Part shown: positions 1 through 56,909 of the stretch, in pieces
Layout: the number at the start of each line of letters is the position of its first letter
How positions within the stretch are numbered: the first letter of the stretch is position 1
From: Bacteroidales bacterium
GTDB lineage: Bacteria; Bacteroidota; Bacteroidia; Bacteroidales; NBLH01
Direction of reading: 5' to 3'
Length of the DNA: 56,909 bases
NCBI GenBank assembly: GCA_016937695.1
Contig: JAFGWC010000098.1
Span: 1 to 56,909, forward strand
Position numbers and translations under genes: made by a program
The notes under the pieces: model-generated
What the model saw: only the letters and a program-made list of their open reading frames with translations
Database searches by the model: none
What the model was told of the DNA's origin: nothing

Positions 1-756
1 AGATAATTTTGATGAAATTGTTTCTAATGAATTTTTTCCTGAAATTTTAAAATTATCGTAATTTACACCAATAGAATTCAGTTTATCATATAATTCGCCT
101 GTTTTATTAATAAAAAGTTGATTTTCAAATACAGTTTCCTGATTATGAATTGTTATAGTTTTGCCTGAATCAACACTTTCGTTTTTTATTAACTCAAATA
201 ATTTGTCGGAAACTGAATATGGCGCATGTGGAACAATTGATGAACTCAAATTTAAATTCTCTAATTCAAATTTCAATTTAAGAGCTTTTTCAAAAACAAA
301 CTCTGCTTTATTTTCATCCATTGAAAAAACTTCTAAAAAAGTATGATATTTTATTTTACTTTTTTGCTTTGTTTCGAAACTGAAATTTGTATTTGAAATA
401 TCGCCAACAGCCACAATACCAGATAATTCCATTACTTTATCTGCAAGTTTAATTGCTTCTTTTATTATTTCTTCATCAGTAATTCTGATATTACTGATTT
501 GAGAAGCAAAATCGGGTAAACCGGTTTTTTCTTTAATTTTTCCTTTCAAATGTGAAAGCTCAATATGACAATGTGTATTAACAAATCCCGGAACTAAAAT
601 TCCATTGTAAAACTCTAATCCTGAGCTTTCTACAAAATTATTTTTTGGATTTTCTATGTCTAAAATTTTACCATTTTCATCAATAACGATTATTCCGTTT
701 TTTATTGGCGATGAACTAACAGGAAATACGTAATGTGCCGATATTTTTCTAATCAT
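1..756 (-). CDS. Amidohydrolase (TRZ/ATZ-like), C-terminus beyond window
   Basis: Only the first 252 codons are present; the gene runs off the left edge. The start ATG at 756 overlaps the stop of the upstream gene as ATGA, so the two are probably translationally coupled. The N-terminal beta-sandwich strand segment is followed by PGFVNTHCHIEL, with the metal-binding H-x-H at H62/H64. Further on are HAPYSVS and TIHNQET, the usual positions of later active-site histidines in the amidohydrolase superfamily. Members hydrolyse amine or halide groups from rings, for example guanine, cytosine or aminodeoxyfutalosine deaminases. The substrate cannot be told from this part. Family assignment is firm, function is open. 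Confidence 0.85.
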   Translation of the reverse strand, partial: MIRKISAHYVFPVSSSPIKNGIIVIDENGKILDIENPKNNFVESSGLEFYNGILVPGFVNTHCHIELSHLKGKIKEKTGLPDFASQISNIRITDEEIIKEAIKLADKVMELSGIVAVGDISNTNFSFETKQKSKIKYHTFLEVFSMDENKAEFVFEKALKLKFELENLNLSSSIVPHAPYSVSDKLFELIKNESVDSGKTITIHNQETVFENQLFINKTGELYDKLNSIGVNYDNFKISGKNSLETISSKLS

Positions 757-1397
757 GTATCGTTTTTTTTGTCTTTGTAATGATATTTAAAACGCTTATT
801 CTGATATTTTGTAACATCAAGCGGAATTGCAAATTTTTCATTACTGATTTTTAATCCGCATTCAGGACAAATGTTATCGTATTTAGTAACAATTTCGCCA
901 CATCCGGAACATTTGTTTTCGTCTTTTATCCAATCCAATTGTTCGTCAGATAATTTTTCATCAACAAATGGATTCGCATTTTTATAAATTGGGAGCGATT
1001 TTATTATTTTATGAATATACGAGTCGATAAAAATAAGATTTGCAGCATAAAAAATTACAGAAACAATAAAAGAAAACCACAAAAAACCAGACATTGCCAG
1101 ACTTGAAAAAAATGCAATAATTAAAATTATAATTATAGTTGAAATTATTAATTGTTCTAATTTAATTTCATACTCAATAATTATGTTTTCTTTTTTATCG
1201 AAAACAAAATTTACATGATAATTAAATTTAAATAAAGCATTATTCGAAATAAAAGAAATATTGCTGTTTTGAAACTCAATTGCTGATATATCTTTGTTCT
1301 TCAGATGATTAACTGAATCAGAAATAACAAAATCTAAATCGTAAGATTCGGTATTTTCAATTTCAAAACTACTTTTATAACTATATGGAAAAGGCAT
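753..1397 (-). CDS. Zinc-ribbon membrane protein of unknown function
   Basis: A 214-residue protein starting at the ATG at 1397; an upstream TTG two codons earlier is less likely. The centre has two hydrophobic segments (about residues 84-130), rich in Ile and Phe, that should form a membrane hairpin. The C-terminal part carries CSGCG and CPECG, a four-cysteine zinc ribbon facing the cytoplasm by inference. It lies 64 bp downstream of dnaG and overlaps the amidohydrolase by 4 bp. I do not recognise a specific family and propose no function. Confidence 0.75.
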   Translation of the reverse strand: MPFPYSYKSSFEIENTESYDLDFVISDSVNHLKNKDISAIEFQNSNISFISNNALFKFNYHVNFVFDKKENIIIEYEIKLEQLIISTIIIILIIAFFSSLAMSGFLWFSFIVSVIFYAANLIFIDSYIHKIIKSLPIYKNANPFVDEKLSDEQLDWIKDENKCSGCGEIVTKYDNICPECGLKISNEKFAIPLDVTKYQNKRFKYHYKDKKNDT

Positions 1398-1461
1398 ATG
1401 CAAATTTAAGATAAAACAGATAAATAAGTTACAAATTGATGTTTTTACTGATTGGCTTTTT

Positions 1462-3411
1462 TTACAAAATCGTCCTTTTCCCTATTTCATCGGCCAATTT
1501 AGATTTTGTTTGGTGCAATCTCATTAATTGTTCAAGCAGATTTTTTACTTCATCAATATCTTCTTTTTCAATTTTTTTGAGACTTAACTCATAATCTTTT
1601 ATTGCTAATTGGATTATTTTTAATTTATATGTATTTACAGCTTTAGGAACGTCTTTTTTAAGAGTTGCTTCCGGACTGTCATATTTTTTTCCGCCGGCAG
1701 TCCAAATTGCACTTTCCTTATACGTTTGGCTTAGCAGATTTGCAGCTAAAACTCTTATTTTTTCATCTATATGATTAATAAAAAACTTATTGTCGATAAT
1801 ATTTCCTTCTTCAAAATGTTTTTTATAATCTTCAAAAATTTCTTTATAAACTAAGTTTTTAAATTCAAGCTCGTCGTTTAAAATTTCTTTAATAATATAT
1901 TCGGCAACAGTAGTTGTCTTTTTCTCAAAAACGTCACCATTTTCTTCTGTAAAAAGCTCTTTATCAGCATAATGCAATAATATTGAAATTAATTCTTTTT
2001 CGTTAACTTCTGAATAAACATTTTCGATAAAACCGGGTAAAGCATTGTTTCTGGCTTCAAAAGTCTGACTTTTTACATTAGTAAATTCGGTTTTCCTTTG
2101 TTCTTCTCTATTTCTTAAAATCAGTTTATTTGCTTCGGTATATAAAGCATCTTCCTTAATATTTAAAATATTTGAGCATTCTTTTATATAAATGCTTCTT
2201 TTAATTGCATCAGGAATAAGCGAAATTGATTTTACAATATCATTAACCAGATTTGATTTTTTTACAGGATCAGATTTCGCTTCTTGTAAAAGCAAATCTG
2301 TTTTAAATTTTATAAAGTCTTTTTCGTTATTTTCTATAAATTCTTTTAATTCAGATTTATTCATTTTTTTCGAAAAAGAATCAGGATCTTCTCCATCAGG
2401 AAATAAAACAACTTTAACATTCATTCCTTGTTCCAGCACAAGGTCAATTCCTCTAAACGAAGCTTTAATTCCGGCAGAATCGCCATCGTATAAAATTGTT
2501 AAATTTTCGGTAAATCTTTTTACTAAAATTATTTGATTTTGAGTAAGAGAAGTTCCCGAAGAAGCAACCACATTTTCAATTCCGGCTTGATGAAGCGAAA
2601 TAACATCCGTATAACCTTCAACCATAAAGCATTTATCATATTTAATAATTTCTCTTTTTGCAAAATAAATTCCGTAAAGAATGTTGCTTTTATGATAAAT
2701 TTCTGATTCCGGCGAGTTTAAATATTTTGCTGTTTTTGTGTCGGTTTTTAAAATTCTGGCGCCAAAAGCAATTGTATTTCCCGAAATTCCATGAATTGGA
2801 AAAATAACTCTTCCTGCAAATCTGTCGAATCTGTAATTGTTTTTATCGATTGTTAAACCTGTTGAAACTAAATATTCGAGTTTATAACCATTTCTTATTG
2901 CTTCTTGTGTAAATTTATCTTTTTCTTCGGTGCAATATCCTAATTGAAATTTTTCGATAGTTTCTTTAGAAAATCCTCTTTCTTTAAAATACGATAATCC
3001 AACTGCAATTCCTTCTTTATCGTTATGTAAAACACCAGTAAAATATTTTTGAGCATAATTTGTAACAATTAACATACTTTCACGAGTATTTTTTTGTTCA
3101 ATTTGCTCTGCAGTTTGTTCAGTTTCAACAATATCTATTTGATATTTTTTTGCCAAATATCTCAGAGCTTCAGGATATTGCATTTGTTCGTGCTCCATAA
3201 TAAAATTTACAGCATTTCCGGCTTTTCCACAACCAAAGCATTTGTAAATTCCTTTTGATGGCGAAACTGTAAAAGATGGTGTTTTTTCATTATGAAAAGG
3301 ACAAAGACCTAAAAAGTTAACTCCTCGTCTTTTTAAATGAATAAAATCTTGAATTATATCAACAATTTCAACTCGTTCAAGTATTTTATTTACTGTTTCC
3401 TGATTTATCAT
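1462..3411 (-). CDS. dnaG: DNA primase DnaG
   Basis: Synthesises RNA primers at the replication fork. The 649-residue length is normal for Bacteroidota primases. The N-terminal zinc finger is intact (C37, H40, C58, C61, within LCPFHNEKTPSF and CFGCGKAG). The TOPRIM catalytic core is clear: MVEGYTDVISLHQAG supplies the glutamate, and LYDGDSAGIKA and PDGEDPDSF the acidic metal ligands. The divergent C-terminal helical region should bind DnaB helicase. It starts 21 bp after hepT, so it may be partly cotranscribed with the toxin-antitoxin pair. It is not in the classical rpsU-dnaG-rpoD arrangement here. Confidence 0.98.
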   Translation of the reverse strand: MINQETVNKILERVEIVDIIQDFIHLKRRGVNFLGLCPFHNEKTPSFTVSPSKGIYKCFGCGKAGNAVNFIMEHEQMQYPEALRYLAKKYQIDIVETEQTAEQIEQKNTRESMLIVTNYAQKYFTGVLHNDKEGIAVGLSYFKERGFSKETIEKFQLGYCTEEKDKFTQEAIRNGYKLEYLVSTGLTIDKNNYRFDRFAGRVIFPIHGISGNTIAFGARILKTDTKTAKYLNSPESEIYHKSNILYGIYFAKREIIKYDKCFMVEGYTDVISLHQAGIENVVASSGTSLTQNQIILVKRFTENLTILYDGDSAGIKASFRGIDLVLEQGMNVKVVLFPDGEDPDSFSKKMNKSELKEFIENNEKDFIKFKTDLLLQEAKSDPVKKSNLVNDIVKSISLIPDAIKRSIYIKECSNILNIKEDALYTEANKLILRNREEQRKTEFTNVKSQTFEARNNALPGFIENVYSEVNEKELISILLHYADKELFTEENGDVFEKKTTTVAEYIIKEILNDELEFKNLVYKEIFEDYKKHFEEGNIIDNKFFINHIDEKIRVLAANLLSQTYKESAIWTAGGKKYDSPEATLKKDVPKAVNTYKLKIIQLAIKDYELSLKKIEKEDIDEVKNLLEQLMRLHQTKSKLADEIGKRTIL

Positions 3412-3432
3412 TATCGGTAATTGCTGGAAAAA

Positions 3433-3861
3433 TTAAAGTAAAGATTTTAAATATTGAATGTTTTTATAATATTCTGAATTTAAAGCATCTTCCAGCATTT
3501 TTTTATCGTATTTAACAAACTGAAGCATTTCATTAATTGCATTTTTTAAATCAGTTAGTTCTTCTGTAATTATTTGCCACAATAAATCCGGATCTGAACC
3601 TCTATAATCGTGAGCAAGTCTGTTTCGCAAATCAGATATGGCATTCCATTCTATATTAGAAAATTTTATTTTTAATTCATCATCTATTTTTTTAGTTGCC
3701 TCGCCAATTGTAATTAGCAAATTAGAGCTGGCATTATAATTTAACTGATTTTTATTTATCCAAAAATCATAAGCATTATCAAATTTTTCTGAATATATAT
3801 ACAATTTCTCAATTGCTTCCAATATTGTTAAAATGTAAACCAAATTTCTATCGCTATACAT
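3433..3861 (-). CDS. hepT: HepT-like HEPN toxin (DUF86)
   Basis: A 142-residue all-helical protein with the HEPN RNase signature R-x4-H-x-Y: R79, H84 and Y86 within LRNRLAHDYRG. In the characterised HEPN/MNT systems the HEPN protein is a ribonuclease toxin. Its partner MntA silences it by adding AMP to the tyrosine of this motif. All motif residues are present, so the toxin is predicted active. It overlaps the antitoxin by 8 bp, and dnaG follows directly. Confidence 0.9.
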   Translation of the reverse strand: MYSDRNLVYILTILEAIEKLYIYSEKFDNAYDFWINKNQLNYNASSNLLITIGEATKKIDDELKIKFSNIEWNAISDLRNRLAHDYRGSDPDLLWQIITEELTDLKNAINEMLQFVKYDKKMLEDALNSEYYKNIQYLKSLL

Positions 3862-4156
3862 AAATTATATCTTTATCTGATTTATATTTAATTATGGGAT
3901 TAATGTACTTGTAATTAATGAGTTCTATTTTTCTGCTAAAATGTTTTTCAAGCATTTTTTCAAGTCTGTATAATTTAAAATAGCTTAGTTTCTGATTTTC
4001 TTTAAGAATATAAACAATATCAATATCACTTTTTTCTGAAGCCTCATTTCTTGCAAAACTACCAATTAATCCGATTTTTTCAATATTATAGATTCTATTT
4101 AAATCCATATTTATTGATTTTAAGTAATCACAAATTTTTTCTTTATCTACAACCAT
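3854..4156 (-). CDS. mntA: MntA-like nucleotidyltransferase antitoxin
   Basis: A 100-residue minimal nucleotidyltransferase with the G-S-x10-D-x-D signature (G32 S33, D44, D46 within IGSFARNEASEKSDIDIVY). A later acidic residue in KIELINY is the likely third metal ligand. In the family it adenylylates the HEPN toxin and so acts as an antitoxin. It is the first gene of the pair and ends with TAG, which shows that TAG is used as a normal stop in this genome. No clear TAnnTTTG box was found upstream. Confidence 0.88.
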   Translation of the reverse strand: MVVDKEKICDYLKSINMDLNRIYNIEKIGLIGSFARNEASEKSDIDIVYILKENQKLSYFKLYRLEKMLEKHFSRKIELINYKYINPIIKYKSDKDIIYV

Positions 4157-4310
4157 TTTTATATAATATTAAATATCAGCATTTTAATGTGTTTTGCTAA
4201 TGTGCTTAATATAACAATTTCACTTAATCAGCAACAATAAATAAATTGTAAAAATACCACTTAATACAAAGGTATTAATTTTTAGAAATAATTATTATAA
4301 TCGAAATATG

Positions 4311-4338
4311 TTTGTTTCATATCTAGTTTATATCTTTG
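4311..4338 (+). promoter_or_regulatory. Bacteroidota-type promoter of the Ig-like lipoprotein gene
   Basis: TATCTTTG at 4331-4338 is an exact TAnnTTTG -7 box, with TTTG at 4311-4314 as a candidate -33 element 16 bp upstream. The ATG is 30 bp further on. Confidence 0.55.
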
Positions 4339-4368
4339 ACAAATAAATTTCTTCAATTTTATTTTAAG

Positions 4369-7233
4369 ATGATAAAAAATATAAAAACAACAATAATATT
4401 TTCAATAATAGCTTTAATTCCTTTAATATTTTTTTCGTGTGCTCAAATAGGAACAATCTCAGGCGGCGAAAAAGATACAATTGCGCCAATAATAGTTTTT
4501 AGCCAGCCGGCTTTTTTAGACACAAATTTTAACAGCGACAAGGTAATAATTTTATTTGATGAATATTTTGTGTTAAAAAATGCAAATCAGGAAATTTTTT
4601 CATCGCCACCTTTTACAGAAAAGCCTGAAATTAAATCGAAGAAAAAAAGATTATATATAAATTTTCTTGAAAAATTAAAAGATTCTACAACTTATACTTT
4701 TTATTTCGGAAAAGCGGTTGAAGACTTTAACGAAGGCAATTTATTTGAAAACCAGAGCTTTACGTTTTCAACAGGCAATAAAATAGATTCATTTTTTATT
4801 TCGGGAGTTATTAAAAATGCTTTTGATTTAAAAACACCTGAAAATTCGTTAGTTATGATTTACGATGATTTGGAAGATTCTATTCCATTCAAAAAAATTC
4901 CTTCTTATTTATGTAAACCTGATACAAGCGGAAAATTTTCGGTGAATTTTGTAAAACAAAAAAATTACAAAATATTTGCTTTAACAGATTTAAACAGCAA
5001 TATGATTGCTGATTTTGGCGAAGACATAGCTTTTTTAGATTCTGTAATATATCCCGAAAGGGAAATAAAATTTATGGTTGATACTTTTAAAGCCGGTTCT
5101 GTTTTACACGACATTATTGACACAACTCGCACTGATTCCTTAATTAGAGATACCATTATAATAAATCAAAAATATTACAACACGCCAAATAATTTAAATT
5201 TGTTAATGTTTTTGGAAGATGATAATTATCAGCGAGTTAATGATTATAAAAGACCGGAAAGAGGAAAATTAACCATGTCTTTTGATAAGGCAATTACCGA
5301 AAATTATGCTTTTAATTCGATAGACTCAAATTTAATTGCTGAAAATTTTATTCTCGAAAAAAATTTAACAAACGATACTTTAATTTATTGGATAAAAGAT
5401 ACAAACATTTTAGCTTTAGATACACTCTCATTTTCAATCACTTACGTGTCTGAAGATTCTATTCGACAGCCAAAATTAGAAACAGATACTTTACTTTTTA
5501 AATTTAAAGAAAAGAAAAAAAATGATGACTGGAAAAGAAATAAAACAGAACAAGAAATAAAACCAATAGTATATTCAAATTTTGAAATAAAACTGAATAA
5601 AAATAATTTGGATTTAAATAAAAATATGCTTTTTGAATCAGAAAAACCATTGGATAAAATAAATACTGAAAAAATTAAATTGTTTGAAATAAAGGACACA
5701 AGCGTTATCGACACAAAAGAACAAAAAATTACAAAAGCTCAAAGAATACAAAATAACGAAATTTTAATAAACTTTTCGCGACCAATTATAGATTCTATTT
5801 ATTTTAAACCATTAAACTTTAAATCAAACAAATGGTTTGATATTCAGCAAAATACATCTAATAAATATTATAAACTTAAAATTACTGATGAAAATATAAT
5901 AAAATTAGACACAATTAAATTTATATGTTATTTCGATAATGAATTCTTTTTAAATCAAACTCAAAATTTAAAAGATACTTTGAAATTATCGCTCGAAAAA
6001 CAAAGTTTGAAATATGGAAAAAGAGAAGAATCCGATAAAATAAAGTTGATTTTCAAAAAACCGACAAATAAATTACAAATCATTCCAAAGAATTTTGAAA
6101 CTAAAAATAAATGGTATAGTGTTGATAATAAGCATTATAATGATACAGTTCTAATAAAAATAACAGACAAAAACATATCATTACTAGACACAATTTCATT
6201 AGATTTTAAAAGTCTCGATTTTATTGATAATAAATCAGATTCATCATTTCATCTGCAATCGGCAAATTTTGCTTTTAAAGAAACCGATTTATTCTTATCA
6301 GAAGCACATCGAATTGAAAAAAATAGTTTTACCTTGGTTTTTAGTAAAGCTGTTTTTGGCGAAATCAATTTTGAAGCACTAAATTTTACACTAAACAGTA
6401 AATGGTTTTCATATACTAAAAACTCAAGTTCAGACACTTTAAACTTTACAATTACAGATGATTTTGTTTCAAAAATGGATACAATAAAACTAAAAGTTAA
6501 ATACAAATACACAAACAGGAAAAATGAGATTACTGATTTAAGCGATACAATTTCAATAATTAATGGAAAAAAAATAAAAATAAAAGAAATTGAGAAAAAA
6601 AATAAGGATAAAATAAATGAAACTGAAAAACAAACTGTTCATATTTATATGCCTCAGGAATTCGAAATATTAAAAGACAGTTTTTTTATACGAAAATATT
6701 TTGTAAAAACAGATTGGAAAGAAGGAATTAAATATAAAATTAGTTTTGACAGCCTTGCTATTATTGATATTTACGATAATTACAATAAAGAGTACGAATA
6801 TGAATTTTCAGTTCAAAAAGAAGATTATTATTCTAAACTTTCAATAAATATTCAAAATATAAACCCGCAAAATCAATTAAACGATTCTTTACCAAAAATA
6901 ATTACAGAATTTGAAAAAACCGAAATTTCTAAAATTATAGGCCAAAGAAACTTTATATTACAACTTTTAAATAAATCAGGCAATATTATAAAAGAAATAC
7001 ATTTTATTGATAATCAGGAAATTAAATTTGAGTTTTTAAGTCCTGAAGAATATAGTTTAAAACTGATTTTTGATAAAAACAACAACAAAAAATGGGATAC
7101 CGGAAATTATTTTAATAAACTCCAACCGGAACGTGTTATATTTTATCATGAAAAAATAAATCTAAAATCAGGATTTGAAACAAAAATTGAATGGAATGTC
7201 GGTCGCCAATTATTAGATTTATTTAAGGTTTAA
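4369..7233 (+). CDS. Large lipoprotein with repeated Ig-like domains
   Basis: A 954-residue protein, start chosen at the ATG at 4369 because it directly precedes a lipoprotein signal (hydrophobic stretch, then FFSCAQIG, lipidated Cys); an in-frame TTG lies at 4336. The first domain (TIAPIIVFSQPAF to FTFSTG) resembles the Ig-like (SbsA-type) domain of Bacteroidota surface proteins, followed by a carboxypeptidase-regulatory-like beta-sandwich. From about residue 470 to 740 three copies of a roughly 95-residue unit occur, each with a pattern like NF-x-NKWF, a TITD or KITD stretch and xxLDTI. The C-terminus ends in another beta-rich domain. Probably an outer-membrane-anchored structural or adhesion protein; the role is unknown. 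Confidence 0.85.
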   Translation: MIKNIKTTIIFSIIALIPLIFFSCAQIGTISGGEKDTIAPIIVFSQPAFLDTNFNSDKVIILFDEYFVLKNANQEIFSSPPFTEKPEIKSKKKRLYINFLEKLKDSTTYTFYFGKAVEDFNEGNLFENQSFTFSTGNKIDSFFISGVIKNAFDLKTPENSLVMIYDDLEDSIPFKKIPSYLCKPDTSGKFSVNFVKQKNYKIFALTDLNSNMIADFGEDIAFLDSVIYPEREIKFMVDTFKAGSVLHDIIDTTRTDSLIRDTIIINQKYYNTPNNLNLLMFLEDDNYQRVNDYKRPERGKLTMSFDKAITENYAFNSIDSNLIAENFILEKNLTNDTLIYWIKDTNILALDTLSFSITYVSEDSIRQPKLETDTLLFKFKEKKKNDDWKRNKTEQEIKPIVYSNFEIKLNKNNLDLNKNMLFESEKPLDKINTEKIKLFEIKDTSVIDTKEQKITKAQRIQNNEILINFSRPIIDSIYFKPLNFKSNKWFDIQQNTSNKYYKLKITDENIIKLDTIKFICYFDNEFFLNQTQNLKDTLKLSLEKQSLKYGKREESDKIKLIFKKPTNKLQIIPKNFETKNKWYSVDNKHYNDTVLIKITDKNISLLDTISLDFKSLDFIDNKSDSSFHLQSANFAFKETDLFLSEAHRIEKNSFTLVFSKAVFGEINFEALNFTLNSKWFSYTKNSSSDTLNFTITDDFVSKMDTIKLKVKYKYTNRKNEITDLSDTISIINGKKIKIKEIEKKNKDKINETEKQTVHIYMPQEFEILKDSFFIRKYFVKTDWKEGIKYKISFDSLAIIDIYDNYNKEYEYEFSVQKEDYYSKLSINIQNINPQNQLNDSLPKIITEFEKTEISKIIGQRNFILQLLNKSGNIIKEIHFIDNQEIKFEFLSPEEYSLKLIFDKNNNKKWDTGNYFNKLQPERVIFYHEKINLKSGFETKIEWNVGRQLLDLFKV

Positions 7234-7326
7234 ATAAAACTAATATGTTAAATTTCTTAACATAAACTTAACATTGAAATAACAATAAATTAAAACACAA
7301 AAGCCTAAATTTATATTAGTCAAATA

Positions 7327-7334
7327 TACTTTTG
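7327..7334 (+). promoter_or_regulatory. -7 box upstream of the PiT transporter
   Basis: TACTTTTG fits TAnnTTTG exactly and lies 22 bp before the ATG. No convincing -33 element was seen. Confidence 0.5.
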
Positions 7335-7356
7335 CACAAAATTAATATAAAAAATT

Positions 7357-9591
7357 ATGGAAACTCTTTTTGTTGTTTTAGTTATTGTACTTATTCTTTT
7401 AGCCATTGGCGATTTAGTTGTAGGTGTAAGTAACGATGCAGTAAATTTTTTAAATTCAGCAATTGGCTCAAAAACCGCACCATTTTGGATAATAATGGCA
7501 ATTGCTAGTGTAGGAATTCTATTTGGCGCCACATTTTCAAGCGGAATGATGGAAGTGGCCAGAAAAAGTATATTTCATCCAGAAATGTTCAATTTCAATG
7601 AAATTATGATAATTTTTCTGGGCGTAATGCTAACCGACATTATTTTATTAGACACATACAGCACACTTGGATTACCAACATCAACAACAGTTTCAATAGT
7701 TTTTGAATTATTGGGTGGCGCAGTAGCTGTTGCTTTTTACAAATTATTACAATCAAATGCAGGATTTTCAACATTAGGCGATTACATAAACTCAGGAAAA
7801 GCTTTATTAATTATTTCAGGGATTTTAATTTCGGTTGTTATAGCATTTTCTGTAGGAATAGTAGTGCAATTTATTGTTAGAATTGCATTTACATTTAAAA
7901 ATAGAAAAAGCACAAACTTTTTTGCCGTTTTGTGGGGCGCAATTTCAATAACATTTATTACATATTTTATACTTGTAAAAGGCGCAAACGGCGCTTCTTT
8001 CATGTCCGACGAAATAAAAACATGGATTGAATCAAATGCATCTAAAATTATAATTTACAGTTTTGTAGCTTGGATTGCAATTTTTACTATTCTTAAAATA
8101 TTTACAAAACTTAACATCCTAAAAATCATAGTATTGGCTGGCACTTTTGGCTTAGCATTAGCATTTGCAGGAAACGATTTAGTTAACTTTATCGGTGTTC
8201 CTTTAGCAGGATTAAAATCATTTGAAGTATGGAATGCTTCAGGCGTATCAGCAAACGAATTTTCTATGGCAGCTTTGCAAGCAAAAGTTAAAACACCAAC
8301 ATTATATTTAATGATTTCAGGAATTATAATGGTTTTAACACTTTGGCTTTCAAAAAAAGCAAGAAGTGTAACTGCAACAGAACTAAACTTAAGCAAACAA
8401 GATTCCGGATTTGAAAGATTTGAATCATCAACATTGTCAAGGTTTTTAGTTCGTCAATCAATAAGATTTTCGAATGGAATTAACTATATAACGCCAAATA
8501 TTGTTCTAGAATCAGTAAAAAAAAGATTTGAACCAGATAATAATAATGAAGATAAAGCTTCGGCATTTGATTTAGTAAGAGCATCAGTAAATTTAGTAGT
8601 TGCAAGTATATTAATAAGCTTTGCAACTTCTTTAAATCTGCCATTATCAACAACTTACGTTACATTTATGGTTGCAATGGGCTCTTCACTTGCCGATGGC
8701 GCTTGGGGCCGCGAAAGTGCTGTTTATCGTGTTTCAGGCGTATTAACCGTTATTGGTGGATGGTTTTTTACTGCTTTTATTGCATTTACAGTTTCTTCGC
8801 TTATTGCATTCAGCATTTATTTATTAGGATTTTGGGTTGTTGCTGTTTACTTAACAATCGCAGTTTTAATTCTTATAAAATCAAAAATTAAACATAAAGC
8901 CAGAATTAAAGAAGACGATGCAATTATTAATTATGAAACTTTAGATGAACAAGAAAAAGATATTACCGAAACTTGCTCAATTAATGTTGTAAATACAATA
9001 ACAAAAATTTCTGATGTTTATAAAGATATTGTAAAATCTATAGGAAAAGAAAGTTTAAAATCTCTGAAAAAAGTAAATAAAGAAGTAAACGAACTAAATA
9101 AAACAACAAAATCGCTAAAAGACGGAGTAAATGCAATAATTTTTGAACTTCAGGAAGATTCTGTTGAAACAGGACATTATTATGTTCAAGTACTTGATTA
9201 TCTGAGAGAAATAACACACTCTTTAACATATATTTCAAAACCAACTTACGAACATTTCAATAATCAACATTCAGGATTTATAAAAAGTCAATTAGATGAA
9301 CTAAATGAAGCAAATACACATATTCAAAACTTAATTTCAGAAGTTTTAACTATTATTGAATCAAAAAAAGTAAAAAATATTGATTCAGCACTTGAAAAAC
9401 AACAAATTTTATTAAATGCTTTAACAAAATTTAGAAAAAATCAAGTGAAAAGAATTAAAAACTCCGAAGTTGGAACCAAAAACAGTATGTTGTACTTAAA
9501 TATTTTACAAGAAACAAAAAACTTAGCTTTAGATATTATAAATCTTCTTAAAGCGCAAAGAGATTTCATAATTTATCAGAATAATAACTGA
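7357..9591 (+). CDS. Inorganic phosphate transporter (PiT family) with PhoU-like tail
   Basis: A 744-residue inner-membrane carrier that should take up phosphate using an ion gradient. The two inverted PiT signatures are visible: GVSNDAVNFLNSAIG near the N-terminus and FAGNDLVNFIGVPLAG near residue 270. There are about ten to twelve hydrophobic segments up to about residue 515. The last 220 residues are hydrophilic and helical, and resemble PhoU/DUF47, which in other bacteria is a separate protein encoded beside pit. This fusion is common in Bacteroidota. The gene is monocistronic, between its own promoter and a hairpin terminator at 9616. Confidence 0.93.
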   Translation: METLFVVLVIVLILLAIGDLVVGVSNDAVNFLNSAIGSKTAPFWIIMAIASVGILFGATFSSGMMEVARKSIFHPEMFNFNEIMIIFLGVMLTDIILLDTYSTLGLPTSTTVSIVFELLGGAVAVAFYKLLQSNAGFSTLGDYINSGKALLIISGILISVVIAFSVGIVVQFIVRIAFTFKNRKSTNFFAVLWGAISITFITYFILVKGANGASFMSDEIKTWIESNASKIIIYSFVAWIAIFTILKIFTKLNILKIIVLAGTFGLALAFAGNDLVNFIGVPLAGLKSFEVWNASGVSANEFSMAALQAKVKTPTLYLMISGIIMVLTLWLSKKARSVTATELNLSKQDSGFERFESSTLSRFLVRQSIRFSNGINYITPNIVLESVKKRFEPDNNNEDKASAFDLVRASVNLVVASILISFATSLNLPLSTTYVTFMVAMGSSLADGAWGRESAVYRVSGVLTVIGGWFFTAFIAFTVSSLIAFSIYLLGFWVVAVYLTIAVLILIKSKIKHKARIKEDDAIINYETLDEQEKDITETCSINVVNTITKISDVYKDIVKSIGKESLKSLKKVNKEVNELNKTTKSLKDGVNAIIFELQEDSVETGHYYVQVLDYLREITHSLTYISKPTYEHFNNQHSGFIKSQLDELNEANTHIQNLISEVLTIIESKKVKNIDSALEKQQILLNALTKFRKNQVKRIKNSEVGTKNSMLYLNILQETKNLALDIINLLKAQRDFIIYQNNN

Positions 9592-9615
9592 TAAATTTAT
9601 CGATTTTATCATTAT

Positions 9616-9649
9616 AAAAAACTTGCAGTTTGTTTATGCAAGTTTTTTT
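9616..9649. terminator. Bidirectional intrinsic terminator
   Basis: Stem AAAAAACTTGCA / TGCAAGTTTTTT with a 9-nt loop and T-runs on both sides, between convergent pit and the YkgJ-like gene. The stem core ACTTGCA recurs in the terminator at 10993. Confidence 0.85.
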
Positions 9650-9683
9650 GTTTTAAAACATCACACAAACTATGAGTTTATAT

Positions 9684-10187
9684 TTATAATTTTGTTTTTA
9701 ATTCTTCCAAAATATGAAAAACTGCGGGGCAATATTGTGCATTTATTGCATGTAGCTTTAATTTCTTTGTCAATTCATAATTTTCGGTATGTGGATATTC
9801 TCTGCATGCTTTGGGTCTGAATTCATATATTATGCATGTATTATCGGCCTGTAAAAACGGACATGGCGATTGATTCATAACCATATCCATATCTTCATCA
9901 ATTTTTACATACTGATCTTTAAATGCAGTAACTTTCATACCCAAATGTTTAGCTATTCTTCGAGCATCAGTTTCGTTGATAATTGGCGGAATACTTTTAC
10001 AACAATTAGCACAATCCAGACAATCAATTTTTGCAAAAACTTTATCGTGCACGCCTTCTGCTGCTTCGATTAATTTTTTATCGCTTAGTCTCGACAGTTT
10101 TTTTGTAAATTTTTTATTCTCTGCTTGTATTTCAATTTTTCTCTTATTCCAATCTTCAATCAAAAATTTATCTTTTTTTTGCGCCAT
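9684..10187 (-). CDS. YkgJ-family cysteine-cluster protein
   Basis: A 167-residue soluble protein of the YkgJ family, putative zinc- or iron-binding proteins of unknown biochemical role. The cluster is intact: CLDCANCC near residue 56, then CPFL, TCIIYEFRPKACREYPH, and a final Cys near AQYCPAV. The conserved RP-x-xCR-x-YPH segment is typical of the family. Monocistronic, with its own -7 box (10221-10228). Confidence 0.88.
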   Translation of the reverse strand: MAQKKDKFLIEDWNKRKIEIQAENKKFTKKLSRLSDKKLIEAAEGVHDKVFAKIDCLDCANCCKSIPPIINETDARRIAKHLGMKVTAFKDQYVKIDEDMDMVMNQSPCPFLQADNTCIIYEFRPKACREYPHTENYELTKKLKLHAINAQYCPAVFHILEELKTKL

Positions 10188-10220
10188 TGCTAAAATTTGT
10201 AACTAATCTCTTTAAAAAGG

Positions 10221-10228
10221 CAAAGTTA
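10221..10228 (-). promoter_or_regulatory. -7 box of the YkgJ-like gene
   Basis: Minus-strand TAACTTTG (TAnnTTTG), 33 bp before the ATG at 10187. Confidence 0.45.
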
Positions 10229-10328
10229 TAAATCATTTTAAAGAATTTATGCTGACAGAAAAAAATGAATGCCATTTATTATAAATAAAAACCTCTTTGT
10301 TGTTAATTTATTATTACTAAATGTTTAG

Positions 10329-10336
10329 TATTTTTG
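10329..10336 (+). promoter_or_regulatory. -7 box of the small lipoprotein gene
   Basis: TATTTTTG (TAnnTTTG) 27 bp before the ATG at 10364; TTG triplets at 10297-10302 are candidate but over-distant -33 elements. Confidence 0.45.
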
Positions 10337-10363
10337 CCATATTTAACCAAACAAATAAAAAAG

Positions 10364-10957
10364 ATGAAAACAATTTATGTACTTTTTTTAATTTCTTTAA
10401 TATTAATATCCTGCAAAAACCAAAGTAATGAACAGGCTGGCAAAAACTCTAACGGTACAACCAAAAATGTAATTCATGCAAATCCTTTCTTAATTTCTGC
10501 AAAGGGAGTCGGTGCTTTTGATGTAAATGATAAGTTTCCTGATTTAAATGATTCTACTTATGAGAAAAAAGATACTTTGATATTTAAAGAGGGAGATGAA
10601 TTTTTCTACAGATCTATTTATCAGATGGATACGCTTCGCTTAGTAATAAGTTTATCGCCAAACGATTCAATTTATGATATTACAATATTATCGCCAAAAT
10701 ATAAAAACAATCAAGGATTGGGCGTTGGCTGTAAATTAAGTCAGATTCTTACTGTATATAATGATTTTGAAATTTTTTATAGTTATGTTTCTGGAAATTT
10801 TGTTGTATATAGCAAACAAATCGAAAATTTACAATTTATAATTGATTCAAATGCATATAAAGGCGATAAGAAAAAACTAAATAACAGCGATATAATCATT
10901 TTAAAACATGAAGATTTTATTGAAGATGCTGAAATTACCAAAATCAGGATTTTTTAA
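10364..10957 (+). CDS. Putative lipoprotein, unknown function
   Basis: A 197-residue protein starting at the ATG at 10364 (an upstream in-frame TTG at 10334 lies in the promoter). MKTIYVLFLISLILISCK is a lipoprotein signal peptide with lipobox LISC. The mature part is beta-rich with short repeats of charged and aromatic residues and a GLGVGCKLSQIL segment, which in Bacteroidota occurs in small proteins with a conserved glycine-rich turn. I do not recognise a named family. It sits alone between two hairpin terminators. Confidence 0.75.
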   Translation: MKTIYVLFLISLILISCKNQSNEQAGKNSNGTTKNVIHANPFLISAKGVGAFDVNDKFPDLNDSTYEKKDTLIFKEGDEFFYRSIYQMDTLRLVISLSPNDSIYDITILSPKYKNNQGLGVGCKLSQILTVYNDFEIFYSYVSGNFVVYSKQIENLQFIIDSNAYKGDKKKLNNSDIIILKHEDFIEDAEITKIRIF

Positions 10958-10992
10958 AACGATTAACGCTTATAAAGAATTAATTTTACAAT

Positions 10993-11029
10993 AAAAAAAC
11001 TTGCAGAAACCATTACTGCAAGTTTTTTC
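10993..11029. terminator. Intrinsic terminator
   Basis: AAAAAAACTTGCAG / CTGCAAGTTTTTT with a 9-nt loop. It terminates the lipoprotein gene and carries the same stem core as the terminator at 9616. Confidence 0.85.
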
Positions 11030-11072
11030 TTTTTCAATCAATTTATAATTTAGAAAATATAACTCATTTCTA

Positions 11073-11080
11073 TATCTTTG
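11073..11080 (+). promoter_or_regulatory. -7 box of gltX
   Basis: TATCTTTG, an exact TAnnTTTG box, 77 bp before the gltX ATG, giving a leader of about 70 nt. Confidence 0.55.
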
Positions 11081-11157
11081 TGAAAATTTTAAATTTTAAA
11101 ATATTTTACAAAAGATAAATTTACTAACAAAAAATACTGATAGTCAGTAACATAAAA

Positions 11158-12687
11158 ATGGAAAAAGTAAGAGTAAGATTTGCACCAAGCCCAACAGGCC
11201 CGTTACATATTGGCGGCGTAAGAACAGCATTATTTAATTATTTATTTGCAAAAAAAAATAACGGTGTTTTTATTTTAAGAATTGAAGATACAGACCAAAC
11301 AAGATATGTAGCCGGAGCTGAAAATTACATTATAGAATCACTGGAATGGTGTGGTTTAAAATTTGACGAAAGCCTAAAAGTTGGTGGAAATTACGGTCCT
11401 TACCGACAATCAGAAAGAAAAGAAATCTACAAAAAATATGCAGAACAACTTGTTAATCAAGGCAATGCATATTATGCTTTTGACAGTTCAGAAGAATTAG
11501 AAGAAATGCGCGAAAAACTTAAAGCAGAAAATAATTCTAATCAACAATACGGAATTTTTACTCGTATGCAAATGAAAAATTCTTTATCGCTTACAAAAGA
11601 CGAAGTAGAAAAAAAACTAAATTCAGGCGAAAATTATGTTATCAGAATAAAAATGCCTGAAAATGAAGAACTTGAAGTTGATGATTTAATAAGAGGCAAA
11701 GTTGTTTTCAACACTAATGTTTTAGACGATAAAGTACTTTACAAATCAGACGGAATGCCAACTTATCATTTAGCCAATATTGTAGATGACCATTTAATGG
11801 AAATCAGCCATGTAATCAGAGGCGAAGAATGGTTACCTTCTCTCCCGCTTCACAAATTATTATACCGATATTTTGCTTGGGAAAATACAATGCCTTTATT
11901 TGCACATTTGCCGCTTTTATTAAAACCAACAGGCAAAGGAAAATTAAGTAAAAGAGATGGCGATCAAGGAGGTTTTCCTGTATTCCCATTAGAATGGAAA
12001 GATCCAGAAACCGGCGATATTTCATCAGGATACAGAGAATCAGGCTATTTTGCCGATTCATTTATTAACATGATGGCATTACTTGGATGGAATCCGGGAA
12101 CCGAACAAGAAATTTTTACAATGCAAGAATTAATCGAGCAATTTAGCATTGAAAAAGTTGGAAAATCAGGTTCAAAATTCGATCCTGAAAAAGCAAAATG
12201 GTTTAATCATCAATATCTGCAAACAAAAACTGATGATGAACTAACTGGTTTATACCAAATTATATTAAAAGAAAAAGGATTTGTGTTTGAAAACTCATTT
12301 GTTAAAAATATAGTTTCGATAATAAAAGAAAGAGCAAATTTTGTTTCTGATTTTTGGGAACATTCCGATTTCTTTTTTAAATCGCCCGGAGAATATGATA
12401 TTAAAATGATTAAAAAATGGTGGAAAGAAGAAACACCAAACCAAATGAAAGAACTAATAAAAGTTCTAAACGAAATTGAAAATTTCAAATCCGAAAACAT
12501 TGAAACTATTGTTAAACAATGGCTTGAAGAAAAAAATTATAAAATGGGTCAAATAATGACAGCATTCAGACTAGCAGTAGTTGGCGAAGGAAAAGGCCCG
12601 CATATGTTTGATATTGTGGATATTATCGGTAAAAAAGAAACAATAGAAAGAATTGAAAAAGCAATTAAAAATATATCTTTAAGCTAA
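11158..12687 (+). CDS. gltX: Glutamyl-tRNA synthetase
   Basis: Class I aminoacyl-tRNA synthetase that charges tRNA-Glu in the cytoplasm. The Rossmann signatures are intact: [19 protein letters not shown] (HIGH motif) and KLSKRDGD (KMSKS motif). The [11 protein letters not shown] stretch is typical of discriminating or non-discriminating GluRS alike. At 509 residues it has normal length, with a helical C-terminal anticodon-binding domain. ruvB follows after 19 bp, so the two may be cotranscribed. Confidence 0.97.
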
Positions 12688-12706
12688 AAATTAAGTTTTA
12701 AAAATA

Positions 12707-13735
12707 ATGAGCGAACAAGATTTCATCAGAGACGAGGAATTATCTGCATCAGAACAGGAATTTGAGCAACAATTGCGTCCATTACGTTTTTCTGATTTTG
12801 CAGGTCAACCAAAAATTATCGAAAATCTTGAAATATTTGTTCAAGCTGCAAAAATGCGTAGCGAAGCACTAGATCATGTTTTACTTCATGGACCTCCCGG
12901 ACTAGGAAAAACAACTCTTTCAAATATTATTGCAAACGAGCTAAACGTAAATTTAAAACTGACTTCAGGTCCTGTATTAGACAAGCCTGGCGATTTAGCC
13001 GGTTTATTAACAAATCTGGAGAAAAATGATGTTCTTTTTATCGATGAAATACATCGTTTAAGCCCCGTTGTTGAAGAATATTTATATTCCGCAATGGAAG
13101 ACTTTAAAATAGATATAATGATTGACAAAGGGCCAAGTGCACGCTCAGTTCAATTAACATTAAATCCCTTTACATTAGTTGGAGCAACAACACGTTCTGG
13201 ACTGTTAACCAGCCCGTTACGGGCGCGTTTTGGAATTAAATTTTTATTAGAATATTATGATATAGAAGTTTTGAGTGATATTGTAAAACGCTCAGCAAAA
13301 ATATTAAATGTACCAATAAATCATGAATCGGCATATGAAATAGCTTCTCGCAGTCGCGGAACACCTCGTATTGCCAATGCTCTTTTAAGGCGAGTTCGAG
13401 ATTTTGCTCAAGTAAAAGGAAATGGTTCAATAGATATAAAAATTTCGAAATATGCTCTAGATCAATTAAATATCGACAAAAAAGGCCTTGATGAAATGGA
13501 TAATAAAATTTTATTGACCATAATTGATAAGTTTAAAGGCGGACCAGTTGGCGTAAACACAATTGCAACTGCAGTTGGCGAAGAATCTGGAACTATAGAA
13601 GAAGTTTATGAGCCATTTTTAATAAAAGAAGGCTTTATAAAAAGAACTCAACGCGGACGCGAAGCTACAGAACTAGCTTATTTGCATCTGGGAAAAGAAA
13701 AAATACAAAAAGGCGAACAAAGAAAATTGTTTTAA
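12707..13735 (+). CDS. ruvB: Holliday junction branch-migration helicase RuvB
   Basis: AAA+ motor of the RuvABC complex. Walker [12 protein letters not shown] lies near residue 63, Walker [10 protein letters not shown] near 105, sensor 1 [18 protein letters not shown] near 165, and a C-terminal winged helix ([15 protein letters not shown], then [11 protein letters not shown]). The 342-residue length is standard. ruvA and ruvC are not in the window. Confidence 0.98.
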
Positions 13736-13795
13736 ATTAACATAAATCGTTTTATTGTTCAATTGCTAAATTGTTAAAAATCAGCAATAAACCAA

Positions 13796-13918
13796 TTTAA
13801 CAATCAATGTTGTTTAGTTAAAAGATTTAAAATTATACGTGCTTATTATATTTAAGTTACAACTGTAATTTTAATTTTAACAAAAATTCTTATCTAAACA
13901 ACATTGGTTTAACAATCA
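13796..13918. repeat. Interleaved inverted and direct repeats between ruvB and folB
   Basis: CAATGTTGTTTAG (13805-13817) and its exact reverse complement (13894-13906) form a 13-bp inverted repeat 76 bp apart. TTTAACAATCA occurs twice in direct orientation (13796-13806 and 13908-13918), overlapping or flanking the same arms. The right copy ends 7 bp before the folB ATG, so folding could affect folB translation. Function unknown. Confidence 0.7.
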
Positions 13919-13925
13919 TAAAAAT

Positions 13926-14276
13926 ATGAGCATTATAGAAATTGAAGGCATGGAATTTTATGCGTATCATGGTCATTATGAGGAAGAAAGGATAATAGGC
14001 AATCGATTTTTATTAGATTTAAGAATAGAAGCAGATTGTGAAAAGCCAGCAATTTCTGATAATATTAAAGATGCCGTAAATTATCAAACAGCATATAAAG
14101 TAATTAGAGAGCAAATGAATAAAAAATCTCATTTACTCGAAAATATAGCCAAAAGAATACTGGATGCTTTGTATGAAAACCTTGAAGGAATAAAGAAAGC
14201 ACAAATAAAAGTACAGAAAATGAATCCGCCGATGGGTGGACAAATAAAAAGCGTTAGTATAACAATGGAAAAGTGA
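13926..14276 (+). CDS. folB: Dihydroneopterin aldolase
   Basis: Folate synthesis enzyme converting dihydroneopterin to hydroxymethyl-dihydropterin and glycolaldehyde. The 116-residue length is typical. The start IEIEGMEFYAYHGHYEEER matches the family N-terminus (FYAYHG), with VNYQTAYKVI near the middle and a late KMNPPMGG, the usual Lys-x-x-PP motif with its active-site lysine. The gene is single, with no other folate gene nearby. Confidence 0.95.
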   Translation: MSIIEIEGMEFYAYHGHYEEERIIGNRFLLDLRIEADCEKPAISDNIKDAVNYQTAYKVIREQMNKKSHLLENIAKRILDALYENLEGIKKAQIKVQKMNPPMGGQIKSVSITMEK

Positions 14277-14309
14277 TTAGTTTTTAAAAATTAAACCCCA
14301 ATCACTTTT
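14269..14309. terminator. Bidirectional terminator overlapping the folB stop
   Basis: AAAAGTGATT (14269-14278) and AATCACTTTT (14300-14309) are perfect inverted copies. The left arm contains the folB TGA stop; the minus-strand NUMOD4 gene ends just past the right arm. Confidence 0.65.
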
Positions 14310-14315
14310 AAAATT

Positions 14316-14897
14316 CTATTCGTCGGTGTTGTCGTCATCGTCTATTTTAACATGTCCCCAATTTTCGCCAGAACGAATTCTGTTTAATTGAGTGTGAGTA
14401 ATACCAAATTCCTTAGCTAATTTATATAGCTTGTTTTTTCCTCTTCTCAACTTCTTTTTAAGCCTAATAACATCAGATTCTGATAGTTTTGCATTAGTAA
14501 TTCGGCCTTTTCTGTTGATGTTTTTGTAATTAGGGTTCTCTTTGTGATGAGCAGTAAGTTCATCTCTTGTAACCCATTTTAGATTAGACGCTTGGTTATT
14601 CTCTTTAAAATAATCAAGATGAACTACATATTCTTGATATTCGCTTGGTTTCTCACAAAAATATTCAGCTACAAGTTTATGAACTATTAAAGTTTTTTTC
14701 TTTTTTTCTTGATTTGTTTTAAAGGTAAAATACCTATATCCATTAACGATTTGAGCTTTTAAAATCACCCAATCACTAATCTTTTTTTTAAATCTTCTAA
14801 TCCGCCCATAATTAGATACTTCGTATTTTTCAATTTCACTAATTCCTTCGAACCAGACTGGCGCCCATTTTTCGTTCCAAAAGTTATTGTTTTCCAT
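14316..14897 (-). CDS. NUMOD4/HNH-like DNA-binding protein
   Basis: A 193-residue protein. The N-terminus WAPVWFEGISEIEKYEVSN followed by YGRIRRF is a NUMOD4 motif, a DNA-binding module of homing endonucleases. The middle (HKLVAEYFC, VVHLDYFKENN, NLKWVT) resembles an HNH core but with HLDY instead of the usual DHIDG, so nuclease activity is doubtful. The C-terminus (LAKEFGITHTQLNRIRSGENWGHV) is a helix-turn-helix. From memory, close relatives are conserved in many Bacteroidota chromosomes, which suggests a domesticated regulator rather than a mobile nuclease. No intron or host-gene interruption is seen here. The gene ends with TAG. Confidence 0.8.
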   Translation of the reverse strand: MENNNFWNEKWAPVWFEGISEIEKYEVSNYGRIRRFKKKISDWVILKAQIVNGYRYFTFKTNQEKKKKTLIVHKLVAEYFCEKPSEYQEYVVHLDYFKENNQASNLKWVTRDELTAHHKENPNYKNINRKGRITNAKLSESDVIRLKKKLRRGKNKLYKLAKEFGITHTQLNRIRSGENWGHVKIDDDDNTDE

Positions 14898-15048
14898 TTT
14901 ACTTAAATAATTATTTGTTGTAAAAGATACAACGATAAATTTAATAAATACAAATTCTATTTAAACTGTAGCTCTATATATATATAAACGATTTTTATAA
15001 TATTATAAAATTTTAATAAAGAACTTGTTTCCTCTCTATGTTCCCATG

Positions 15049-15056
15049 CAAATATA
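15049..15056 (-). promoter_or_regulatory. -7 box upstream of the NUMOD4 gene
   Basis: Minus-strand TATATTTG (TAnnTTTG). It would give a leader of about 145 nt. The leader also contains the small inverted repeat GTTGTA/TACAAC (14917-14933). Confidence 0.4.
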
Positions 15057-15096
15057 ACTAAAAATTTGAATAATTAAAGTCATGTATAGCATTTTA

Positions 15097-16662
15097 TTAA
15101 TTTAGATAATCTTTATTGTTATTAAATAATAAACTTTTAATCCCAAAACTTAATGTTGTTCTTTTAAAATTTAAATTGACGTTTGTTATAAAAGCCGATG
15201 AAAAATCTATAAAAAAAGATAAATTGTATTTTGGATTTATTATCCAATTATTTGAAATTTCAATATTAATATACTCTGTTACAATGCCTTGCGTGATATA
15301 ATTTCCATAATCATCTTTGCGTTTTTCATACGATTTATAAATATCGCCACCATAACTAACAGTATCAATATCAGCACCGGAAACCGAATAAATTGCTTTT
15401 ATTTGTGTACTAAATCTTTTATAATGATAATGAGCAATAAAAACAGTTTCTTTTAAATTTGCGCCAGCCGGATGTGCCAAAGGCTGATAATAATTACCGT
15501 AATTTTGTATTGAATTTATATACGAATATGTATAAGGTCTAATATAATTATACTCAAAAATTGATATTAAGTTTTTGATTTTAAATAAATTAAAGCTTTT
15601 AAATCCGATTTGAAAAGCATATTTATTTCCCCACCAACCTTTGTTTGATTTAATTTCAGAAAAAACAAATTCATCAAATACTAACTGACTGTATATCTGA
15701 TATTTTTTAAAGATTTTTAGTTTAGTTCCAATTCCTATAATTGCGTTATCGGCAGAACCTCCTGCAAATTCAACAGGCCGCAAAAAAATAACAGGATTTA
15801 AATAATTTATATTAAAATAATTAACGCCGGCCGAGTCTATTGGGTTTGAAATTATTGCTTCAAAAAAGTTGATATTCAACCAATTAGTTGCATTCCAACT
15901 TAAAAAATGTGAAAATGAAAATTTACGATTTAGTGTAAAAGAAGTATTTTCTAAATTATTATCTTTTAAAGCAGAAATAAGCCATATATATTTAAATTTC
16001 CAAATATCAACAGTTGCTTTAAAAAAAGGATAACTATTTGAATTATCCGACAAAAAAAGCGAACGATAGCCTTCGCCCCAAAAATCTTTGTCTTTTCCTA
16101 TTTGTAAATTAAGATATTTATTTGGTTGATATGCAAAATATCCAAAAATTGAATAAAAAGAATAATTATTAGCTGTTTCGCTTAAAATTTCGCCAAAGTG
16201 AGGAATAATTTTTATTGAATCATTTATATATTTATTTTCATTATTTTTTTCTGATATTCCATAAAAACCAGAGATATTAAAATATAATTTATTGGAAAAT
16301 TTGCCTTTTAAATCTATTCCTGCTTTATAACTATAAAAACTATGTTTTTTGTCAATGTTATTTTCAGAAATTATCTCAATTAATGGATTTATATCTAAAT
16401 TAAATTTATCTTTATTTAAAGTTATCACGTTGTTATTCAGCACTTTATTAAACAATAAATTATTTGTTTTTAATAAAGTTGATGTGTCAGTATCTAATAA
16501 AAAAAAAGGTTTTACTGCAAAATGGAAATTAGAATCTGCAAAGTGATTTTTTTCAAATCTTAAATTAAGCTCATTGTTAACAGGCAAGTTATATTGTTGC
16601 GATTTACAATCAAAATTCATTATTAGAAATATAAATATTATTGCTGATATTATAAATTTCAT
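15097..16662 (-). CDS. Wzi/RemB-like outer-membrane beta-barrel protein
   Basis: A 521-residue protein with an N-terminal signal peptide (MKFIISAIIFIFLIMNF) and alternating beta-strand pattern to the end, consistent with an outer-membrane barrel. The segment LQIGKDKDFWGEGYRSLFLS matches the capsule-assembly protein Wzi family, which also includes the Flavobacterium gliding protein RemB. It may anchor or export surface polysaccharide, which would link it to the polysaccharide locus further right; that is inference. It is the last gene of the rpoN run, 9 bp after the carboxypeptidase. Confidence 0.75.
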   Translation of the reverse strand: MKFIISAIIFIFLIMNFDCKSQQYNLPVNNELNLRFEKNHFADSNFHFAVKPFFLLDTDTSTLLKTNNLLFNKVLNNNVITLNKDKFNLDINPLIEIISENNIDKKHSFYSYKAGIDLKGKFSNKLYFNISGFYGISEKNNENKYINDSIKIIPHFGEILSETANNYSFYSIFGYFAYQPNKYLNLQIGKDKDFWGEGYRSLFLSDNSNSYPFFKATVDIWKFKYIWLISALKDNNLENTSFTLNRKFSFSHFLSWNATNWLNINFFEAIISNPIDSAGVNYFNINYLNPVIFLRPVEFAGGSADNAIIGIGTKLKIFKKYQIYSQLVFDEFVFSEIKSNKGWWGNKYAFQIGFKSFNLFKIKNLISIFEYNYIRPYTYSYINSIQNYGNYYQPLAHPAGANLKETVFIAHYHYKRFSTQIKAIYSVSGADIDTVSYGGDIYKSYEKRKDDYGNYITQGIVTEYINIEISNNWIINPKYNLSFFIDFSSAFITNVNLNFKRTTLSFGIKSLLFNNNKDYLN

Positions 16663-16671
16663 TGTTAAATT

Positions 16672-17613
16672 TTAACTAAACGGTTTTTCTAATAATCTGA
16701 TAAACAATTCATTAGTATTTATTTCAGCAGTTATTCCAATAGGAAAAATAGCCTGACTTTCTATATGTCCAAAAGAAAAATTTGAAATTACAGGGATATT
16801 TAAATTATTTAATCTATCAATAAAAATCTCTTGTAAAGATAGTGAATTTTGTTTGTTTATATCATCATCATTTAAATCACAGTTTTTAAAAACTCCAAGA
16901 ATAATTGCTTTAGCTTTTTTCAGATTTCCCGAAAGCAATAATTGAGTTAGCATTCGATCTATTTTATAAGGAGATTCAGAAATATCTTCGATGAAAACTA
17001 TTTTATCAGTAAAATCTATTTCAAAATCGGTTGCTAAAAGCGAATTTATAGTTGAAAGGTTTCCTCCAGCTAATTTTCCTTGTGCACTTCCGTGATTTAT
17101 AATTTTGGGGCTAATATTTTCATCAGATTTTATTTCAAGTAAATTATTAACAAATAAGTTCAGGAAATTTTGTTTTGTATAATCATTAAAATCAGAAATA
17201 CCAACAATTCCATGAAAAGTAATCAATCCTGTAAATTTATTTATTGAATTTAATAAAGCAGTAATATCGCTATAACCGATGAAAATTTTAGGGTTTTCTT
17301 TAATTGTCTGATAATCAATTAAATCAATTATTCTACTACTTCCATATCCGCCTCTAACTGCTAAAATTGCTTTAATAGATTTATTAATAAACATTTGATT
17401 AATATCTTCGGCTCTTTCTTTATCATTTCCGGCAAGATATCCTTGTCGGTTTAAAATATTATCAGAAAAAAAACTATTAAAGCCTAATTCAGATAATATA
17501 TTTGAAGTTTTATCGAGCTGTTCTTTTGTAATAAATCCGGCAGGACAAACCAAGCCTATTCTATCGCCTTTTTTAAGCTTTTGAGGTTTAATCGTTTTTA
17601 TCAAATTTTGCAT
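16672..17613 (-). CDS. LD-carboxypeptidase (peptidase family S66)
   Basis: A 313-residue enzyme that cleaves the terminal D-Ala from murein tetrapeptides during peptidoglycan recycling. The S66 motifs are intact: VRGGYGSSRI (nucleophilic serine), IGYSDITALL, FIEDISESPYKIDRML (Glu) and FSFGHIES (His). No signal peptide, so it is cytoplasmic like LdcA. It lies in a minus-strand run with rpoN, an outer-membrane protein and a Wzi-like barrel, with gaps of 9 and 15 bp. Confidence 0.93.
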   Translation of the reverse strand: MQNLIKTIKPQKLKKGDRIGLVCPAGFITKEQLDKTSNILSELGFNSFFSDNILNRQGYLAGNDKERAEDINQMFINKSIKAILAVRGGYGSSRIIDLIDYQTIKENPKIFIGYSDITALLNSINKFTGLITFHGIVGISDFNDYTKQNFLNLFVNNLLEIKSDENISPKIINHGSAQGKLAGGNLSTINSLLATDFEIDFTDKIVFIEDISESPYKIDRMLTQLLLSGNLKKAKAIILGVFKNCDLNDDDINKQNSLSLQEIFIDRLNNLNIPVISNFSFGHIESQAIFPIGITAEINTNELFIRLLEKPFS

Positions 17614-17628
17614 TTAAGTGTTTAATAA

Positions 17629-18207
17629 TTAGAATTTTATGCCAATTGCAATTATTAAATGCGATTCCATAAAATAATCATTTCCAAAATTAATATTTAA
17701 AGGCATTATATCAATTGTTGCTCTTTTATTTGGCGAATTAATTCTAAATCCGCCACCAAAATATCCGCCAAAATAAAAATCACTAAAATACTCTGAAGAT
17801 TGTTCTCCTTCAAAATCGCCTCCAGTTCCGATTAAACCTCTTGAATTATTTATTAGTAAACCTGTTCCTAAAACTACCGAAAAAGCTCTTATTTTTATCA
17901 AATCGTAAAATAAATTAGTTTGCAGATTTATGGAGTTAAAATATTGATCTCTTGCGTCCATTACAAATTTTGAACTGTAATGCCCAATACTAAAATTAGG
18001 ATTAAACCTAAATTTATCTTTCCATATATCTCTTTGATAACCAACAGAATATATAATGCCAAGTCCGTCAGTAGTTCCATCCATAGAAACACCAATTCCA
18101 GAGCTTATTCTGATACTGTTTTTTGAAAACTCCTGACTTTGAATATTTGAATAGAATAACAAAACAAACAAAAATAAAGTGAGTTTTCTATATGCTAATT
18201 TATTCAT
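17629..18207 (-). CDS. Small predicted outer-membrane protein
   Basis: A 192-residue protein with a signal peptide (LTLFLFVLLFYSNIQSQ) and amphipathic beta-strands ending in a hydrophobic IAIGIKF, typical of the last strand of an 8-stranded barrel. I recognise no specific family. It sits between rpoN (34 bp) and the LD-carboxypeptidase (15 bp), so an envelope role is likely. Confidence 0.7.
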   Translation of the reverse strand: MNKLAYRKLTLFLFVLLFYSNIQSQEFSKNSIRISSGIGVSMDGTTDGLGIIYSVGYQRDIWKDKFRFNPNFSIGHYSSKFVMDARDQYFNSINLQTNLFYDLIKIRAFSVVLGTGLLINNSRGLIGTGGDFEGEQSSEYFSDFYFGGYFGGGFRINSPNKRATIDIMPLNINFGNDYFMESHLIIAIGIKF

Positions 18208-18241
18208 AAATATTTATTTAGCTAAGATGAAAATTTATGTT

Positions 18242-19711
18242 TTAAAGAGTTTTTCGCATTCTGGCAACAGGAATATTGAGTTGTTCTCTGTATTTGGCAA
18301 CAGTACGTCTGGCAATTTGATATCCTTTTTCTTGAAGAACTTCAGCAAGTTTTTCATCGGTTAATGGTTTTTTATTGCTTTCGCTACCGATACATTCTTG
18401 AAGTATTTTTTTAATTTCTCTGGTAGAAACTTCTTCGCCGGTGTCTGTTTGCATTCCTTCGGAAAAGAAATATTTTAATGCAAAAATTCCAAAATGTGTT
18501 TGTACATATTTACTATTAACAACTCTTGAAATAGTTGATATATCAAGGTTTGTTTTTTCGGCTATGTCCTTAAGTATCATTGGTCTAAGCTTTGTTTCAT
18601 CACCATCAGAAAAATAAGCATTTTGATATTGAACAATTGCCTCCATAGTGTGCATAAGAGTATTTTGTCTTTGCTTTATAGCATCAATAAACCATTTAGC
18701 CGAATCTAATTTTTGTTTCACAAAAGAAATAGCTTCTTTTTCATGTTTCGAATGCTTATCTTTTTGACTGTGATAAGATTCCAGCATGTTTGCATAAGTA
18801 CGACTAACTTTTAATTCTGGAATATTTTTTGAATTTAAACTAAGAATTAATTCGCCATCGATATTTTCTAATAAAAAATCAGGTGTAATATGTTGAGAAT
18901 TTCTATTTAACGGGTTTGAATATGCGCTACCGGGTTTAGGATTAAGTTTTAAAATTATTTCAATAGCATTTTTCAAATCTTCATCAGACAAATTAAGTTT
19001 TTGAATTATTTTATCGTAATGTTTTTTTGTAAACTCAATAAAAAAATTAGAAATTATTTTATTTGCAAGCTTTAAATATAGGTTCTCTTCGCCATTTAAA
19101 ATTTTAATTTTGTGTTTTAATTGCAAAGCCAAGGATTCTTGTAAATCTCTTGCTCCAACACCCGGCGGGTCAAAATCATGAATAATTTCAAGAATATCAA
19201 GAAGTTCTTTTTCATCTGTTATAATATTTTGAGAAAAAGCAATGTCGTTAGCAATAGCCTCTACATCTCTTCTTAAATAACCATCTTCGTCAATATTTCC
19301 TATTAAATAATCAGCAAGAATTTGTTTTTCGGAGCTTAAAATTCTGAGTCCAAGCTGTTGTTTTAAGTGTTCGTGAAAAGAAGTGCCGGTTGAATATGGA
19401 ATATCAACTTTACGGTCATCAGCAGAATAATTATTGGCAGATAATTTATAATTTGGAGTTTCGTCGTCCTGAATGTAGTCTTCTAAAGTAAATTCATCCT
19501 GGGAGCTATCATATTCATCGTCATCATTATCGTTTTGCTCCTCATACATATCATCTTCTTCTCTGCCTTCTTCTAAAACAGGATTTTCTTCTATTTCTTT
19601 TTTTATCCTTTGCTCAAGCTGAATGGCAGGCACTTCCAACAATTTTATTAATTGTATTTGTTGTGGTGAAAGTTTCTGTATTAATTTCTGTTGTAACCTT
19701 TGATTCAGCAT
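18242..19711 (-). CDS. rpoN: RNA polymerase sigma-54 factor RpoN
   Basis: A 489-residue alternative sigma factor that needs AAA+ enhancer-binding activators. Region I is the Gln/Leu-rich N-terminus (QQKLIQKLSPQQIQLIKLLE), region II the acidic stretch at residues 45-75, and region III includes the core-binding and DNA-binding parts. The RpoN box ARRTVAKYR stands near the C-terminus, in a normal full-length position. No enhancer-binding protein is in the window. It heads a run with three envelope genes. Confidence 0.98.
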   Translation of the reverse strand: MLNQRLQQKLIQKLSPQQIQLIKLLEVPAIQLEQRIKKEIEENPVLEEGREEDDMYEEQNDNDDDEYDSSQDEFTLEDYIQDDETPNYKLSANNYSADDRKVDIPYSTGTSFHEHLKQQLGLRILSSEKQILADYLIGNIDEDGYLRRDVEAIANDIAFSQNIITDEKELLDILEIIHDFDPPGVGARDLQESLALQLKHKIKILNGEENLYLKLANKIISNFFIEFTKKHYDKIIQKLNLSDEDLKNAIEIILKLNPKPGSAYSNPLNRNSQHITPDFLLENIDGELILSLNSKNIPELKVSRTYANMLESYHSQKDKHSKHEKEAISFVKQKLDSAKWFIDAIKQRQNTLMHTMEAIVQYQNAYFSDGDETKLRPMILKDIAEKTNLDISTISRVVNSKYVQTHFGIFALKYFFSEGMQTDTGEEVSTREIKKILQECIGSESNKKPLTDEKLAEVLQEKGYQIARRTVAKYREQLNIPVARMRKTL

Positions 19712-19738
19712 TATATTTGTTCAGTTTATTAATAATAA

Positions 19739-19746
19739 CAAAAGTA
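19739..19746 (-). promoter_or_regulatory. -7 box of rpoN
   Basis: Minus-strand TACTTTTG, 27 bp before the ATG at 19711. Confidence 0.5.
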
Positions 19747-19830
19747 AATTAAAATTTATAAAAAAAAAGTAATGACCATAATAAATAAACAATTCATTAC
19801 AAATTTACAAATAAATGTTAATTTAATGTA

Positions 19831-19860
19831 AAAAAGGCTAAGCTTAAAAAAAGCTTAGCC
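19831..19860. terminator. Intrinsic terminator after the M2-like gene
   Basis: GGCTAAGCTT (19836-19845), 5-nt A loop, AAGCTTAGCC (19851-19860). On the minus strand it is followed by a T-run, so it ends transcription of the M2-like gene before rpoN. Confidence 0.85.
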
Positions 19861-19884
19861 ATAAAAATATAATTTTGCTTTTGA

Positions 19885-21597
19885 TTATTGAAATTTAATA
19901 TATTGTTTAGTAAAATAATCCGGAGATAATTTATCTCCTGTTGCATTTTTAATCCAATCCTGCATATTATATTTTGCTCCTGTTTTAAAAAGCTTTTCAA
20001 TCATAAATTCTCCTACTTTAGGATTATCAATACATTTTGTTTCGCAGCTTCCATCGTTATCTAAAATTTCTTCGTTAATGTATGTATGTATTTGAGAAGC
20101 AATCAATTCTCCCAATAAATAATTATGATAACTGCAAGGCATTGTTGTAATATGGGTTTTAGTAGCCCAATCCGGTTCATTTCTATCTGCAGGTTTATTA
20201 AGCATCTGAAAATTAGATACTAACTGCCACCAAAGCAGATTTAAATCTTGATCAGGATCTTCATAAAATTCTTTTTCAAATCGATACATTACTTGAGCAA
20301 ATCTACTAAAAACAAATTTTTCCAATCTTAATTGCTTAAAGCTAATTTCAATAATTTTATCTTTTTCGGCTTTAGAAATTCCCACTACTTTTTCCAGCCA
20401 TCCCGGATTAATGGAAAATCCGCTAAATAATGTTGCAACTGCATCATTAGCAGTGAATTGAGGCGGTTGGTGAAGTAGGTATGGTAAATCATTATCTATA
20501 TATTTTAAATATGAAGAAAAACCTGCTTCGTAAAGTAAAGTAGTCATTATGGTCATATTATTTTTAATATGACCCGAAATTCTAATATCGCCTTTTCTGT
20601 CTATATCTGTAGTAAAAGCAAGTTCTTGTTTTCCGGGTTTATTAGAAAAATCACTTTTATCAAGAACATCAGAAATATCAAGTCCTATTCCTTTAAAATA
20701 AGTCTTTACAAGTTTAATAAAATCTTTGTTTTTATAATATTTATCAAAATCAGTATCGTAAATTAAAGGAGCTTTTTGAAAAAATCTGTTTTGATAATGC
20801 CATGGTTTTAACTCTTCAACACTTATCTTAAATTTCTTCGCTAAATATTGGTCTATTTCGTCCTTTAGCTCAATGTATGGTCCTCTTGTTAAAATATCCA
20901 ATTCATCAAAAATATTATCAATTTCTTCCGGACTTTGACCATTTATAATCAGTTCCATTTCATAATAATTTTTAAAGCCTAAAGCTTTAGCTGCTTTATT
21001 CCTCATTTTAACGATTTTAATTAAATCGTCGCTAACTAATTTTCCAACTTCTTTGCTTGCCTCCCAGTATTTTTTTAATTCTTCTGTTTTATTTGAAGTT
21101 CTTAAAACGCTTTCAATATCTTCTACACTAACATCCTTTTCATTTATTACAGGACGATATGTTGAAAATTTATGCTTAATTTCATTATCAAGCGTTATTA
21201 ATTCTGATAATAATTTCTCGTCTATTTGGTTTGGAAGATATAAATTGTAAAGAATATTTAATTGCTGAACTAATAACTCATCAGTAATTAAATTAGATTC
21301 TTTAAATCTTTTCAATTGATTGAAATTTTCTTTATTTGAATAGATTTTACTAATCATTATTTTTAATTCTGTTGCTGTATTATATTCTTCGATATTGCCT
21401 GTTATGGCGGCATTATAATCAGCTAGCTTATATTTCTCCTGAAGAGGAATTACCTTATTTTCATAATCTGTGATGAATTCTTTAAATTCGCGATTGATCT
21501 TTTCAATTTCAGTTTCAGCGCAACTTTGCAGCAGCAAAATAAAACCAATTGACGCTAGAAAGACAATTAGTTTAGTTAATTTAAAAATTTTTATCAT
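19885..21597 (-). CDS. M2 (ACE-like) peptidase homologue lacking its zinc ligands; lipoprotein
   Basis: A 570-residue lipoprotein (lipobox LLQSCAET). The overall pattern is that of bacterial M2 dipeptidyl carboxypeptidases: KNYYEMELIINGQSPEEI, WHYQNRFFQKAP, and the C-terminal HNYLLGELIASQIH. The HEXXH zinc site is replaced. TLLYEAGFSSYL aligns with the HHEMGH helix, so Y356 and F360 stand where the two zinc histidines belong. The residue 28 further on, where ACE has its glutamate ligand, is N384. Only the catalytic Glu position (E357) remains. A zinc peptidase activity is therefore very unlikely, and a binding or scaffold role, or a different chemistry, is more plausible. The frame is open and full-length, so this is not a decaying pseudogene. 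Confidence 0.85.
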   Translation of the reverse strand: MIKIFKLTKLIVFLASIGFILLLQSCAETEIEKINREFKEFITDYENKVIPLQEKYKLADYNAAITGNIEEYNTATELKIMISKIYSNKENFNQLKRFKESNLITDELLVQQLNILYNLYLPNQIDEKLLSELITLDNEIKHKFSTYRPVINEKDVSVEDIESVLRTSNKTEELKKYWEASKEVGKLVSDDLIKIVKMRNKAAKALGFKNYYEMELIINGQSPEEIDNIFDELDILTRGPYIELKDEIDQYLAKKFKISVEELKPWHYQNRFFQKAPLIYDTDFDKYYKNKDFIKLVKTYFKGIGLDISDVLDKSDFSNKPGKQELAFTTDIDRKGDIRISGHIKNNMTIMTTLLYEAGFSSYLKYIDNDLPYLLHQPPQFTANDAVATLFSGFSINPGWLEKVVGISKAEKDKIIEISFKQLRLEKFVFSRFAQVMYRFEKEFYEDPDQDLNLLWWQLVSNFQMLNKPADRNEPDWATKTHITTMPCSYHNYLLGELIASQIHTYINEEILDNDGSCETKCIDNPKVGEFMIEKLFKTGAKYNMQDWIKNATGDKLSPDYFTKQYIKFQ

Positions 21598-21898
21598 TTT
21601 ATAAGTATTTATAATTATTACTCAAAATTGTTAATCTCTAATTTAAAAAATATATTTTGAAACTATTAAGATAAGAAAAATTTGCTGAAGTTCAAAATGA
21701 CATGTTGTTAAAATATAATCTGCCCATTTTTTTTAAAATTAATGCCTATTTATATCTTTGCAACTTAAATATAAATAAGTATCAAAAATATAAATTATTT
21801 TTGCAATGATAAATTAAATTTAAATGCTCATAATAAGCAACTTAACTTAAATTTAAAATATTTATCAAATTATTATAAAAGTTATAAAAATATAAAGG
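21598..21898 (+). promoter_or_regulatory. asnS promoter region (divergent intergenic region)
   Basis: This 301-bp gap between the divergent M2-like gene and asnS holds two TAnnTTTG boxes on plus: TATCTTTG at 21753-21760 and TATTTTTG at 21796-21803. Either gives an AT-rich asnS leader of about 90-140 nt. No clear box was seen for the minus-strand M2-like gene, and no hairpin or small gene is evident. Confidence 0.5.
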
Positions 21899-23422
21899 AT
21901 GCAAAAAATTACAATCCAAAATTTAGATAAATATGTTGGCAAAGAAGTAAAAATATCAGGATGGCTAACAAATAAAAGAAGTGGAAAAGGAATTGAATTT
22001 CTGATAGTTAGAGATGGAAGCGGTTTTGTTCAATGTATTGCTGATGAAAATGAAATTGATGCAAAAGTTTTTAATCTAGCCAAATCTTTAAGTCAAGAAA
22101 GTTCTTTCGAATTGAAAGGAACTGTTGTGAAAGATGAAAAACAAATTGGAGGATTTGAAATTCATGTTAAAGATATAAAATTGATTGGCGAATCTGTAAG
22201 CTTTCCAATAACTAATAAGCCTCATGGAGTTGAGTTTCTGATGGATAACAGGCATTTATGGCTTCGCTCTAAAAGACAATGGGCAATTATGCGTGTAAGA
22301 AACAGACTTATTTTTGCAATTCATAATTTTTTCCAAAAAGAAGAATTTGTACAAATGGACGCACCATTTTTTACAGGAAATGCAGTTGAAGGAACTACAA
22401 CTCTATTTGCTACCGATTTTTATGATGATAAAGCATATTTGTCGCAATCCGGTCAGCTTTATGGCGAAGCTATGGCAATGGCAATGGGCAAAATTTATAC
22501 TTTTGGTCCAACTTTTAGAGCCGAAAAATCAAAAACCAGAAGACATTTATCGGAATTTTGGATGATTGAACCGGAAATGGCTTTTTTTGATAATGATATG
22601 AATATGGATTTGATTGAATCATTTATAAAATATATCGTTAAAGATGTTAAAGAAAACTGCAAAGCCGAATTTGAAATTTTAGAAAGAGATACTTCAATAT
22701 TTGACCTCATCATAAAAGATAAGTTTCCACGCTTAACATACGATCAAGCAGCAAAAATACTTATTGGCGAAGAAAAAGTTAATGGAAAAACAACTATAGA
22801 AACATTGGAAAATGATTTTCTTGAAGTATTAAAAAATATAGAAGAAAATCAAAAAGAAATAGAAAGTGCTGAAAATCAGATAAAAGCCGGCGTTAAAAAA
22901 GGTCAAAAAAATTATCTTCAAAATAAAATTGATACAATAAAAAACAATATTAAAGAGCTTGATGAAAAGAAAAAAGTTATCCCACAATGGATAGAATCTG
23001 CAAAGCATTTTAAATACGGTTCAGATTTAGGTGGCTCTGACGAAACTGTTTTAACAAGAATGTTTGATTTACCTGTTATGGTTTACAATTGGCCACACGA
23101 AATTAAAGCATTTTACATGAAACGTGACAAAGAAAATCCGCATTTAGCAAAAGGCGTAGATGTTTTGGCACCTGAAGGTTACGGCGAAGTTGTTGGTGGT
23201 GGCGAAAGAGAAACAAATGAAGAATTGCTGATTGGAAAAATAAATGAACATCAACTGCCAATGAAAGCTTTTGAATGGTATCTTGATTTAAGAAGATATG
23301 GCTCTGTTCCACATGCAGGATTCGGATTAGGCTTAGAAAGAATGGTGGCTTGGATTTGTAAGCTCAAACACATTAGAGAAACCATTCCGTTTCCAAGAAT
23401 GTACGGAAGATTATTTCCTTAA
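21899..23422 (+). CDS. asnS: Asparaginyl-tRNA synthetase
   Basis: Class II aminoacyl-tRNA synthetase. An N-terminal OB fold (VKISGWLTNKRSGKGIEFL) is followed by the catalytic core with motif 2 (FRAEKSKTRRHLSEFWMIEPE) and motif 3 (GFGLGLERMVAWI). At 507 residues it is about 40 longer than the E. coli enzyme. The extra length is a charged helical insertion at about residues 310-360, rich in Glu and Lys, typical of Bacteroidota AsnRS. Monocistronic, with a hairpin terminator at 23431. Confidence 0.97.
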   Translation: MQKITIQNLDKYVGKEVKISGWLTNKRSGKGIEFLIVRDGSGFVQCIADENEIDAKVFNLAKSLSQESSFELKGTVVKDEKQIGGFEIHVKDIKLIGESVSFPITNKPHGVEFLMDNRHLWLRSKRQWAIMRVRNRLIFAIHNFFQKEEFVQMDAPFFTGNAVEGTTTLFATDFYDDKAYLSQSGQLYGEAMAMAMGKIYTFGPTFRAEKSKTRRHLSEFWMIEPEMAFFDNDMNMDLIESFIKYIVKDVKENCKAEFEILERDTSIFDLIIKDKFPRLTYDQAAKILIGEEKVNGKTTIETLENDFLEVLKNIEENQKEIESAENQIKAGVKKGQKNYLQNKIDTIKNNIKELDEKKKVIPQWIESAKHFKYGSDLGGSDETVLTRMFDLPVMVYNWPHEIKAFYMKRDKENPHLAKGVDVLAPEGYGEVVGGGERETNEELLIGKINEHQLPMKAFEWYLDLRRYGSVPHAGFGLGLERMVAWICKLKHIRETIPFPRMYGRLFP

Positions 23423-23430
23423 TAATTAAA

Positions 23431-23458
23431 AACCTCGTGAAAATTCACGAGGTTTTTT
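23431..23458. terminator. Bidirectional terminator shared by asnS and the glycosyltransferase
   Basis: CCTCGTGAA / TTCACGAGG with flanking A/T runs. The stop codon of the convergent minus-strand glycosyltransferase (23445-23447) lies inside the hairpin. Confidence 0.85.
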
Positions 23459-24665
23459 TGTTTGTAAATATCTGCGTCCAAATTTTTTCCAGTTTTTTAG
23501 ATTCAATCTCCCAAGAAAGTTTTTTTGAATAATTAAATCTTTCTTCTTTTTTTGAACGTATTTGTTCTTTTTCTTTTATGATAATTCGTAATTTATTAGC
23601 AATATCATTTATTTCAGATCTTGTAAGAATTCCTAAATCAGGATGTTCTGATATAAATTTATTTTGAGCCTGAGTATTTGTTGCTAAAATAAATAATCCG
23701 GCTTGTGCGTAAGAAAAAATTTTGTTCGATAAAGCAATTTCATTATTAAAATCTTTACCTGGCTCTATTGCCAAACCAATATCAAATTCAGAAACTTGTA
23801 AATTAAGCTCTGTTTGAGTTAATGGTGGAATTATTTCAATAAAATCGTCATATTTATTTAAAATTTCTTTACTAAAACCATCTCTTAAATTTCCGATAAG
23901 AGCTAAAGATATTTCATCTTTAAAATTATAGAATATAGGAATAAAAATTTCCAAACCTCTTCCATAATCAATGTTTTGCGAAAACCAAACGAATTTTAGC
24001 TTTTCAGTATTATTTTCAACATGTTTGAATTCTTTTTCAGAAAAACAGTTGTTAATAAGCTTATTATCAGGCATTTTACTGCCTTTTAATAAATCTAAAC
24101 TAAATTTCCCTATTAATGGCGAAGCATAAGTAATAAAATCGGCTTTTGGTAAAATATTTTTGAATAAAAACTTTCGTCTTTCAATTTCTTTTTTCTCTGA
24201 AACAGCTTCGCCGGGATGATAATCTTCAATATCAAAAATAAAAGGCGTTTTATGTTTTTTTGAAAATTTATATGCAGGAAATAAAGCAGGCAGATTGTGT
24301 GCTATAATTAAATCGTATTTTTTTTTCTTTTTTAGATTTCTATTCAGCAAAAATGAACGTTTTGAGTGAGCAAATGCTGCAATTATTAAAGATTTTGGGA
24401 AAATAAAAAATAATTTCTGAGCTAATTTTTCGATAATTGAACTAAAAAACCAAATAAAAAGCGGTTTCCTGTATGCAGAAATATATTCAAAATTCGCATT
24501 AATTTTTGTAATTATTTCTTTGTCAATTTTATCGCTCCAATTGTCAAAACTAAATCCGACAAAATCAACATCATATCCCAAACTAACAGCAAATTTAAGC
24601 TCTTTAAGCAAACGCGGATTAGTTGTTAAATTATCTTTTGATATGAAGAGGAGTTTTTTAGACAT
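23445..24665 (-). CDS. Glycosyltransferase (GT4-like), end of polysaccharide operon
   Basis: A 406-residue GT-B fold enzyme. The N-terminal Rossmann half begins KLLFISKDNLTTNPRLLKE, as in family 4-like Bacteroidota glycosyltransferases of lipopolysaccharide and capsule clusters. The C-terminal half has FDIGLAIEPG, ALSNKIFSYAQAGLFILAT, the nucleotide-sugar binding part. No signal peptide, so it acts at the cytoplasmic membrane face. It overlaps the upstream glycosyltransferase by 8 bp, and its stop lies within the terminator hairpin that ends the locus. Confidence 0.85.
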   Translation of the reverse strand: MSKKLLFISKDNLTTNPRLLKELKFAVSLGYDVDFVGFSFDNWSDKIDKEIITKINANFEYISAYRKPLFIWFFSSIIEKLAQKLFFIFPKSLIIAAFAHSKRSFLLNRNLKKKKKYDLIIAHNLPALFPAYKFSKKHKTPFIFDIEDYHPGEAVSEKKEIERRKFLFKNILPKADFITYASPLIGKFSLDLLKGSKMPDNKLINNCFSEKEFKHVENNTEKLKFVWFSQNIDYGRGLEIFIPIFYNFKDEISLALIGNLRDGFSKEILNKYDDFIEIIPPLTQTELNLQVSEFDIGLAIEPGKDFNNEIALSNKIFSYAQAGLFILATNTQAQNKFISEHPDLGILTRSEINDIANKLRIIIKEKEQIRSKKEERFNYSKKLSWEIESKKLEKIWTQIFTNKKTS

Positions 24666-25797
24666 TTAAGTTTTTATTTATAATTCTTTCAATTCTCACA
24701 ATTTGTTTTTCATAAGTATTATCCAATGCGAAATCAATCCGTTTTTCCATAAATTCTTTGCTATTATAGAACTCTAAATTGTCTATTATCTTTTTAAATA
24801 AATTATTAATTTCAAAATCATTATCAGACATTAATATTAAATCATTAAAGCTCTTATAATGAGATATTTCATTTGAAAAAACTACAATTCCCGTAGCTAA
24901 ATACTCAATTATTTTATGTGAATTAGACCTGTCGGAAGTAAGTTTATCTTCAATATAAAATAAAATAAAAATATCTATATCTTTTATTTCTAAAATTAGC
25001 TCTTGTTTTGTTTTATTTCCATGCAAAAAAACATTCTCTTTAGTTTTTAAATACTCAATAAAATAAGGTTCATTATCTTCATCTCCAGACAAATTATTAT
25101 TGTTGGAATATGGTCCCCAAAAGTGAAATTCGATACTTTTATTATTATCAATTAAGTTAATAAATCTATTTTTATCAATAATTGGTCTTGTAAGATTTCC
25201 TATGTATCCAACTCTAATTTTATCTGCTTTTTTATATTGATTTTCTAGAATTCTTTTTTCGGCAAAGCTTTTAAAGTTATTATTCAATCCATGGTTTATA
25301 AGAAATTTGTTTGTTTTAATATTTTTAAATTTAGATAAAATATTTTCAGAAACAGAAAGAACAATATCTGCTGTTTTTGCCGGATTAATCTGATACTTAT
25401 AATTAACCGGATCAACAGGATGGTATATTGAATATTTTGCATTAAATAATTTCAAATCAGAAAATAAATTAAACTCAAAGCACCAAACAATATCTATCTC
25501 ACTATCAATTAATTTCAGGATTTTTTTTATTTGAAATTTCATTAAAAAATCGAATAAAAATCTAAAGTGAAATCTAATTTTAAAATTAAAATAAGGTTTA
25601 TAGTTAATCTGATATAAGTTTTTATAGTTAGTTTCTTTAATTTCAATTAAATTTTTTAATTTTTTTTGTGGTGGGTTTAAAAAATATACAATATTTTTTC
25701 TTTTAACTAATTCAATTGCATAGTGATGTTTTGAAATATGCAGTTCTCCCCATTGATTTGGTGAAATAATTAAAATATTTTTGTTTTGAAAAATCAC
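24658..25797 (-). CDS. Glycosyltransferase, GT-B type
   Basis: A 379-residue protein in the polysaccharide operon. The start is uncertain: the GTG at 25797 overlaps the WbpG stop as GTGA and is preferred, while a TTG at 25818 gives seven more residues. The first ATG is about 90 codons in, too late for the fold. LIISPNQWGELHISKHHYAIEL is typical of the N-terminus of sugar transferases in capsule loci, and the C-terminal HKIIEYLATGIVVFSNEISHYK is the sugar-nucleotide-binding region with the conserved Glu. Acceptor and donor are unknown. Confidence 0.8.
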   Translation of the reverse strand: MIFQNKNILIISPNQWGELHISKHHYAIELVKRKNIVYFLNPPQKKLKNLIEIKETNYKNLYQINYKPYFNFKIRFHFRFLFDFLMKFQIKKILKLIDSEIDIVWCFEFNLFSDLKLFNAKYSIYHPVDPVNYKYQINPAKTADIVLSVSENILSKFKNIKTNKFLINHGLNNNFKSFAEKRILENQYKKADKIRVGYIGNLTRPIIDKNRFINLIDNNKSIEFHFWGPYSNNNNLSGDEDNEPYFIEYLKTKENVFLHGNKTKQELILEIKDIDIFILFYIEDKLTSDRSNSHKIIEYLATGIVVFSNEISHYKSFNDLILMSDNDFEINNLFKKIIDNLEFYNSKEFMEKRIDFALDNTYEKQIVRIERIINKNLNV

Positions 25798-26960
25798 TTT
25801 AATATTCTTTTTATCCAATCGCCGATAGGTTTTAAAGGTTTTAAAACAGGATGATTTAAATAAATAGCTTGCTCTGTTTTAAATTCGCTATGCTCTCTAC
25901 GTTCTTGGCTTAGATAACTTTCAAACTCCTGAACATAAAAGCCTAATTTTTTCAATACAAACTCCTTATCTTCTTGGCATTGTGCTTTATCATAATTTGG
26001 ATTTTCTAATTCTTTTAAAGCCTCTTCTTTTGTAATTTGACCGGAACAAATAAGATTTGATAAATGAGCTTTTCTTTTATCAATTCCGAATTTTTGAGGT
26101 AAAATATAACCTTGATAAAAGCGTGTGAATATTGATTCAAAGTGTTTTCCCCCATAATCTTCCCAATTCAACTCTTTTTTAATCAATTGTTTAACTTCTG
26201 TTTTTATATATGGTATAAAATTTAACAAATCAATGGTGCTAATACCTTTAACTTGTTGATAAAAATGTTTTTCTTTAAAACCAAAAAAAGGGAATGTTTT
26301 TAAAGGTAAAGTTCCATAATGTTTGTGAATATCTTTAATATTAACATAATCAGCTTTATTAAAAATCCAATGTTTCGGCAAAAGAGATTCAGTTACAACA
26401 TTATTACCTGAAAGAATATATTTGATATTATTTTTATTAGCTATTTTGTATATTGTTCCAAATATGGCATGATCTGTAATCATTTCAATATCAATTACAT
26501 TTGCTTTAAAAAAAGCAAGTTGAATATCTCTAAATTCATTCCAATTTATAACATAGGTTTCTAAATCAAAATTAAGTTTTGTAACAATATTTTCTATGTT
26601 TTTAACAGCAAGTTCAGAATTCCATCCATTGTCAAAATGGACACAAAGCACTCGTAACCCTTCTGCTTTTGCAATATATGCTAAATAAGAACTATCAACA
26701 CCACCACTAACTCCTAAAATACAATCATACTTTTTACCTTTGCCTTCATTTTTAATTTTTTGAATGCTTTCTTTAAATTTTTGTATTCCTCTTTTTCCTT
26801 TATAAACATGCTTTGCTTCTTCGATAAAATATTCGTGATAATAATTACAAACACCATTTTCATCAAATGTAATATTTGGGTCGGCAATATTATCCATTAC
26901 TGTTTTTGTGCATTGTTGATAGTTTTTAGGTATGTATTTTGGATTTACTATGTGTTTCAT
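25794..26960 (-). CDS. wbpG: N-acetyl sugar amidotransferase (WbpG/LegN-like)
   Basis: A 388-residue PP-loop ATPase. The motif SGGVDSSYLAYI (S85 to S91) binds ATP and adenylates the substrate. The N-terminus CTKTVMDNIADPNITFDENG matches the family (TIGR03573-like). In Pseudomonas aeruginosa O5, WbpG with the HisH and HisF paralogues converts an acetamido group into an acetamidino group on a nucleotide sugar. HisH (28703) and HisF (27892) homologues lie upstream, but a toxin-antitoxin pair separates them. The ATG overlaps the AbiEii stop as ATGA. Confidence 0.92.
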   Translation of the reverse strand: MKHIVNPKYIPKNYQQCTKTVMDNIADPNITFDENGVCNYYHEYFIEEAKHVYKGKRGIQKFKESIQKIKNEGKGKKYDCILGVSGGVDSSYLAYIAKAEGLRVLCVHFDNGWNSELAVKNIENIVTKLNFDLETYVINWNEFRDIQLAFFKANVIDIEMITDHAIFGTIYKIANKNNIKYILSGNNVVTESLLPKHWIFNKADYVNIKDIHKHYGTLPLKTFPFFGFKEKHFYQQVKGISTIDLLNFIPYIKTEVKQLIKKELNWEDYGGKHFESIFTRFYQGYILPQKFGIDKRKAHLSNLICSGQITKEEALKELENPNYDKAQCQEDKEFVLKKLGFYVQEFESYLSQERREHSEFKTEQAIYLNHPVLKPLKPIGDWIKRILK

Positions 26961-27601
26961 GTTTTTAATTGATTATTAATATAATTATTAAAAGCATCTA
27001 TTATCGAAAATTTTACTGTTGTCCAATCTACTTTTTTTAAAGTTGTTGGGTCAAATTCTAACTCACAGTCTTTAGAGAAAAAAGTTATATTTTCAAGAAC
27101 TTGTTTAATATCATTATAAGGATATTTTTTAGAATAAAATTTTAGAAGCTCAACTAAGGTATATTTGTTAAGTAATTCAGCAATATCATAAAAGTCTTTT
27201 TTTGTGTTTCTTGATGTTATTGCTTCTAATTTCATAGCAGCAATATCTTCAATATGAGCAAACCTTATATTATCTTCAATGATTATTGGTTTTATAAATT
27301 TATCGGTTTGCATTACATCAATTTTTAATTCTTTTTTGTTCTCGTCTTTAATATAAAATGTAATGCCAAAAACAAATGTTCGTATTTCTGCTTTAGTATA
27401 TATTTTCCTTATTATTTTTGCAAAATCATTTACATTAAACTCAATATCTGAAAATAAATCAATATCAATACTTTGTCTGTGTCCAAGTTGTAAACTTAAA
27501 CCTGTTCCACCTGCTAATCTAAAGTTTTTAAATTCTTTCATTAGCATTAAATCCTTTAATATTTTGTATAAGAATGGCGTTGTTGTTTGTTTAAATAGCA
27601 T
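26957..27601 (-). CDS. AbiEii/AbiGii-type nucleotidyltransferase toxin
   Basis: A 214-residue protein of the AbiEii/AbiGii nucleotidyltransferase family, DNA polymerase beta fold. The motif LAGGTGLSLQL, then HRQSIDIDLF (D46, D48), gives the two metal-binding aspartates. Related toxins act by adding nucleotides, for example to tRNA acceptor ends, and stop growth. The partner is the DUF6922 protein upstream, overlapping by 46 bp. The stop overlaps the wbpG start as ATGA, so the toxin and a polysaccharide enzyme are translationally joined. Confidence 0.88.
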   Translation of the reverse strand: MLFKQTTTPFLYKILKDLMLMKEFKNFRLAGGTGLSLQLGHRQSIDIDLFSDIEFNVNDFAKIIRKIYTKAEIRTFVFGITFYIKDENKKELKIDVMQTDKFIKPIIIEDNIRFAHIEDIAAMKLEAITSRNTKKDFYDIAELLNKYTLVELLKFYSKKYPYNDIKQVLENITFFSKDCELEFDPTTLKKVDWTTVKFSIIDAFNNYINNQLKT

Positions 27602-27861
27602 GCGAAATTATTTTTTTTTAATTTAAAAAAAGCTGCTGCAAAATGTAAAGTTTTTTCTTTAAGATATACTGTATTTGTTAAAGTTTTAATTGCTTTTTGT
27701 TTACCAAAGTATTTTACAACATTAATAACATCAGCAAATGTGCCATATTCAAAAACCTTTTTTATAATAAATTCAGGGTAATTATCAACTTCTGTCATTA
27801 ATTTTTCAAAATCAACATCCCAAAATGCTTTAGGTGATATTTCTAAGATATTTTTTTGCAT
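27556..27861 (-). CDS. DUF6922-type putative antitoxin
   Basis: A 101-residue protein. The FWDVDFEKL start, the ERG- or EYG-type segment (KVFEYGTFADVINVVKYFG) and the CY near the C-terminus match DUF6922 proteins. These usually precede AbiEii-like toxins and are presumed antitoxins. It is the first gene of the pair and overlaps the toxin by 46 bp. It starts 30 bp after hisF. Confidence 0.75.
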   Translation of the reverse strand: MQKNILEISPKAFWDVDFEKLMTEVDNYPEFIIKKVFEYGTFADVINVVKYFGKQKAIKTLTNTVYLKEKTLHFAAAFFKLKKNNFACYLNKQQRHSYTKY

Positions 27862-27891
27862 TTTTTTAATTCATTGGTTATTGTACCAAAG

Positions 27892-28665
27892 TTAAGAAAT
27901 TTTGTTGAATAATTTTTCTATTAGCTCATTTTGCGAAGGGTAATTAATTAAAACTCCTTTATTTGTACTTTTATAAACAAACATTGAACCTGCCGCAACA
28001 GCAGATGCGCCACCGTTTATTACTGCATTTATAAAATCATCAATATTTTTAGCCCCTCCGTTTGCAACTACCGGAATATTAACTGCATGTGATACTTTTT
28101 TTAATAAATCAATATCATATCCGCCAAAAGTTCCTTCTTTTTCAATTGATGTTAAAATAAGTTCGCCTGCACCTCTGTTTTCAAGCATTTTTAAATAATC
28201 GTGCATATTTTGCCGTACTTTTGTTTTCCCTGAATTTGAAAAACATCTGTATTTTCCAAAAAAATCTTTTTTTACGTCAACAGATACGACTATGCTTTGA
28301 TTTCCAAAAATATTCGCTGCTTTAGTAATTAAATCAGGGTTTTTATAACCAACAGAGTTTATAATTATTTTTTCAACTCCAATATTGAAAATTTTTTTTA
28401 TCTGATCTATGTTTTTTATACCACCGCCATAAGCTAATGGCATAAAGCATTCTGAGGCTATTTCTTCGATAATTTTGTAATTAGGCTCATTGTGTAATTT
28501 TGTAGCTTCAATATCAAGAAAAACTAGTTCGTCAACTTCTTTTTCGTTAAAAATTTTTACAGCATTAATTGGGTCGCCAATATAATTTGGCTTTTTAAAC
28601 TTTATCGTTTTTACAAGGCCGCCATTTTTAAGAAGCAGAACAGGAATTACTCTTATTCTATTCAT
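27892..28665 (-). CDS. HisF-like amidation protein (WbuZ-type)
   Basis: A 257-residue TIM barrel. The start at the ATG at 28665 gives MNRIRVIPVLLLKNGGLVKT, the usual start of WbuZ-type HisF paralogues of polysaccharide loci; an in-frame TTG at 28716 would overlap hisH and is unlikely. Phosphate-binding motifs near VVANGGAKN and AVAAGSMF, and IVVSVDVKKD, are visible. With HisH it should deliver ammonia to the WbpG-catalysed reaction. Histidine biosynthesis is unlikely since no other his gene is present. Confidence 0.9.
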   Translation of the reverse strand: MNRIRVIPVLLLKNGGLVKTIKFKKPNYIGDPINAVKIFNEKEVDELVFLDIEATKLHNEPNYKIIEEIASECFMPLAYGGGIKNIDQIKKIFNIGVEKIIINSVGYKNPDLITKAANIFGNQSIVVSVDVKKDFFGKYRCFSNSGKTKVRQNMHDYLKMLENRGAGELILTSIEKEGTFGGYDIDLLKKVSHAVNIPVVANGGAKNIDDFINAVINGGASAVAAGSMFVYKSTNKGVLINYPSQNELIEKLFNKIS

Positions 28666-28702
28666 TAGCTTAAATTGATATGATGTTAAAAAATAAAAAT
28701 AT

Positions 28703-29323
28703 TTAATAATTTTCAATAAAGTTCCTTAAAATTTGCATTCCAAATTTATGGCTTTTTTCAGGGTGAAATTGCACACCAACAATATTATCTTTTTCCAACC
28801 CAACAGTAAAGGTATATCCATAAGTGGTTGTTGCCAAGATGTTTTCTGCATTTCCTGTTTTTACATGATATGAATGAACGAAATAAAATCGAGAAGGAAT
28901 TTCATACATGTTTTTAAAAAGTTTTGACTCTTTATTATATTCAACTTCATTCCATCCCATATTTGGAATTTTATAATTCTCAGGCAAAAGTTTTTTATTA
29001 AAAGCTATAGTTTCTGCATCAAGCCATGCAAGACCTTTTTTATTGCCTTCTTCACTACCTTTTGTAAAAAGCTGCATTCCTAAACAAATTCCCAAAATTG
29101 GTGTTTTTTCGTCTAAAACTTTTTTATTTAAAACCGGTATTAATCCGGAATTTTCAAGTTGTTCCATGCCGTAATTAAAAGAACCAACTCCGGGCAAAAT
29201 AAGTTTATCGGCAGCTTCAATAGATTCAATTTTATTCGAAATTATTGATTTTACACCGATTTTTTTTAGCATATTTTGTATTGAGCGGACATTCCCGGCT
29301 TTGTAGTCTATAATTGTGAGCAT
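28703..29323 (-). CDS. HisH-like glutamine amidotransferase
   Basis: A 206-residue class I glutamine amidotransferase that releases ammonia from glutamine for HisF/WbpG. The catalytic nucleophile is in ILGICLGMQLF (Cys), with VGVQFHPEKS (His, Glu) completing the triad; LILPGVGSFNYGM is the oxyanion strand region. The start overlaps the glycosyltransferase stop by one base (TAATG). It is in the polysaccharide cluster, so a sugar-amidation role is favoured over histidine synthesis. Confidence 0.92.
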   Translation of the reverse strand: MLTIIDYKAGNVRSIQNMLKKIGVKSIISNKIESIEAADKLILPGVGSFNYGMEQLENSGLIPVLNKKVLDEKTPILGICLGMQLFTKGSEEGNKKGLAWLDAETIAFNKKLLPENYKIPNMGWNEVEYNKESKLFKNMYEIPSRFYFVHSYHVKTGNAENILATTTYGYTFTVGLEKDNIVGVQFHPEKSHKFGMQILRNFIENY

Positions 29324-30579
29324 TATGCGTTTGCTAAAATATTTGTATATACTTCTTTAATTTTTTGTGAAAACATTTTCTCTCCGTAAATGTCAATACA
29401 ATTATTTCTAATATTTTCTCTATTAAAAATTTTTAAATTATTGTAAATAAACCTCATTCCTTTTGCTAAAGAGTCTATATCACCATTTTCTACAAGTATT
29501 CCGTTTGTATCATTTATTATGCTTTCAGGTCCTCCGCATTTTGTTGAAATAACAGGTAATCCTCTTGCCAATGCTTCAATAATTGCAACCCCGAATGTTT
29601 CATATTTGCTTGAAAAAACAAATACATCTGCATTATCGAGTTGTTTAATAATATCTTGCCTTGATAATTGAACTATAATTTCAACTTGGTTTTGAATTCC
29701 TAAATCAAATGTAAGCTTTATTAATTCATTTTGTAACAATCCTCCGCCAATAATCTTTAGTTTTACGTTAGTTCCTTTAAATTTGTTTGAAAAAGCATTA
29801 ATTAAATCAGCTTGTCCTTTTATTTCGATAAATGTTCCGATATTTATAAAGACAAAACCTTCTTTATCGCTCTTAACCATAGGTGCATTAATGAAATCAT
29901 TGTCTAATACATTTGGAATATATTTATAAGATTTACTCTCTTTGAATTTATAATAGAGTAATTCACTCAAACTTTCACTTACGGTAATTAATTCATTCAA
30001 ATTATAAAACGATTTTTCAATTTTTGAAAGAGTAAAAGAACCATAAAGTTCTCTGTAATAATATGAACTGTGCTCAGTAACAACAACAGGAATATTGTAT
30101 TTCTTTTTTATTTTAGAAGATAATATTCCTGCATATACCATATTATGTGCGTGAATAATATCCGGTTTTCCGTATGTGTATATATATTTCTCAAATGCTT
30201 TTAATCCGCCTTTTATCCAACCTTTATATTCATTTTTAGAAGATAAAAATAATTGGTAAGATGATTCAATTCGGATTACAGGAATATCATCAACTTCATC
30301 AATTTTAATATATTTTTTTATTGAAAAAGTTTTAAAAAATAAAGTTTTGAAAATAAACTTAAAGTCTTTTTGTTTTAGGTCATTTTCAAAATCAATTCTT
30401 ATCAATTTAAAAAAAATTGCTTTCAAAAGCATTATTACCGAATATTTCAAACTAACTGAAATTATTCCAATTTTGAATCCTTTAGATTTAAGAATTAATG
30501 CTTGGTCTCTTTGGAAAATTCCTTGTAACGAATTTTCATCGGGAATATATTGCTCGGAAGGAATTATTAAAATGTGCAT
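29323..30579 (-). CDS. Glycosyltransferase family 4
   Basis: A 418-residue GT-B enzyme. Central domains: HAHNMVYAGILSS (N-terminal acceptor half) and VFVFSSKYETFGVAIIEALARGLPVISTKCGGPES, the classical GT4 C-terminal E-x7-E signature (ETFGVAIIEALA). Cytoplasmic, with no signal peptide. Overlaps its neighbours by single bases (TAATG at both ends), showing tight translational coupling with the methyltransferase upstream and hisH downstream. Confidence 0.9.
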   Translation of the reverse strand: MHILIIPSEQYIPDENSLQGIFQRDQALILKSKGFKIGIISVSLKYSVIMLLKAIFFKLIRIDFENDLKQKDFKFIFKTLFFKTFSIKKYIKIDEVDDIPVIRIESSYQLFLSSKNEYKGWIKGGLKAFEKYIYTYGKPDIIHAHNMVYAGILSSKIKKKYNIPVVVTEHSSYYYRELYGSFTLSKIEKSFYNLNELITVSESLSELLYYKFKESKSYKYIPNVLDNDFINAPMVKSDKEGFVFINIGTFIEIKGQADLINAFSNKFKGTNVKLKIIGGGLLQNELIKLTFDLGIQNQVEIIVQLSRQDIIKQLDNADVFVFSSKYETFGVAIIEALARGLPVISTKCGGPESIINDTNGILVENGDIDSLAKGMRFIYNNLKIFNRENIRNNCIDIYGEKMFSQKIKEVYTNILANA

Positions 30580-31370
30580 TATACTTCATTAACTTTTTTA
30601 CAAACAATAATTTCTGTTGAACGTGTTTCTTTAAATATCAATAAAGAAATTATTTCGAAAGGATAAATGATTAATCCGATTAAACCTGCAAATTTTGGAA
30701 ATTTATAAATTAATCTTGAAATAACCGGAAATGAATATTTTTGAATGATATTATTTGGATAGAAAACAGTATTCATCAAGTAAAACATTGGTCGTGTAAA
30801 TTGAACTTCAAATCCGTTATTTTTTAAAATCTGCAAAACAAATTCTTTGCTTCGGCAAACTTGGTGTATAATTCTGAACTCTTTATTTTCTCGAATAAGA
30901 TTGTCGGAAAAAATTAATATTCCGGTATTTGAAAGCATTCGATTAATGTTTTTAAATGCTTCGTTATATTTATCATCATCTGTGATATGATAAAGAACAT
31001 CAAAAGCTGAAATAATGTCAAATTTATTATCAATAATTAAATCTTTTGAGCTAATATCTGACTGATAAAAAAAAAATTTAGAATCGGTGAATATTTCTTT
31101 TAATTTTGTTACTGCATGGTTTGTAATGTCGAAACCTGTAACAGATTTTGCTTTTTTCCACAAATTAATGAAAAAACCTGTTCCCGCACCAATGTCGGCA
31201 ACATGTTTATCGTATAATTTAATATTAAGTTTTTTGATAATTCTTTTAAAAGCAAATCTTCTAACTTTATATAAGTAATTATTGTATTTTCCTAACGTGA
31301 TATCGCCTACTCCGATAATCGAGTAATGTTGTGATAATCTTTCTTCCCAGTATTTTTCAGGATTAAACAT
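30579..31370 (-). CDS. SAM-dependent class I methyltransferase
   Basis: A 263-residue protein with the SAM-binding glycine motif VADIGAGTGFFINLW (residues about 57-71) and a following acidic GFDIT. The AFDVLYHI and SNTGILIFSDN segments are the usual post-I motifs. It probably methylates a sugar or an acceptor in the polysaccharide locus; the substrate is unknown. One-base overlap with the next gene. Confidence 0.82.
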   Translation of the reverse strand: MFNPEKYWEERLSQHYSIIGVGDITLGKYNNYLYKVRRFAFKRIIKKLNIKLYDKHVADIGAGTGFFINLWKKAKSVTGFDITNHAVTKLKEIFTDSKFFFYQSDISSKDLIIDNKFDIISAFDVLYHITDDDKYNEAFKNINRMLSNTGILIFSDNLIRENKEFRIIHQVCRSKEFVLQILKNNGFEVQFTRPMFYLMNTVFYPNNIIQKYSFPVISRLIYKFPKFAGLIGLIIYPFEIISLLIFKETRSTEIIVCKKVNEV

Positions 31371-31390
31371 ATAATATCTATTTTTATAAA

Positions 31391-32281
31391 TTACAGATCT
31401 AAGGATGTTAATTTAGAATTTGGGCAAATTAAATAGTTATGACCATTACTTGAAATTCCGAGATGATTAATTTTTTGCATTTCTTCACTTTCTAAAAAGT
31501 GAAAAAATGTGTATGAATTATAATCGAACAACGTTTCTATTTTTTTACCGATATTTTCGTTCTGTATTTCAAGCAAAATAATTGGTTGATGAACATAAAG
31601 ATATTTTCCATAACCAACTAAAACTTCGTATTCATTTGTTTCAACATCCATTTTTATTAAATCTATATTTTTAATATTGTTTTCTTCAATAAAATTAGAC
31701 AATGTTATAACATCAACTTCAATAGAGTGCTGATTTTCGGGCCTCCATTCTTTATTAAGGCTACCTGCTGTTGTACTATTGTCTTCAAAAGTTTTATCAC
31801 CATAATTATAAAATTGTGCTGTTCCATTGAAATTGGATAAAGCTTTATTTATACACTTAATATTCATTTTATTAATCTGAATATTTTTGGTTAATATGTT
31901 AAAAATATTTGGTTGAGGTTCAAAAGCAATAACATTTGATTTTTTATTTGAGACTTTAGATATTAAGCTATAAACACCTGTATTAGAGCCAATGTCCAAA
32001 ATATTATCAGCAAATCTTGATAATTTCATCCAAACCATTCTTTCCTTTTGTTCCCATTCCAAATTATTTAAACCGACCCAAAAAATATTGCTTTCAAGGT
32101 CGAAGTTATTATTGTATAAAAAAAACGAGGAATTCTTATTTACTTTACATTTAAACTTTCCAATAAATGAGTAGTTCATATAGTATTTTAGCTTTGTGTC
32201 ACTTAATATTAACCTTGAAAATTTAAAAATAATATATCTTAATTTATTATTTTTCATTAATAATCTTAAATACTTTTTCAT
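31391..32281 (-). CDS. FkbM-family methyltransferase
   Basis: A 296-residue SAM-dependent methyltransferase. ILDIGSNTGVYSLI is the SAM-binding motif, FEPQPNIFN the acidic strand-2 motif, and LIKMDVETNEYEVLVG the FkbM signature (KxDVE-x-x-E). In the family it methylates a sugar hydroxyl, common in O-antigen clusters. It sits between two transferase genes, all on minus. Confidence 0.88.
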   Translation of the reverse strand: MKKYLRLLMKNNKLRYIIFKFSRLILSDTKLKYYMNYSFIGKFKCKVNKNSSFFLYNNNFDLESNIFWVGLNNLEWEQKERMVWMKLSRFADNILDIGSNTGVYSLISKVSNKKSNVIAFEPQPNIFNILTKNIQINKMNIKCINKALSNFNGTAQFYNYGDKTFEDNSTTAGSLNKEWRPENQHSIEVDVITLSNFIEENNIKNIDLIKMDVETNEYEVLVGYGKYLYVHQPIILLEIQNENIGKKIETLFDYNSYTFFHFLESEEMQKINHLGISSNGHNYLICPNSKLTSLDL

Positions 32282-32315
32282 AGTTAATTTATATTATTTG
32301 TAGAATATACATTTA

Positions 32316-33134
32316 TTATTTTCTAATAAAAAAATGTAATATTGTTCGAAATTTATTTTTAAGATAACTTTTTTTAATCTTGTTCTGTATTATTTCAATT
32401 TCCTTTCGAGTTAAGGGACAAAATTTAGAATTAACTGCATTTTCAAAAACTTCATCTCTTAGTTTATTATACAAATCAGCATACTCACTTTTTGATTCTT
32501 GCCCGTTATGGACTCTGTCCCAAACTAAATCTCTTGGAAATTTAACCAAAGGAAACCGTGCTCCAATTTTAAACCAAAATTCATAGTCGCCAATCATTCT
32601 TTTTCCGCTAAAACCGCCTACAATTTTAAATGCTTCAAGATTTATAATTGAAGAACCCGGAGCTCTGTCAAAATGAGCAAACTTTTCGAAATGTTCTAAA
32701 TATGTTTCTTTGGGTTTTGTTATTGAAGGAAATGGTTTGTTGGAAAAATTATGAGAAGATAGTCCAAAACCTGCTTCCGGGAATTGTTCCATTGCCCAAA
32801 ACATAACTTGTAATCCGTGAGGATAAATGTAATCATCAGAGTCTAAATACTTTATATATTTCCCTTTTGCATAACTTGCTGCCATATTTCTGTTTGGATA
32901 ATCGCCTAAATTTTTTTCATTTATATAAACTTTTATCCTTTTATCTTTCTCTGCGTATGATTTTGCAATTTCAACAGTTTTATCAATAGAACAATCATCA
33001 ACAATAATAAGTTCCCAATTTTGGTATGATGAGGCAATTACGCTTTCAATTGCTTCGCCGATATATTTTTCGCGATTGAATGCTGTCATTAAAACGCTTA
33101 CAAATGGTTGAAATTCCATGATTTCTGACATCAT
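32316..33134 (-). CDS. Glycosyltransferase family 2
   Basis: A 272-residue GT-A enzyme starting at the ATG at 33134 or the next codon at 33131; an in-frame TTG at 33182 would overlap the upstream gene and is not favoured. PFVSVLMTAFNREKYIGEAI is the typical GT2 N-terminus, LIIVDDCSIDKTVEIA contains the first acidic motif, and YIKYLDSDDYIYP the DxD. Transfers a sugar from a nucleotide donor to the growing polysaccharide at the inner membrane. Confidence 0.88.
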   Translation of the reverse strand: MMSEIMEFQPFVSVLMTAFNREKYIGEAIESVIASSYQNWELIIVDDCSIDKTVEIAKSYAEKDKRIKVYINEKNLGDYPNRNMAASYAKGKYIKYLDSDDYIYPHGLQVMFWAMEQFPEAGFGLSSHNFSNKPFPSITKPKETYLEHFEKFAHFDRAPGSSIINLEAFKIVGGFSGKRMIGDYEFWFKIGARFPLVKFPRDLVWDRVHNGQESKSEYADLYNKLRDEVFENAVNSKFCPLTRKEIEIIQNKIKKSYLKNKFRTILHFFIRK

Positions 33135-33153
33135 AATTAATAATGCATTTTTC

Positions 33154-34110
33154 CTATTTAATTGGAACAGGTGGCATTCCAAAATTTTTATTATAGTAAA
33201 TTTTTATATTTTCATCCCCCTTCTTCATAATCTCAATGAATTCATTTGTTGCTTTTCTGATCGCTTTTTGCTGATTTATATTGTAAAAATACCATTTTAA
33301 TTTATTAACTAAGCTAATATTCTTAATGGAAATCAGTTTTTTAATTACTCTTAAACCGAATAGGAAATCTCTTTTATAAGAAGGAATTAAACCAAAATGA
33401 ATATATCTGAAATAATGAACAGAGAAAGTTCTCTTAAAATCAAATTCATAATCGGTATTATGATAATGAAAAACTTTTGCATGAGAGTTATAAACAATTG
33501 TATAACCCTTAACAAGAATTTCCTTTGCCCAGATAACGTCTTCTGAATAATTTACTTTTTGGTAAGGATATTTTAAAAGCAAATCTCTTCGATACATTGC
33601 CGTTACATCATCAATAAAACACATTTGCTGTTTTTCGTACGATGAAAGTTTATTAAAATTATCTTCATTGCCAATATAACTTATGTGTTTACCGGGTTTT
33701 GAAATAGGCATAAACCATTCCACAGGGTTTTTATCCGGTTCGTGCGGAACAATTTGCTGTCCGAATACGCAAGCAATATTTTCGTTTTCAAAAGAAGACA
33801 AAAGATTTTCTATCCATAAATTATCAATAGCAACAGCATCGCCAACGGTTAACAGAACATAATCGCCTTTTGCTTCTCTTACTCCAACATTACGTGTTTC
33901 TCCATGATTAAATTCTTGCGGCGAAATATTAATTATTTTAACTTCTTGATATTTTTTCAATATATCAAGAGTTCCGTCGGTAGAACCGGAATCTAAAACT
34001 ATTATTTCAAGAACTTTTATGGTTTGATTTAAAATTCCTTCAATACAAGCTTTAATTTTTTTAGCTTCATTCTTTACCGGAATTACAACGGAAACTGTTT
34101 TATTATTCAT
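33154..34110 (-). CDS. Glycosyltransferase family 2 (rhamnosyltransferase-like)
   Basis: A 318-residue GT-A enzyme. VSVVIPVKNEAKKIKACIEG, then LEIIVLDSGSTDGT and FNHGETRNVGVREAKGDYV are the GT2 signature; the last one (FNHGxTRNxG) is characteristic of rhamnosyltransferase-like GT2 proteins. In place of the usual DDDxxxP the DAVAID segment stands in the metal-binding position (TVGDAVAIDNLW). The specificity is guessed from family resemblance only. Confidence 0.87.
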   Translation of the reverse strand: MNNKTVSVVIPVKNEAKKIKACIEGILNQTIKVLEIIVLDSGSTDGTLDILKKYQEVKIINISPQEFNHGETRNVGVREAKGDYVLLTVGDAVAIDNLWIENLLSSFENENIACVFGQQIVPHEPDKNPVEWFMPISKPGKHISYIGNEDNFNKLSSYEKQQMCFIDDVTAMYRRDLLLKYPYQKVNYSEDVIWAKEILVKGYTIVYNSHAKVFHYHNTDYEFDFKRTFSVHYFRYIHFGLIPSYKRDFLFGLRVIKKLISIKNISLVNKLKWYFYNINQQKAIRKATNEFIEIMKKGDENIKIYYNKNFGMPPVPIK

Positions 34111-34120
34111 TATATTGATA

Positions 34121-34897
34121 TTATAAATGAAACTTTTTTAATGCAGAATCAAGCTCATCTGTTGTTCCAATATCAATATATTTTGCATTTGTAAGTTTTA
34201 ATGCGTTAACTTTTAATTTCTTTTCTAGGGCATAATTAAAAATATCAGCCAAAACAATTTCTTTGCTTGATATGCTTGAACCAACCAAGTAATCGTTCAT
34301 CAAAGTTGCAAATTCTTGGTTCCAACATGCGCAACCCCAAGTATGAGTTAAATCCGATTTTGCAGGTTTATCAACTATATATAAAACATCGTTGTTTTCA
34401 TCAATTTCAGTCATTGAAAATTTTGAAGGAGTATTTGTTGCGAAAAGGCCTAAAGTAACAACGGCATTTGTTTCTTTATTATATTCTACAAGTTTTTGAA
34501 AAAAATTATTTGGCTCAATAATGGTATCGGGCATTCCGAAAACATAAACAGCATTATCAACCCACGGAAAACTTAAATTAAGTGCAGCTGGCATTCCAAT
34601 AATTTGCTCTTGAAATAAATATAAAATATTAACTCCGAATCTGGAGCCGTTTCCGTAATAATTCATAATGTCAGATTTTCCTTCGCCTATTATAAAATAA
34701 AATTTCTTAACGCCTGCCTTAATCATATTTTCAATAAGATATTGACTAACTACTTTTGGACGTTGTTGAATATTTCCGTTTACATTGTAATCTTGATAAC
34801 CAACTGGAAATAATTCTTTGGGACAAGGAAACGGTTCAAGTCGAGAACCTTTACCGGCAGCAGGTATTATCCCGATTAAGTTATTTTCTTCAGTCAT
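34121..34897 (-). CDS. Sugar-phosphate nucleotidyltransferase
   Basis: A 258-residue enzyme of the glucose-1-phosphate thymidylyl/uridylyltransferase group that makes the activated sugar donor. The signature GIIPAAGKGSRLEPFPCPKEL (G-x-G-x-R and the catalytic Lys) is clear, with the usual FGMPDTIIEP near residue 105. NTP preference cannot be read. The first 25 residues fit dTTP/UTP enzymes; the RfbA/GalU choice is open. It starts 2 bp after the GT2 upstream. Confidence 0.87.
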   Translation of the reverse strand: MTEENNLIGIIPAAGKGSRLEPFPCPKELFPVGYQDYNVNGNIQQRPKVVSQYLIENMIKAGVKKFYFIIGEGKSDIMNYYGNGSRFGVNILYLFQEQIIGMPAALNLSFPWVDNAVYVFGMPDTIIEPNNFFQKLVEYNKETNAVVTLGLFATNTPSKFSMTEIDENNDVLYIVDKPAKSDLTHTWGCACWNQEFATLMNDYLVGSSISSKEIVLADIFNYALEKKLKVNALKLTNAKYIDIGTTDELDSALKKFHL

Positions 34898-34899
34898 TT

Positions 34900-35928
34900 T
34901 TATAAGTCTTTATATTTTATCACTGATATTGTAGATTCTTTTCCGTAACGTTTATTAATCATTTTAAGAAATAGTTTTGAGAAATAGAATCTTGACAGCC
35001 TCAGTTTATAAATGTTTTTTATTATTTTAATAGAAATCAATTCAAAATTACTAAATAATTTTACTTCTTTCAACCATTTCAAATATTGGTTGCCTATCGT
35101 AAAGTTTTTACTAGCGAAACTTCCAGAAACAACTTCATAGGCCATGTATTTTAAATTTTTGAGATATTCTTGTTTGTTGTTCGAAATTAAAAGATTATGT
35201 GCGTTTTTAATAACTGCAACTCTGCTTTCAATTTTATCAGGTCTGTAATATCCGGATCTGCTTATACTTGATTCATATAAACGTATGTTCAAATCGGGTG
35301 GTAGATTGAAGAATTTTTTGTATTTAAAATCTCTTATATATGCATTAAAGAATAAATCAATGTCTTGCCAAATGGAAAGATGTTCGTTCCATTTTCCCAT
35401 TTCAATAAATGCTTGTTTTTTAAATAACGGTCCCGTTCCTTGGCATATAGCATCGTGATTAAATTGTCGTTCCAATTCTGAGATTTCGAGTTTATCAATA
35501 TTCCACCAAGTATTCAAATCGAATTTTTTATGCCTGAACATTACTGAAGGAAATATTGCAAAGTCCAAATCATCTGTAATTGCATTTAACCTTTGTTCTA
35601 CACAAAATGTTTCAAGTAAATCGTCTGTATCAAGAAAAATCAGATAATCGCCTGAGCAATTATCAACTCCAATATTTCGGCATGTGCAAGCACCTTTTGG
35701 CTCTCTGTCTCTTAATAATAATTTTACTCTTTGATCTTTTTCTATAAACCCTTTTATTATTTCAATCGAATTATCTGTAGATCCATCATCAACAATAATC
35801 CATTCCCAATTGTCATAAGTTTGTTGTAAAACGGATTCTGCTGTTTCAGAAATGTATTTTGCCCTGTTAAAATTAGGTGTTATTATGGCTACTTTGCGAT
35901 TTTTTTGAATAACATTCTTTTCATTCAT
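34900..35928 (-). CDS. Glycosyltransferase family 2
   Basis: A 342-residue GT-A enzyme. VAIITPNFNRAKYISETAESV, WEWIIVDDGSTDNSIEII and YLIFLDTDDLLETF (DxD) are the GT2 motifs. It is the second gene of the polysaccharide operon, 21 bp after the Wzt-like ATPase. Donor and acceptor are unknown. Confidence 0.9.
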   Translation of the reverse strand: MNEKNVIQKNRKVAIITPNFNRAKYISETAESVLQQTYDNWEWIIVDDGSTDNSIEIIKGFIEKDQRVKLLLRDREPKGACTCRNIGVDNCSGDYLIFLDTDDLLETFCVEQRLNAITDDLDFAIFPSVMFRHKKFDLNTWWNIDKLEISELERQFNHDAICQGTGPLFKKQAFIEMGKWNEHLSIWQDIDLFFNAYIRDFKYKKFFNLPPDLNIRLYESSISRSGYYRPDKIESRVAVIKNAHNLLISNNKQEYLKNLKYMAYEVVSGSFASKNFTIGNQYLKWLKEVKLFSNFELISIKIIKNIYKLRLSRFYFSKLFLKMINKRYGKESTISVIKYKDL

Positions 35929-35949
35929 AATATAAAATAAATCACAGCT

Positions 35950-37257
35950 TTAATTAATTTCCCAAACAGAGTTTTGTCTGATATATCCGTATTTCCACTT
36001 ATATGGATAATCCATACTTTTTATTTTTGAAATACTAATCACTTCAAATTGCATAACCGCATTTACCATGTCAACTGTTCTTCCATCAATATAATGAATA
36101 CCAACAGTTAATGAATATAAATCAGGAAGTAAATTATTTTCTGTTTCTATTAATATTGAATGTTCTCCTTTTTCTTTATTAAAATTTCCACCATAATTAA
36201 ACAAACTCGCTGAATAAATAACAGGAATACCTTCTTTTGAATTAATTTTTAAATCAAAAAAAACATTACTAATTTCATTATATACAATAAATCCAATTTT
36301 TATTATAATTTTTTCACCTGATTGTAAAGTATTTACAGTTTCTGACTTATCATTATGTAATCTAATGCTTGAAATTCTAGCTTCACCAGAGTAATATTTC
36401 CTTATTCCTTCAACTTTTACTGAGAAATCAATACTTCCACTAATATTTTCCTTTTTTGAAACATAACTATTTATTGTATCAATTATATTGCCATCAAAAA
36501 TAATATTACCTTCTTGCAATAAGATTCCTTTTGAACAAAGCATTTTCACACTTGCCATATTATGACTAACAAACAAAACTGTGCGTCCTTGTCCGCTAGA
36601 TACGTCTTGCATTTTGCCGATTGCTTTTTTCTGAAATTCGGCATCGCCTACTGCTAATACTTCGTCAACCACTAAAATATCGGGTTCTAAATGTGCTGCT
36701 ACAGCAAAAGCTAAACGCACATACATGCCTGACGAATAACGTTTTACAGGCGTATCTATATATTTTTCTACTCCTGAAAAATCAACTATTTCATCAAATT
36801 TACTGCGAATTTCTGCTTTTGTCATTCCTAAAATTGCACCGTTTAAAAAAATATTCTCTCGGCCTGTTAATTCAGGATGAAAACCTGTTCCAACTTCCAG
36901 TAAACTGGCAATTCTTCCCTTAACTTTTATATTTCCTGTTGTTGGTGTTGTTACTCTTGATAATAATTTTAATAATGTTGATTTTCCTGCTCCGTTTTTC
37001 CCTATTATTCCTAAAATTTGACCTTGTTTTACTTCTAAATTTATATCGTTTAATGCCCAAACATAATTAGAATTATGATTTTTGATTATAGATTTCTGAT
37101 TTAATTGGTTTGATTGTCCAATTTTTAAAAAAGGGTCGTCTTTTCCTCTTAAATTATACCACCAACGCTGCAAATCTCCGCGCAGCGTTTGGCTACCAAC
37201 TGTTCCAAGTCGGTATTGTTTGCCTATATTTTCTAATTTTATTACTGTTTCCGGCAC
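35950..37257 (-). CDS. wzt: Polysaccharide ABC exporter ATPase, Wzt-like
   Basis: A 435-residue ATP-binding subunit that begins with GTG. It contains Walker A GKNGAGKSTLLKLL, signature KRYSSGMYVRLAFAVAA, and Walker B DILVVDEVLAVGD, all typical of O-antigen/teichoic acid exporters. The C-terminal 170 residues (after VSHNMASVKMLCSKG) form the Wzt-type substrate-binding beta-sandwich, which recognises the polysaccharide end modification. The partner permease (Wzm) should be adjacent in most loci, but it is not found upstream or elsewhere in the window. First gene of the operon. Confidence 0.93.
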   Translation of the reverse strand: MPETVIKLENIGKQYRLGTVGSQTLRGDLQRWWYNLRGKDDPFLKIGQSNQLNQKSIIKNHNSNYVWALNDINLEVKQGQILGIIGKNGAGKSTLLKLLSRVTTPTTGNIKVKGRIASLLEVGTGFHPELTGRENIFLNGAILGMTKAEIRSKFDEIVDFSGVEKYIDTPVKRYSSGMYVRLAFAVAAHLEPDILVVDEVLAVGDAEFQKKAIGKMQDVSSGQGRTVLFVSHNMASVKMLCSKGILLQEGNIIFDGNIIDTINSYVSKKENISGSIDFSVKVEGIRKYYSGEARISSIRLHNDKSETVNTLQSGEKIIIKIGFIVYNEISNVFFDLKINSKEGIPVIYSASLFNYGGNFNKEKGEHSILIETENNLLPDLYSLTVGIHYIDGRTVDMVNAVMQFEVISISKIKSMDYPYKWKYGYIRQNSVWEIN

Positions 37258-37377
37258 GCTTTAAATTTATTAATTATTATTTTCCATACTTTATATTTTT
37301 CAATGCTCAAAATTATTCTCCTGCAATTGATTCTAATACATTTATTAAAAACATTAAAAAATCAATTTTATTATTTA

Positions 37378-37385
37378 CAAATTTA
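37378..37385 (-). promoter_or_regulatory. -7 box candidate for the polysaccharide operon
   Basis: Minus-strand TAAATTTG, giving a leader of about 114 nt before the wzt GTG. No -33 match. It lies in the 267-bp divergent gap between wzt and the TPR gene. Confidence 0.35.
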
Positions 37386-37447
37386 ATCAATTCTTTTATA
37401 TTCTTAAAAAATCATTTAATTCGTTTACAGATAAACTAAATTCATAA

Positions 37448-37479
37448 TTTGTATTGTGTTGCTTTTATTAATAAATTTG
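37448..37479 (+). promoter_or_regulatory. Promoter of the TPR-protein gene
   Basis: TTTG at 37448-37451, 20 bp spacer, TAAATTTG at 37472-37479: a good match to both Bacteroidota promoter elements, 45 bp before the ATG. Confidence 0.6.
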
Positions 37480-37524
37480 TACGGGGAAAATATTGGTAAC
37501 TTTTTTAATATCAGATAATAAATC

Positions 37525-38859
37525 ATGAAAAATATATTTAAAATCAGTTTAAGTTTGATGCTTTTTATTAGCTTTTCATTAAATTCTTTTTCTCAATTTA
37601 TTGGTAATCAAAGCTCTAATAAAAACGATAGTATAGAATGTTTGAAAAATATATCTGTTTACAAAGAGTTTCAAAAGCTAAATGTTACTGATAAAGCAAT
37701 TGAAGCATGGAAAAAAGCGTATAAATGCTGCAATGGCTCAAAAAAAATTATTTTTCAGGATGGAGTTAAATTTTTAAAATACTCTATCGAAAATGAAAAA
37801 AATATAGACACTAAAAAAATTCTTGTAGACAGTTTAATGAATATTTACGATCAACGAATTAAATATTTTAATGAAAAAGATTTTTTATTGGGAAAAAAAG
37901 GAGTTGATTTACTTCGATATAATCCTAAAAAACTCGAAGAAGCCAGAAATTTACTAAACCAATCGAAAGAATTGAGAGCAAATGAAACAGAATTAATTGT
38001 TCTTGTTTCTTTAATGAGTTCTACAGAAATATTATATAAAAAAAATATCCTATCTAAAACTGATGTTATAAATACATATTTATCTGTTATTGATATAATA
38101 AATTTTCAGAAAAATGATGTAAAAGAAAAAAAAGCTTTGCATAATATAGCAATAGCAACAAATACTATTGATGAAATATTTTCTAAAAGTAATGCAGCTG
38201 ATTGTGAAGGAATAGTTGCGGTTTTTGAGAACAAATTTATTAATGATAGTAATAATATTGATTTGATATTGAAAATACAATCTTTATTAAAAGGCGCAAA
38301 CTGTATCAATTCTGATTTGTACTTTAATACTGCATACAAATTGAATATTTTGAGACCAAATGCCGAAAATGCATATATTTTAGCAGGTATATCAATCAAA
38401 AGAGAAAAACATGAAGATGCTGTTACTTTTTTGAAAAATGCAATTGAATTAGAAAAAGTGGACAGTATTAAATCTAAATATTGTTTAGATTTAAGCATTC
38501 ATTATTACACAAATTTAAAACAATATCAAATTGCCAGAAATTATGCTTATCAAGCAATTGAGCTGAACAAAAATTGGGGAAAACCTTACATTACGATTGG
38601 TGATATTTATACTTCTGCAAATAATTGTGGAACTAATGATTTTGAAAAATCTGCTGTTTTATGGGCTGCTGTTGATAAATATAATAAAGCAAAAGAAATA
38701 GAGCCTGATTTAACAGAATTTGCAAATAAAAAAATTGAATATTATAAACGATTTTTTCCTATAAACAGTGATGCTTTCTTTTATGGATACACAGATGGAA
38801 ATCCATATAAAATAAACTGTTGGATTAATGAAACTACAATTGTAAGAACAAGGAAATAA
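37525..38859 (+). CDS. Secreted TPR-repeat protein
   Basis: A 444-residue protein with signal peptide (MKNIFKISLSLMLFISFSLN, cut after FSQ). The mature part is helical with tetratricopeptide-like pairs, most clearly DKAIEAWKKAYKC near residue 58 and ARNYAYQAIELNKNWGKPYI near the C-terminus. It probably faces the periplasm as a scaffold. No enzymatic motif. Monocistronic, with its own promoter, convergent with the M1 peptidase gene. Confidence 0.8.
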   Translation: MKNIFKISLSLMLFISFSLNSFSQFIGNQSSNKNDSIECLKNISVYKEFQKLNVTDKAIEAWKKAYKCCNGSKKIIFQDGVKFLKYSIENEKNIDTKKILVDSLMNIYDQRIKYFNEKDFLLGKKGVDLLRYNPKKLEEARNLLNQSKELRANETELIVLVSLMSSTEILYKKNILSKTDVINTYLSVIDIINFQKNDVKEKKALHNIAIATNTIDEIFSKSNAADCEGIVAVFENKFINDSNNIDLILKIQSLLKGANCINSDLYFNTAYKLNILRPNAENAYILAGISIKREKHEDAVTFLKNAIELEKVDSIKSKYCLDLSIHYYTNLKQYQIARNYAYQAIELNKNWGKPYITIGDIYTSANNCGTNDFEKSAVLWAAVDKYNKAKEIEPDLTEFANKKIEYYKRFFPINSDAFFYGYTDGNPYKINCWINETTIVRTRK

Positions 38860-38863
38860 ACTG

Positions 38864-38897
38864 AAAATCTAACAATTAGCTAATTTTTTAGGATTTT
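38864..38897. terminator. Terminator-like inverted repeat between convergent genes
   Basis: AAAATCTAA and TTAGGATTTT pair with one bulge, followed by T-runs. The right arm is inside the last codons of the M1 gene, which ends at 38880 with TAG. Confidence 0.5.
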
Positions 38898-40748
38898 TTC
38901 TTTGAATTCTTTTCCTTCATTAATCAGTTTAATAAAATAATAACCTTTTTGTAAAAATTTAATGTCAAATTCAAATTCGTTATTATAATCTGTTTTCCCA
39001 AACGATTTAATTTTTTTTCCTTTAATATCATAAATTAAAACATCATTAAACTGGATTTTACTTTTAAATCTGATAAAAACACTATCTTTAACAGGCATTG
39101 GGAATAACAATATTTCTTTATTTTCTAATTCGCTAATATTTGTTATTTCTGTATTTTTAGTAATTATTGAAATATCAGAATCAAAAATAATATCTTTTAC
39201 TTTAAAGTCTAATTTCCAATTAAACTCTTGTCCCGAATAGTTATTTTCAAAATAAAGAGTTGTGTCAATATTTTCACCAATAAATAATATTGGCACTTTA
39301 AGTTCAAAAAAATCAACAGAATTATGAGATTGCGCTTGCTCTAATTTTAAAAATCCAAAATTATTTTCGTCTTGCGACCAACTAATATGATATATTGGAT
39401 ATCCTTCGCCATAAATCCAATCGTTGAAAAAATTATCAAGACTCAAATCCGTTACCGATTCAAAATGAGCTTTAAGATTATCTGTACTTGCAAATTTGTT
39501 AATTAACTCATTATCAGTCAAATAATTTTTTATGGCTTGAAAAAAAGCAATATCTCCAATTTGGTTTCTAAGCATATTAAGAACCATTGCACCTTTAGCA
39601 TATGACAATCTACTATCAAAGATTCTATAAACCAAACTTGTATCATCTACGTATAATGAACCATTTGGAAGACTTGTTATATAGTTTATTTTATTTTTTT
39701 TCCAGCTGTTCCAATCTTCAGAAGTTAGTCCATTTTCAACACATAAACCTTCACAATAAGTAGCAAAACCTTCGTTAAGCCAAATGTCTTTCCAACTTGC
39801 ACAAGTTATAAAATCGCCAAACCATTGGTGAGAAAGTTCGTGAGCAATTAAATTAAATCCAAAATTATTCATAAAACTCATGGTTTGATGTTCCATTCCT
39901 CCGCCCCAGCCAAATTGTGCATGTCCATATTTTTCTTCTTTGTAAGGATATGGAATAAATAAATTGTTATATAATTGCATTATATCAATCGTTGCCGGTG
40001 TAGATGATTTTGCATATTGTAAATCTTCAGGATAAACATAATTTAACACTTCTATAGGATTTGCATTTGATAATGGAACAAAATCAGAATAAACTTGATA
40101 ATTTGTAACAGCAAAAGCAATTAAATATGCAGCAATAGCACGCCTGTGTTTCCAATGAGTTATTATATCACTATTAATATGTTTTTCTGAAACTAAAATA
40201 CCATTTGAAGCTGCTTTATAATCGTCAGGATGAGTGATAAAAAAATCAATAGAATCAGCTTTATCTGTTAAAGTTTGTTTACAAGGCCACCAATCTTTTG
40301 CGCCGTAAGGCTCTGATAATGTCCACATTACTGGAATACTGTTGTGTTTAGATATTACAAAAGAACCAAATCCTCCGCCTGCAGGAACGCCTTGATAATA
40401 AATTGTTAATGAATCTAATCTGCCTTTTTCAATTTCTGATGAAAAATTTATATTTAAAATGTTTAAATTATGCGAAAAATTTAGATTTTCGGAATGAAAA
40501 ACTATAGAATCAATATTTAGTGCATCAACTAAATCAAAATTTAAAGTATTTACAGAATTTTCTGTAATTTCGAAATAACTTGTAATAGCGCCATTAATAT
40601 AATTTACAGCCGGATCTACTTTTAAATCAAGACGATAATATTTTATATCGAAATTTGCGCCGGTTGATTTTAAATTTGTTTTTTGCGAAATAATAAAATT
40701 TGAATGCAAAACAACTATTAACAATACAATAGCAAACTTTTTATACAT
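38880..40748 (-). CDS. M1 family aminopeptidase with T9SS sorting domain
   Basis: A 622-residue secreted zinc metallopeptidase with a signal peptide. The gluzincin site is intact: HELSHQWFGDF supplies HEXXH and, 18 residues on, NEGFATYCEG supplies the glutamate. GGGMEHQTM corresponds to the GxMEN exopeptidase motif. The final 80 residues (ILLFPMPVKDSVFIRF to ILKN) are a type A C-terminal sorting domain, so it is exported through the type IX secretion system and displayed or released at the cell surface. It probably degrades peptides outside the cell. It ends with TAG. Confidence 0.93.
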   Translation of the reverse strand: MYKKFAIVLLIVVLHSNFIISQKTNLKSTGANFDIKYYRLDLKVDPAVNYINGAITSYFEITENSVNTLNFDLVDALNIDSIVFHSENLNFSHNLNILNINFSSEIEKGRLDSLTIYYQGVPAGGGFGSFVISKHNSIPVMWTLSEPYGAKDWWPCKQTLTDKADSIDFFITHPDDYKAASNGILVSEKHINSDIITHWKHRRAIAAYLIAFAVTNYQVYSDFVPLSNANPIEVLNYVYPEDLQYAKSSTPATIDIMQLYNNLFIPYPYKEEKYGHAQFGWGGGMEHQTMSFMNNFGFNLIAHELSHQWFGDFITCASWKDIWLNEGFATYCEGLCVENGLTSEDWNSWKKNKINYITSLPNGSLYVDDTSLVYRIFDSRLSYAKGAMVLNMLRNQIGDIAFFQAIKNYLTDNELINKFASTDNLKAHFESVTDLSLDNFFNDWIYGEGYPIYHISWSQDENNFGFLKLEQAQSHNSVDFFELKVPILFIGENIDTTLYFENNYSGQEFNWKLDFKVKDIIFDSDISIITKNTEITNISELENKEILLFPMPVKDSVFIRFKSKIQFNDVLIYDIKGKKIKSFGKTDYNNEFEFDIKFLQKGYYFIKLINEGKEFKEKILKN

Positions 40749-40781
40749 TTTCCAATTTTTAAATTAAAGATTAATTTAAAA

Positions 40782-40789
40782 CAAAAGTA
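40782..40789 (-). promoter_or_regulatory. -7 box of the M1 peptidase gene
   Basis: Minus-strand TACTTTTG, 33 bp before the ATG at 40748. Confidence 0.5.
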
Positions 40790-40843
40790 ATTTAAAAATA
40801 CTGTTATTAATTTCAAATCTAACAATTACACGATTAATCTTTG

Positions 40844-40851
40844 TACTTTTG
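40844..40851 (+). promoter_or_regulatory. -7 box of the YhbP-like gene
   Basis: TACTTTTG, 41 bp before the ATG at 40893; divergent from the box at 40782. Confidence 0.5.
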
Positions 40852-40892
40852 TATTCATTTAAAACTTTAAATATTCTTAAAATTAAATCTAA

Positions 40893-41318
40893 ATGCAAAA
40901 AATTGATTCAAAAATCATAAAATTTATTAAAGATCATCATGTTTTAACATTAGCAACATCTAATAATAATGAACCATATTGCGCAAATTGCTTTTATGCA
41001 TATTTAGAAGAAGAAAATGCTTTTGTTTTTACTTCAGAAATTGAAACCAAACACATAAAAGACTCATTGAAACAAAATTTTGTTGCAGGATCAATTATAC
41101 TCGAAACAAAAGTTGTTGGCAAAATACAAGGAATTCAATTTAACGGGAATTTATATAAGCCTGAAAATGAATTAATTAAGAAGGCAAGGAAACAATATAT
41201 GAAGGCATTTCCATATGCAGCTTTACTTCAAACAACTATGTGGGTTTTAGAATTAAGCTTTATAAAAATGACAGATAACAGACTAGGATTTGGGAAAAAA
41301 CTAATTTGGGAAAAATAA
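40893..41318 (+). CDS. Pyridoxamine-phosphate-oxidase-like flavoprotein (YhbP/UPF0306)
   Basis: A 141-residue split-barrel protein. FIKDHHVLTLATSNNNEPYCANCFYAYLE is the usual N-terminal strand pair of YhbP-like members, and FTSEIETKHIKDSLK covers the likely flavin phosphate contacts. The biochemical role of YhbP is unknown. Monocistronic between its promoter and the terminator at 41359. Confidence 0.82.
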   Translation: MQKIDSKIIKFIKDHHVLTLATSNNNEPYCANCFYAYLEEENAFVFTSEIETKHIKDSLKQNFVAGSIILETKVVGKIQGIQFNGNLYKPENELIKKARKQYMKAFPYAALLQTTMWVLELSFIKMTDNRLGFGKKLIWEK

Positions 41319-41358
41319 ATTTACAAACCATTTTTATTTTATCTTGTATAAATACAAA

Positions 41359-41388
41359 AAACCCATTACCAAAAAAGATAATGGGTTT
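41359..41388. terminator. Bidirectional intrinsic terminator
   Basis: AAACCCATTA / TAATGGGTTT with a 10-nt A-rich loop, between the convergent YhbP-like gene and greA. Confidence 0.85.
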
Positions 41389-41408
41389 TACAATAATTAT
41401 AAAATAAT

Positions 41409-41882
41409 TTATATTGAAATATCTATTATTTCGAATTCAATCAACCCATTTGGGACTTGAATTTTAGCTTTATCTCCAACTTTTTTACCCAATAATCCTT
41501 TAGCTATTGGTGTTTCAACAGATAATTTACCGGCCTTTAAATCAGCTTCACTTTCTGCAACTAAAATGTATTGCAAAATAGCATCAGTTTTAGTATTTTT
41601 AATTTTAACTTTAGTCAAAATTTGAACTGACGAATTATCAATTTTTGATTCATCTATTATACGAGCTCTTGCAATAACATCTTGAAGTTTAGCAATTTTC
41701 AATTCTAGCAAACCTTGAGCTTCTTTAGCTGCATCATATTCTGCATTTTCAGATAAATCACCTTTGTCTCTTGCTTCTGCAATTTGGCTAGATATTTTAG
41801 GTCTTTCAATCCTGGTTAATTTATCTAAATCCGCTTTTAATTTATCTAATCCTTCTTTTGTTAAATAAGAATAATTTCCCAT
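41409..41882 (-). CDS. greA: Transcription elongation factor GreA
   Basis: A 157-residue factor that reactivates backtracked RNA polymerase by stimulating RNA cleavage. The N-terminal coiled coil carries the acidic tip pair in ARDKGDLSENAEYDAAKE (D and E), followed by the C-terminal FKBP-like domain (VETPIAKGLLGKKVGD). Standard length. It is monocistronic. Its promoter and a terminator-like leader hairpin are described separately. Confidence 0.97.
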   Translation of the reverse strand: MGNYSYLTKEGLDKLKADLDKLTRIERPKISSQIAEARDKGDLSENAEYDAAKEAQGLLELKIAKLQDVIARARIIDESKIDNSSVQILTKVKIKNTKTDAILQYILVAESEADLKAGKLSVETPIAKGLLGKKVGDKAKIQVPNGLIEFEIIDISI

Positions 41883-41902
41883 ATTCAGTCAGTATTGTGA
41901 AA

Positions 41903-41950
41903 ATAAAAAAGAATCCAAACCTTTCTTTTTAAGAAATAAACTCTGGACTC
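41903..41950 (-). promoter_or_regulatory. Terminator-like hairpin in the greA leader
   Basis: In minus-strand RNA the arm at 41950-41942 (GAGUCCAGA) pairs with the arm at 41919-41911 (UUUGGAUUC) over 9 positions with two G-U pairs. A smaller UUUCUU/AAGAAA helix can form in the loop, and a run of U (41910-41901) follows. The 5' end of the transcript should lie close to the first arm, and the greA ATG is about 28 nt after the stem. This looks like an attenuator. Confidence 0.6.
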
Positions 41951-41959
41951 TTCAGCCGA

Positions 41960-41967
41960 CAAATATA
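41960..41967 (-). promoter_or_regulatory. -7 box of greA
   Basis: Minus-strand TATATTTG (TAnnTTTG), placing the transcript start near 41953 and giving a leader of about 70 nt. Confidence 0.6.
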
Positions 41968-42057
41968 AATAAAAAATAATATATATCAAACAATCAATTT
42001 TAAAGAAAAATCTTTTGTCTTTGATTATCAATATATTAATATTGCTGAAAGAAATAT

Positions 42058-42474
42058 TTAATGCCTGTATTTTTTTCTTTCTAATATTGAAGAATAAAGA
42101 ATTGCAGATTTCAAATCAAATCCGTCTTCGTTTTCTTCTTCATTTTCATTTTCATTTTTTATATCAACAGATTTTTTTTGAATAATATCATCTTTCACAT
42201 CATTTATTTCATCTTTTGTGAATTTATACTTTTCAGAAACATGATCTAAAATTTCTTCTTCTTTTTGTTCATTTTGATTTGAATCAAAATCATTTTTAAT
42301 TTCTTCTTCTGCAACGATTTTTCTTCGTTCTAATATTTTTTCAAAATCATTTAAAGAATATTCAACTTCTTCTGAACTTGCAATTATTGGTTTTTTCTTC
42401 TTTTTTTGACCAAGAATGCTTATAATAAAAATTATTATTGTTAAAACAATATAAAATATATCCTCTAATTCCAT
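42058..42474 (-). CDS. Small membrane-anchored protein of unknown function
   Basis: A 138-residue protein with one N-terminal hydrophobic helix (FYIVLTIIIFIISIL), then a lysine stretch and a strongly acidic, Glu/Lys-rich tail. The tail has no recognisable fold and may be a coiled coil or disordered. It lies downstream of the Lys-rich protein at 42506 (31 bp), so the two may be cotranscribed. No function is suggested. Confidence 0.65.
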   Translation of the reverse strand: MELEDIFYIVLTIIIFIISILGQKKKKKPIIASSEEVEYSLNDFEKILERRKIVAEEEIKNDFDSNQNEQKEEEILDHVSEKYKFTKDEINDVKDDIIQKKSVDIKNENENEEENEDGFDLKSAILYSSILERKKYRH

Positions 42475-42505
42475 AACTATTACATTTTATAGTTAATTAT
42501 TAATT

Positions 42506-42985
42506 TTACTTAAATAGTTTTTTTAGAAATCTTAATTTTTCCTTTCTTTTATTTAATTTTTCTCTTCTTTTCAATTCTTTATCTCTCTGTTTCATTCTAT
42601 CCATAGTCTCTTTAGATTGTAAACTTTGGATTTTCTTTTTCTTAAAGTTTTCGTATTTTTTATTTCTTAAATAGTCTTTTCTATATGATTTCCTGATTTT
42701 AAATTTTTCTATTAAACTTAGATTAAATCCGCTTTTTTGTTTATTTCTAAGTTCTACTTCTTCTTCAGATAAATTATACTTATTATTAATATTCTCCAGA
42801 TTATTATATTCTTTTTCAGTTAAGTTAATTCCTTCATATTCTTGTTTTTCTTTTTGCAAACTTAAATTAATCGGATCTTCAGCAGGTTTTTCCTGCGAAA
42901 AACAAACATCATCAAAAACAAGAAAAAAAGCTAAAATAACTAATAATTTAACTAAATTTGTCGTAATATAATTATTAAAACTCAT
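42506..42985 (-). CDS. Secreted highly charged protein of unknown function
   Basis: A 159-residue protein with a signal peptide (LVKLLVILAFFLVF, cut after CFS). The mature part is full of Lys, Glu and Arg, and is probably helical. I recognise no family. Its ATG is only 3 bp from the ATG of the divergent lipoprotein gene, so its promoter must lie in that gene: TAATTTTG on minus at 43000-42993 fits and would leave almost no leader. Confidence 0.65.
   Translation of the reverse strand: MSFNNYITTNLVKLLVILAFFLVFDDVCFSQEKPAEDPINLSLQKEKQEYEGINLTEKEYNNLENINNKYNLSEEEVELRNKQKSGFNLSLIEKFKIRKSYRKDYLRNKKYENFKKKKIQSLQSKETMDRMKQRDKELKRREKLNKRKEKLRFLKKLFK
42953..42960 (+). promoter_or_regulatory. -7 box of the Rieske-like lipoprotein gene
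   Basis: TAAATTTG (TAnnTTTG), inside the signal-peptide codons of the divergent gene and 28 bp before the ATG at 42989. Confidence 0.45.
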
Positions 42986-42988
42986 AGA

Positions 42989-43420
42989 ATGTCAAAATTA
43001 CGATTATTTTTTCTAATTATACTTATATTTTCAAGTTTTTTACATTGTGAAAACGATAATCCTGTGCCTGAAGTATATGTTGACTATACTATTGATTTAT
43101 ATAATCCTCTTTATCAAGCTTTACAAACAGTTGCTGTTGCAGTTTTTATACCTAACGCCGGCAATAAAGGAATTATAGTTATAAAGGTTGATATTAATAA
43201 ATATTCAGCTTTTGATGCAACTTGTACATATGACCCAAAACATGAATGGGGAAGAGTTGAAATTGATGCAAATGGTATTTATGCAACTGATAATGTATGC
43301 GGTTCGCAATTTTCACTAATGATGAATGGTTCTGTAAATAAAGCACCAGCTACTTATCCATTGAAAGAATATGCAGTTGATTATAATCAAAATTTAGGAA
43401 CTTTACATATTCACAATTAA
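42989..43420 (+). CDS. Degenerate Rieske-like lipoprotein
   Basis: A 143-residue lipoprotein (lipobox FLHC, Cys20). The mature part has the pattern of a Rieske fold: AFDATCTYDP, then VCGSQFSLMMNG and KAPATYPLKEYAV. The [2Fe-2S] ligands are not intact: the CxH has become C79-T-Y81, and the CxxH site reads D101-x-x-C104. An iron-sulfur cluster is therefore unlikely; C79 and C104 could form a disulfide. Similar degenerate versions occur in Bacteroidota. Role unknown. Confidence 0.7.
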   Translation: MSKLRLFFLIILIFSSFLHCENDNPVPEVYVDYTIDLYNPLYQALQTVAVAVFIPNAGNKGIIVIKVDINKYSAFDATCTYDPKHEWGRVEIDANGIYATDNVCGSQFSLMMNGSVNKAPATYPLKEYAVDYNQNLGTLHIHN

Positions 43421-43464
43421 GCTTAAAAATTAACATCTGCTATTCTTTTTTTCAAATTTAATTG

Positions 43465-43498
43465 ATAACAAGTTGCAAGCTAACTTACAACTTGTTAT
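43465..43498. terminator. Terminator-like hairpin
   Basis: ATAACAAGTTG / CAACTTGTTAT, an 11-bp perfect stem with a 12-nt loop between the convergent lipoprotein and DUF2461 genes. T-runs are weak. Confidence 0.55.
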
Positions 43499-43551
43499 TA
43501 AAATTCAATTTATTTCCAACATTTTATTCAACTCATCTAATTCAATGATAT

Positions 43552-44232
43552 TCAGACATTTTCGCTTATGTTTTCAATAACTCTATTTATAAATGTATTA
43601 AAAGGATGAGCAATTTTATATAAATCAATCAGAGAATCTTTTAAATTTGTTTCATTTTTAACAAATTTATCATCTAATTTATGAACAATAGCATAGCTTT
43701 TAAATTTCAATAATTCAATATCTTTAAATTCTTTAGGAAAGCCTTTTGGTGCAGTTTTTAATTTTTCACCATAAATTTCAGGAAAAATATTTTTGAATTT
43801 AGAATCATTTATAATTTTCTTCATTTCATCAGTATTTTCCATAATTTCAATCCTGATTTCTTTTAAAGTATCAGCATCAGGCATATGAATTCCAGCGGCA
43901 ATAAATGAATTGTTATCTGGTTCTATATGAATATAATAGCCTGCAAATTTTCCTTTTTTTCCATCTCTGGAAATATATGCGCCCATGTTTGTTTTGTAAG
44001 GCTCTTTATTTGTAGAAAATCTTACATCTCGATAAATTCTGAAAACACAATCTTTAGCAGTAACAACTCCAATTGAATTATCTATTTCTCTAATTTCAGG
44101 AATTAAATTATTTACAAATAATTCAAATTCTTCTTTTGCAGCAACATATCTGCTTTTATTTGTATTAAACCAATCTCTGTTATTATTCTTTTTTAAATCT
44201 TCAAGATAAGCTAAAACCATTGTTAATTCCAT
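43552..44232 (-). CDS. DUF2461 family protein
   Basis: A 226-residue cytoplasmic protein. LEDLKKNNNRDWFNTNKSRY, FRIYRDVRFSTNKEPYKTN and GYYIHIEPDNNSFIAAGIHMP are the typical DUF2461 motifs. No catalytic role is established for the family. It starts 11 bp after the OsmC gene, so they likely form a two-gene operon. Confidence 0.88.
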   Translation of the reverse strand: MELTMVLAYLEDLKKNNNRDWFNTNKSRYVAAKEEFELFVNNLIPEIREIDNSIGVVTAKDCVFRIYRDVRFSTNKEPYKTNMGAYISRDGKKGKFAGYYIHIEPDNNSFIAAGIHMPDADTLKEIRIEIMENTDEMKKIINDSKFKNIFPEIYGEKLKTAPKGFPKEFKDIELLKFKSYAIVHKLDDKFVKNETNLKDSLIDLYKIAHPFNTFINRVIENISENV

Positions 44233-44243
44233 AAATCAAAATT

Positions 44244-44669
44244 TTATGATTCGTGAATAATTATTTCAGAAGTAAGTTCCATTGCTTCTCTATAGCTTGC
44301 ACTTACACCACAATATCTTTCTTCTGAAAGGTTAACAGCTTTTTGAATTTTATCCATAGGTAAATTTTTACCTGTAAATTCATAAATAACTTTCATTTTA
44401 TGAAAATGTTTTGGATGTTCTTCGGTTAAATCTCCTTCAACTCTTACTTTAAAGTCATCTAATTCAACTCTCATTTTTGCTAAAATTGAAACTACATCCA
44501 TAGCTGTGCATCCTCCCAGTGCAACAAGCATAAAAGGTTTTGGTTGAGGACCTTTATCTTCGCCACCAACATTTTCTTTGGCATCGATAATTATTTTATG
44601 CCCGGCAACTTCTACCTCAAAAGCCATTTTTTTTAGCCATTTTGCTTCAATAGATTCTTTCATATTCAC
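44244..44669 (-). CDS. OsmC/Ohr family protein
   Basis: A 141-residue protein of the OsmC family, whose best-known members reduce organic hydroperoxides with a pair of cysteines. ALGGCTAMDVVSILAKM holds the first Cys, and EERYCGVSASYR the second, so the redox pair is present. The substrate is unknown. First gene of a run with DUF2461. Confidence 0.9.
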   Translation of the reverse strand: MNMKESIEAKWLKKMAFEVEVAGHKIIIDAKENVGGEDKGPQPKPFMLVALGGCTAMDVVSILAKMRVELDDFKVRVEGDLTEEHPKHFHKMKVIYEFTGKNLPMDKIQKAVNLSEERYCGVSASYREAMELTSEIIIHES

Positions 44670-44714
44670 TAATAAATAAAAATTTGATAAAAACTAATTA
44701 TATTAATATTTTCA

Positions 44715-44722
44715 CAAATATA
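44715..44722 (-). promoter_or_regulatory. -7 box of the OsmC gene
   Basis: Minus-strand TATATTTG, 45 bp before the ATG at 44669. Confidence 0.45.
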
Positions 44723-44788
44723 CTTTAATATTGTATCTTGCACAAAATTTTGATATCATAGATATTTTTTAAAATATTATTTTTAATA

Positions 44789-45490
44789 ATGAGAAATTTG
44801 GAAAATATTCCTGCTTGTAGCGATTGCTTTACTATTAATTCTATTTTTAAAGATTTAACAGAAGAGCAATTAAATACATTAACTTTTGAAAAAGGTTGTA
44901 ATTATTATAAAAGAAGTAATATAATTTATCATGAGAGAAATAGAATAAGCGGTGTTTATTGTGTTAATCAAGGAATAATAAAATTATACAAAACAGGAAT
45001 TGACGGAAGAGAGCAAATAATTAAATTTGCACAAAAAGGAGATGTTATAGGCTACAGATCAATTTTAAGTAACGAACTTGCTTGTACAACTGCAAAAGTT
45101 ATTGAAGATGCAGTTTTATGCTATATTCCTTCAAGTATTTTTATAAAATTGGTTGAAGAAAATAATAGTTTTTCGATGCAAATAATGAGGCTTTCGCTTA
45201 AAGAACTTGGTGAGGCAAACAAATTTATAATTGATATTGCACAAAAAACTGTTAGAGAGCGACTTGCAGAAGTTCTAGTAATTCTTAAAGACACTTTTAA
45301 TCTTGATGAAAATAACTATCTAAAAGTATCTTTAACTAGAGAAGAAATTGCCAATCTTGTTGGCACTGCTACAGAATCTGTAATCAGATTACTTTCTGAA
45401 TTCAAATCGGACAATTATATTGAATTAAACGGCCGAAAAATAAAAATTCTAAATATTGATGCGCTTATAAAGTTGGGAAGAATAAAATGA
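44789..45490 (+). CDS. Crp/Fnr-family transcription regulator
   Basis: A 233-residue regulator with an N-terminal cyclic-nucleotide-binding-type beta-roll (GVYCVNQGIIKLYKTGIDGREQII and FAQKGDVIGYRSIL) and a C-terminal winged helix (VSLTREEIANLVGTATESVIRLLSEF). Two cysteines (CSDC) near the N-terminus could be sensing or metal-binding residues, but the four-Cys Fnr pattern is absent. Effector and targets are unknown. It is convergent with the PP2C regulator, with 2 bp between the stops. Confidence 0.93.
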   Translation: MRNLENIPACSDCFTINSIFKDLTEEQLNTLTFEKGCNYYKRSNIIYHERNRISGVYCVNQGIIKLYKTGIDGREQIIKFAQKGDVIGYRSILSNELACTTAKVIEDAVLCYIPSSIFIKLVEENNSFSMQIMRLSLKELGEANKFIIDIAQKTVRERLAEVLVILKDTFNLDENNYLKVSLTREEIANLVGTATESVIRLLSEFKSDNYIELNGRKIKILNIDALIKLGRIK

Positions 45491-45492
45491 TT

Positions 45493-46707
45493 TTAATATA
45501 ATTGAATTCCAATTATTACTATGTCATCAGTTTGTTCCTGATTTAAAGACCACTTGTCTAACTCTTTGTAAATCAATAGCTTTTGAGATTTCAATGATTT
45601 TGTTTGATTTCTCAATAATATATTTAACAGTCTTTTTTTAGAGAACTTTTTCTCTTCTTTTCCGCCAAATTGGTCAGTTATTCCATCTGAAAATAGATAA
45701 ATTGTATCGTCTTTGTCAATTTTTATTTCATGATTACTAAGCACATTGGTTGTTTCTTCAATATCAAGAGTAACAAAATCGCCTCTTAAATAAAAAAGGT
45801 ATTGGTCGTTTATATGTAATAATGAATTTACTTGTTGTCCATTAATAATTATATGGTTTTTACCTTTTCTTACAATAATAAGAGGTCTGCCGGCGCCTAC
45901 AAAATTTAATGTTTGTTTAAGTTCGTCATATTCGCAAAATACTGCATCCAATCCATTTTTAGCAGCATAAGTGTCAGCCGATTGTCCAAGATGTATTTGT
46001 AATTCTTTTCTTAATTCTTTGGCAACTTTTAAAGGATTTGTTATATTTTCTTTATTAACAACCCAATCTAAACTCATGTATGCCAATATAGAAATCATTG
46101 CTGCAGGAACTCCGTGTCCGGTAGCATCAGAAACACAAATAAATTTTTTATTTAACTTTTGAGATATAAAATAAAGGTCACCACCAATCATATCTCGTGG
46201 TTTATATAAAATAAATGAATTTTTAAATATTTTAAGAAAATTTTGTTTGTCGGGAAGTAACGACTGCTGAATTCTTTGAGCAGAAATCATGCTTTCATGA
46301 ATATTTGCATATACCTGATATTCATTCACTTGCTTTTCCGATTCTTTTAATCTGGCATGAATATCAATTTTTGTATAAAGCTCGGTAGCATCAATTGGTT
46401 TTTTTATATAATCATCAGCTCCAAGCAGCATTGCTTTTTTTACATCGTCTTTTTCGACTTTAGCTGTTACCATAATTACAATGGTATTAGCAATATTTTT
46501 ATTAGTTTTTATTTTCTCAAGGGTTTCAAAACCATCCATATAAGGCATTAAAACATCAAGCAAGACGATATCAGGAGGCGACTCTACAATTTTATTGTAA
46601 GCCTCCAATCCATTTTCTGCAGTGTCTGTTTCAAATTTATTTTTAAAAAGACTTTCTAAAAGCAGAATATTTATTGGCTCATCATCTACAATTAATATTT
46701 TCATCAA
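45493..46707 (-). CDS. Response regulator fused to PP2C/SpoIIE phosphatase
   Basis: A 404-residue two-domain protein. The receiver (residues 1-120) has the acidic pair D9/D10, phospho-acceptor D51 in DIVLLDVLMPYMDGF, and the conserved Thr and Lys (VTAKVEKDD). A short coiled linker leads to the SpoIIE/PP2C phosphatase with IGGDLYFI, VSDATGHGVPAAMIS and YLFSDGITDQFGG as metal-binding motifs. In this family it dephosphorylates an anti-sigma-factor antagonist. No antagonist or kinase gene is in the window. Confidence 0.93.
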   Translation of the reverse strand: MMKILIVDDEPINILLLESLFKNKFETDTAENGLEAYNKIVESPPDIVLLDVLMPYMDGFETLEKIKTNKNIANTIVIMVTAKVEKDDVKKAMLLGADDYIKKPIDATELYTKIDIHARLKESEKQVNEYQVYANIHESMISAQRIQQSLLPDKQNFLKIFKNSFILYKPRDMIGGDLYFISQKLNKKFICVSDATGHGVPAAMISILAYMSLDWVVNKENITNPLKVAKELRKELQIHLGQSADTYAAKNGLDAVFCEYDELKQTLNFVGAGRPLIIVRKGKNHIIINGQQVNSLLHINDQYLFYLRGDFVTLDIEETTNVLSNHEIKIDKDDTIYLFSDGITDQFGGKEEKKFSKKRLLNILLRNQTKSLKSQKLLIYKELDKWSLNQEQTDDIVIIGIQLY

Positions 46708-46739
46708 TTAATTATGCCTTTTTTGTTTATAATTGTTTA

Positions 46740-46747
46740 CAAAAATA
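46740..46747 (-). promoter_or_regulatory. -7 box of the receiver-PP2C gene
   Basis: Minus-strand TATTTTTG, 32 bp before the ATG at 46707. Confidence 0.45.
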
Positions 46748-46881
46748 AAAAAGCTATTTTTAAAACCAAAGCTTAAAGACTTAAAGATATAGAAAATTTT
46801 GATTATTTTATATTTTAATTCAATTATTGAAAATTATTTGTCTTTATATAAAATAATAATCCTGTTTATTCTGATGTTTTT

Positions 46882-48009
46882 TTAATATCCTATTTTTTTA
46901 TCGCCGTTTAATTTACCAAAATCATTTTTATCGCTATTAAATATTTCGGCTAATGTAGTTGGTTTTAATAGTTTATTTGTATTGCCCAATTTAATAGATA
47001 GAGCTTGAGCCTTATCAACTTCTAATTCTTTAAATTCGTATCTTGCAACTAGTCTTCCTTTTCGAAGAATTGCTTTGTCAATTTCTTTTAAGTCAGCATT
47101 AAATGTACAAATAAGTTTTATTGATAAAGCATCGGATAAAAGTCCATCTCCTAAATTAAGCAGGTTTACAAGTGAATTATCAGAATTACCGTTATTTCTT
47201 GCTTTAATAAGTGTTTCGCAATCTTCTAAAACTAAAACACTATTTTTATATTTTGATATAAAAGGTAAAAAATTTGGCGAACTAATAGATTCCATCATAT
47301 TTAAAGGTAAAAATATGAACCTTTTATTTATTGCGCCCATTAAGCTTCTGATATATGAGGTTTTACCGGTTCCGTATTTACCGTGCAAAATAACTAAACC
47401 ATTACTTTTTCCGTTGCTTAAAAATTCTTTAATTACATTATCTGTTTCGACAAAATCTGAATTATAATTTTCTTCAATACTAATTTCTTGCTTTTTTATT
47501 TTAAATTTTTTGAAATCGAAACCATATTCCGAATGATTATTTGAAGAAATCATATAAAACTTAGATTTATGTTTTTTAAGTTTTTTACTTGATTTAATGA
47601 TTTCTACAATTTCTTTTATTTCATCAAAATTTAAATTTTTATCATAATAAAAAATAACTTTATAATTAGCAATCAGCATTATAAATTTTTCTCTTATTTT
47701 CATTATATAAAATGAAGCATCAGAATCAACTTCATCTAATTTTTTAGATTTTGATATTTCTTCTTTATATATATAATTATCATCATTTAAATTATAAAGT
47801 TCTTTTAATTTAGTAGTAAGAACTTCAACATTAACGGTAGTATAAATTGCATAATTGTTATAAAGCTCATTATACATTTGTATGTATAATTTACCGGGAT
47901 GAATGTCATCGTCGAAATATGAAAAAATATCAGTTGCTTTTGTATTTATTTCTTTATCCATTGAAATATATTTATTTTTTAATTTATTATCTTTTAATTC
48001 AATATTCAT
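46882..48009 (-). CDS. AAA ATPase (BCS1-like)
   Basis: A 375-residue protein starting at the ATG at 48009; an in-frame TTG at 48039 overlaps the promoter. Residues about 200-330 form one AAA domain: Walker A GKYGTGKTSYI, Walker B VLVLEDCE (normally DE, here E-D-C-E), sensor CTFN, and the RKGRL arginine finger region. The N-terminal 190 residues have no recognised fold. It resembles BCS1-type AAA proteins that remodel other proteins, in a form found in Bacteroidota and their phages. The substrate is unknown. Single gene, divergent from glnS. Confidence 0.82.
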   Translation of the reverse strand: MNIELKDNKLKNKYISMDKEINTKATDIFSYFDDDIHPGKLYIQMYNELYNNYAIYTTVNVEVLTTKLKELYNLNDDNYIYKEEISKSKKLDEVDSDASFYIMKIREKFIMLIANYKVIFYYDKNLNFDEIKEIVEIIKSSKKLKKHKSKFYMISSNNHSEYGFDFKKFKIKKQEISIEENYNSDFVETDNVIKEFLSNGKSNGLVILHGKYGTGKTSYIRSLMGAINKRFIFLPLNMMESISSPNFLPFISKYKNSVLVLEDCETLIKARNNGNSDNSLVNLLNLGDGLLSDALSIKLICTFNADLKEIDKAILRKGRLVARYEFKELEVDKAQALSIKLGNTNKLLKPTTLAEIFNSDKNDFGKLNGDKKIGY

Positions 48010-48028
48010 TTTAAGAATAAAAAGTGTG

Positions 48029-48036
48029 CAAAAGTA
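48029..48036 (-). promoter_or_regulatory. -7 box of the AAA ATPase gene
   Basis: Minus-strand TACTTTTG, 19 bp before the ATG at 48009. Confidence 0.5.
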
Positions 48037-48120
48037 CAAAAAGATTACTCAGAACATCATTATCCTTAACATTAATTATATTTTTTATTTATAATAAAGA
48101 ATTTTTTAAATAAATCGTTA

Positions 48121-48128
48121 TACTTTTG
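48121..48128 (+). promoter_or_regulatory. -7 box of glnS
   Basis: TACTTTTG (TAnnTTTG), 27 bp before the ATG at 48156. Confidence 0.55.
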
Positions 48129-48155
48129 CAAAAATAATAAGATTATAAATTTAGA

Positions 48156-49850
48156 ATGGAAATAAAATCAGAAAATACAGAAGAAAAAAAATCTTTGAAT
48201 TTTATTGAAAATATTATTGACGAAGATATAAAAACAGGTAAAAATTCTGGAATAGTTTATACACGATTTCCACCAGAACCTAATGGTTATCTGCATATTG
48301 GGCATGCAAAATCAATTTGTTTAAATTTTGGTTTGGCAGAAAAATATAATGGTAAATGCAATTTGCGTTTTGATGATACAAATCCTGCAAAAGAAGATAT
48401 TGAGTATGTAGATTCGATAAAGGAAGACATTGAATGGCTTGGCTTTAAATGGGAAGGCGAACCAAAATTTACTTCTGATTATTTTGATAAGTTATACGAT
48501 TTTGCTGTTACTTTAATAAAAAAAGGGAAGGCTTATGTTTGTGAATTAAGCCCTGAGGAGATGAGAGAATATAAGGGAACACCTACAAGTCCTGGAAAAG
48601 ATAGTCCTTGGCGAAATAGGAGTATTGAAGAAAATTTATCTCTTTTTGAAAAAATGCGAAATGGTGATTTTGAGGAAGGTAAATATTTATTGCGCGCCAA
48701 AATAGACATGTCTTCGCCAAATATGCATATGAGAGATCCGATTTTATATAGAATAAAATATGCAAATCATCATAGAACAGGCGATAAATGGTGTATTTAT
48801 CCGATGTATGATTTTGCTCACGGACAATCAGATTATTTTGAAGGGATTACGCATTCTGTTTGTACTTTAGAATTTGAAGTACACAGGCCATTATATGACT
48901 GGTTTACAGATCAATTAGCTACTACCGAATATAAACCAAGACAGATTGAATTTGCCAGATTAAATTTGAACTATACGATTATGAGCAAAAGAAAATTGCT
49001 TGAACTAGTTGAAGATAAGCATGTTACAGGTTGGGATGATCCAAGAATGCCAACTGTTTCGGGTTTAAGACGAAGAGGATATACTGCAGAATCAATCAGA
49101 AATTTTTCTGAAAAAGTTGGTGTTGCAAAACGTGATGGAATTATTGATGTAGCTCTTTTAGAACATAGCATTAGAGAAGATTTAAATTTAAAGGCCGACA
49201 GAATAATGGGCGTTTTAAATCCTTTAAAAGTAATTATTGATAATTATCCGGAAGGGAAAGACGAAATTTTAGAAGCCGTAAATAATCCGGAAGACGAATC
49301 GAAAGGAATTAGAGAAGTGCCTTTTTGCAAAGTGTTATATATTGAAAAAGAGGACTTTATGGAAAATCCTCCAAAAAAGTTTTTTCGATTAGGAATTAAC
49401 AGCGAAGTGAGATTAAGGTATGCATATTTTGTAAAATGTACTCATGTTGTAAAAGATGAAAAAGGTGAAATTACTGAAGTTCATTGTACTTATGATCCTG
49501 AGTCAAAAGGTGGAAAATCGCCAGATGGAAGAAAAGTAAAAGGAACTCTGCATTGGGTTTCTGCAAAACATGCAGTTAAAACAGAAGTTAGACTTTACGA
49601 CAGACTTTTTACTGTTGAAAATCCGGGAGGCGATAAAGAGAAAGATTTTAAAGAGTTTTTAAATAAAGATTCGTTAAAAGTTAATGAAAGTGCAATGCTT
49701 GAGCCTTATGTTAAAAATGTAAAACCTGGCCAACAATTTCAGTTTGAGAGATTAGGGTATTTTTGTGTTGACAAAGATTCAAAAACAGATAATCTTATTT
49801 TTAACAGAACTGTTACATTAAGAGATAGCTGGACAAAAAATAATAATTAA
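48156..49850 (+). CDS. glnS: Glutaminyl-tRNA synthetase
   Basis: Class I synthetase that charges tRNA-Gln directly. [19 protein letters not shown] is the HIGH region and TIMSKRKL the KMSKS counterpart; [13 protein letters not shown] is the typical GlnRS segment. At 564 residues it has the usual two-lobed C-terminal anticodon-binding domain. Its presence suggests that Gln-tRNA does not depend only on the GatCAB route. Monocistronic, ending at the hairpin at 49861. Confidence 0.97.
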
Positions 49851-49860
49851 TGTTAGTTTG

Positions 49861-49900
49861 CTATATTGTTAATTTATAATAACTTAACAATATAGCTTTT
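49861..49900. terminator. Intrinsic terminator of glnS
   Basis: CTATATTGTTAA / TTAACAATATAG, a 12-bp perfect stem with an 11-nt loop, followed by a T-run. Confidence 0.9.
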
Positions 49901-49903
49901 TTT

Positions 49904-50458
49904 TTACTTGTCAAGCAATCCATAATATGTTCCGTAAATTTTAGATCTTTCTGCTTTTAAAACATCTCCTTTTTCAGCTTTTTCCCATATTTCAAATTTT
50001 ACTTCCTCTGTATGCTCTGTATTTTCATCATCTAAAACAATTAAAAAGTATTTTGCATTTTTATTTTCGGCTTTAAACTTTTCCGTTAAAGCAAGACTGT
50101 CTTTTGCAGGCCAACACAAAATTTTATTTTTTTCCACTGCTTTAAACGTTCCAATATCAATCCATTTAAAAATAGAGTATTTATATTTTGTTTTATAAAC
50201 CGGATCTTTTCTGTATTTTTGGGTTTCATAAGTTTCTTCAAAATCCGCATAAACAAGCTGTTCTTCATAAATATCTTCAAAATATCCGTTTCCTAAATCT
50301 TTTTCACCAACATGAACTTTTTCTGTTCCAACTTTTTTACTTACAGTGCGAGTTTTGGTTTCATAACCATCAGGAATTTGATTGTAATGATGAATTTCTT
50401 CAGATTTACTGATTAATTTTGCATTTTCCGGTAATTGCCAATCTGATTCTGTAACTTG
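49904..50458 (-). pseudogene. C-terminal half of the zinc-finger protein after an in-frame TAG
   Basis: From just after the TAG at 50459-50461 the same reading frame stays open for 184 codons to the TAA at 49904. Its translation (QVTESDWQLP, then SEEIHHYNQIPDGYETKTRT and DLGNGYFEDIYEE, KYKYSIFKW) matches what I recall as the continuation of RanBP2-zinc-finger proteins: a Y-x-x-V-x-x-D-W join and a Tyr/Glu-rich region. So this is the second half of one 353-codon gene, not a separate gene. The only ATG in this half is at 50137. Confidence 0.8.
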
Positions 50459-50965
50459 CTAATATTCAAGCAAATTCAGCTGACTTTCCCATTTAAAATC
50501 TTTAACAGTTACATTAATATCTTTAGTTATGAAAGTTGAAAAAATAGAAAAAATAAATATTGCAAAAAATACTGCAATCGCAATTAGACATCCTTTTGCC
50601 TTTTTTTTATTTTTTGATTTATTAATTGGCGTTTGTTCATCTAAATCCTTTATTTTTTCATCAAATCGATATTCTTTTTCATTCAAACTTTTATCACCAT
50701 CAGAAATTTCTCTATCATTTCCGCATGAAATACAAATCTTATCAACCGCTTTATTTTGAGTTTTACAAAACGAGCAAATCCAGTCGGCACCGCTATAAGC
50801 TTCTTTTATTTTATTTTCATCGATAACAATTTCTGCATCATCAGCTAAATAAAATTTAACATTTTCGGGTCGCGAAGCACCACATTTTTCACACTTAGTA
50901 GTTGGACCTAAATTGCCTTTATGTCCGCATTGCTCGCAATCCCATTTTCCAATTCTAATAGCCAT
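50459..50965 (-). CDS. RanBP2-type zinc-finger membrane protein, N-terminal part before TAG
   Basis: A 168-residue product if TAG is read as stop. Two RanBP2-type zinc fingers stand at the N-terminus (WDCEQCGHKGNLGP with KCEKCGASRP, and WICSFCKTQNKAVD with CISCGNDR). A charged linker and one transmembrane helix follow (GCLIAIAVFFAIFIFSIFS), then the start of a soluble domain (VKDFKWESQLNLLEY). Related proteins continue past this point without a break, and here too the frame continues after TAG. The gene is either a recent nonsense allele, a sequencing error or a read-through case. Confidence 0.8.
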   Translation of the reverse strand: MAIRIGKWDCEQCGHKGNLGPTTKCEKCGASRPENVKFYLADDAEIVIDENKIKEAYSGADWICSFCKTQNKAVDKICISCGNDREISDGDKSLNEKEYRFDEKIKDLDEQTPINKSKNKKKAKGCLIAIAVFFAIFIFSIFSTFITKDINVTVKDFKWESQLNLLEY

Positions 50966-51072
50966 TTTATATATTTTAGAAAATAAATTTAGTTAAAAAC
51001 TAGTAAAATAAAAAAAGACTGCATAAAATGTAAAAAAATATATTTTTTTTTAGATATATCACATATAATTTG

Positions 51073-51080
51073 TAATTTTG
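51073..51080 (+). promoter_or_regulatory. -7 box of tRNA-Cys
   Basis: TAATTTTG (TAnnTTTG), 14 bp before the 5' end of the tRNA. Confidence 0.55.
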
Positions 51081-51094
51081 CACACTCTTAAAAC

Positions 51095-51165
51095 GGTCAC
51101 GTAGCCGAGTGGTTAGGCACTGGTCTGCAAAACCAGCTACAGCGGTTCGAATCCGCTCGTGACCT
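51095..51165 (+). tRNA. tRNA-Cys (anticodon GCA)
   Basis: The acceptor arms GGTCACG and CGTGACC pair perfectly, with U as discriminator as required for tRNA-Cys. The anticodon stem CTGGT / ACCAG encloses the loop CTGCAAA with GCA. The T arm AGCGG-TTCGAAT-CCGCT is canonical. CCA is not encoded. A terminator follows at 51171. The accessory block to the right begins directly after this tRNA. Confidence 0.97.
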
Positions 51166-51170
51166 CACAA

Positions 51171-51203
51171 AAAAAGCTCTGAAAAATTTCAGAGCTTTTT
51201 TTT
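51171..51203. terminator. Bidirectional terminator between tRNA-Cys and the type IIG gene
   Basis: AAAAAGCTCTGAAA / TTTCAGAGCTTTTT with a 2-nt loop and flanking A/T tracts. Confidence 0.85.
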
Positions 51204-51209
51204 ATTTTT

Positions 51210-54200
51210 TTATTTAACACTGTTTTCAATTATCGCAATTTCCTCATCTGTAAGCTCGTACAAGGCGTAAACCATTTGGTCTATTTCCTTTTCTAGTGAG
51301 CTGGTGTCGGCTTTTGGGTTGGCTTTTTTAAGCTCTAATATTTGGTTTACTTTTTCTATAAAGGATTGTTCTTGCTCTTCTGAAATTTCTTTAACTGGTA
51401 TTTGTTCAAAGATTACTTTGTTTAATTCTCTTGTATCTCCTTGTAATTCAGGAAAATTTTCTTCAAAACAAAACCTAAATAAAGATGAATTTAAAAATGA
51501 AACAATAAATTCAATTTTTACACCTGTTAATATGTAGCATTTCTGATTTGTGAAATATCCGGACTTATCATAAGTGAAAGGCAGAAATTTTGTCATATTC
51601 GGATAAATAATTTTGGGTTTATCAAAATCAGATAAATAAGCACAAGCTCTCAATTCCCACCAATAATCACCTTTATCACCTCTTTTGCTTGCTTTAGTTT
51701 TATGTTTTTTTAAATAATTGGCGAGAGCAGGATATTTTGTTTTAATAAATTCCCATGCTTCATCATATTCTTCATAACCATATCGAGGCATCGGTTCCTT
51801 AACAATATTTTGTTTTAATTTTTGCATTGTTTTAATTGTATAACCTTTTGGAATATTAATTAACCATAAGCCATTAAAATCATAAGCGTATTTTTTTATG
51901 TCTCTACCACGTAATAATGGCTTAATTACTTCAATACTTTTTGGGTCTTTTGCAATTAATTCATTTTTTGTCTTTGTATCGATTATAAAAGCTTCATTGA
52001 AACCAGTTTTTATACCATAATTAATTTTTATATCCCAATCAATAATTTTCACACCTTGTTGTTCTACTTTTTGTTTAATATCATAAGTTTGCTTATCAGA
52101 TATTATCCAAGATGTTTCAGGTAACGAATTCATTTTAATAAAATTAGTATTAAAATATTGCTCTAATAGTGGTAACACGTGTTGGTCTTTTCTCGTAATT
52201 CTAATGGCTTTTGTGTAATTATTGAATTTTGATTTTTCATAAAACATAATATTTGTTAGAACTGTAGCACTATCAAACACTTCACAATCCGATAAGTCAA
52301 TTAATTGTAATGGATTTGTATTTGAATTAAAAAAGTTTCTTAAACCTTTTCCATAATTCGCACGCATCCAAGCACTACCAGTTATAAAATTTAATAATCC
52401 TTTAGGTTTTAAAATATTATTACCTTGTTCATAGAACAAAGCGTATAAATCACCTGTTGCTGCATAGGTTTTAAAATTCATTTTTCCATAATCTTTACCA
52501 GTTTGCCCCATACTTTGCAATTGCACATACGGCGGATTTCCAATCACTACATCAAACCCTACATAATTGCCATTATCGTCTAATACTTCTGGAAACTCAA
52601 AACGCCATTCAAAAGCATTGTGGTATATGGCATTGTTTATGGTTTCTTCTTTTTGGGCAATGGCTTTGTCTGCTTTGTCTTTAAGTTTTTTTAATTTGTC
52701 GGTTTCGGCTTTATTTATTTTTTCGCCAAATGCTTTTAAGTTTTCCAGCCTTTGATATTCGATGTTGTAATCTGCTTCTGCTTTTTGTACAGTTGTAATA
52801 ATATCTTTATCTAGTGTACTCTTGAAATTATTTTTTACTTCGCTAATTATTTCAATAATTTCGTGTTTGCGGTTTTTGTCGTTGGTATTTTTGTAATCGG
52901 CTACTGCATTTTTATAATCGGCAAATGTATATTTTACTTCTTTTCCTTTAAAAGCATCTTTAAGCTGGTCTTTTAAATCGAAACGAGATATTAAAGAGTT
53001 TCCTGCTTTTATATTTATATCAATATTTGGTAATGTTTGTAGTTGATTATCAGCAGTATAATATGCATTTTTTAATAATTCAATCCATAATCGTAAACGG
53101 CAAATCTTTACAGAGTTTGGGTCAATATCTACACCAAACAAACAATTTTCTATAAGGTTTTGTTTTTCGTGAAATAAAGTTTTTTGTATGTTGGCTGTTT
53201 CTTTGTTTTCGGGTTTATAATCGAGCAAATGGCCAAGTTTGTCGGTTATAAATAATTCGTCGTTTTCTATCAGTATTTCGCTCTGCAAAGGCAATCCATC
53301 GGTATCAATCAAAATACCTAAATCGTTTTTAATACTAATTAATTCGTTTAAAGCAGAAACCAAAAAGTGGCCTGAACCAACTGCAGGGTCAACAATTTTA
53401 AGCGAGTTTACAATTTGGTTATACTTTTGCAAATCTTCTTTTTTAAAGGATTTACGTGTGTATGCTTGTAAATCTGCAAAAGTTTCAATTTGCTCGTTTT
53501 CTTGTTCTTTAAACTTTTGTACAACAGCTCTTCGCAAGGTTTCTTTGCACATATACATTGTAATATAAGCAGGCGTATAAAACGAGCCTTCTTTGTATCC
53601 GTTTATTTTCTCGAAAATTAAACCAAGTACCGAAGCATTAATAAGTGTTTTAGTTTCGGCGCCATCTTCAATACCTTCTGTGCCATCAGTTGCAAAATTG
53701 TATGCATCTAAAAACAAAAAAAGATAATCGAGAGTTTTCAACTTGCCTTTAATTCGGTTTCCTTTTGGGTCTTTAAGCACAGTTTGGCTGAAAATTACTA
53801 ATTCTTCGTCGTGATTAAGTGCCGAAATCTCAAAAGCTTCGCTTTCGAGTGTGTTTATTTCAAAAAGCGACGAATTTAAGTAAGGAATATATTTAAATCT
53901 GTCTTTGAATTTAGGATGTCTTTCATCCTGTTTTTTAGCTAATGCCGAAAAGAATAAATCGTTAAGGTCGTCGTATCCTTTAATAAAATCGGAATTTAAA
54001 AAGCGATATTCTTTTGCTCCATTACGATATGCAAGTAATTGACTTTCAAGCAGTTTTAAAAATAAAATACGATTTATCCAAGTTAATGTGAGTTCTAATC
54101 CGGCATCAAAAGCTTTATTCTTTCCATTTTCAACACTTTTAATATTGTTTAAATGGTCTCTTTCTTCAATAATAAAAATAGCATTTTCAAGAATAGAATT

Positions 54201-55034
54201 ATAATTTCTTTCTTTTTCGGCTTTACGGTTTATTATTTTTTTACCACCATCTTTGGTTTCTTCCAGTCCGATAATGTGTAGTAATTCGTTATAAAAACTT
54301 TTATTCAGCTGATTACTGTCGTTTCCAAAACTATTGCCCAAAATATGAACATCAGAGAAAATTTTGAAAAGTGTATTTAAATCTGCATCACTGTACTCTT
54401 TTATACTTTTTTTAGTAAAATCGAGATGTACAAAAGGCAATTCATTTTCTACTTTTTCGATGTATTTTTTAGCAATTTCGTTGTAAAACAACTCGTTTTT
54501 AGAGCTGTCTTTATTTCCATCTCTAAAAGCTTGGTATTCTTTAATTAAAGCTTTGTTTTTGAAGAAATATTTATAAAAATCGTCGCTTTTAAATAAAAAC
54601 CATTCGTAACCATTTGTTGCAATTAAATGTTTTATGTTATTATTGTTATTCTCAATTCGCTCTCGTAAATAATACAACAGTAATTCTTGCAGAGCTTTAC
54701 GATTTAAGTTTTCAGTAGTCAGAAATTCGGCTTTATTGCTTGGTCGTTTGGCTTCAATTATTACACCAACATCGCTGTTTGCATCTTTGCCGGTATATAT
54801 GGCTAAGTCAATACGGTCTTTGGTGTTAATGTAGTTTTCTTTATAAAAAGTATTTTGCAGAAAAACTTTTATTGGGTCTTTGTAATGCTCTTCATGTTCG
54901 TCTCGCGCTTCGCTAGTCTTTATAGTTTTTAAACAAGCCAATAATTCATCGGTAAACAAATTAACATCTTTTCGTAAAGGTTTATGTTTTCTATATGCCG
55001 GACTTAAAGCTTTTCTTGTATTTATTTTGTTCAT
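51210..55034 (-). CDS. Type IIG restriction-modification enzyme (Eco57I-like)
   Basis: A 1274-residue single-chain enzyme that should methylate and cut the same site. The N-terminal nuclease shows a PD-(D/E)xK core (DLAIYTG with VGVIIEAKRPSN, near residue 95). The methyltransferase core follows: DPAVGSGHFLVSALNEL (SAM-binding motif I, near 550) and VVIGNPPYVQLQSMG (motif IV, near 833), giving N6-adenine methylation. The C-terminal third resembles a target recognition domain. No separate methylase, specificity or BREX/Pgl partner genes flank it, so it is a stand-alone system. Composition is as AT-rich as the core. Confidence 0.93.
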   Translation of the reverse strand: MNKINTRKALSPAYRKHKPLRKDVNLFTDELLACLKTIKTSEARDEHEEHYKDPIKVFLQNTFYKENYINTKDRIDLAIYTGKDANSDVGVIIEAKRPSNKAEFLTTENLNRKALQELLLYYLRERIENNNNNIKHLIATNGYEWFLFKSDDFYKYFFKNKALIKEYQAFRDGNKDSSKNELFYNEIAKKYIEKVENELPFVHLDFTKKSIKEYSDADLNTLFKIFSDVHILGNSFGNDSNQLNKSFYNELLHIIGLEETKDGGKKIINRKAEKERNYNSILENAIFIIEERDHLNNIKSVENGKNKAFDAGLELTLTWINRILFLKLLESQLLAYRNGAKEYRFLNSDFIKGYDDLNDLFFSALAKKQDERHPKFKDRFKYIPYLNSSLFEINTLESEAFEISALNHDEELVIFSQTVLKDPKGNRIKGKLKTLDYLFLFLDAYNFATDGTEGIEDGAETKTLINASVLGLIFEKINGYKEGSFYTPAYITMYMCKETLRRAVVQKFKEQENEQIETFADLQAYTRKSFKKEDLQKYNQIVNSLKIVDPAVGSGHFLVSALNELISIKNDLGILIDTDGLPLQSEILIENDELFITDKLGHLLDYKPENKETANIQKTLFHEKQNLIENCLFGVDIDPNSVKICRLRLWIELLKNAYYTADNQLQTLPNIDINIKAGNSLISRFDLKDQLKDAFKGKEVKYTFADYKNAVADYKNTNDKNRKHEIIEIISEVKNNFKSTLDKDIITTVQKAEADYNIEYQRLENLKAFGEKINKAETDKLKKLKDKADKAIAQKEETINNAIYHNAFEWRFEFPEVLDDNGNYVGFDVVIGNPPYVQLQSMGQTGKDYGKMNFKTYAATGDLYALFYEQGNNILKPKGLLNFITGSAWMRANYGKGLRNFFNSNTNPLQLIDLSDCEVFDSATVLTNIMFYEKSKFNNYTKAIRITRKDQHVLPLLEQYFNTNFIKMNSLPETSWIISDKQTYDIKQKVEQQGVKIIDWDIKINYGIKTGFNEAFIIDTKTKNELIAKDPKSIEVIKPLLRGRDIKKYAYDFNGLWLINIPKGYTIKTMQKLKQNIVKEPMPRYGYEEYDEAWEFIKTKYPALANYLKKHKTKASKRGDKGDYWWELRACAYLSDFDKPKIIYPNMTKFLPFTYDKSGYFTNQKCYILTGVKIEFIVSFLNSSLFRFCFEENFPELQGDTRELNKVIFEQIPVKEISEEQEQSFIEKVNQILELKKANPKADTSSLEKEIDQMVYALYELTDEEIAIIENSVK

Positions 55035-55197
55035 ATTATGATATTTTCTAATTGAGGGTTTTCTTTTTTTTCCAATTATTGATAATTTTAGTTACACACG
55101 ACCGATGTCAATTGACTGAAAATGGTGGATTTTTCAAACAATGTTCATTTTTAATATTTTGTTTGTTGCATACTGTTATGCTGTATTAATGAAAATA
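55035..55197. other. Intergenic region with two short palindromes
   Basis: Upstream of the type IIG gene lie the perfect palindrome GTCAATTGAC (55107-55116) and a small hairpin GCATA-CTGT-TATGC near 55167. The first could be an operator for the restriction gene, but nothing proves it. No gene is seen. Confidence 0.35.
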
Positions 55198-56070
55198 TTA
55201 AGCAAATAAAATTTTTGTAGTTAACAACCTAAAATAATCTTTTGACCAAAAGTCAAATATTTTATTGTCTTTGATAAAAGGCTTAACTTCTTCAATTGCT
55301 TTTGCTAAATTTAATGTGTCAATTTTGTTATTCATTAGTTCAATAAATATTTTTTTGTCAAACAACATACTCCGCTCAAAATCACCACTTTCAATCATTC
55401 TTTCTTTCAAATGTTCAAGGTTTAGCTTCGTGTTATTTTTTACATACCACTCAAAATCATACCAATCCCTTCCTTTTACGCGCGTTTTCCATTCTCTGCA
55501 CAAAACAGCGTGCATTTTACCTGCATATAGGTTTGGTAAAGTCATTGAAACAATATTAAAAGTCATTGGCATTAATAACGTTTTTGCTTCTGTTTGAAAT
55601 TTTAAAGGAGGATTAGTATCAACTTCAATCTTTATCTTTATTTTCTTTTGATAATCAATACCTTCAAGAATATTTTCTAAATCTTTAGTATTTATATCAA
55701 GTGTGTGGATTGAAGTATCATTTTTCAAGAATGCAGATTCAATATCTGATGATTTTTCTTTTTTTATCTTTTTTCTTAACTCAATGCTTACTCCAAGAGC
55801 ATCAAACTCGTTTATTATATATTTAAAATAGTCTTCAATATTGAAACTCTGATTTTTTTCTATCAGTGAGAAATCTAAATCTTCTGAAAATCTATTTAAA
55901 CCGTATAAAATTCTTAAAGATGTTCCTCCATAAAATGCAACTTCACTAAAAAAATTTCCTCTATATAATCCCAATAAAGTTATTTCCTGAAAAATTTCTT
56001 TTAATGCGTTTAGAATTTCATTTTCAGAACTAATATCGTATTTCGACAGCATTTGCTTGATGATACTCAT
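55198..56070 (-). CDS. abiEii: AbiEii-type nucleotidyltransferase toxin
   Basis: A 290-residue toxin of the AbiE type IV toxin-antitoxin system. The nucleotidyltransferase motif VAFYGGTSLRILYGLNRFSEDLDF holds G-G-T-S and the metal ligands D64 and D66. C-terminal motifs are GKMHAVLCREWKTRVKGRDWYDFEWY (conserved KGRDxYD). In characterised members it blocks growth on phage infection by modifying RNA ends. It overlaps the antitoxin by 4 bp (ATGA). Belongs to a different subgroup from the 214-residue AbiEii-like protein at 26957. Confidence 0.92.
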   Translation of the reverse strand: MSIIKQMLSKYDISSENEILNALKEIFQEITLLGLYRGNFFSEVAFYGGTSLRILYGLNRFSEDLDFSLIEKNQSFNIEDYFKYIINEFDALGVSIELRKKIKKEKSSDIESAFLKNDTSIHTLDINTKDLENILEGIDYQKKIKIKIEVDTNPPLKFQTEAKTLLMPMTFNIVSMTLPNLYAGKMHAVLCREWKTRVKGRDWYDFEWYVKNNTKLNLEHLKERMIESGDFERSMLFDKKIFIELMNNKIDTLNLAKAIEEVKPFIKDNKIFDFWSKDYFRLLTTKILFA

Positions 56071-56714
56071 AATTCCTTTATTAAATTTAGTAGTATTTGT
56101 ATTTTTTTTGATTTTGAAACTTGGGAATATTCCGCTATAATATTGGTGTCAAAATATTCAAATTCATCTATATCTATTCTTAAATCACTTTCTAAAAAAT
56201 CAATCATAGATGATTTGGATGTTAATTCAATTCCTTTTGTAAAATATATTTTGTCGCAAATAGCTTTTTCTTTGCTTGCGATAAGAAAAGCGTTTTTTTT
56301 AAAAAATTCAATTTTCACTCCAATTCTAAACAGCTCATTTTTAATGTGTTTATATGAAAAAACCCCAATATCAGTATTAAAAACTTTTGAGCGCTTTGTT
56401 GTAATCGCGGTAACTTCATGAACAGCTTCCGGAATTAATCCATAAAAAGATAAGGCATAGTCAAGTGATATATAGGAAGGATTGTTTAACAAATTATTTG
56501 AAATCAGTTCTTTTGCTACAATATTTTTATTAATTAATGAAGTATGAATATAAAATCCTTTTTTAATTGATTTAATAATACCCTTCTGCTTCATATTGAC
56601 TATTTTATCGTTAATGTTATCATAATCCATATTTACAAGTATGCTTTTTAAAGTTGCATAATCAATGATATGAGTTTTATATTCAGATAATTTATTTTCA
56701 ATTAACAAATCCAT
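56067..56714 (-). CDS. abiEi: AbiEi-type antitoxin
   Basis: A 215-residue protein starting at the ATG at 56714 (an in-frame TTG at 56747 is less likely). An N-terminal winged helix (YATLKSILVNMDYDNINDKI, MKQKGIIKSIKKGFYI) is followed by the C-terminal antitoxin domain (YISLDYALSFYGLIPEAVHEVTAITTKRSKVF). The family represses its own operon with the winged helix and neutralises AbiEii without contact. Candidate promoter box at 56765. Confidence 0.9.
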   Translation of the reverse strand: MDLLIENKLSEYKTHIIDYATLKSILVNMDYDNINDKIVNMKQKGIIKSIKKGFYIHTSLINKNIVAKELISNNLLNNPSYISLDYALSFYGLIPEAVHEVTAITTKRSKVFNTDIGVFSYKHIKNELFRIGVKIEFFKKNAFLIASKEKAICDKIYFTKGIELTSKSSMIDFLESDLRIDIDEFEYFDTNIIAEYSQVSKSKKIQILLNLIKEL

Positions 56715-56764
56715 AGCAATGTGTGTTTGTGCATAAATAATAGTCAAATTAAATATTATCTATG

Positions 56765-56772
56765 CAAAGATA
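56765..56772 (-). promoter_or_regulatory. -7 box of the abiE operon
   Basis: Minus-strand TATCTTTG, an exact TAnnTTTG box, 50 bp before the chosen ATG. Confidence 0.55.
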
Positions 56773-56837
56773 GTAAATTTCACATAAACGCCGCTAATAA
56801 AATGATTCATTTGCTTATTTTCATATTTTTAAAAATT

Positions 56838-56909
56838 GAGCATAACGAAAATGTGTTGGCGGCGGTGGCTTGGGTGGCTTGTGGAATAAAGTGGGCGAAG
56901 CCCACGAAA
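56838..56909. repeat. GC-rich repeat at window edge, possibly attC-like
   Basis: The base composition jumps from very AT-rich to GC-rich at about 56855. It contains a tandem 9-bp repeat GGTGGCTTG (56864-56881) and the hairpin GTGGGC-GAA-GCCCAC (56891-56905). The start GAGCATAACGAAAATGTG resembles the left side of intergenic repeats often seen in Bacteroidota, some of which are attC-like. The right side is cut off by the window. Confidence 0.45.

Follow-up and report, generated by a model that had tools for sequence, protein, structure and literature searches.

Genomic context of the M2-like gene

The window, by which we mean the whole 56,909-nucleotide stretch of contig JAFGWC010000098.1 from a Bacteroidales bacterium, carries at 19885..21597 a gene for a lipoprotein of the M2 (ACE) peptidase family that has none of the zinc ligands of that family. 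The frame is open through 570 codons plus the stop, as a reading of the sequence alone had held, and lies on the minus strand, as do all features given below by residue. Downstream are rpoN, a gene for a small protein without a Pfam match, and a gene for an LD-carboxypeptidase of family S66. The divergent gene on the upstream side is one that we take to encode asparaginyl-tRNA synthetase.

Between the M2-like gene and rpoN stands a hairpin resembling an intrinsic terminator (19836..19860, minus strand; 10-bp stem, loop of 5, T tail), identified as a consensus match only. It suggests that the M2-like gene forms a transcription unit of its own. The interval 19600-22000 contains three terminator-like sites, two of which are one repeat counted on both strands; shuffled sequence has 0.5 such sites on average (sd 0.8). 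Close to the 3′ end of the gene's coding region (19922-19938), a perfect inverted repeat of 7 bp is terminator-like on both strands. An upstream scan for a Bacteroidota-type promoter motif gave a half-site only.

Farther out in the window we noted, all on the minus strand, a 193-aa open frame with a NUMOD4 motif (14316-14897), similar to one near the homologous gene of another locus in our survey (L146); a 1274-aa restriction-modification protein (51210-55034) with Eco57I-type methylase, DUF7149, DUF7814 and TaqI_C domains; and a long same-strand run of open frames (23445-37257) that includes at least one group-1 glycosyltransferase (29323-30579) and is perhaps a surface polysaccharide cluster.

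The protein and its predicted fold

The Pfam model Peptidase_M2 (PF01401) matches the window protein with 89 bits against a cut-off of 23 (E=3.8e-25). Weaker Pfam matches to M32 and M3 also exceed their own cut-offs, and an NCBIfam search returned no model at E<=0.001. An AlphaFold2 model, computed with 11 relatives in the input, has a mean pLDDT of 89.6 and a pTM of 0.87. The solved structures ranked first by Foldseek for this model are Drosophila AnCE and human ACE (E about 4e-18, TM 0.82). A second structure aligner, which matched it to ACE and ACE2 chains, gave a top Z of 37.4 for ACE2 over 529 residues at 2.4 Å, and the alignment to ACE/ACE2 spans residues 32-570. As modelled, the protein is a complete M2 (ACE) fold, and the earlier description of a full-length M2 homologue with its fold segments kept agrees with both the Pfam match and the predicted fold.

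The N-terminus carries a hydrophobic signal sequence of the lipoprotein type (21520..21597, minus strand), which reads by eye as ending in LLLQSC with the cysteine at position 26; the lipoprotein signal had likewise been noticed at the outset. The Cys26 column is conserved in relatives with and without the zinc site. Counting only proteins longer than 545 aa, a cysteine falls within residues 11-50 in 13 of 13 proteins of the window's type and in 122 of 124 intact relatives.

Homologue survey

Homologues are termed P-type when the site reads Y-E-x-x-(F/I)...D and intact when it reads HExxH...E. The genome searches draw on samples, and the P-type counts are lower bounds. The first search covered 99 sampled genomes, including the window's own, of which 29 had a match; the loci from this sample contained 28 family members, 14 P-type and 14 intact. 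An order-level search reached 87 of 393 genomes at E<=1e-30, and all its matches were read except an N-terminal piece (G616:C139). At class level 134 of 395 genomes matched at E<=0.001, many of them weakly, and 30 loci were read; at phylum level 40 of 395 genomes matched, and 30 of the 40 places were read. The search of contigs from named genomes took in the best 80 of 567 relatives. In some rows of the order search (L171 and L180 among them) stops were counted within matches of the intact family, of which some may be the final stop.

A family frame could be read at 260 loci, which collapsed to 193 distinct proteins (an earlier set went from 140 to 125). Two weak matches whose frames belong to other peptidases (L030, L031) were left out of the family counts, and L261 and L262 were placed outside the P-type, intact and distant groups in the column comparison. 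The distant M2 proteins used below, 31 in number, are part of those found in the class and phylum searches.

The distinct homologues comprise 173 with HE..H...E, 18 with YE..F...D, one with YE..I...D and one fragment without the site. None of the 192 readable distinct proteins has just one or two of the ligands replaced, and the distant M2 proteins are intact without exception (31/31). P-type genes occur in at least 17 sampled genomes from nine families of the window's order (f1, f17, f18, f32, f57, f58, f77, f85 and f176), and in these families all matches covering the site are P-type. Among the best 80 of 567 named relatives, nine contigs carry P-type genes; all are Bacteroidales or Bacteroidetes assemblies, two being labelled Rikenella microfusus and Acetofilamentum sp. 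The close intact relatives (141 distinct proteins) come mostly from Bacteroidota, also from Ignavibacteriota, Calditrichota and others. The window protein is 35-47% identical to the 14 intact relatives with which it was aligned.

The zinc site

In HMMER alignments the segment Y356-E-A-G-F360 of the window protein sits on HEMGH of human ACE. Tyr356 (20530..20532) replaces the first zinc histidine, ACE His383; the column holds Tyr in all 19 P-type proteins and His in all intact relatives, close (141/141) and distant (31/31). Phe360 (20518..20520) replaces the second, ACE His387, and is Phe in 18 P-type proteins and Ile in one, against His in 141/141 and 31/31. The Glu between them, the general base of HExxH, is kept (E357, 20527..20529; Glu in 19/19 P-type, 141/141 intact and 31/31 distant proteins).

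The sequence-only reading had named Y356, F360 and N384 as the three replacements, at the spacing of 28 expected from the first His to the Glu. Its letters are correct and both histidines are indeed replaced, but the third ligand column is the next one. There D385 (20443..20445) replaces ACE Glu411, with Asp in 19/19 P-type and Glu in 141/141 close intact proteins. The family alignment rules out N384 (20446..20448) as the third ligand, this position lying outside the ligand column; it is Thr in 140 of the 141 close intact proteins and, in P-type proteins, Asn in 13, Ala in four, Ile in one and Ser in one. The spacing of 28 is that of ACE and had to be given up for this bacterial family, in which it is 29 in 138 of the 141 close intact relatives (30 in two, 31 in one) and, between the first and third ligand columns, in all 19 P-type proteins.

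The window protein thus has Tyr, Phe and Asp for His, His and Glu and retains the catalytic-base Glu; the HExxH and third-ligand Glu that define an M2 zinc peptidase are absent (YEAGF, D385). A scan of the whole protein found no HExxH elsewhere. Its same-genus relatives, at 65-69% identity, also have no zinc ligands, and the homologues with intact ligands form a separate group; neither of the two observations that could have overturned the earlier reading was made.

Origin and conservation of the P-type proteins

A tree of 123 rows places the 14 P-type rows together within the close intact group, set off by a branch with SH-aLRT 100. They again form a single clade when eleven trait-linked columns are masked (96 rows: 14 P-type, 82 intact), and with twelve columns masked under a simpler model (17 P-type, 141 intact) P is one clade at SH-aLRT 100. 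All of these trees are quick searches without bootstrap and omit the fragments L010 and L029; L027, L028, L011 and L238 have long branches in them. On these trees the P type is derived a single time from an intact enzyme. The position of the P clade, among intact relatives from bacteria, argues for a loss of the zinc ligands separate from that in the inactive M2 proteins of animals.

Of the 570 reference positions, 119 show at least 94% conservation among the 141 intact proteins. In the 19 P-type proteins, 61 of these columns have an unchanged letter at this threshold, 55 have become relaxed, and the other three are fixed for a different letter. These three are positions 356, 360 and 385, the zinc ligands, and no other position shows a fixed switch. 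With the columns treated as exchangeable, the chance of drawing the ligand triple among the 119 is 1 in 273,819. Apparent fixed differences at 241, 392 and 427 in the first sample fell below the 94% level in the larger comparison, and R334, which seemed specific to the P type among the first 28 proteins, proved to be shared, with Arg in 61 of the 141 intact ones. Tyr356 is encoded by TAC in 11 P-type genes and by TAT in eight, so it is the residue that is conserved there and not the DNA.

Values of dN/dS could be obtained for eight of the 17 P-type pairs above 60% identity and range from 0.054 to 0.136, six of them at dS 1.3-2.7, which is near saturation; the 25 intact pairs listed give 0.029-0.110. 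Two P-type pairs at dS of about 0.22 have 0.135-0.136, higher than intact pairs at dS 0.32-0.43 (0.061-0.105), and one of these P-type pairs includes a split-frame copy (L254). Mean identity is 0.48 within the P type, 0.554 within the intact group and 0.437 between the two.

Frames of 558-574 aa are present in 13 of the 19 P-type proteins, from eight of the nine families. Three others are cut by contig ends (L004, L006, L029), and that of L011 (f18) stops at query residue 537. Two copies, L010 (G004) and L254 (G571), are in split frames, their N-terminal pieces having been matched separately. The genomes of these two are rated 59% and 73% complete, and the splits may be either assembly error or decay. 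In G004 the N- and C-terminal parts of the P-type gene (L010/L146) lie in different frames.

Substrate-pocket residues

PMC9796954 describes how ACE contacts its ligands: Gln281, Lys511 and Tyr520 hold the terminal carboxylate, His353 and His513 bind the P1′ carbonyl, and Tyr523 and Glu384 contact the zinc-binding group. The three carboxylate residues are all kept in the window protein: Q274 (20776..20778; Gln in the 18 of 18 P-type proteins with letters there), K480 (20158..20160; Lys in 19/19) and Y490 (20128..20130; Tyr in 19/19). So are H482 (20152..20154), equivalent to His513, and Y493 (20119..20121), equivalent to Tyr523, each in 19/19 P-type proteins. All five are also invariant in the close (141/141) and distant (31/31) intact proteins. 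The general-base Glu and the Tyr523 and His513 equivalents expected of an M2 enzyme are therefore present and invariant (E357, Y493, H482).

The equivalent of His353, which an M2 enzyme should also have, is absent. Its column is Leu326 in the window protein (20620..20622) and L, V, M, T, F or Q in other P-type proteins; His is found in one of the 18 with letters there, against 141/141 and 31/31 intact proteins. The P-type pocket is accordingly an altered one, since this substrate-binding histidine is lost in 17 of 18 and W350, T384 and other residues near the site have changed. At K427 (20317..20319) Lys is invariant in the P type (19/19), while the intact column has Gln in 126, Met in 10, Thr in two and Glu, Lys and Ala in one each; Lys427 of the window protein aligns with a Lys of ACE.

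Against the background of conserved columns, keeping six of seven pocket residues has p 0.065, and keeping all six when His353 is left aside has p 0.016. The retention of the pocket lends support to peptide binding, as far as residue conservation can speak for it, and stops short of proof because six of seven is barely above background.

Copy number, other peptidases and recurrent neighbours

One M2 gene was seen in the window genome. The 17 P genomes show P-type M2 only, with one gene each except for two in G082 and two in G571. Searches with the window protein, with the P-type alignment and with the Pfam profile, whose coverage of the genomes was uneven, detected no intact M2 beside the P type in these 17. 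The scan with the Pfam M2 profile took in 18 genomes (the 17 and G006) and missed the P-type copies of G001, G090 and G537 and one copy each in G082 and G571. This profile would be expected to detect an intact copy more readily than a P-type one, because the one intact relative scanned, L013, scores 99 bits with it and the five P-type proteins scanned score 62-89. Given the uneven coverage, the missed P-type copies and the rating of five of the 17 genomes as less than 90% complete, it is likely, though not proved, that these genomes have no intact copy. In the genomes that carry it, the P-type protein seems to take the place of the intact enzyme, as the searches detected no further M2 there. 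The possibility that it is a paralogue kept beside an intact copy was considered and dropped, none having been seen in the 17 genomes within the limits of the searches.

The gene was not found by protein, P-alignment or Pfam-profile search in G006, a genome of the same genus that is 97% complete. The two P-type copies in G082 (L020, L032) and in G571 (L165, L254) differ from each other, and both genomes belong to f77; the double copies are a duplication that followed the loss of the zinc ligands.

Genes for two M3-family proteins with HExxH motifs and for one M1 protein with HELSH...E are still present in the window genome. The window itself encodes, at 38880-40748 (minus strand), an M1-family peptidase whose site reads HELSH...E and whose C-terminus bears a Por-type sorting domain, which points to export by the type 9 route.

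Neighbours were compared between 16 P-type loci (the window and 15 others) and 78 intact loci, a set in which some genomes are counted twice and many contigs are short. The P-type gene is followed by rpoN in five of the 16 (the window, L146, L148, L033 and L037), from two families (L037 is of f57). The remaining shared neighbours do not extend beyond the window's genus or recur at only one or two loci. A gene that presumably encodes cysteinyl-tRNA synthetase adjoins the intact gene in 17 of 78 loci. No neighbour that would link the P-type gene to peptide uptake was found among the 16 loci. We rejected functional linkage through neighbours: with rpoN in 5/16 and the others so limited, no operon function is indicated.

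Interpretation

That the window protein belongs to a group of conserved, non-proteolytic lipoproteins is well supported by these comparisons, because 19 distinct proteins from nine families form one clade, their dN/dS is well below 1 and no other M2 was detected in their genomes. Beyond this, we lean modestly towards a periplasmic or surface lipoprotein of M2 fold that would be free of zinc, would not cut by the M2 mechanism and would still take a peptide C-terminus in the old S2′ pocket. In such a protein Y356 and F360 would occupy the zinc cavity, and the hydroxyl of Tyr356, near E357 and D385, would replace the polar contact of zinc with the peptide carbonyl. Q274, K480 and Y490 would grip the carboxylate at the end of the peptide in the manner of ACE Gln281, Lys511 and Tyr520, and H482 and Y493 would contact the peptide backbone. 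The protein may then capture oligopeptides or protein ends as a receptor, chaperone or feeder and not as an enzyme. A non-proteolytic surface or periplasmic protein, perhaps a peptide binder or scaffold, had been proposed from the window's sequence; the first part of that proposal has gained good support, and the kept carboxylate residues make the binder more specific, though still inferred. Several observations speak against a binder: the pocket is altered, the invariant E357 and D385 have no obvious need in a pure one, the gene is missing from G006, split in L010 and L254 and short in L011, the neighbours show no tie to peptide uptake, and M3 and M1 peptidases with HExxH are still encoded in the genome.

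Inactive peptidase homologues often serve as scaffolds or regulators. The P-type fold could accordingly bind another protein, such as an active peptidase or an outer-membrane protein, with the old pocket merely structural. This is the foremost alternative, if a rather improbable one. The relaxation of 55 of the 119 strongly conserved columns would suit it, and so would the animal protein ACN-1, which is needed although activity was never shown in the account of it in PMC9518657. It sits poorly with the invariance in the P type of the residues on the side of the C-terminal carboxylate, and the neighbour that recurs most often, rpoN (five of 16 loci, two families), is implausible as a partner.

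A bolder version of events would make Y/F/D a new site and no relic, belonging either to a metal-free or different-metal enzyme or to a receptor for peptide C-termini with the Tyr hydroxyl in place of zinc, that displaced the parent enzyme in nine families; we hold this to be doubtful. Its purely catalytic form, in which E357 and D385 together with H482, Y493 and Y356 act as a metal-free acid-base hydrolase or as a metal site that prefers oxygen ligands, seems decidedly unlikely. All five residues are invariant in 19/19 P-type proteins, and the third ligand has turned to Asp and never to a neutral residue, which speaks for it. Against it, the His353 equivalent is lost and the predicted model carries no metal. 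We know of no precedent in M2 for a site re-tooled in either way.

The same gaps that trouble a binder would favour a gene in decay, its enzyme having lost function: same-genus G006 lacks it, two of 19 P-type copies are in split frames with one more short at the C-terminus, and P-type proteins are more diverged among themselves (0.48) than intact ones (0.554). Yet dN/dS of 0.05-0.14, frames of 558-574 aa in 13/19 and eight of nine families, and the sharing of the three replacements by all 19 proteins (one has Ile for Phe) leave decay only a slim chance. It is unlikely, because of the dN/dS values and the constraint on the replaced positions, even if it finds support in places, in the split copies L010 and L254 and in the lack of the gene in G006. 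An alignment artefact or a sequencing error, with an intact site elsewhere or the window misread, can be neglected, there being no HExxH in the window protein and the same letters in independent genomes.

Comparison with known M2 proteins

The nearest comparison for the window protein is with the close intact M2 relatives, which have the same lipoprotein Cys and the same pocket residues and differ in keeping HExxH...E and the His353 equivalent, intact in 141/141. Human ACE, Drosophila AnCE and ACE2 share the fold of the window protein (Foldseek E 3.9e-18 and TM 0.82 to AnCE) at 14-18% identity, and the window protein has neither their zinc ligands nor their His353. The equivalents of ACE Gln281, Lys511, His513, Tyr520, Tyr523 and Glu384 are kept in it. 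The bacterial family has one residue more than ACE between the first His and the Glu. XcACE of Xanthomonas is a periplasmic bacterial ACE homologue described as functional (PMC3235092).

M2 homologues regarded as non-peptidases have been described in animals, namely Caenorhabditis elegans ACN-1 and Drosophila Ance-2 to Ance-5, in the case of ACN-1 for want of zinc ligands (PMC9518657). For ACN-1 it has been speculated that the protein binds and sequesters substrates; its loss is lethal, and its biochemistry had not been done (PMC9518657). The window protein, an M2 homologue without zinc ligands, is of the ACN-1 kind in this sense. ACN-1 and Ance-2 to Ance-5 are animal proteins, however, and Ance-2 to Ance-5 are duplicates beside the active Ance and Acer, whereas no intact M2 was detected in the 17 P genomes. 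Mammalian ACE3 is another M2 homologue, predicted to be inactive (PMC1925091). With HQMGH it keeps the His ligands and has the catalytic Glu changed, and the P-type proteins are the reverse.

Among its top-ranked matches, a literature search returned nothing on a bacterial M2 homologue or clade without zinc ligands. Zinc-less M2 proteins are already known in animals, and the bacterial clade is new as far as those matches show. An automatic metallopeptidase label taken from a family match would mislead for the P group. What an ACE fold does once zinc is gone could be put to the test with a bacterial protein. The bacterial clade offers a clear record for this, with one origin, the three ligand switches alone fixed, the equivalents of the residues that grip the peptide end kept and no parent enzyme detected. 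The protein is carried by inheritance in a lineage of mostly uncultured bacteria and probably binds peptides and does not cut them.
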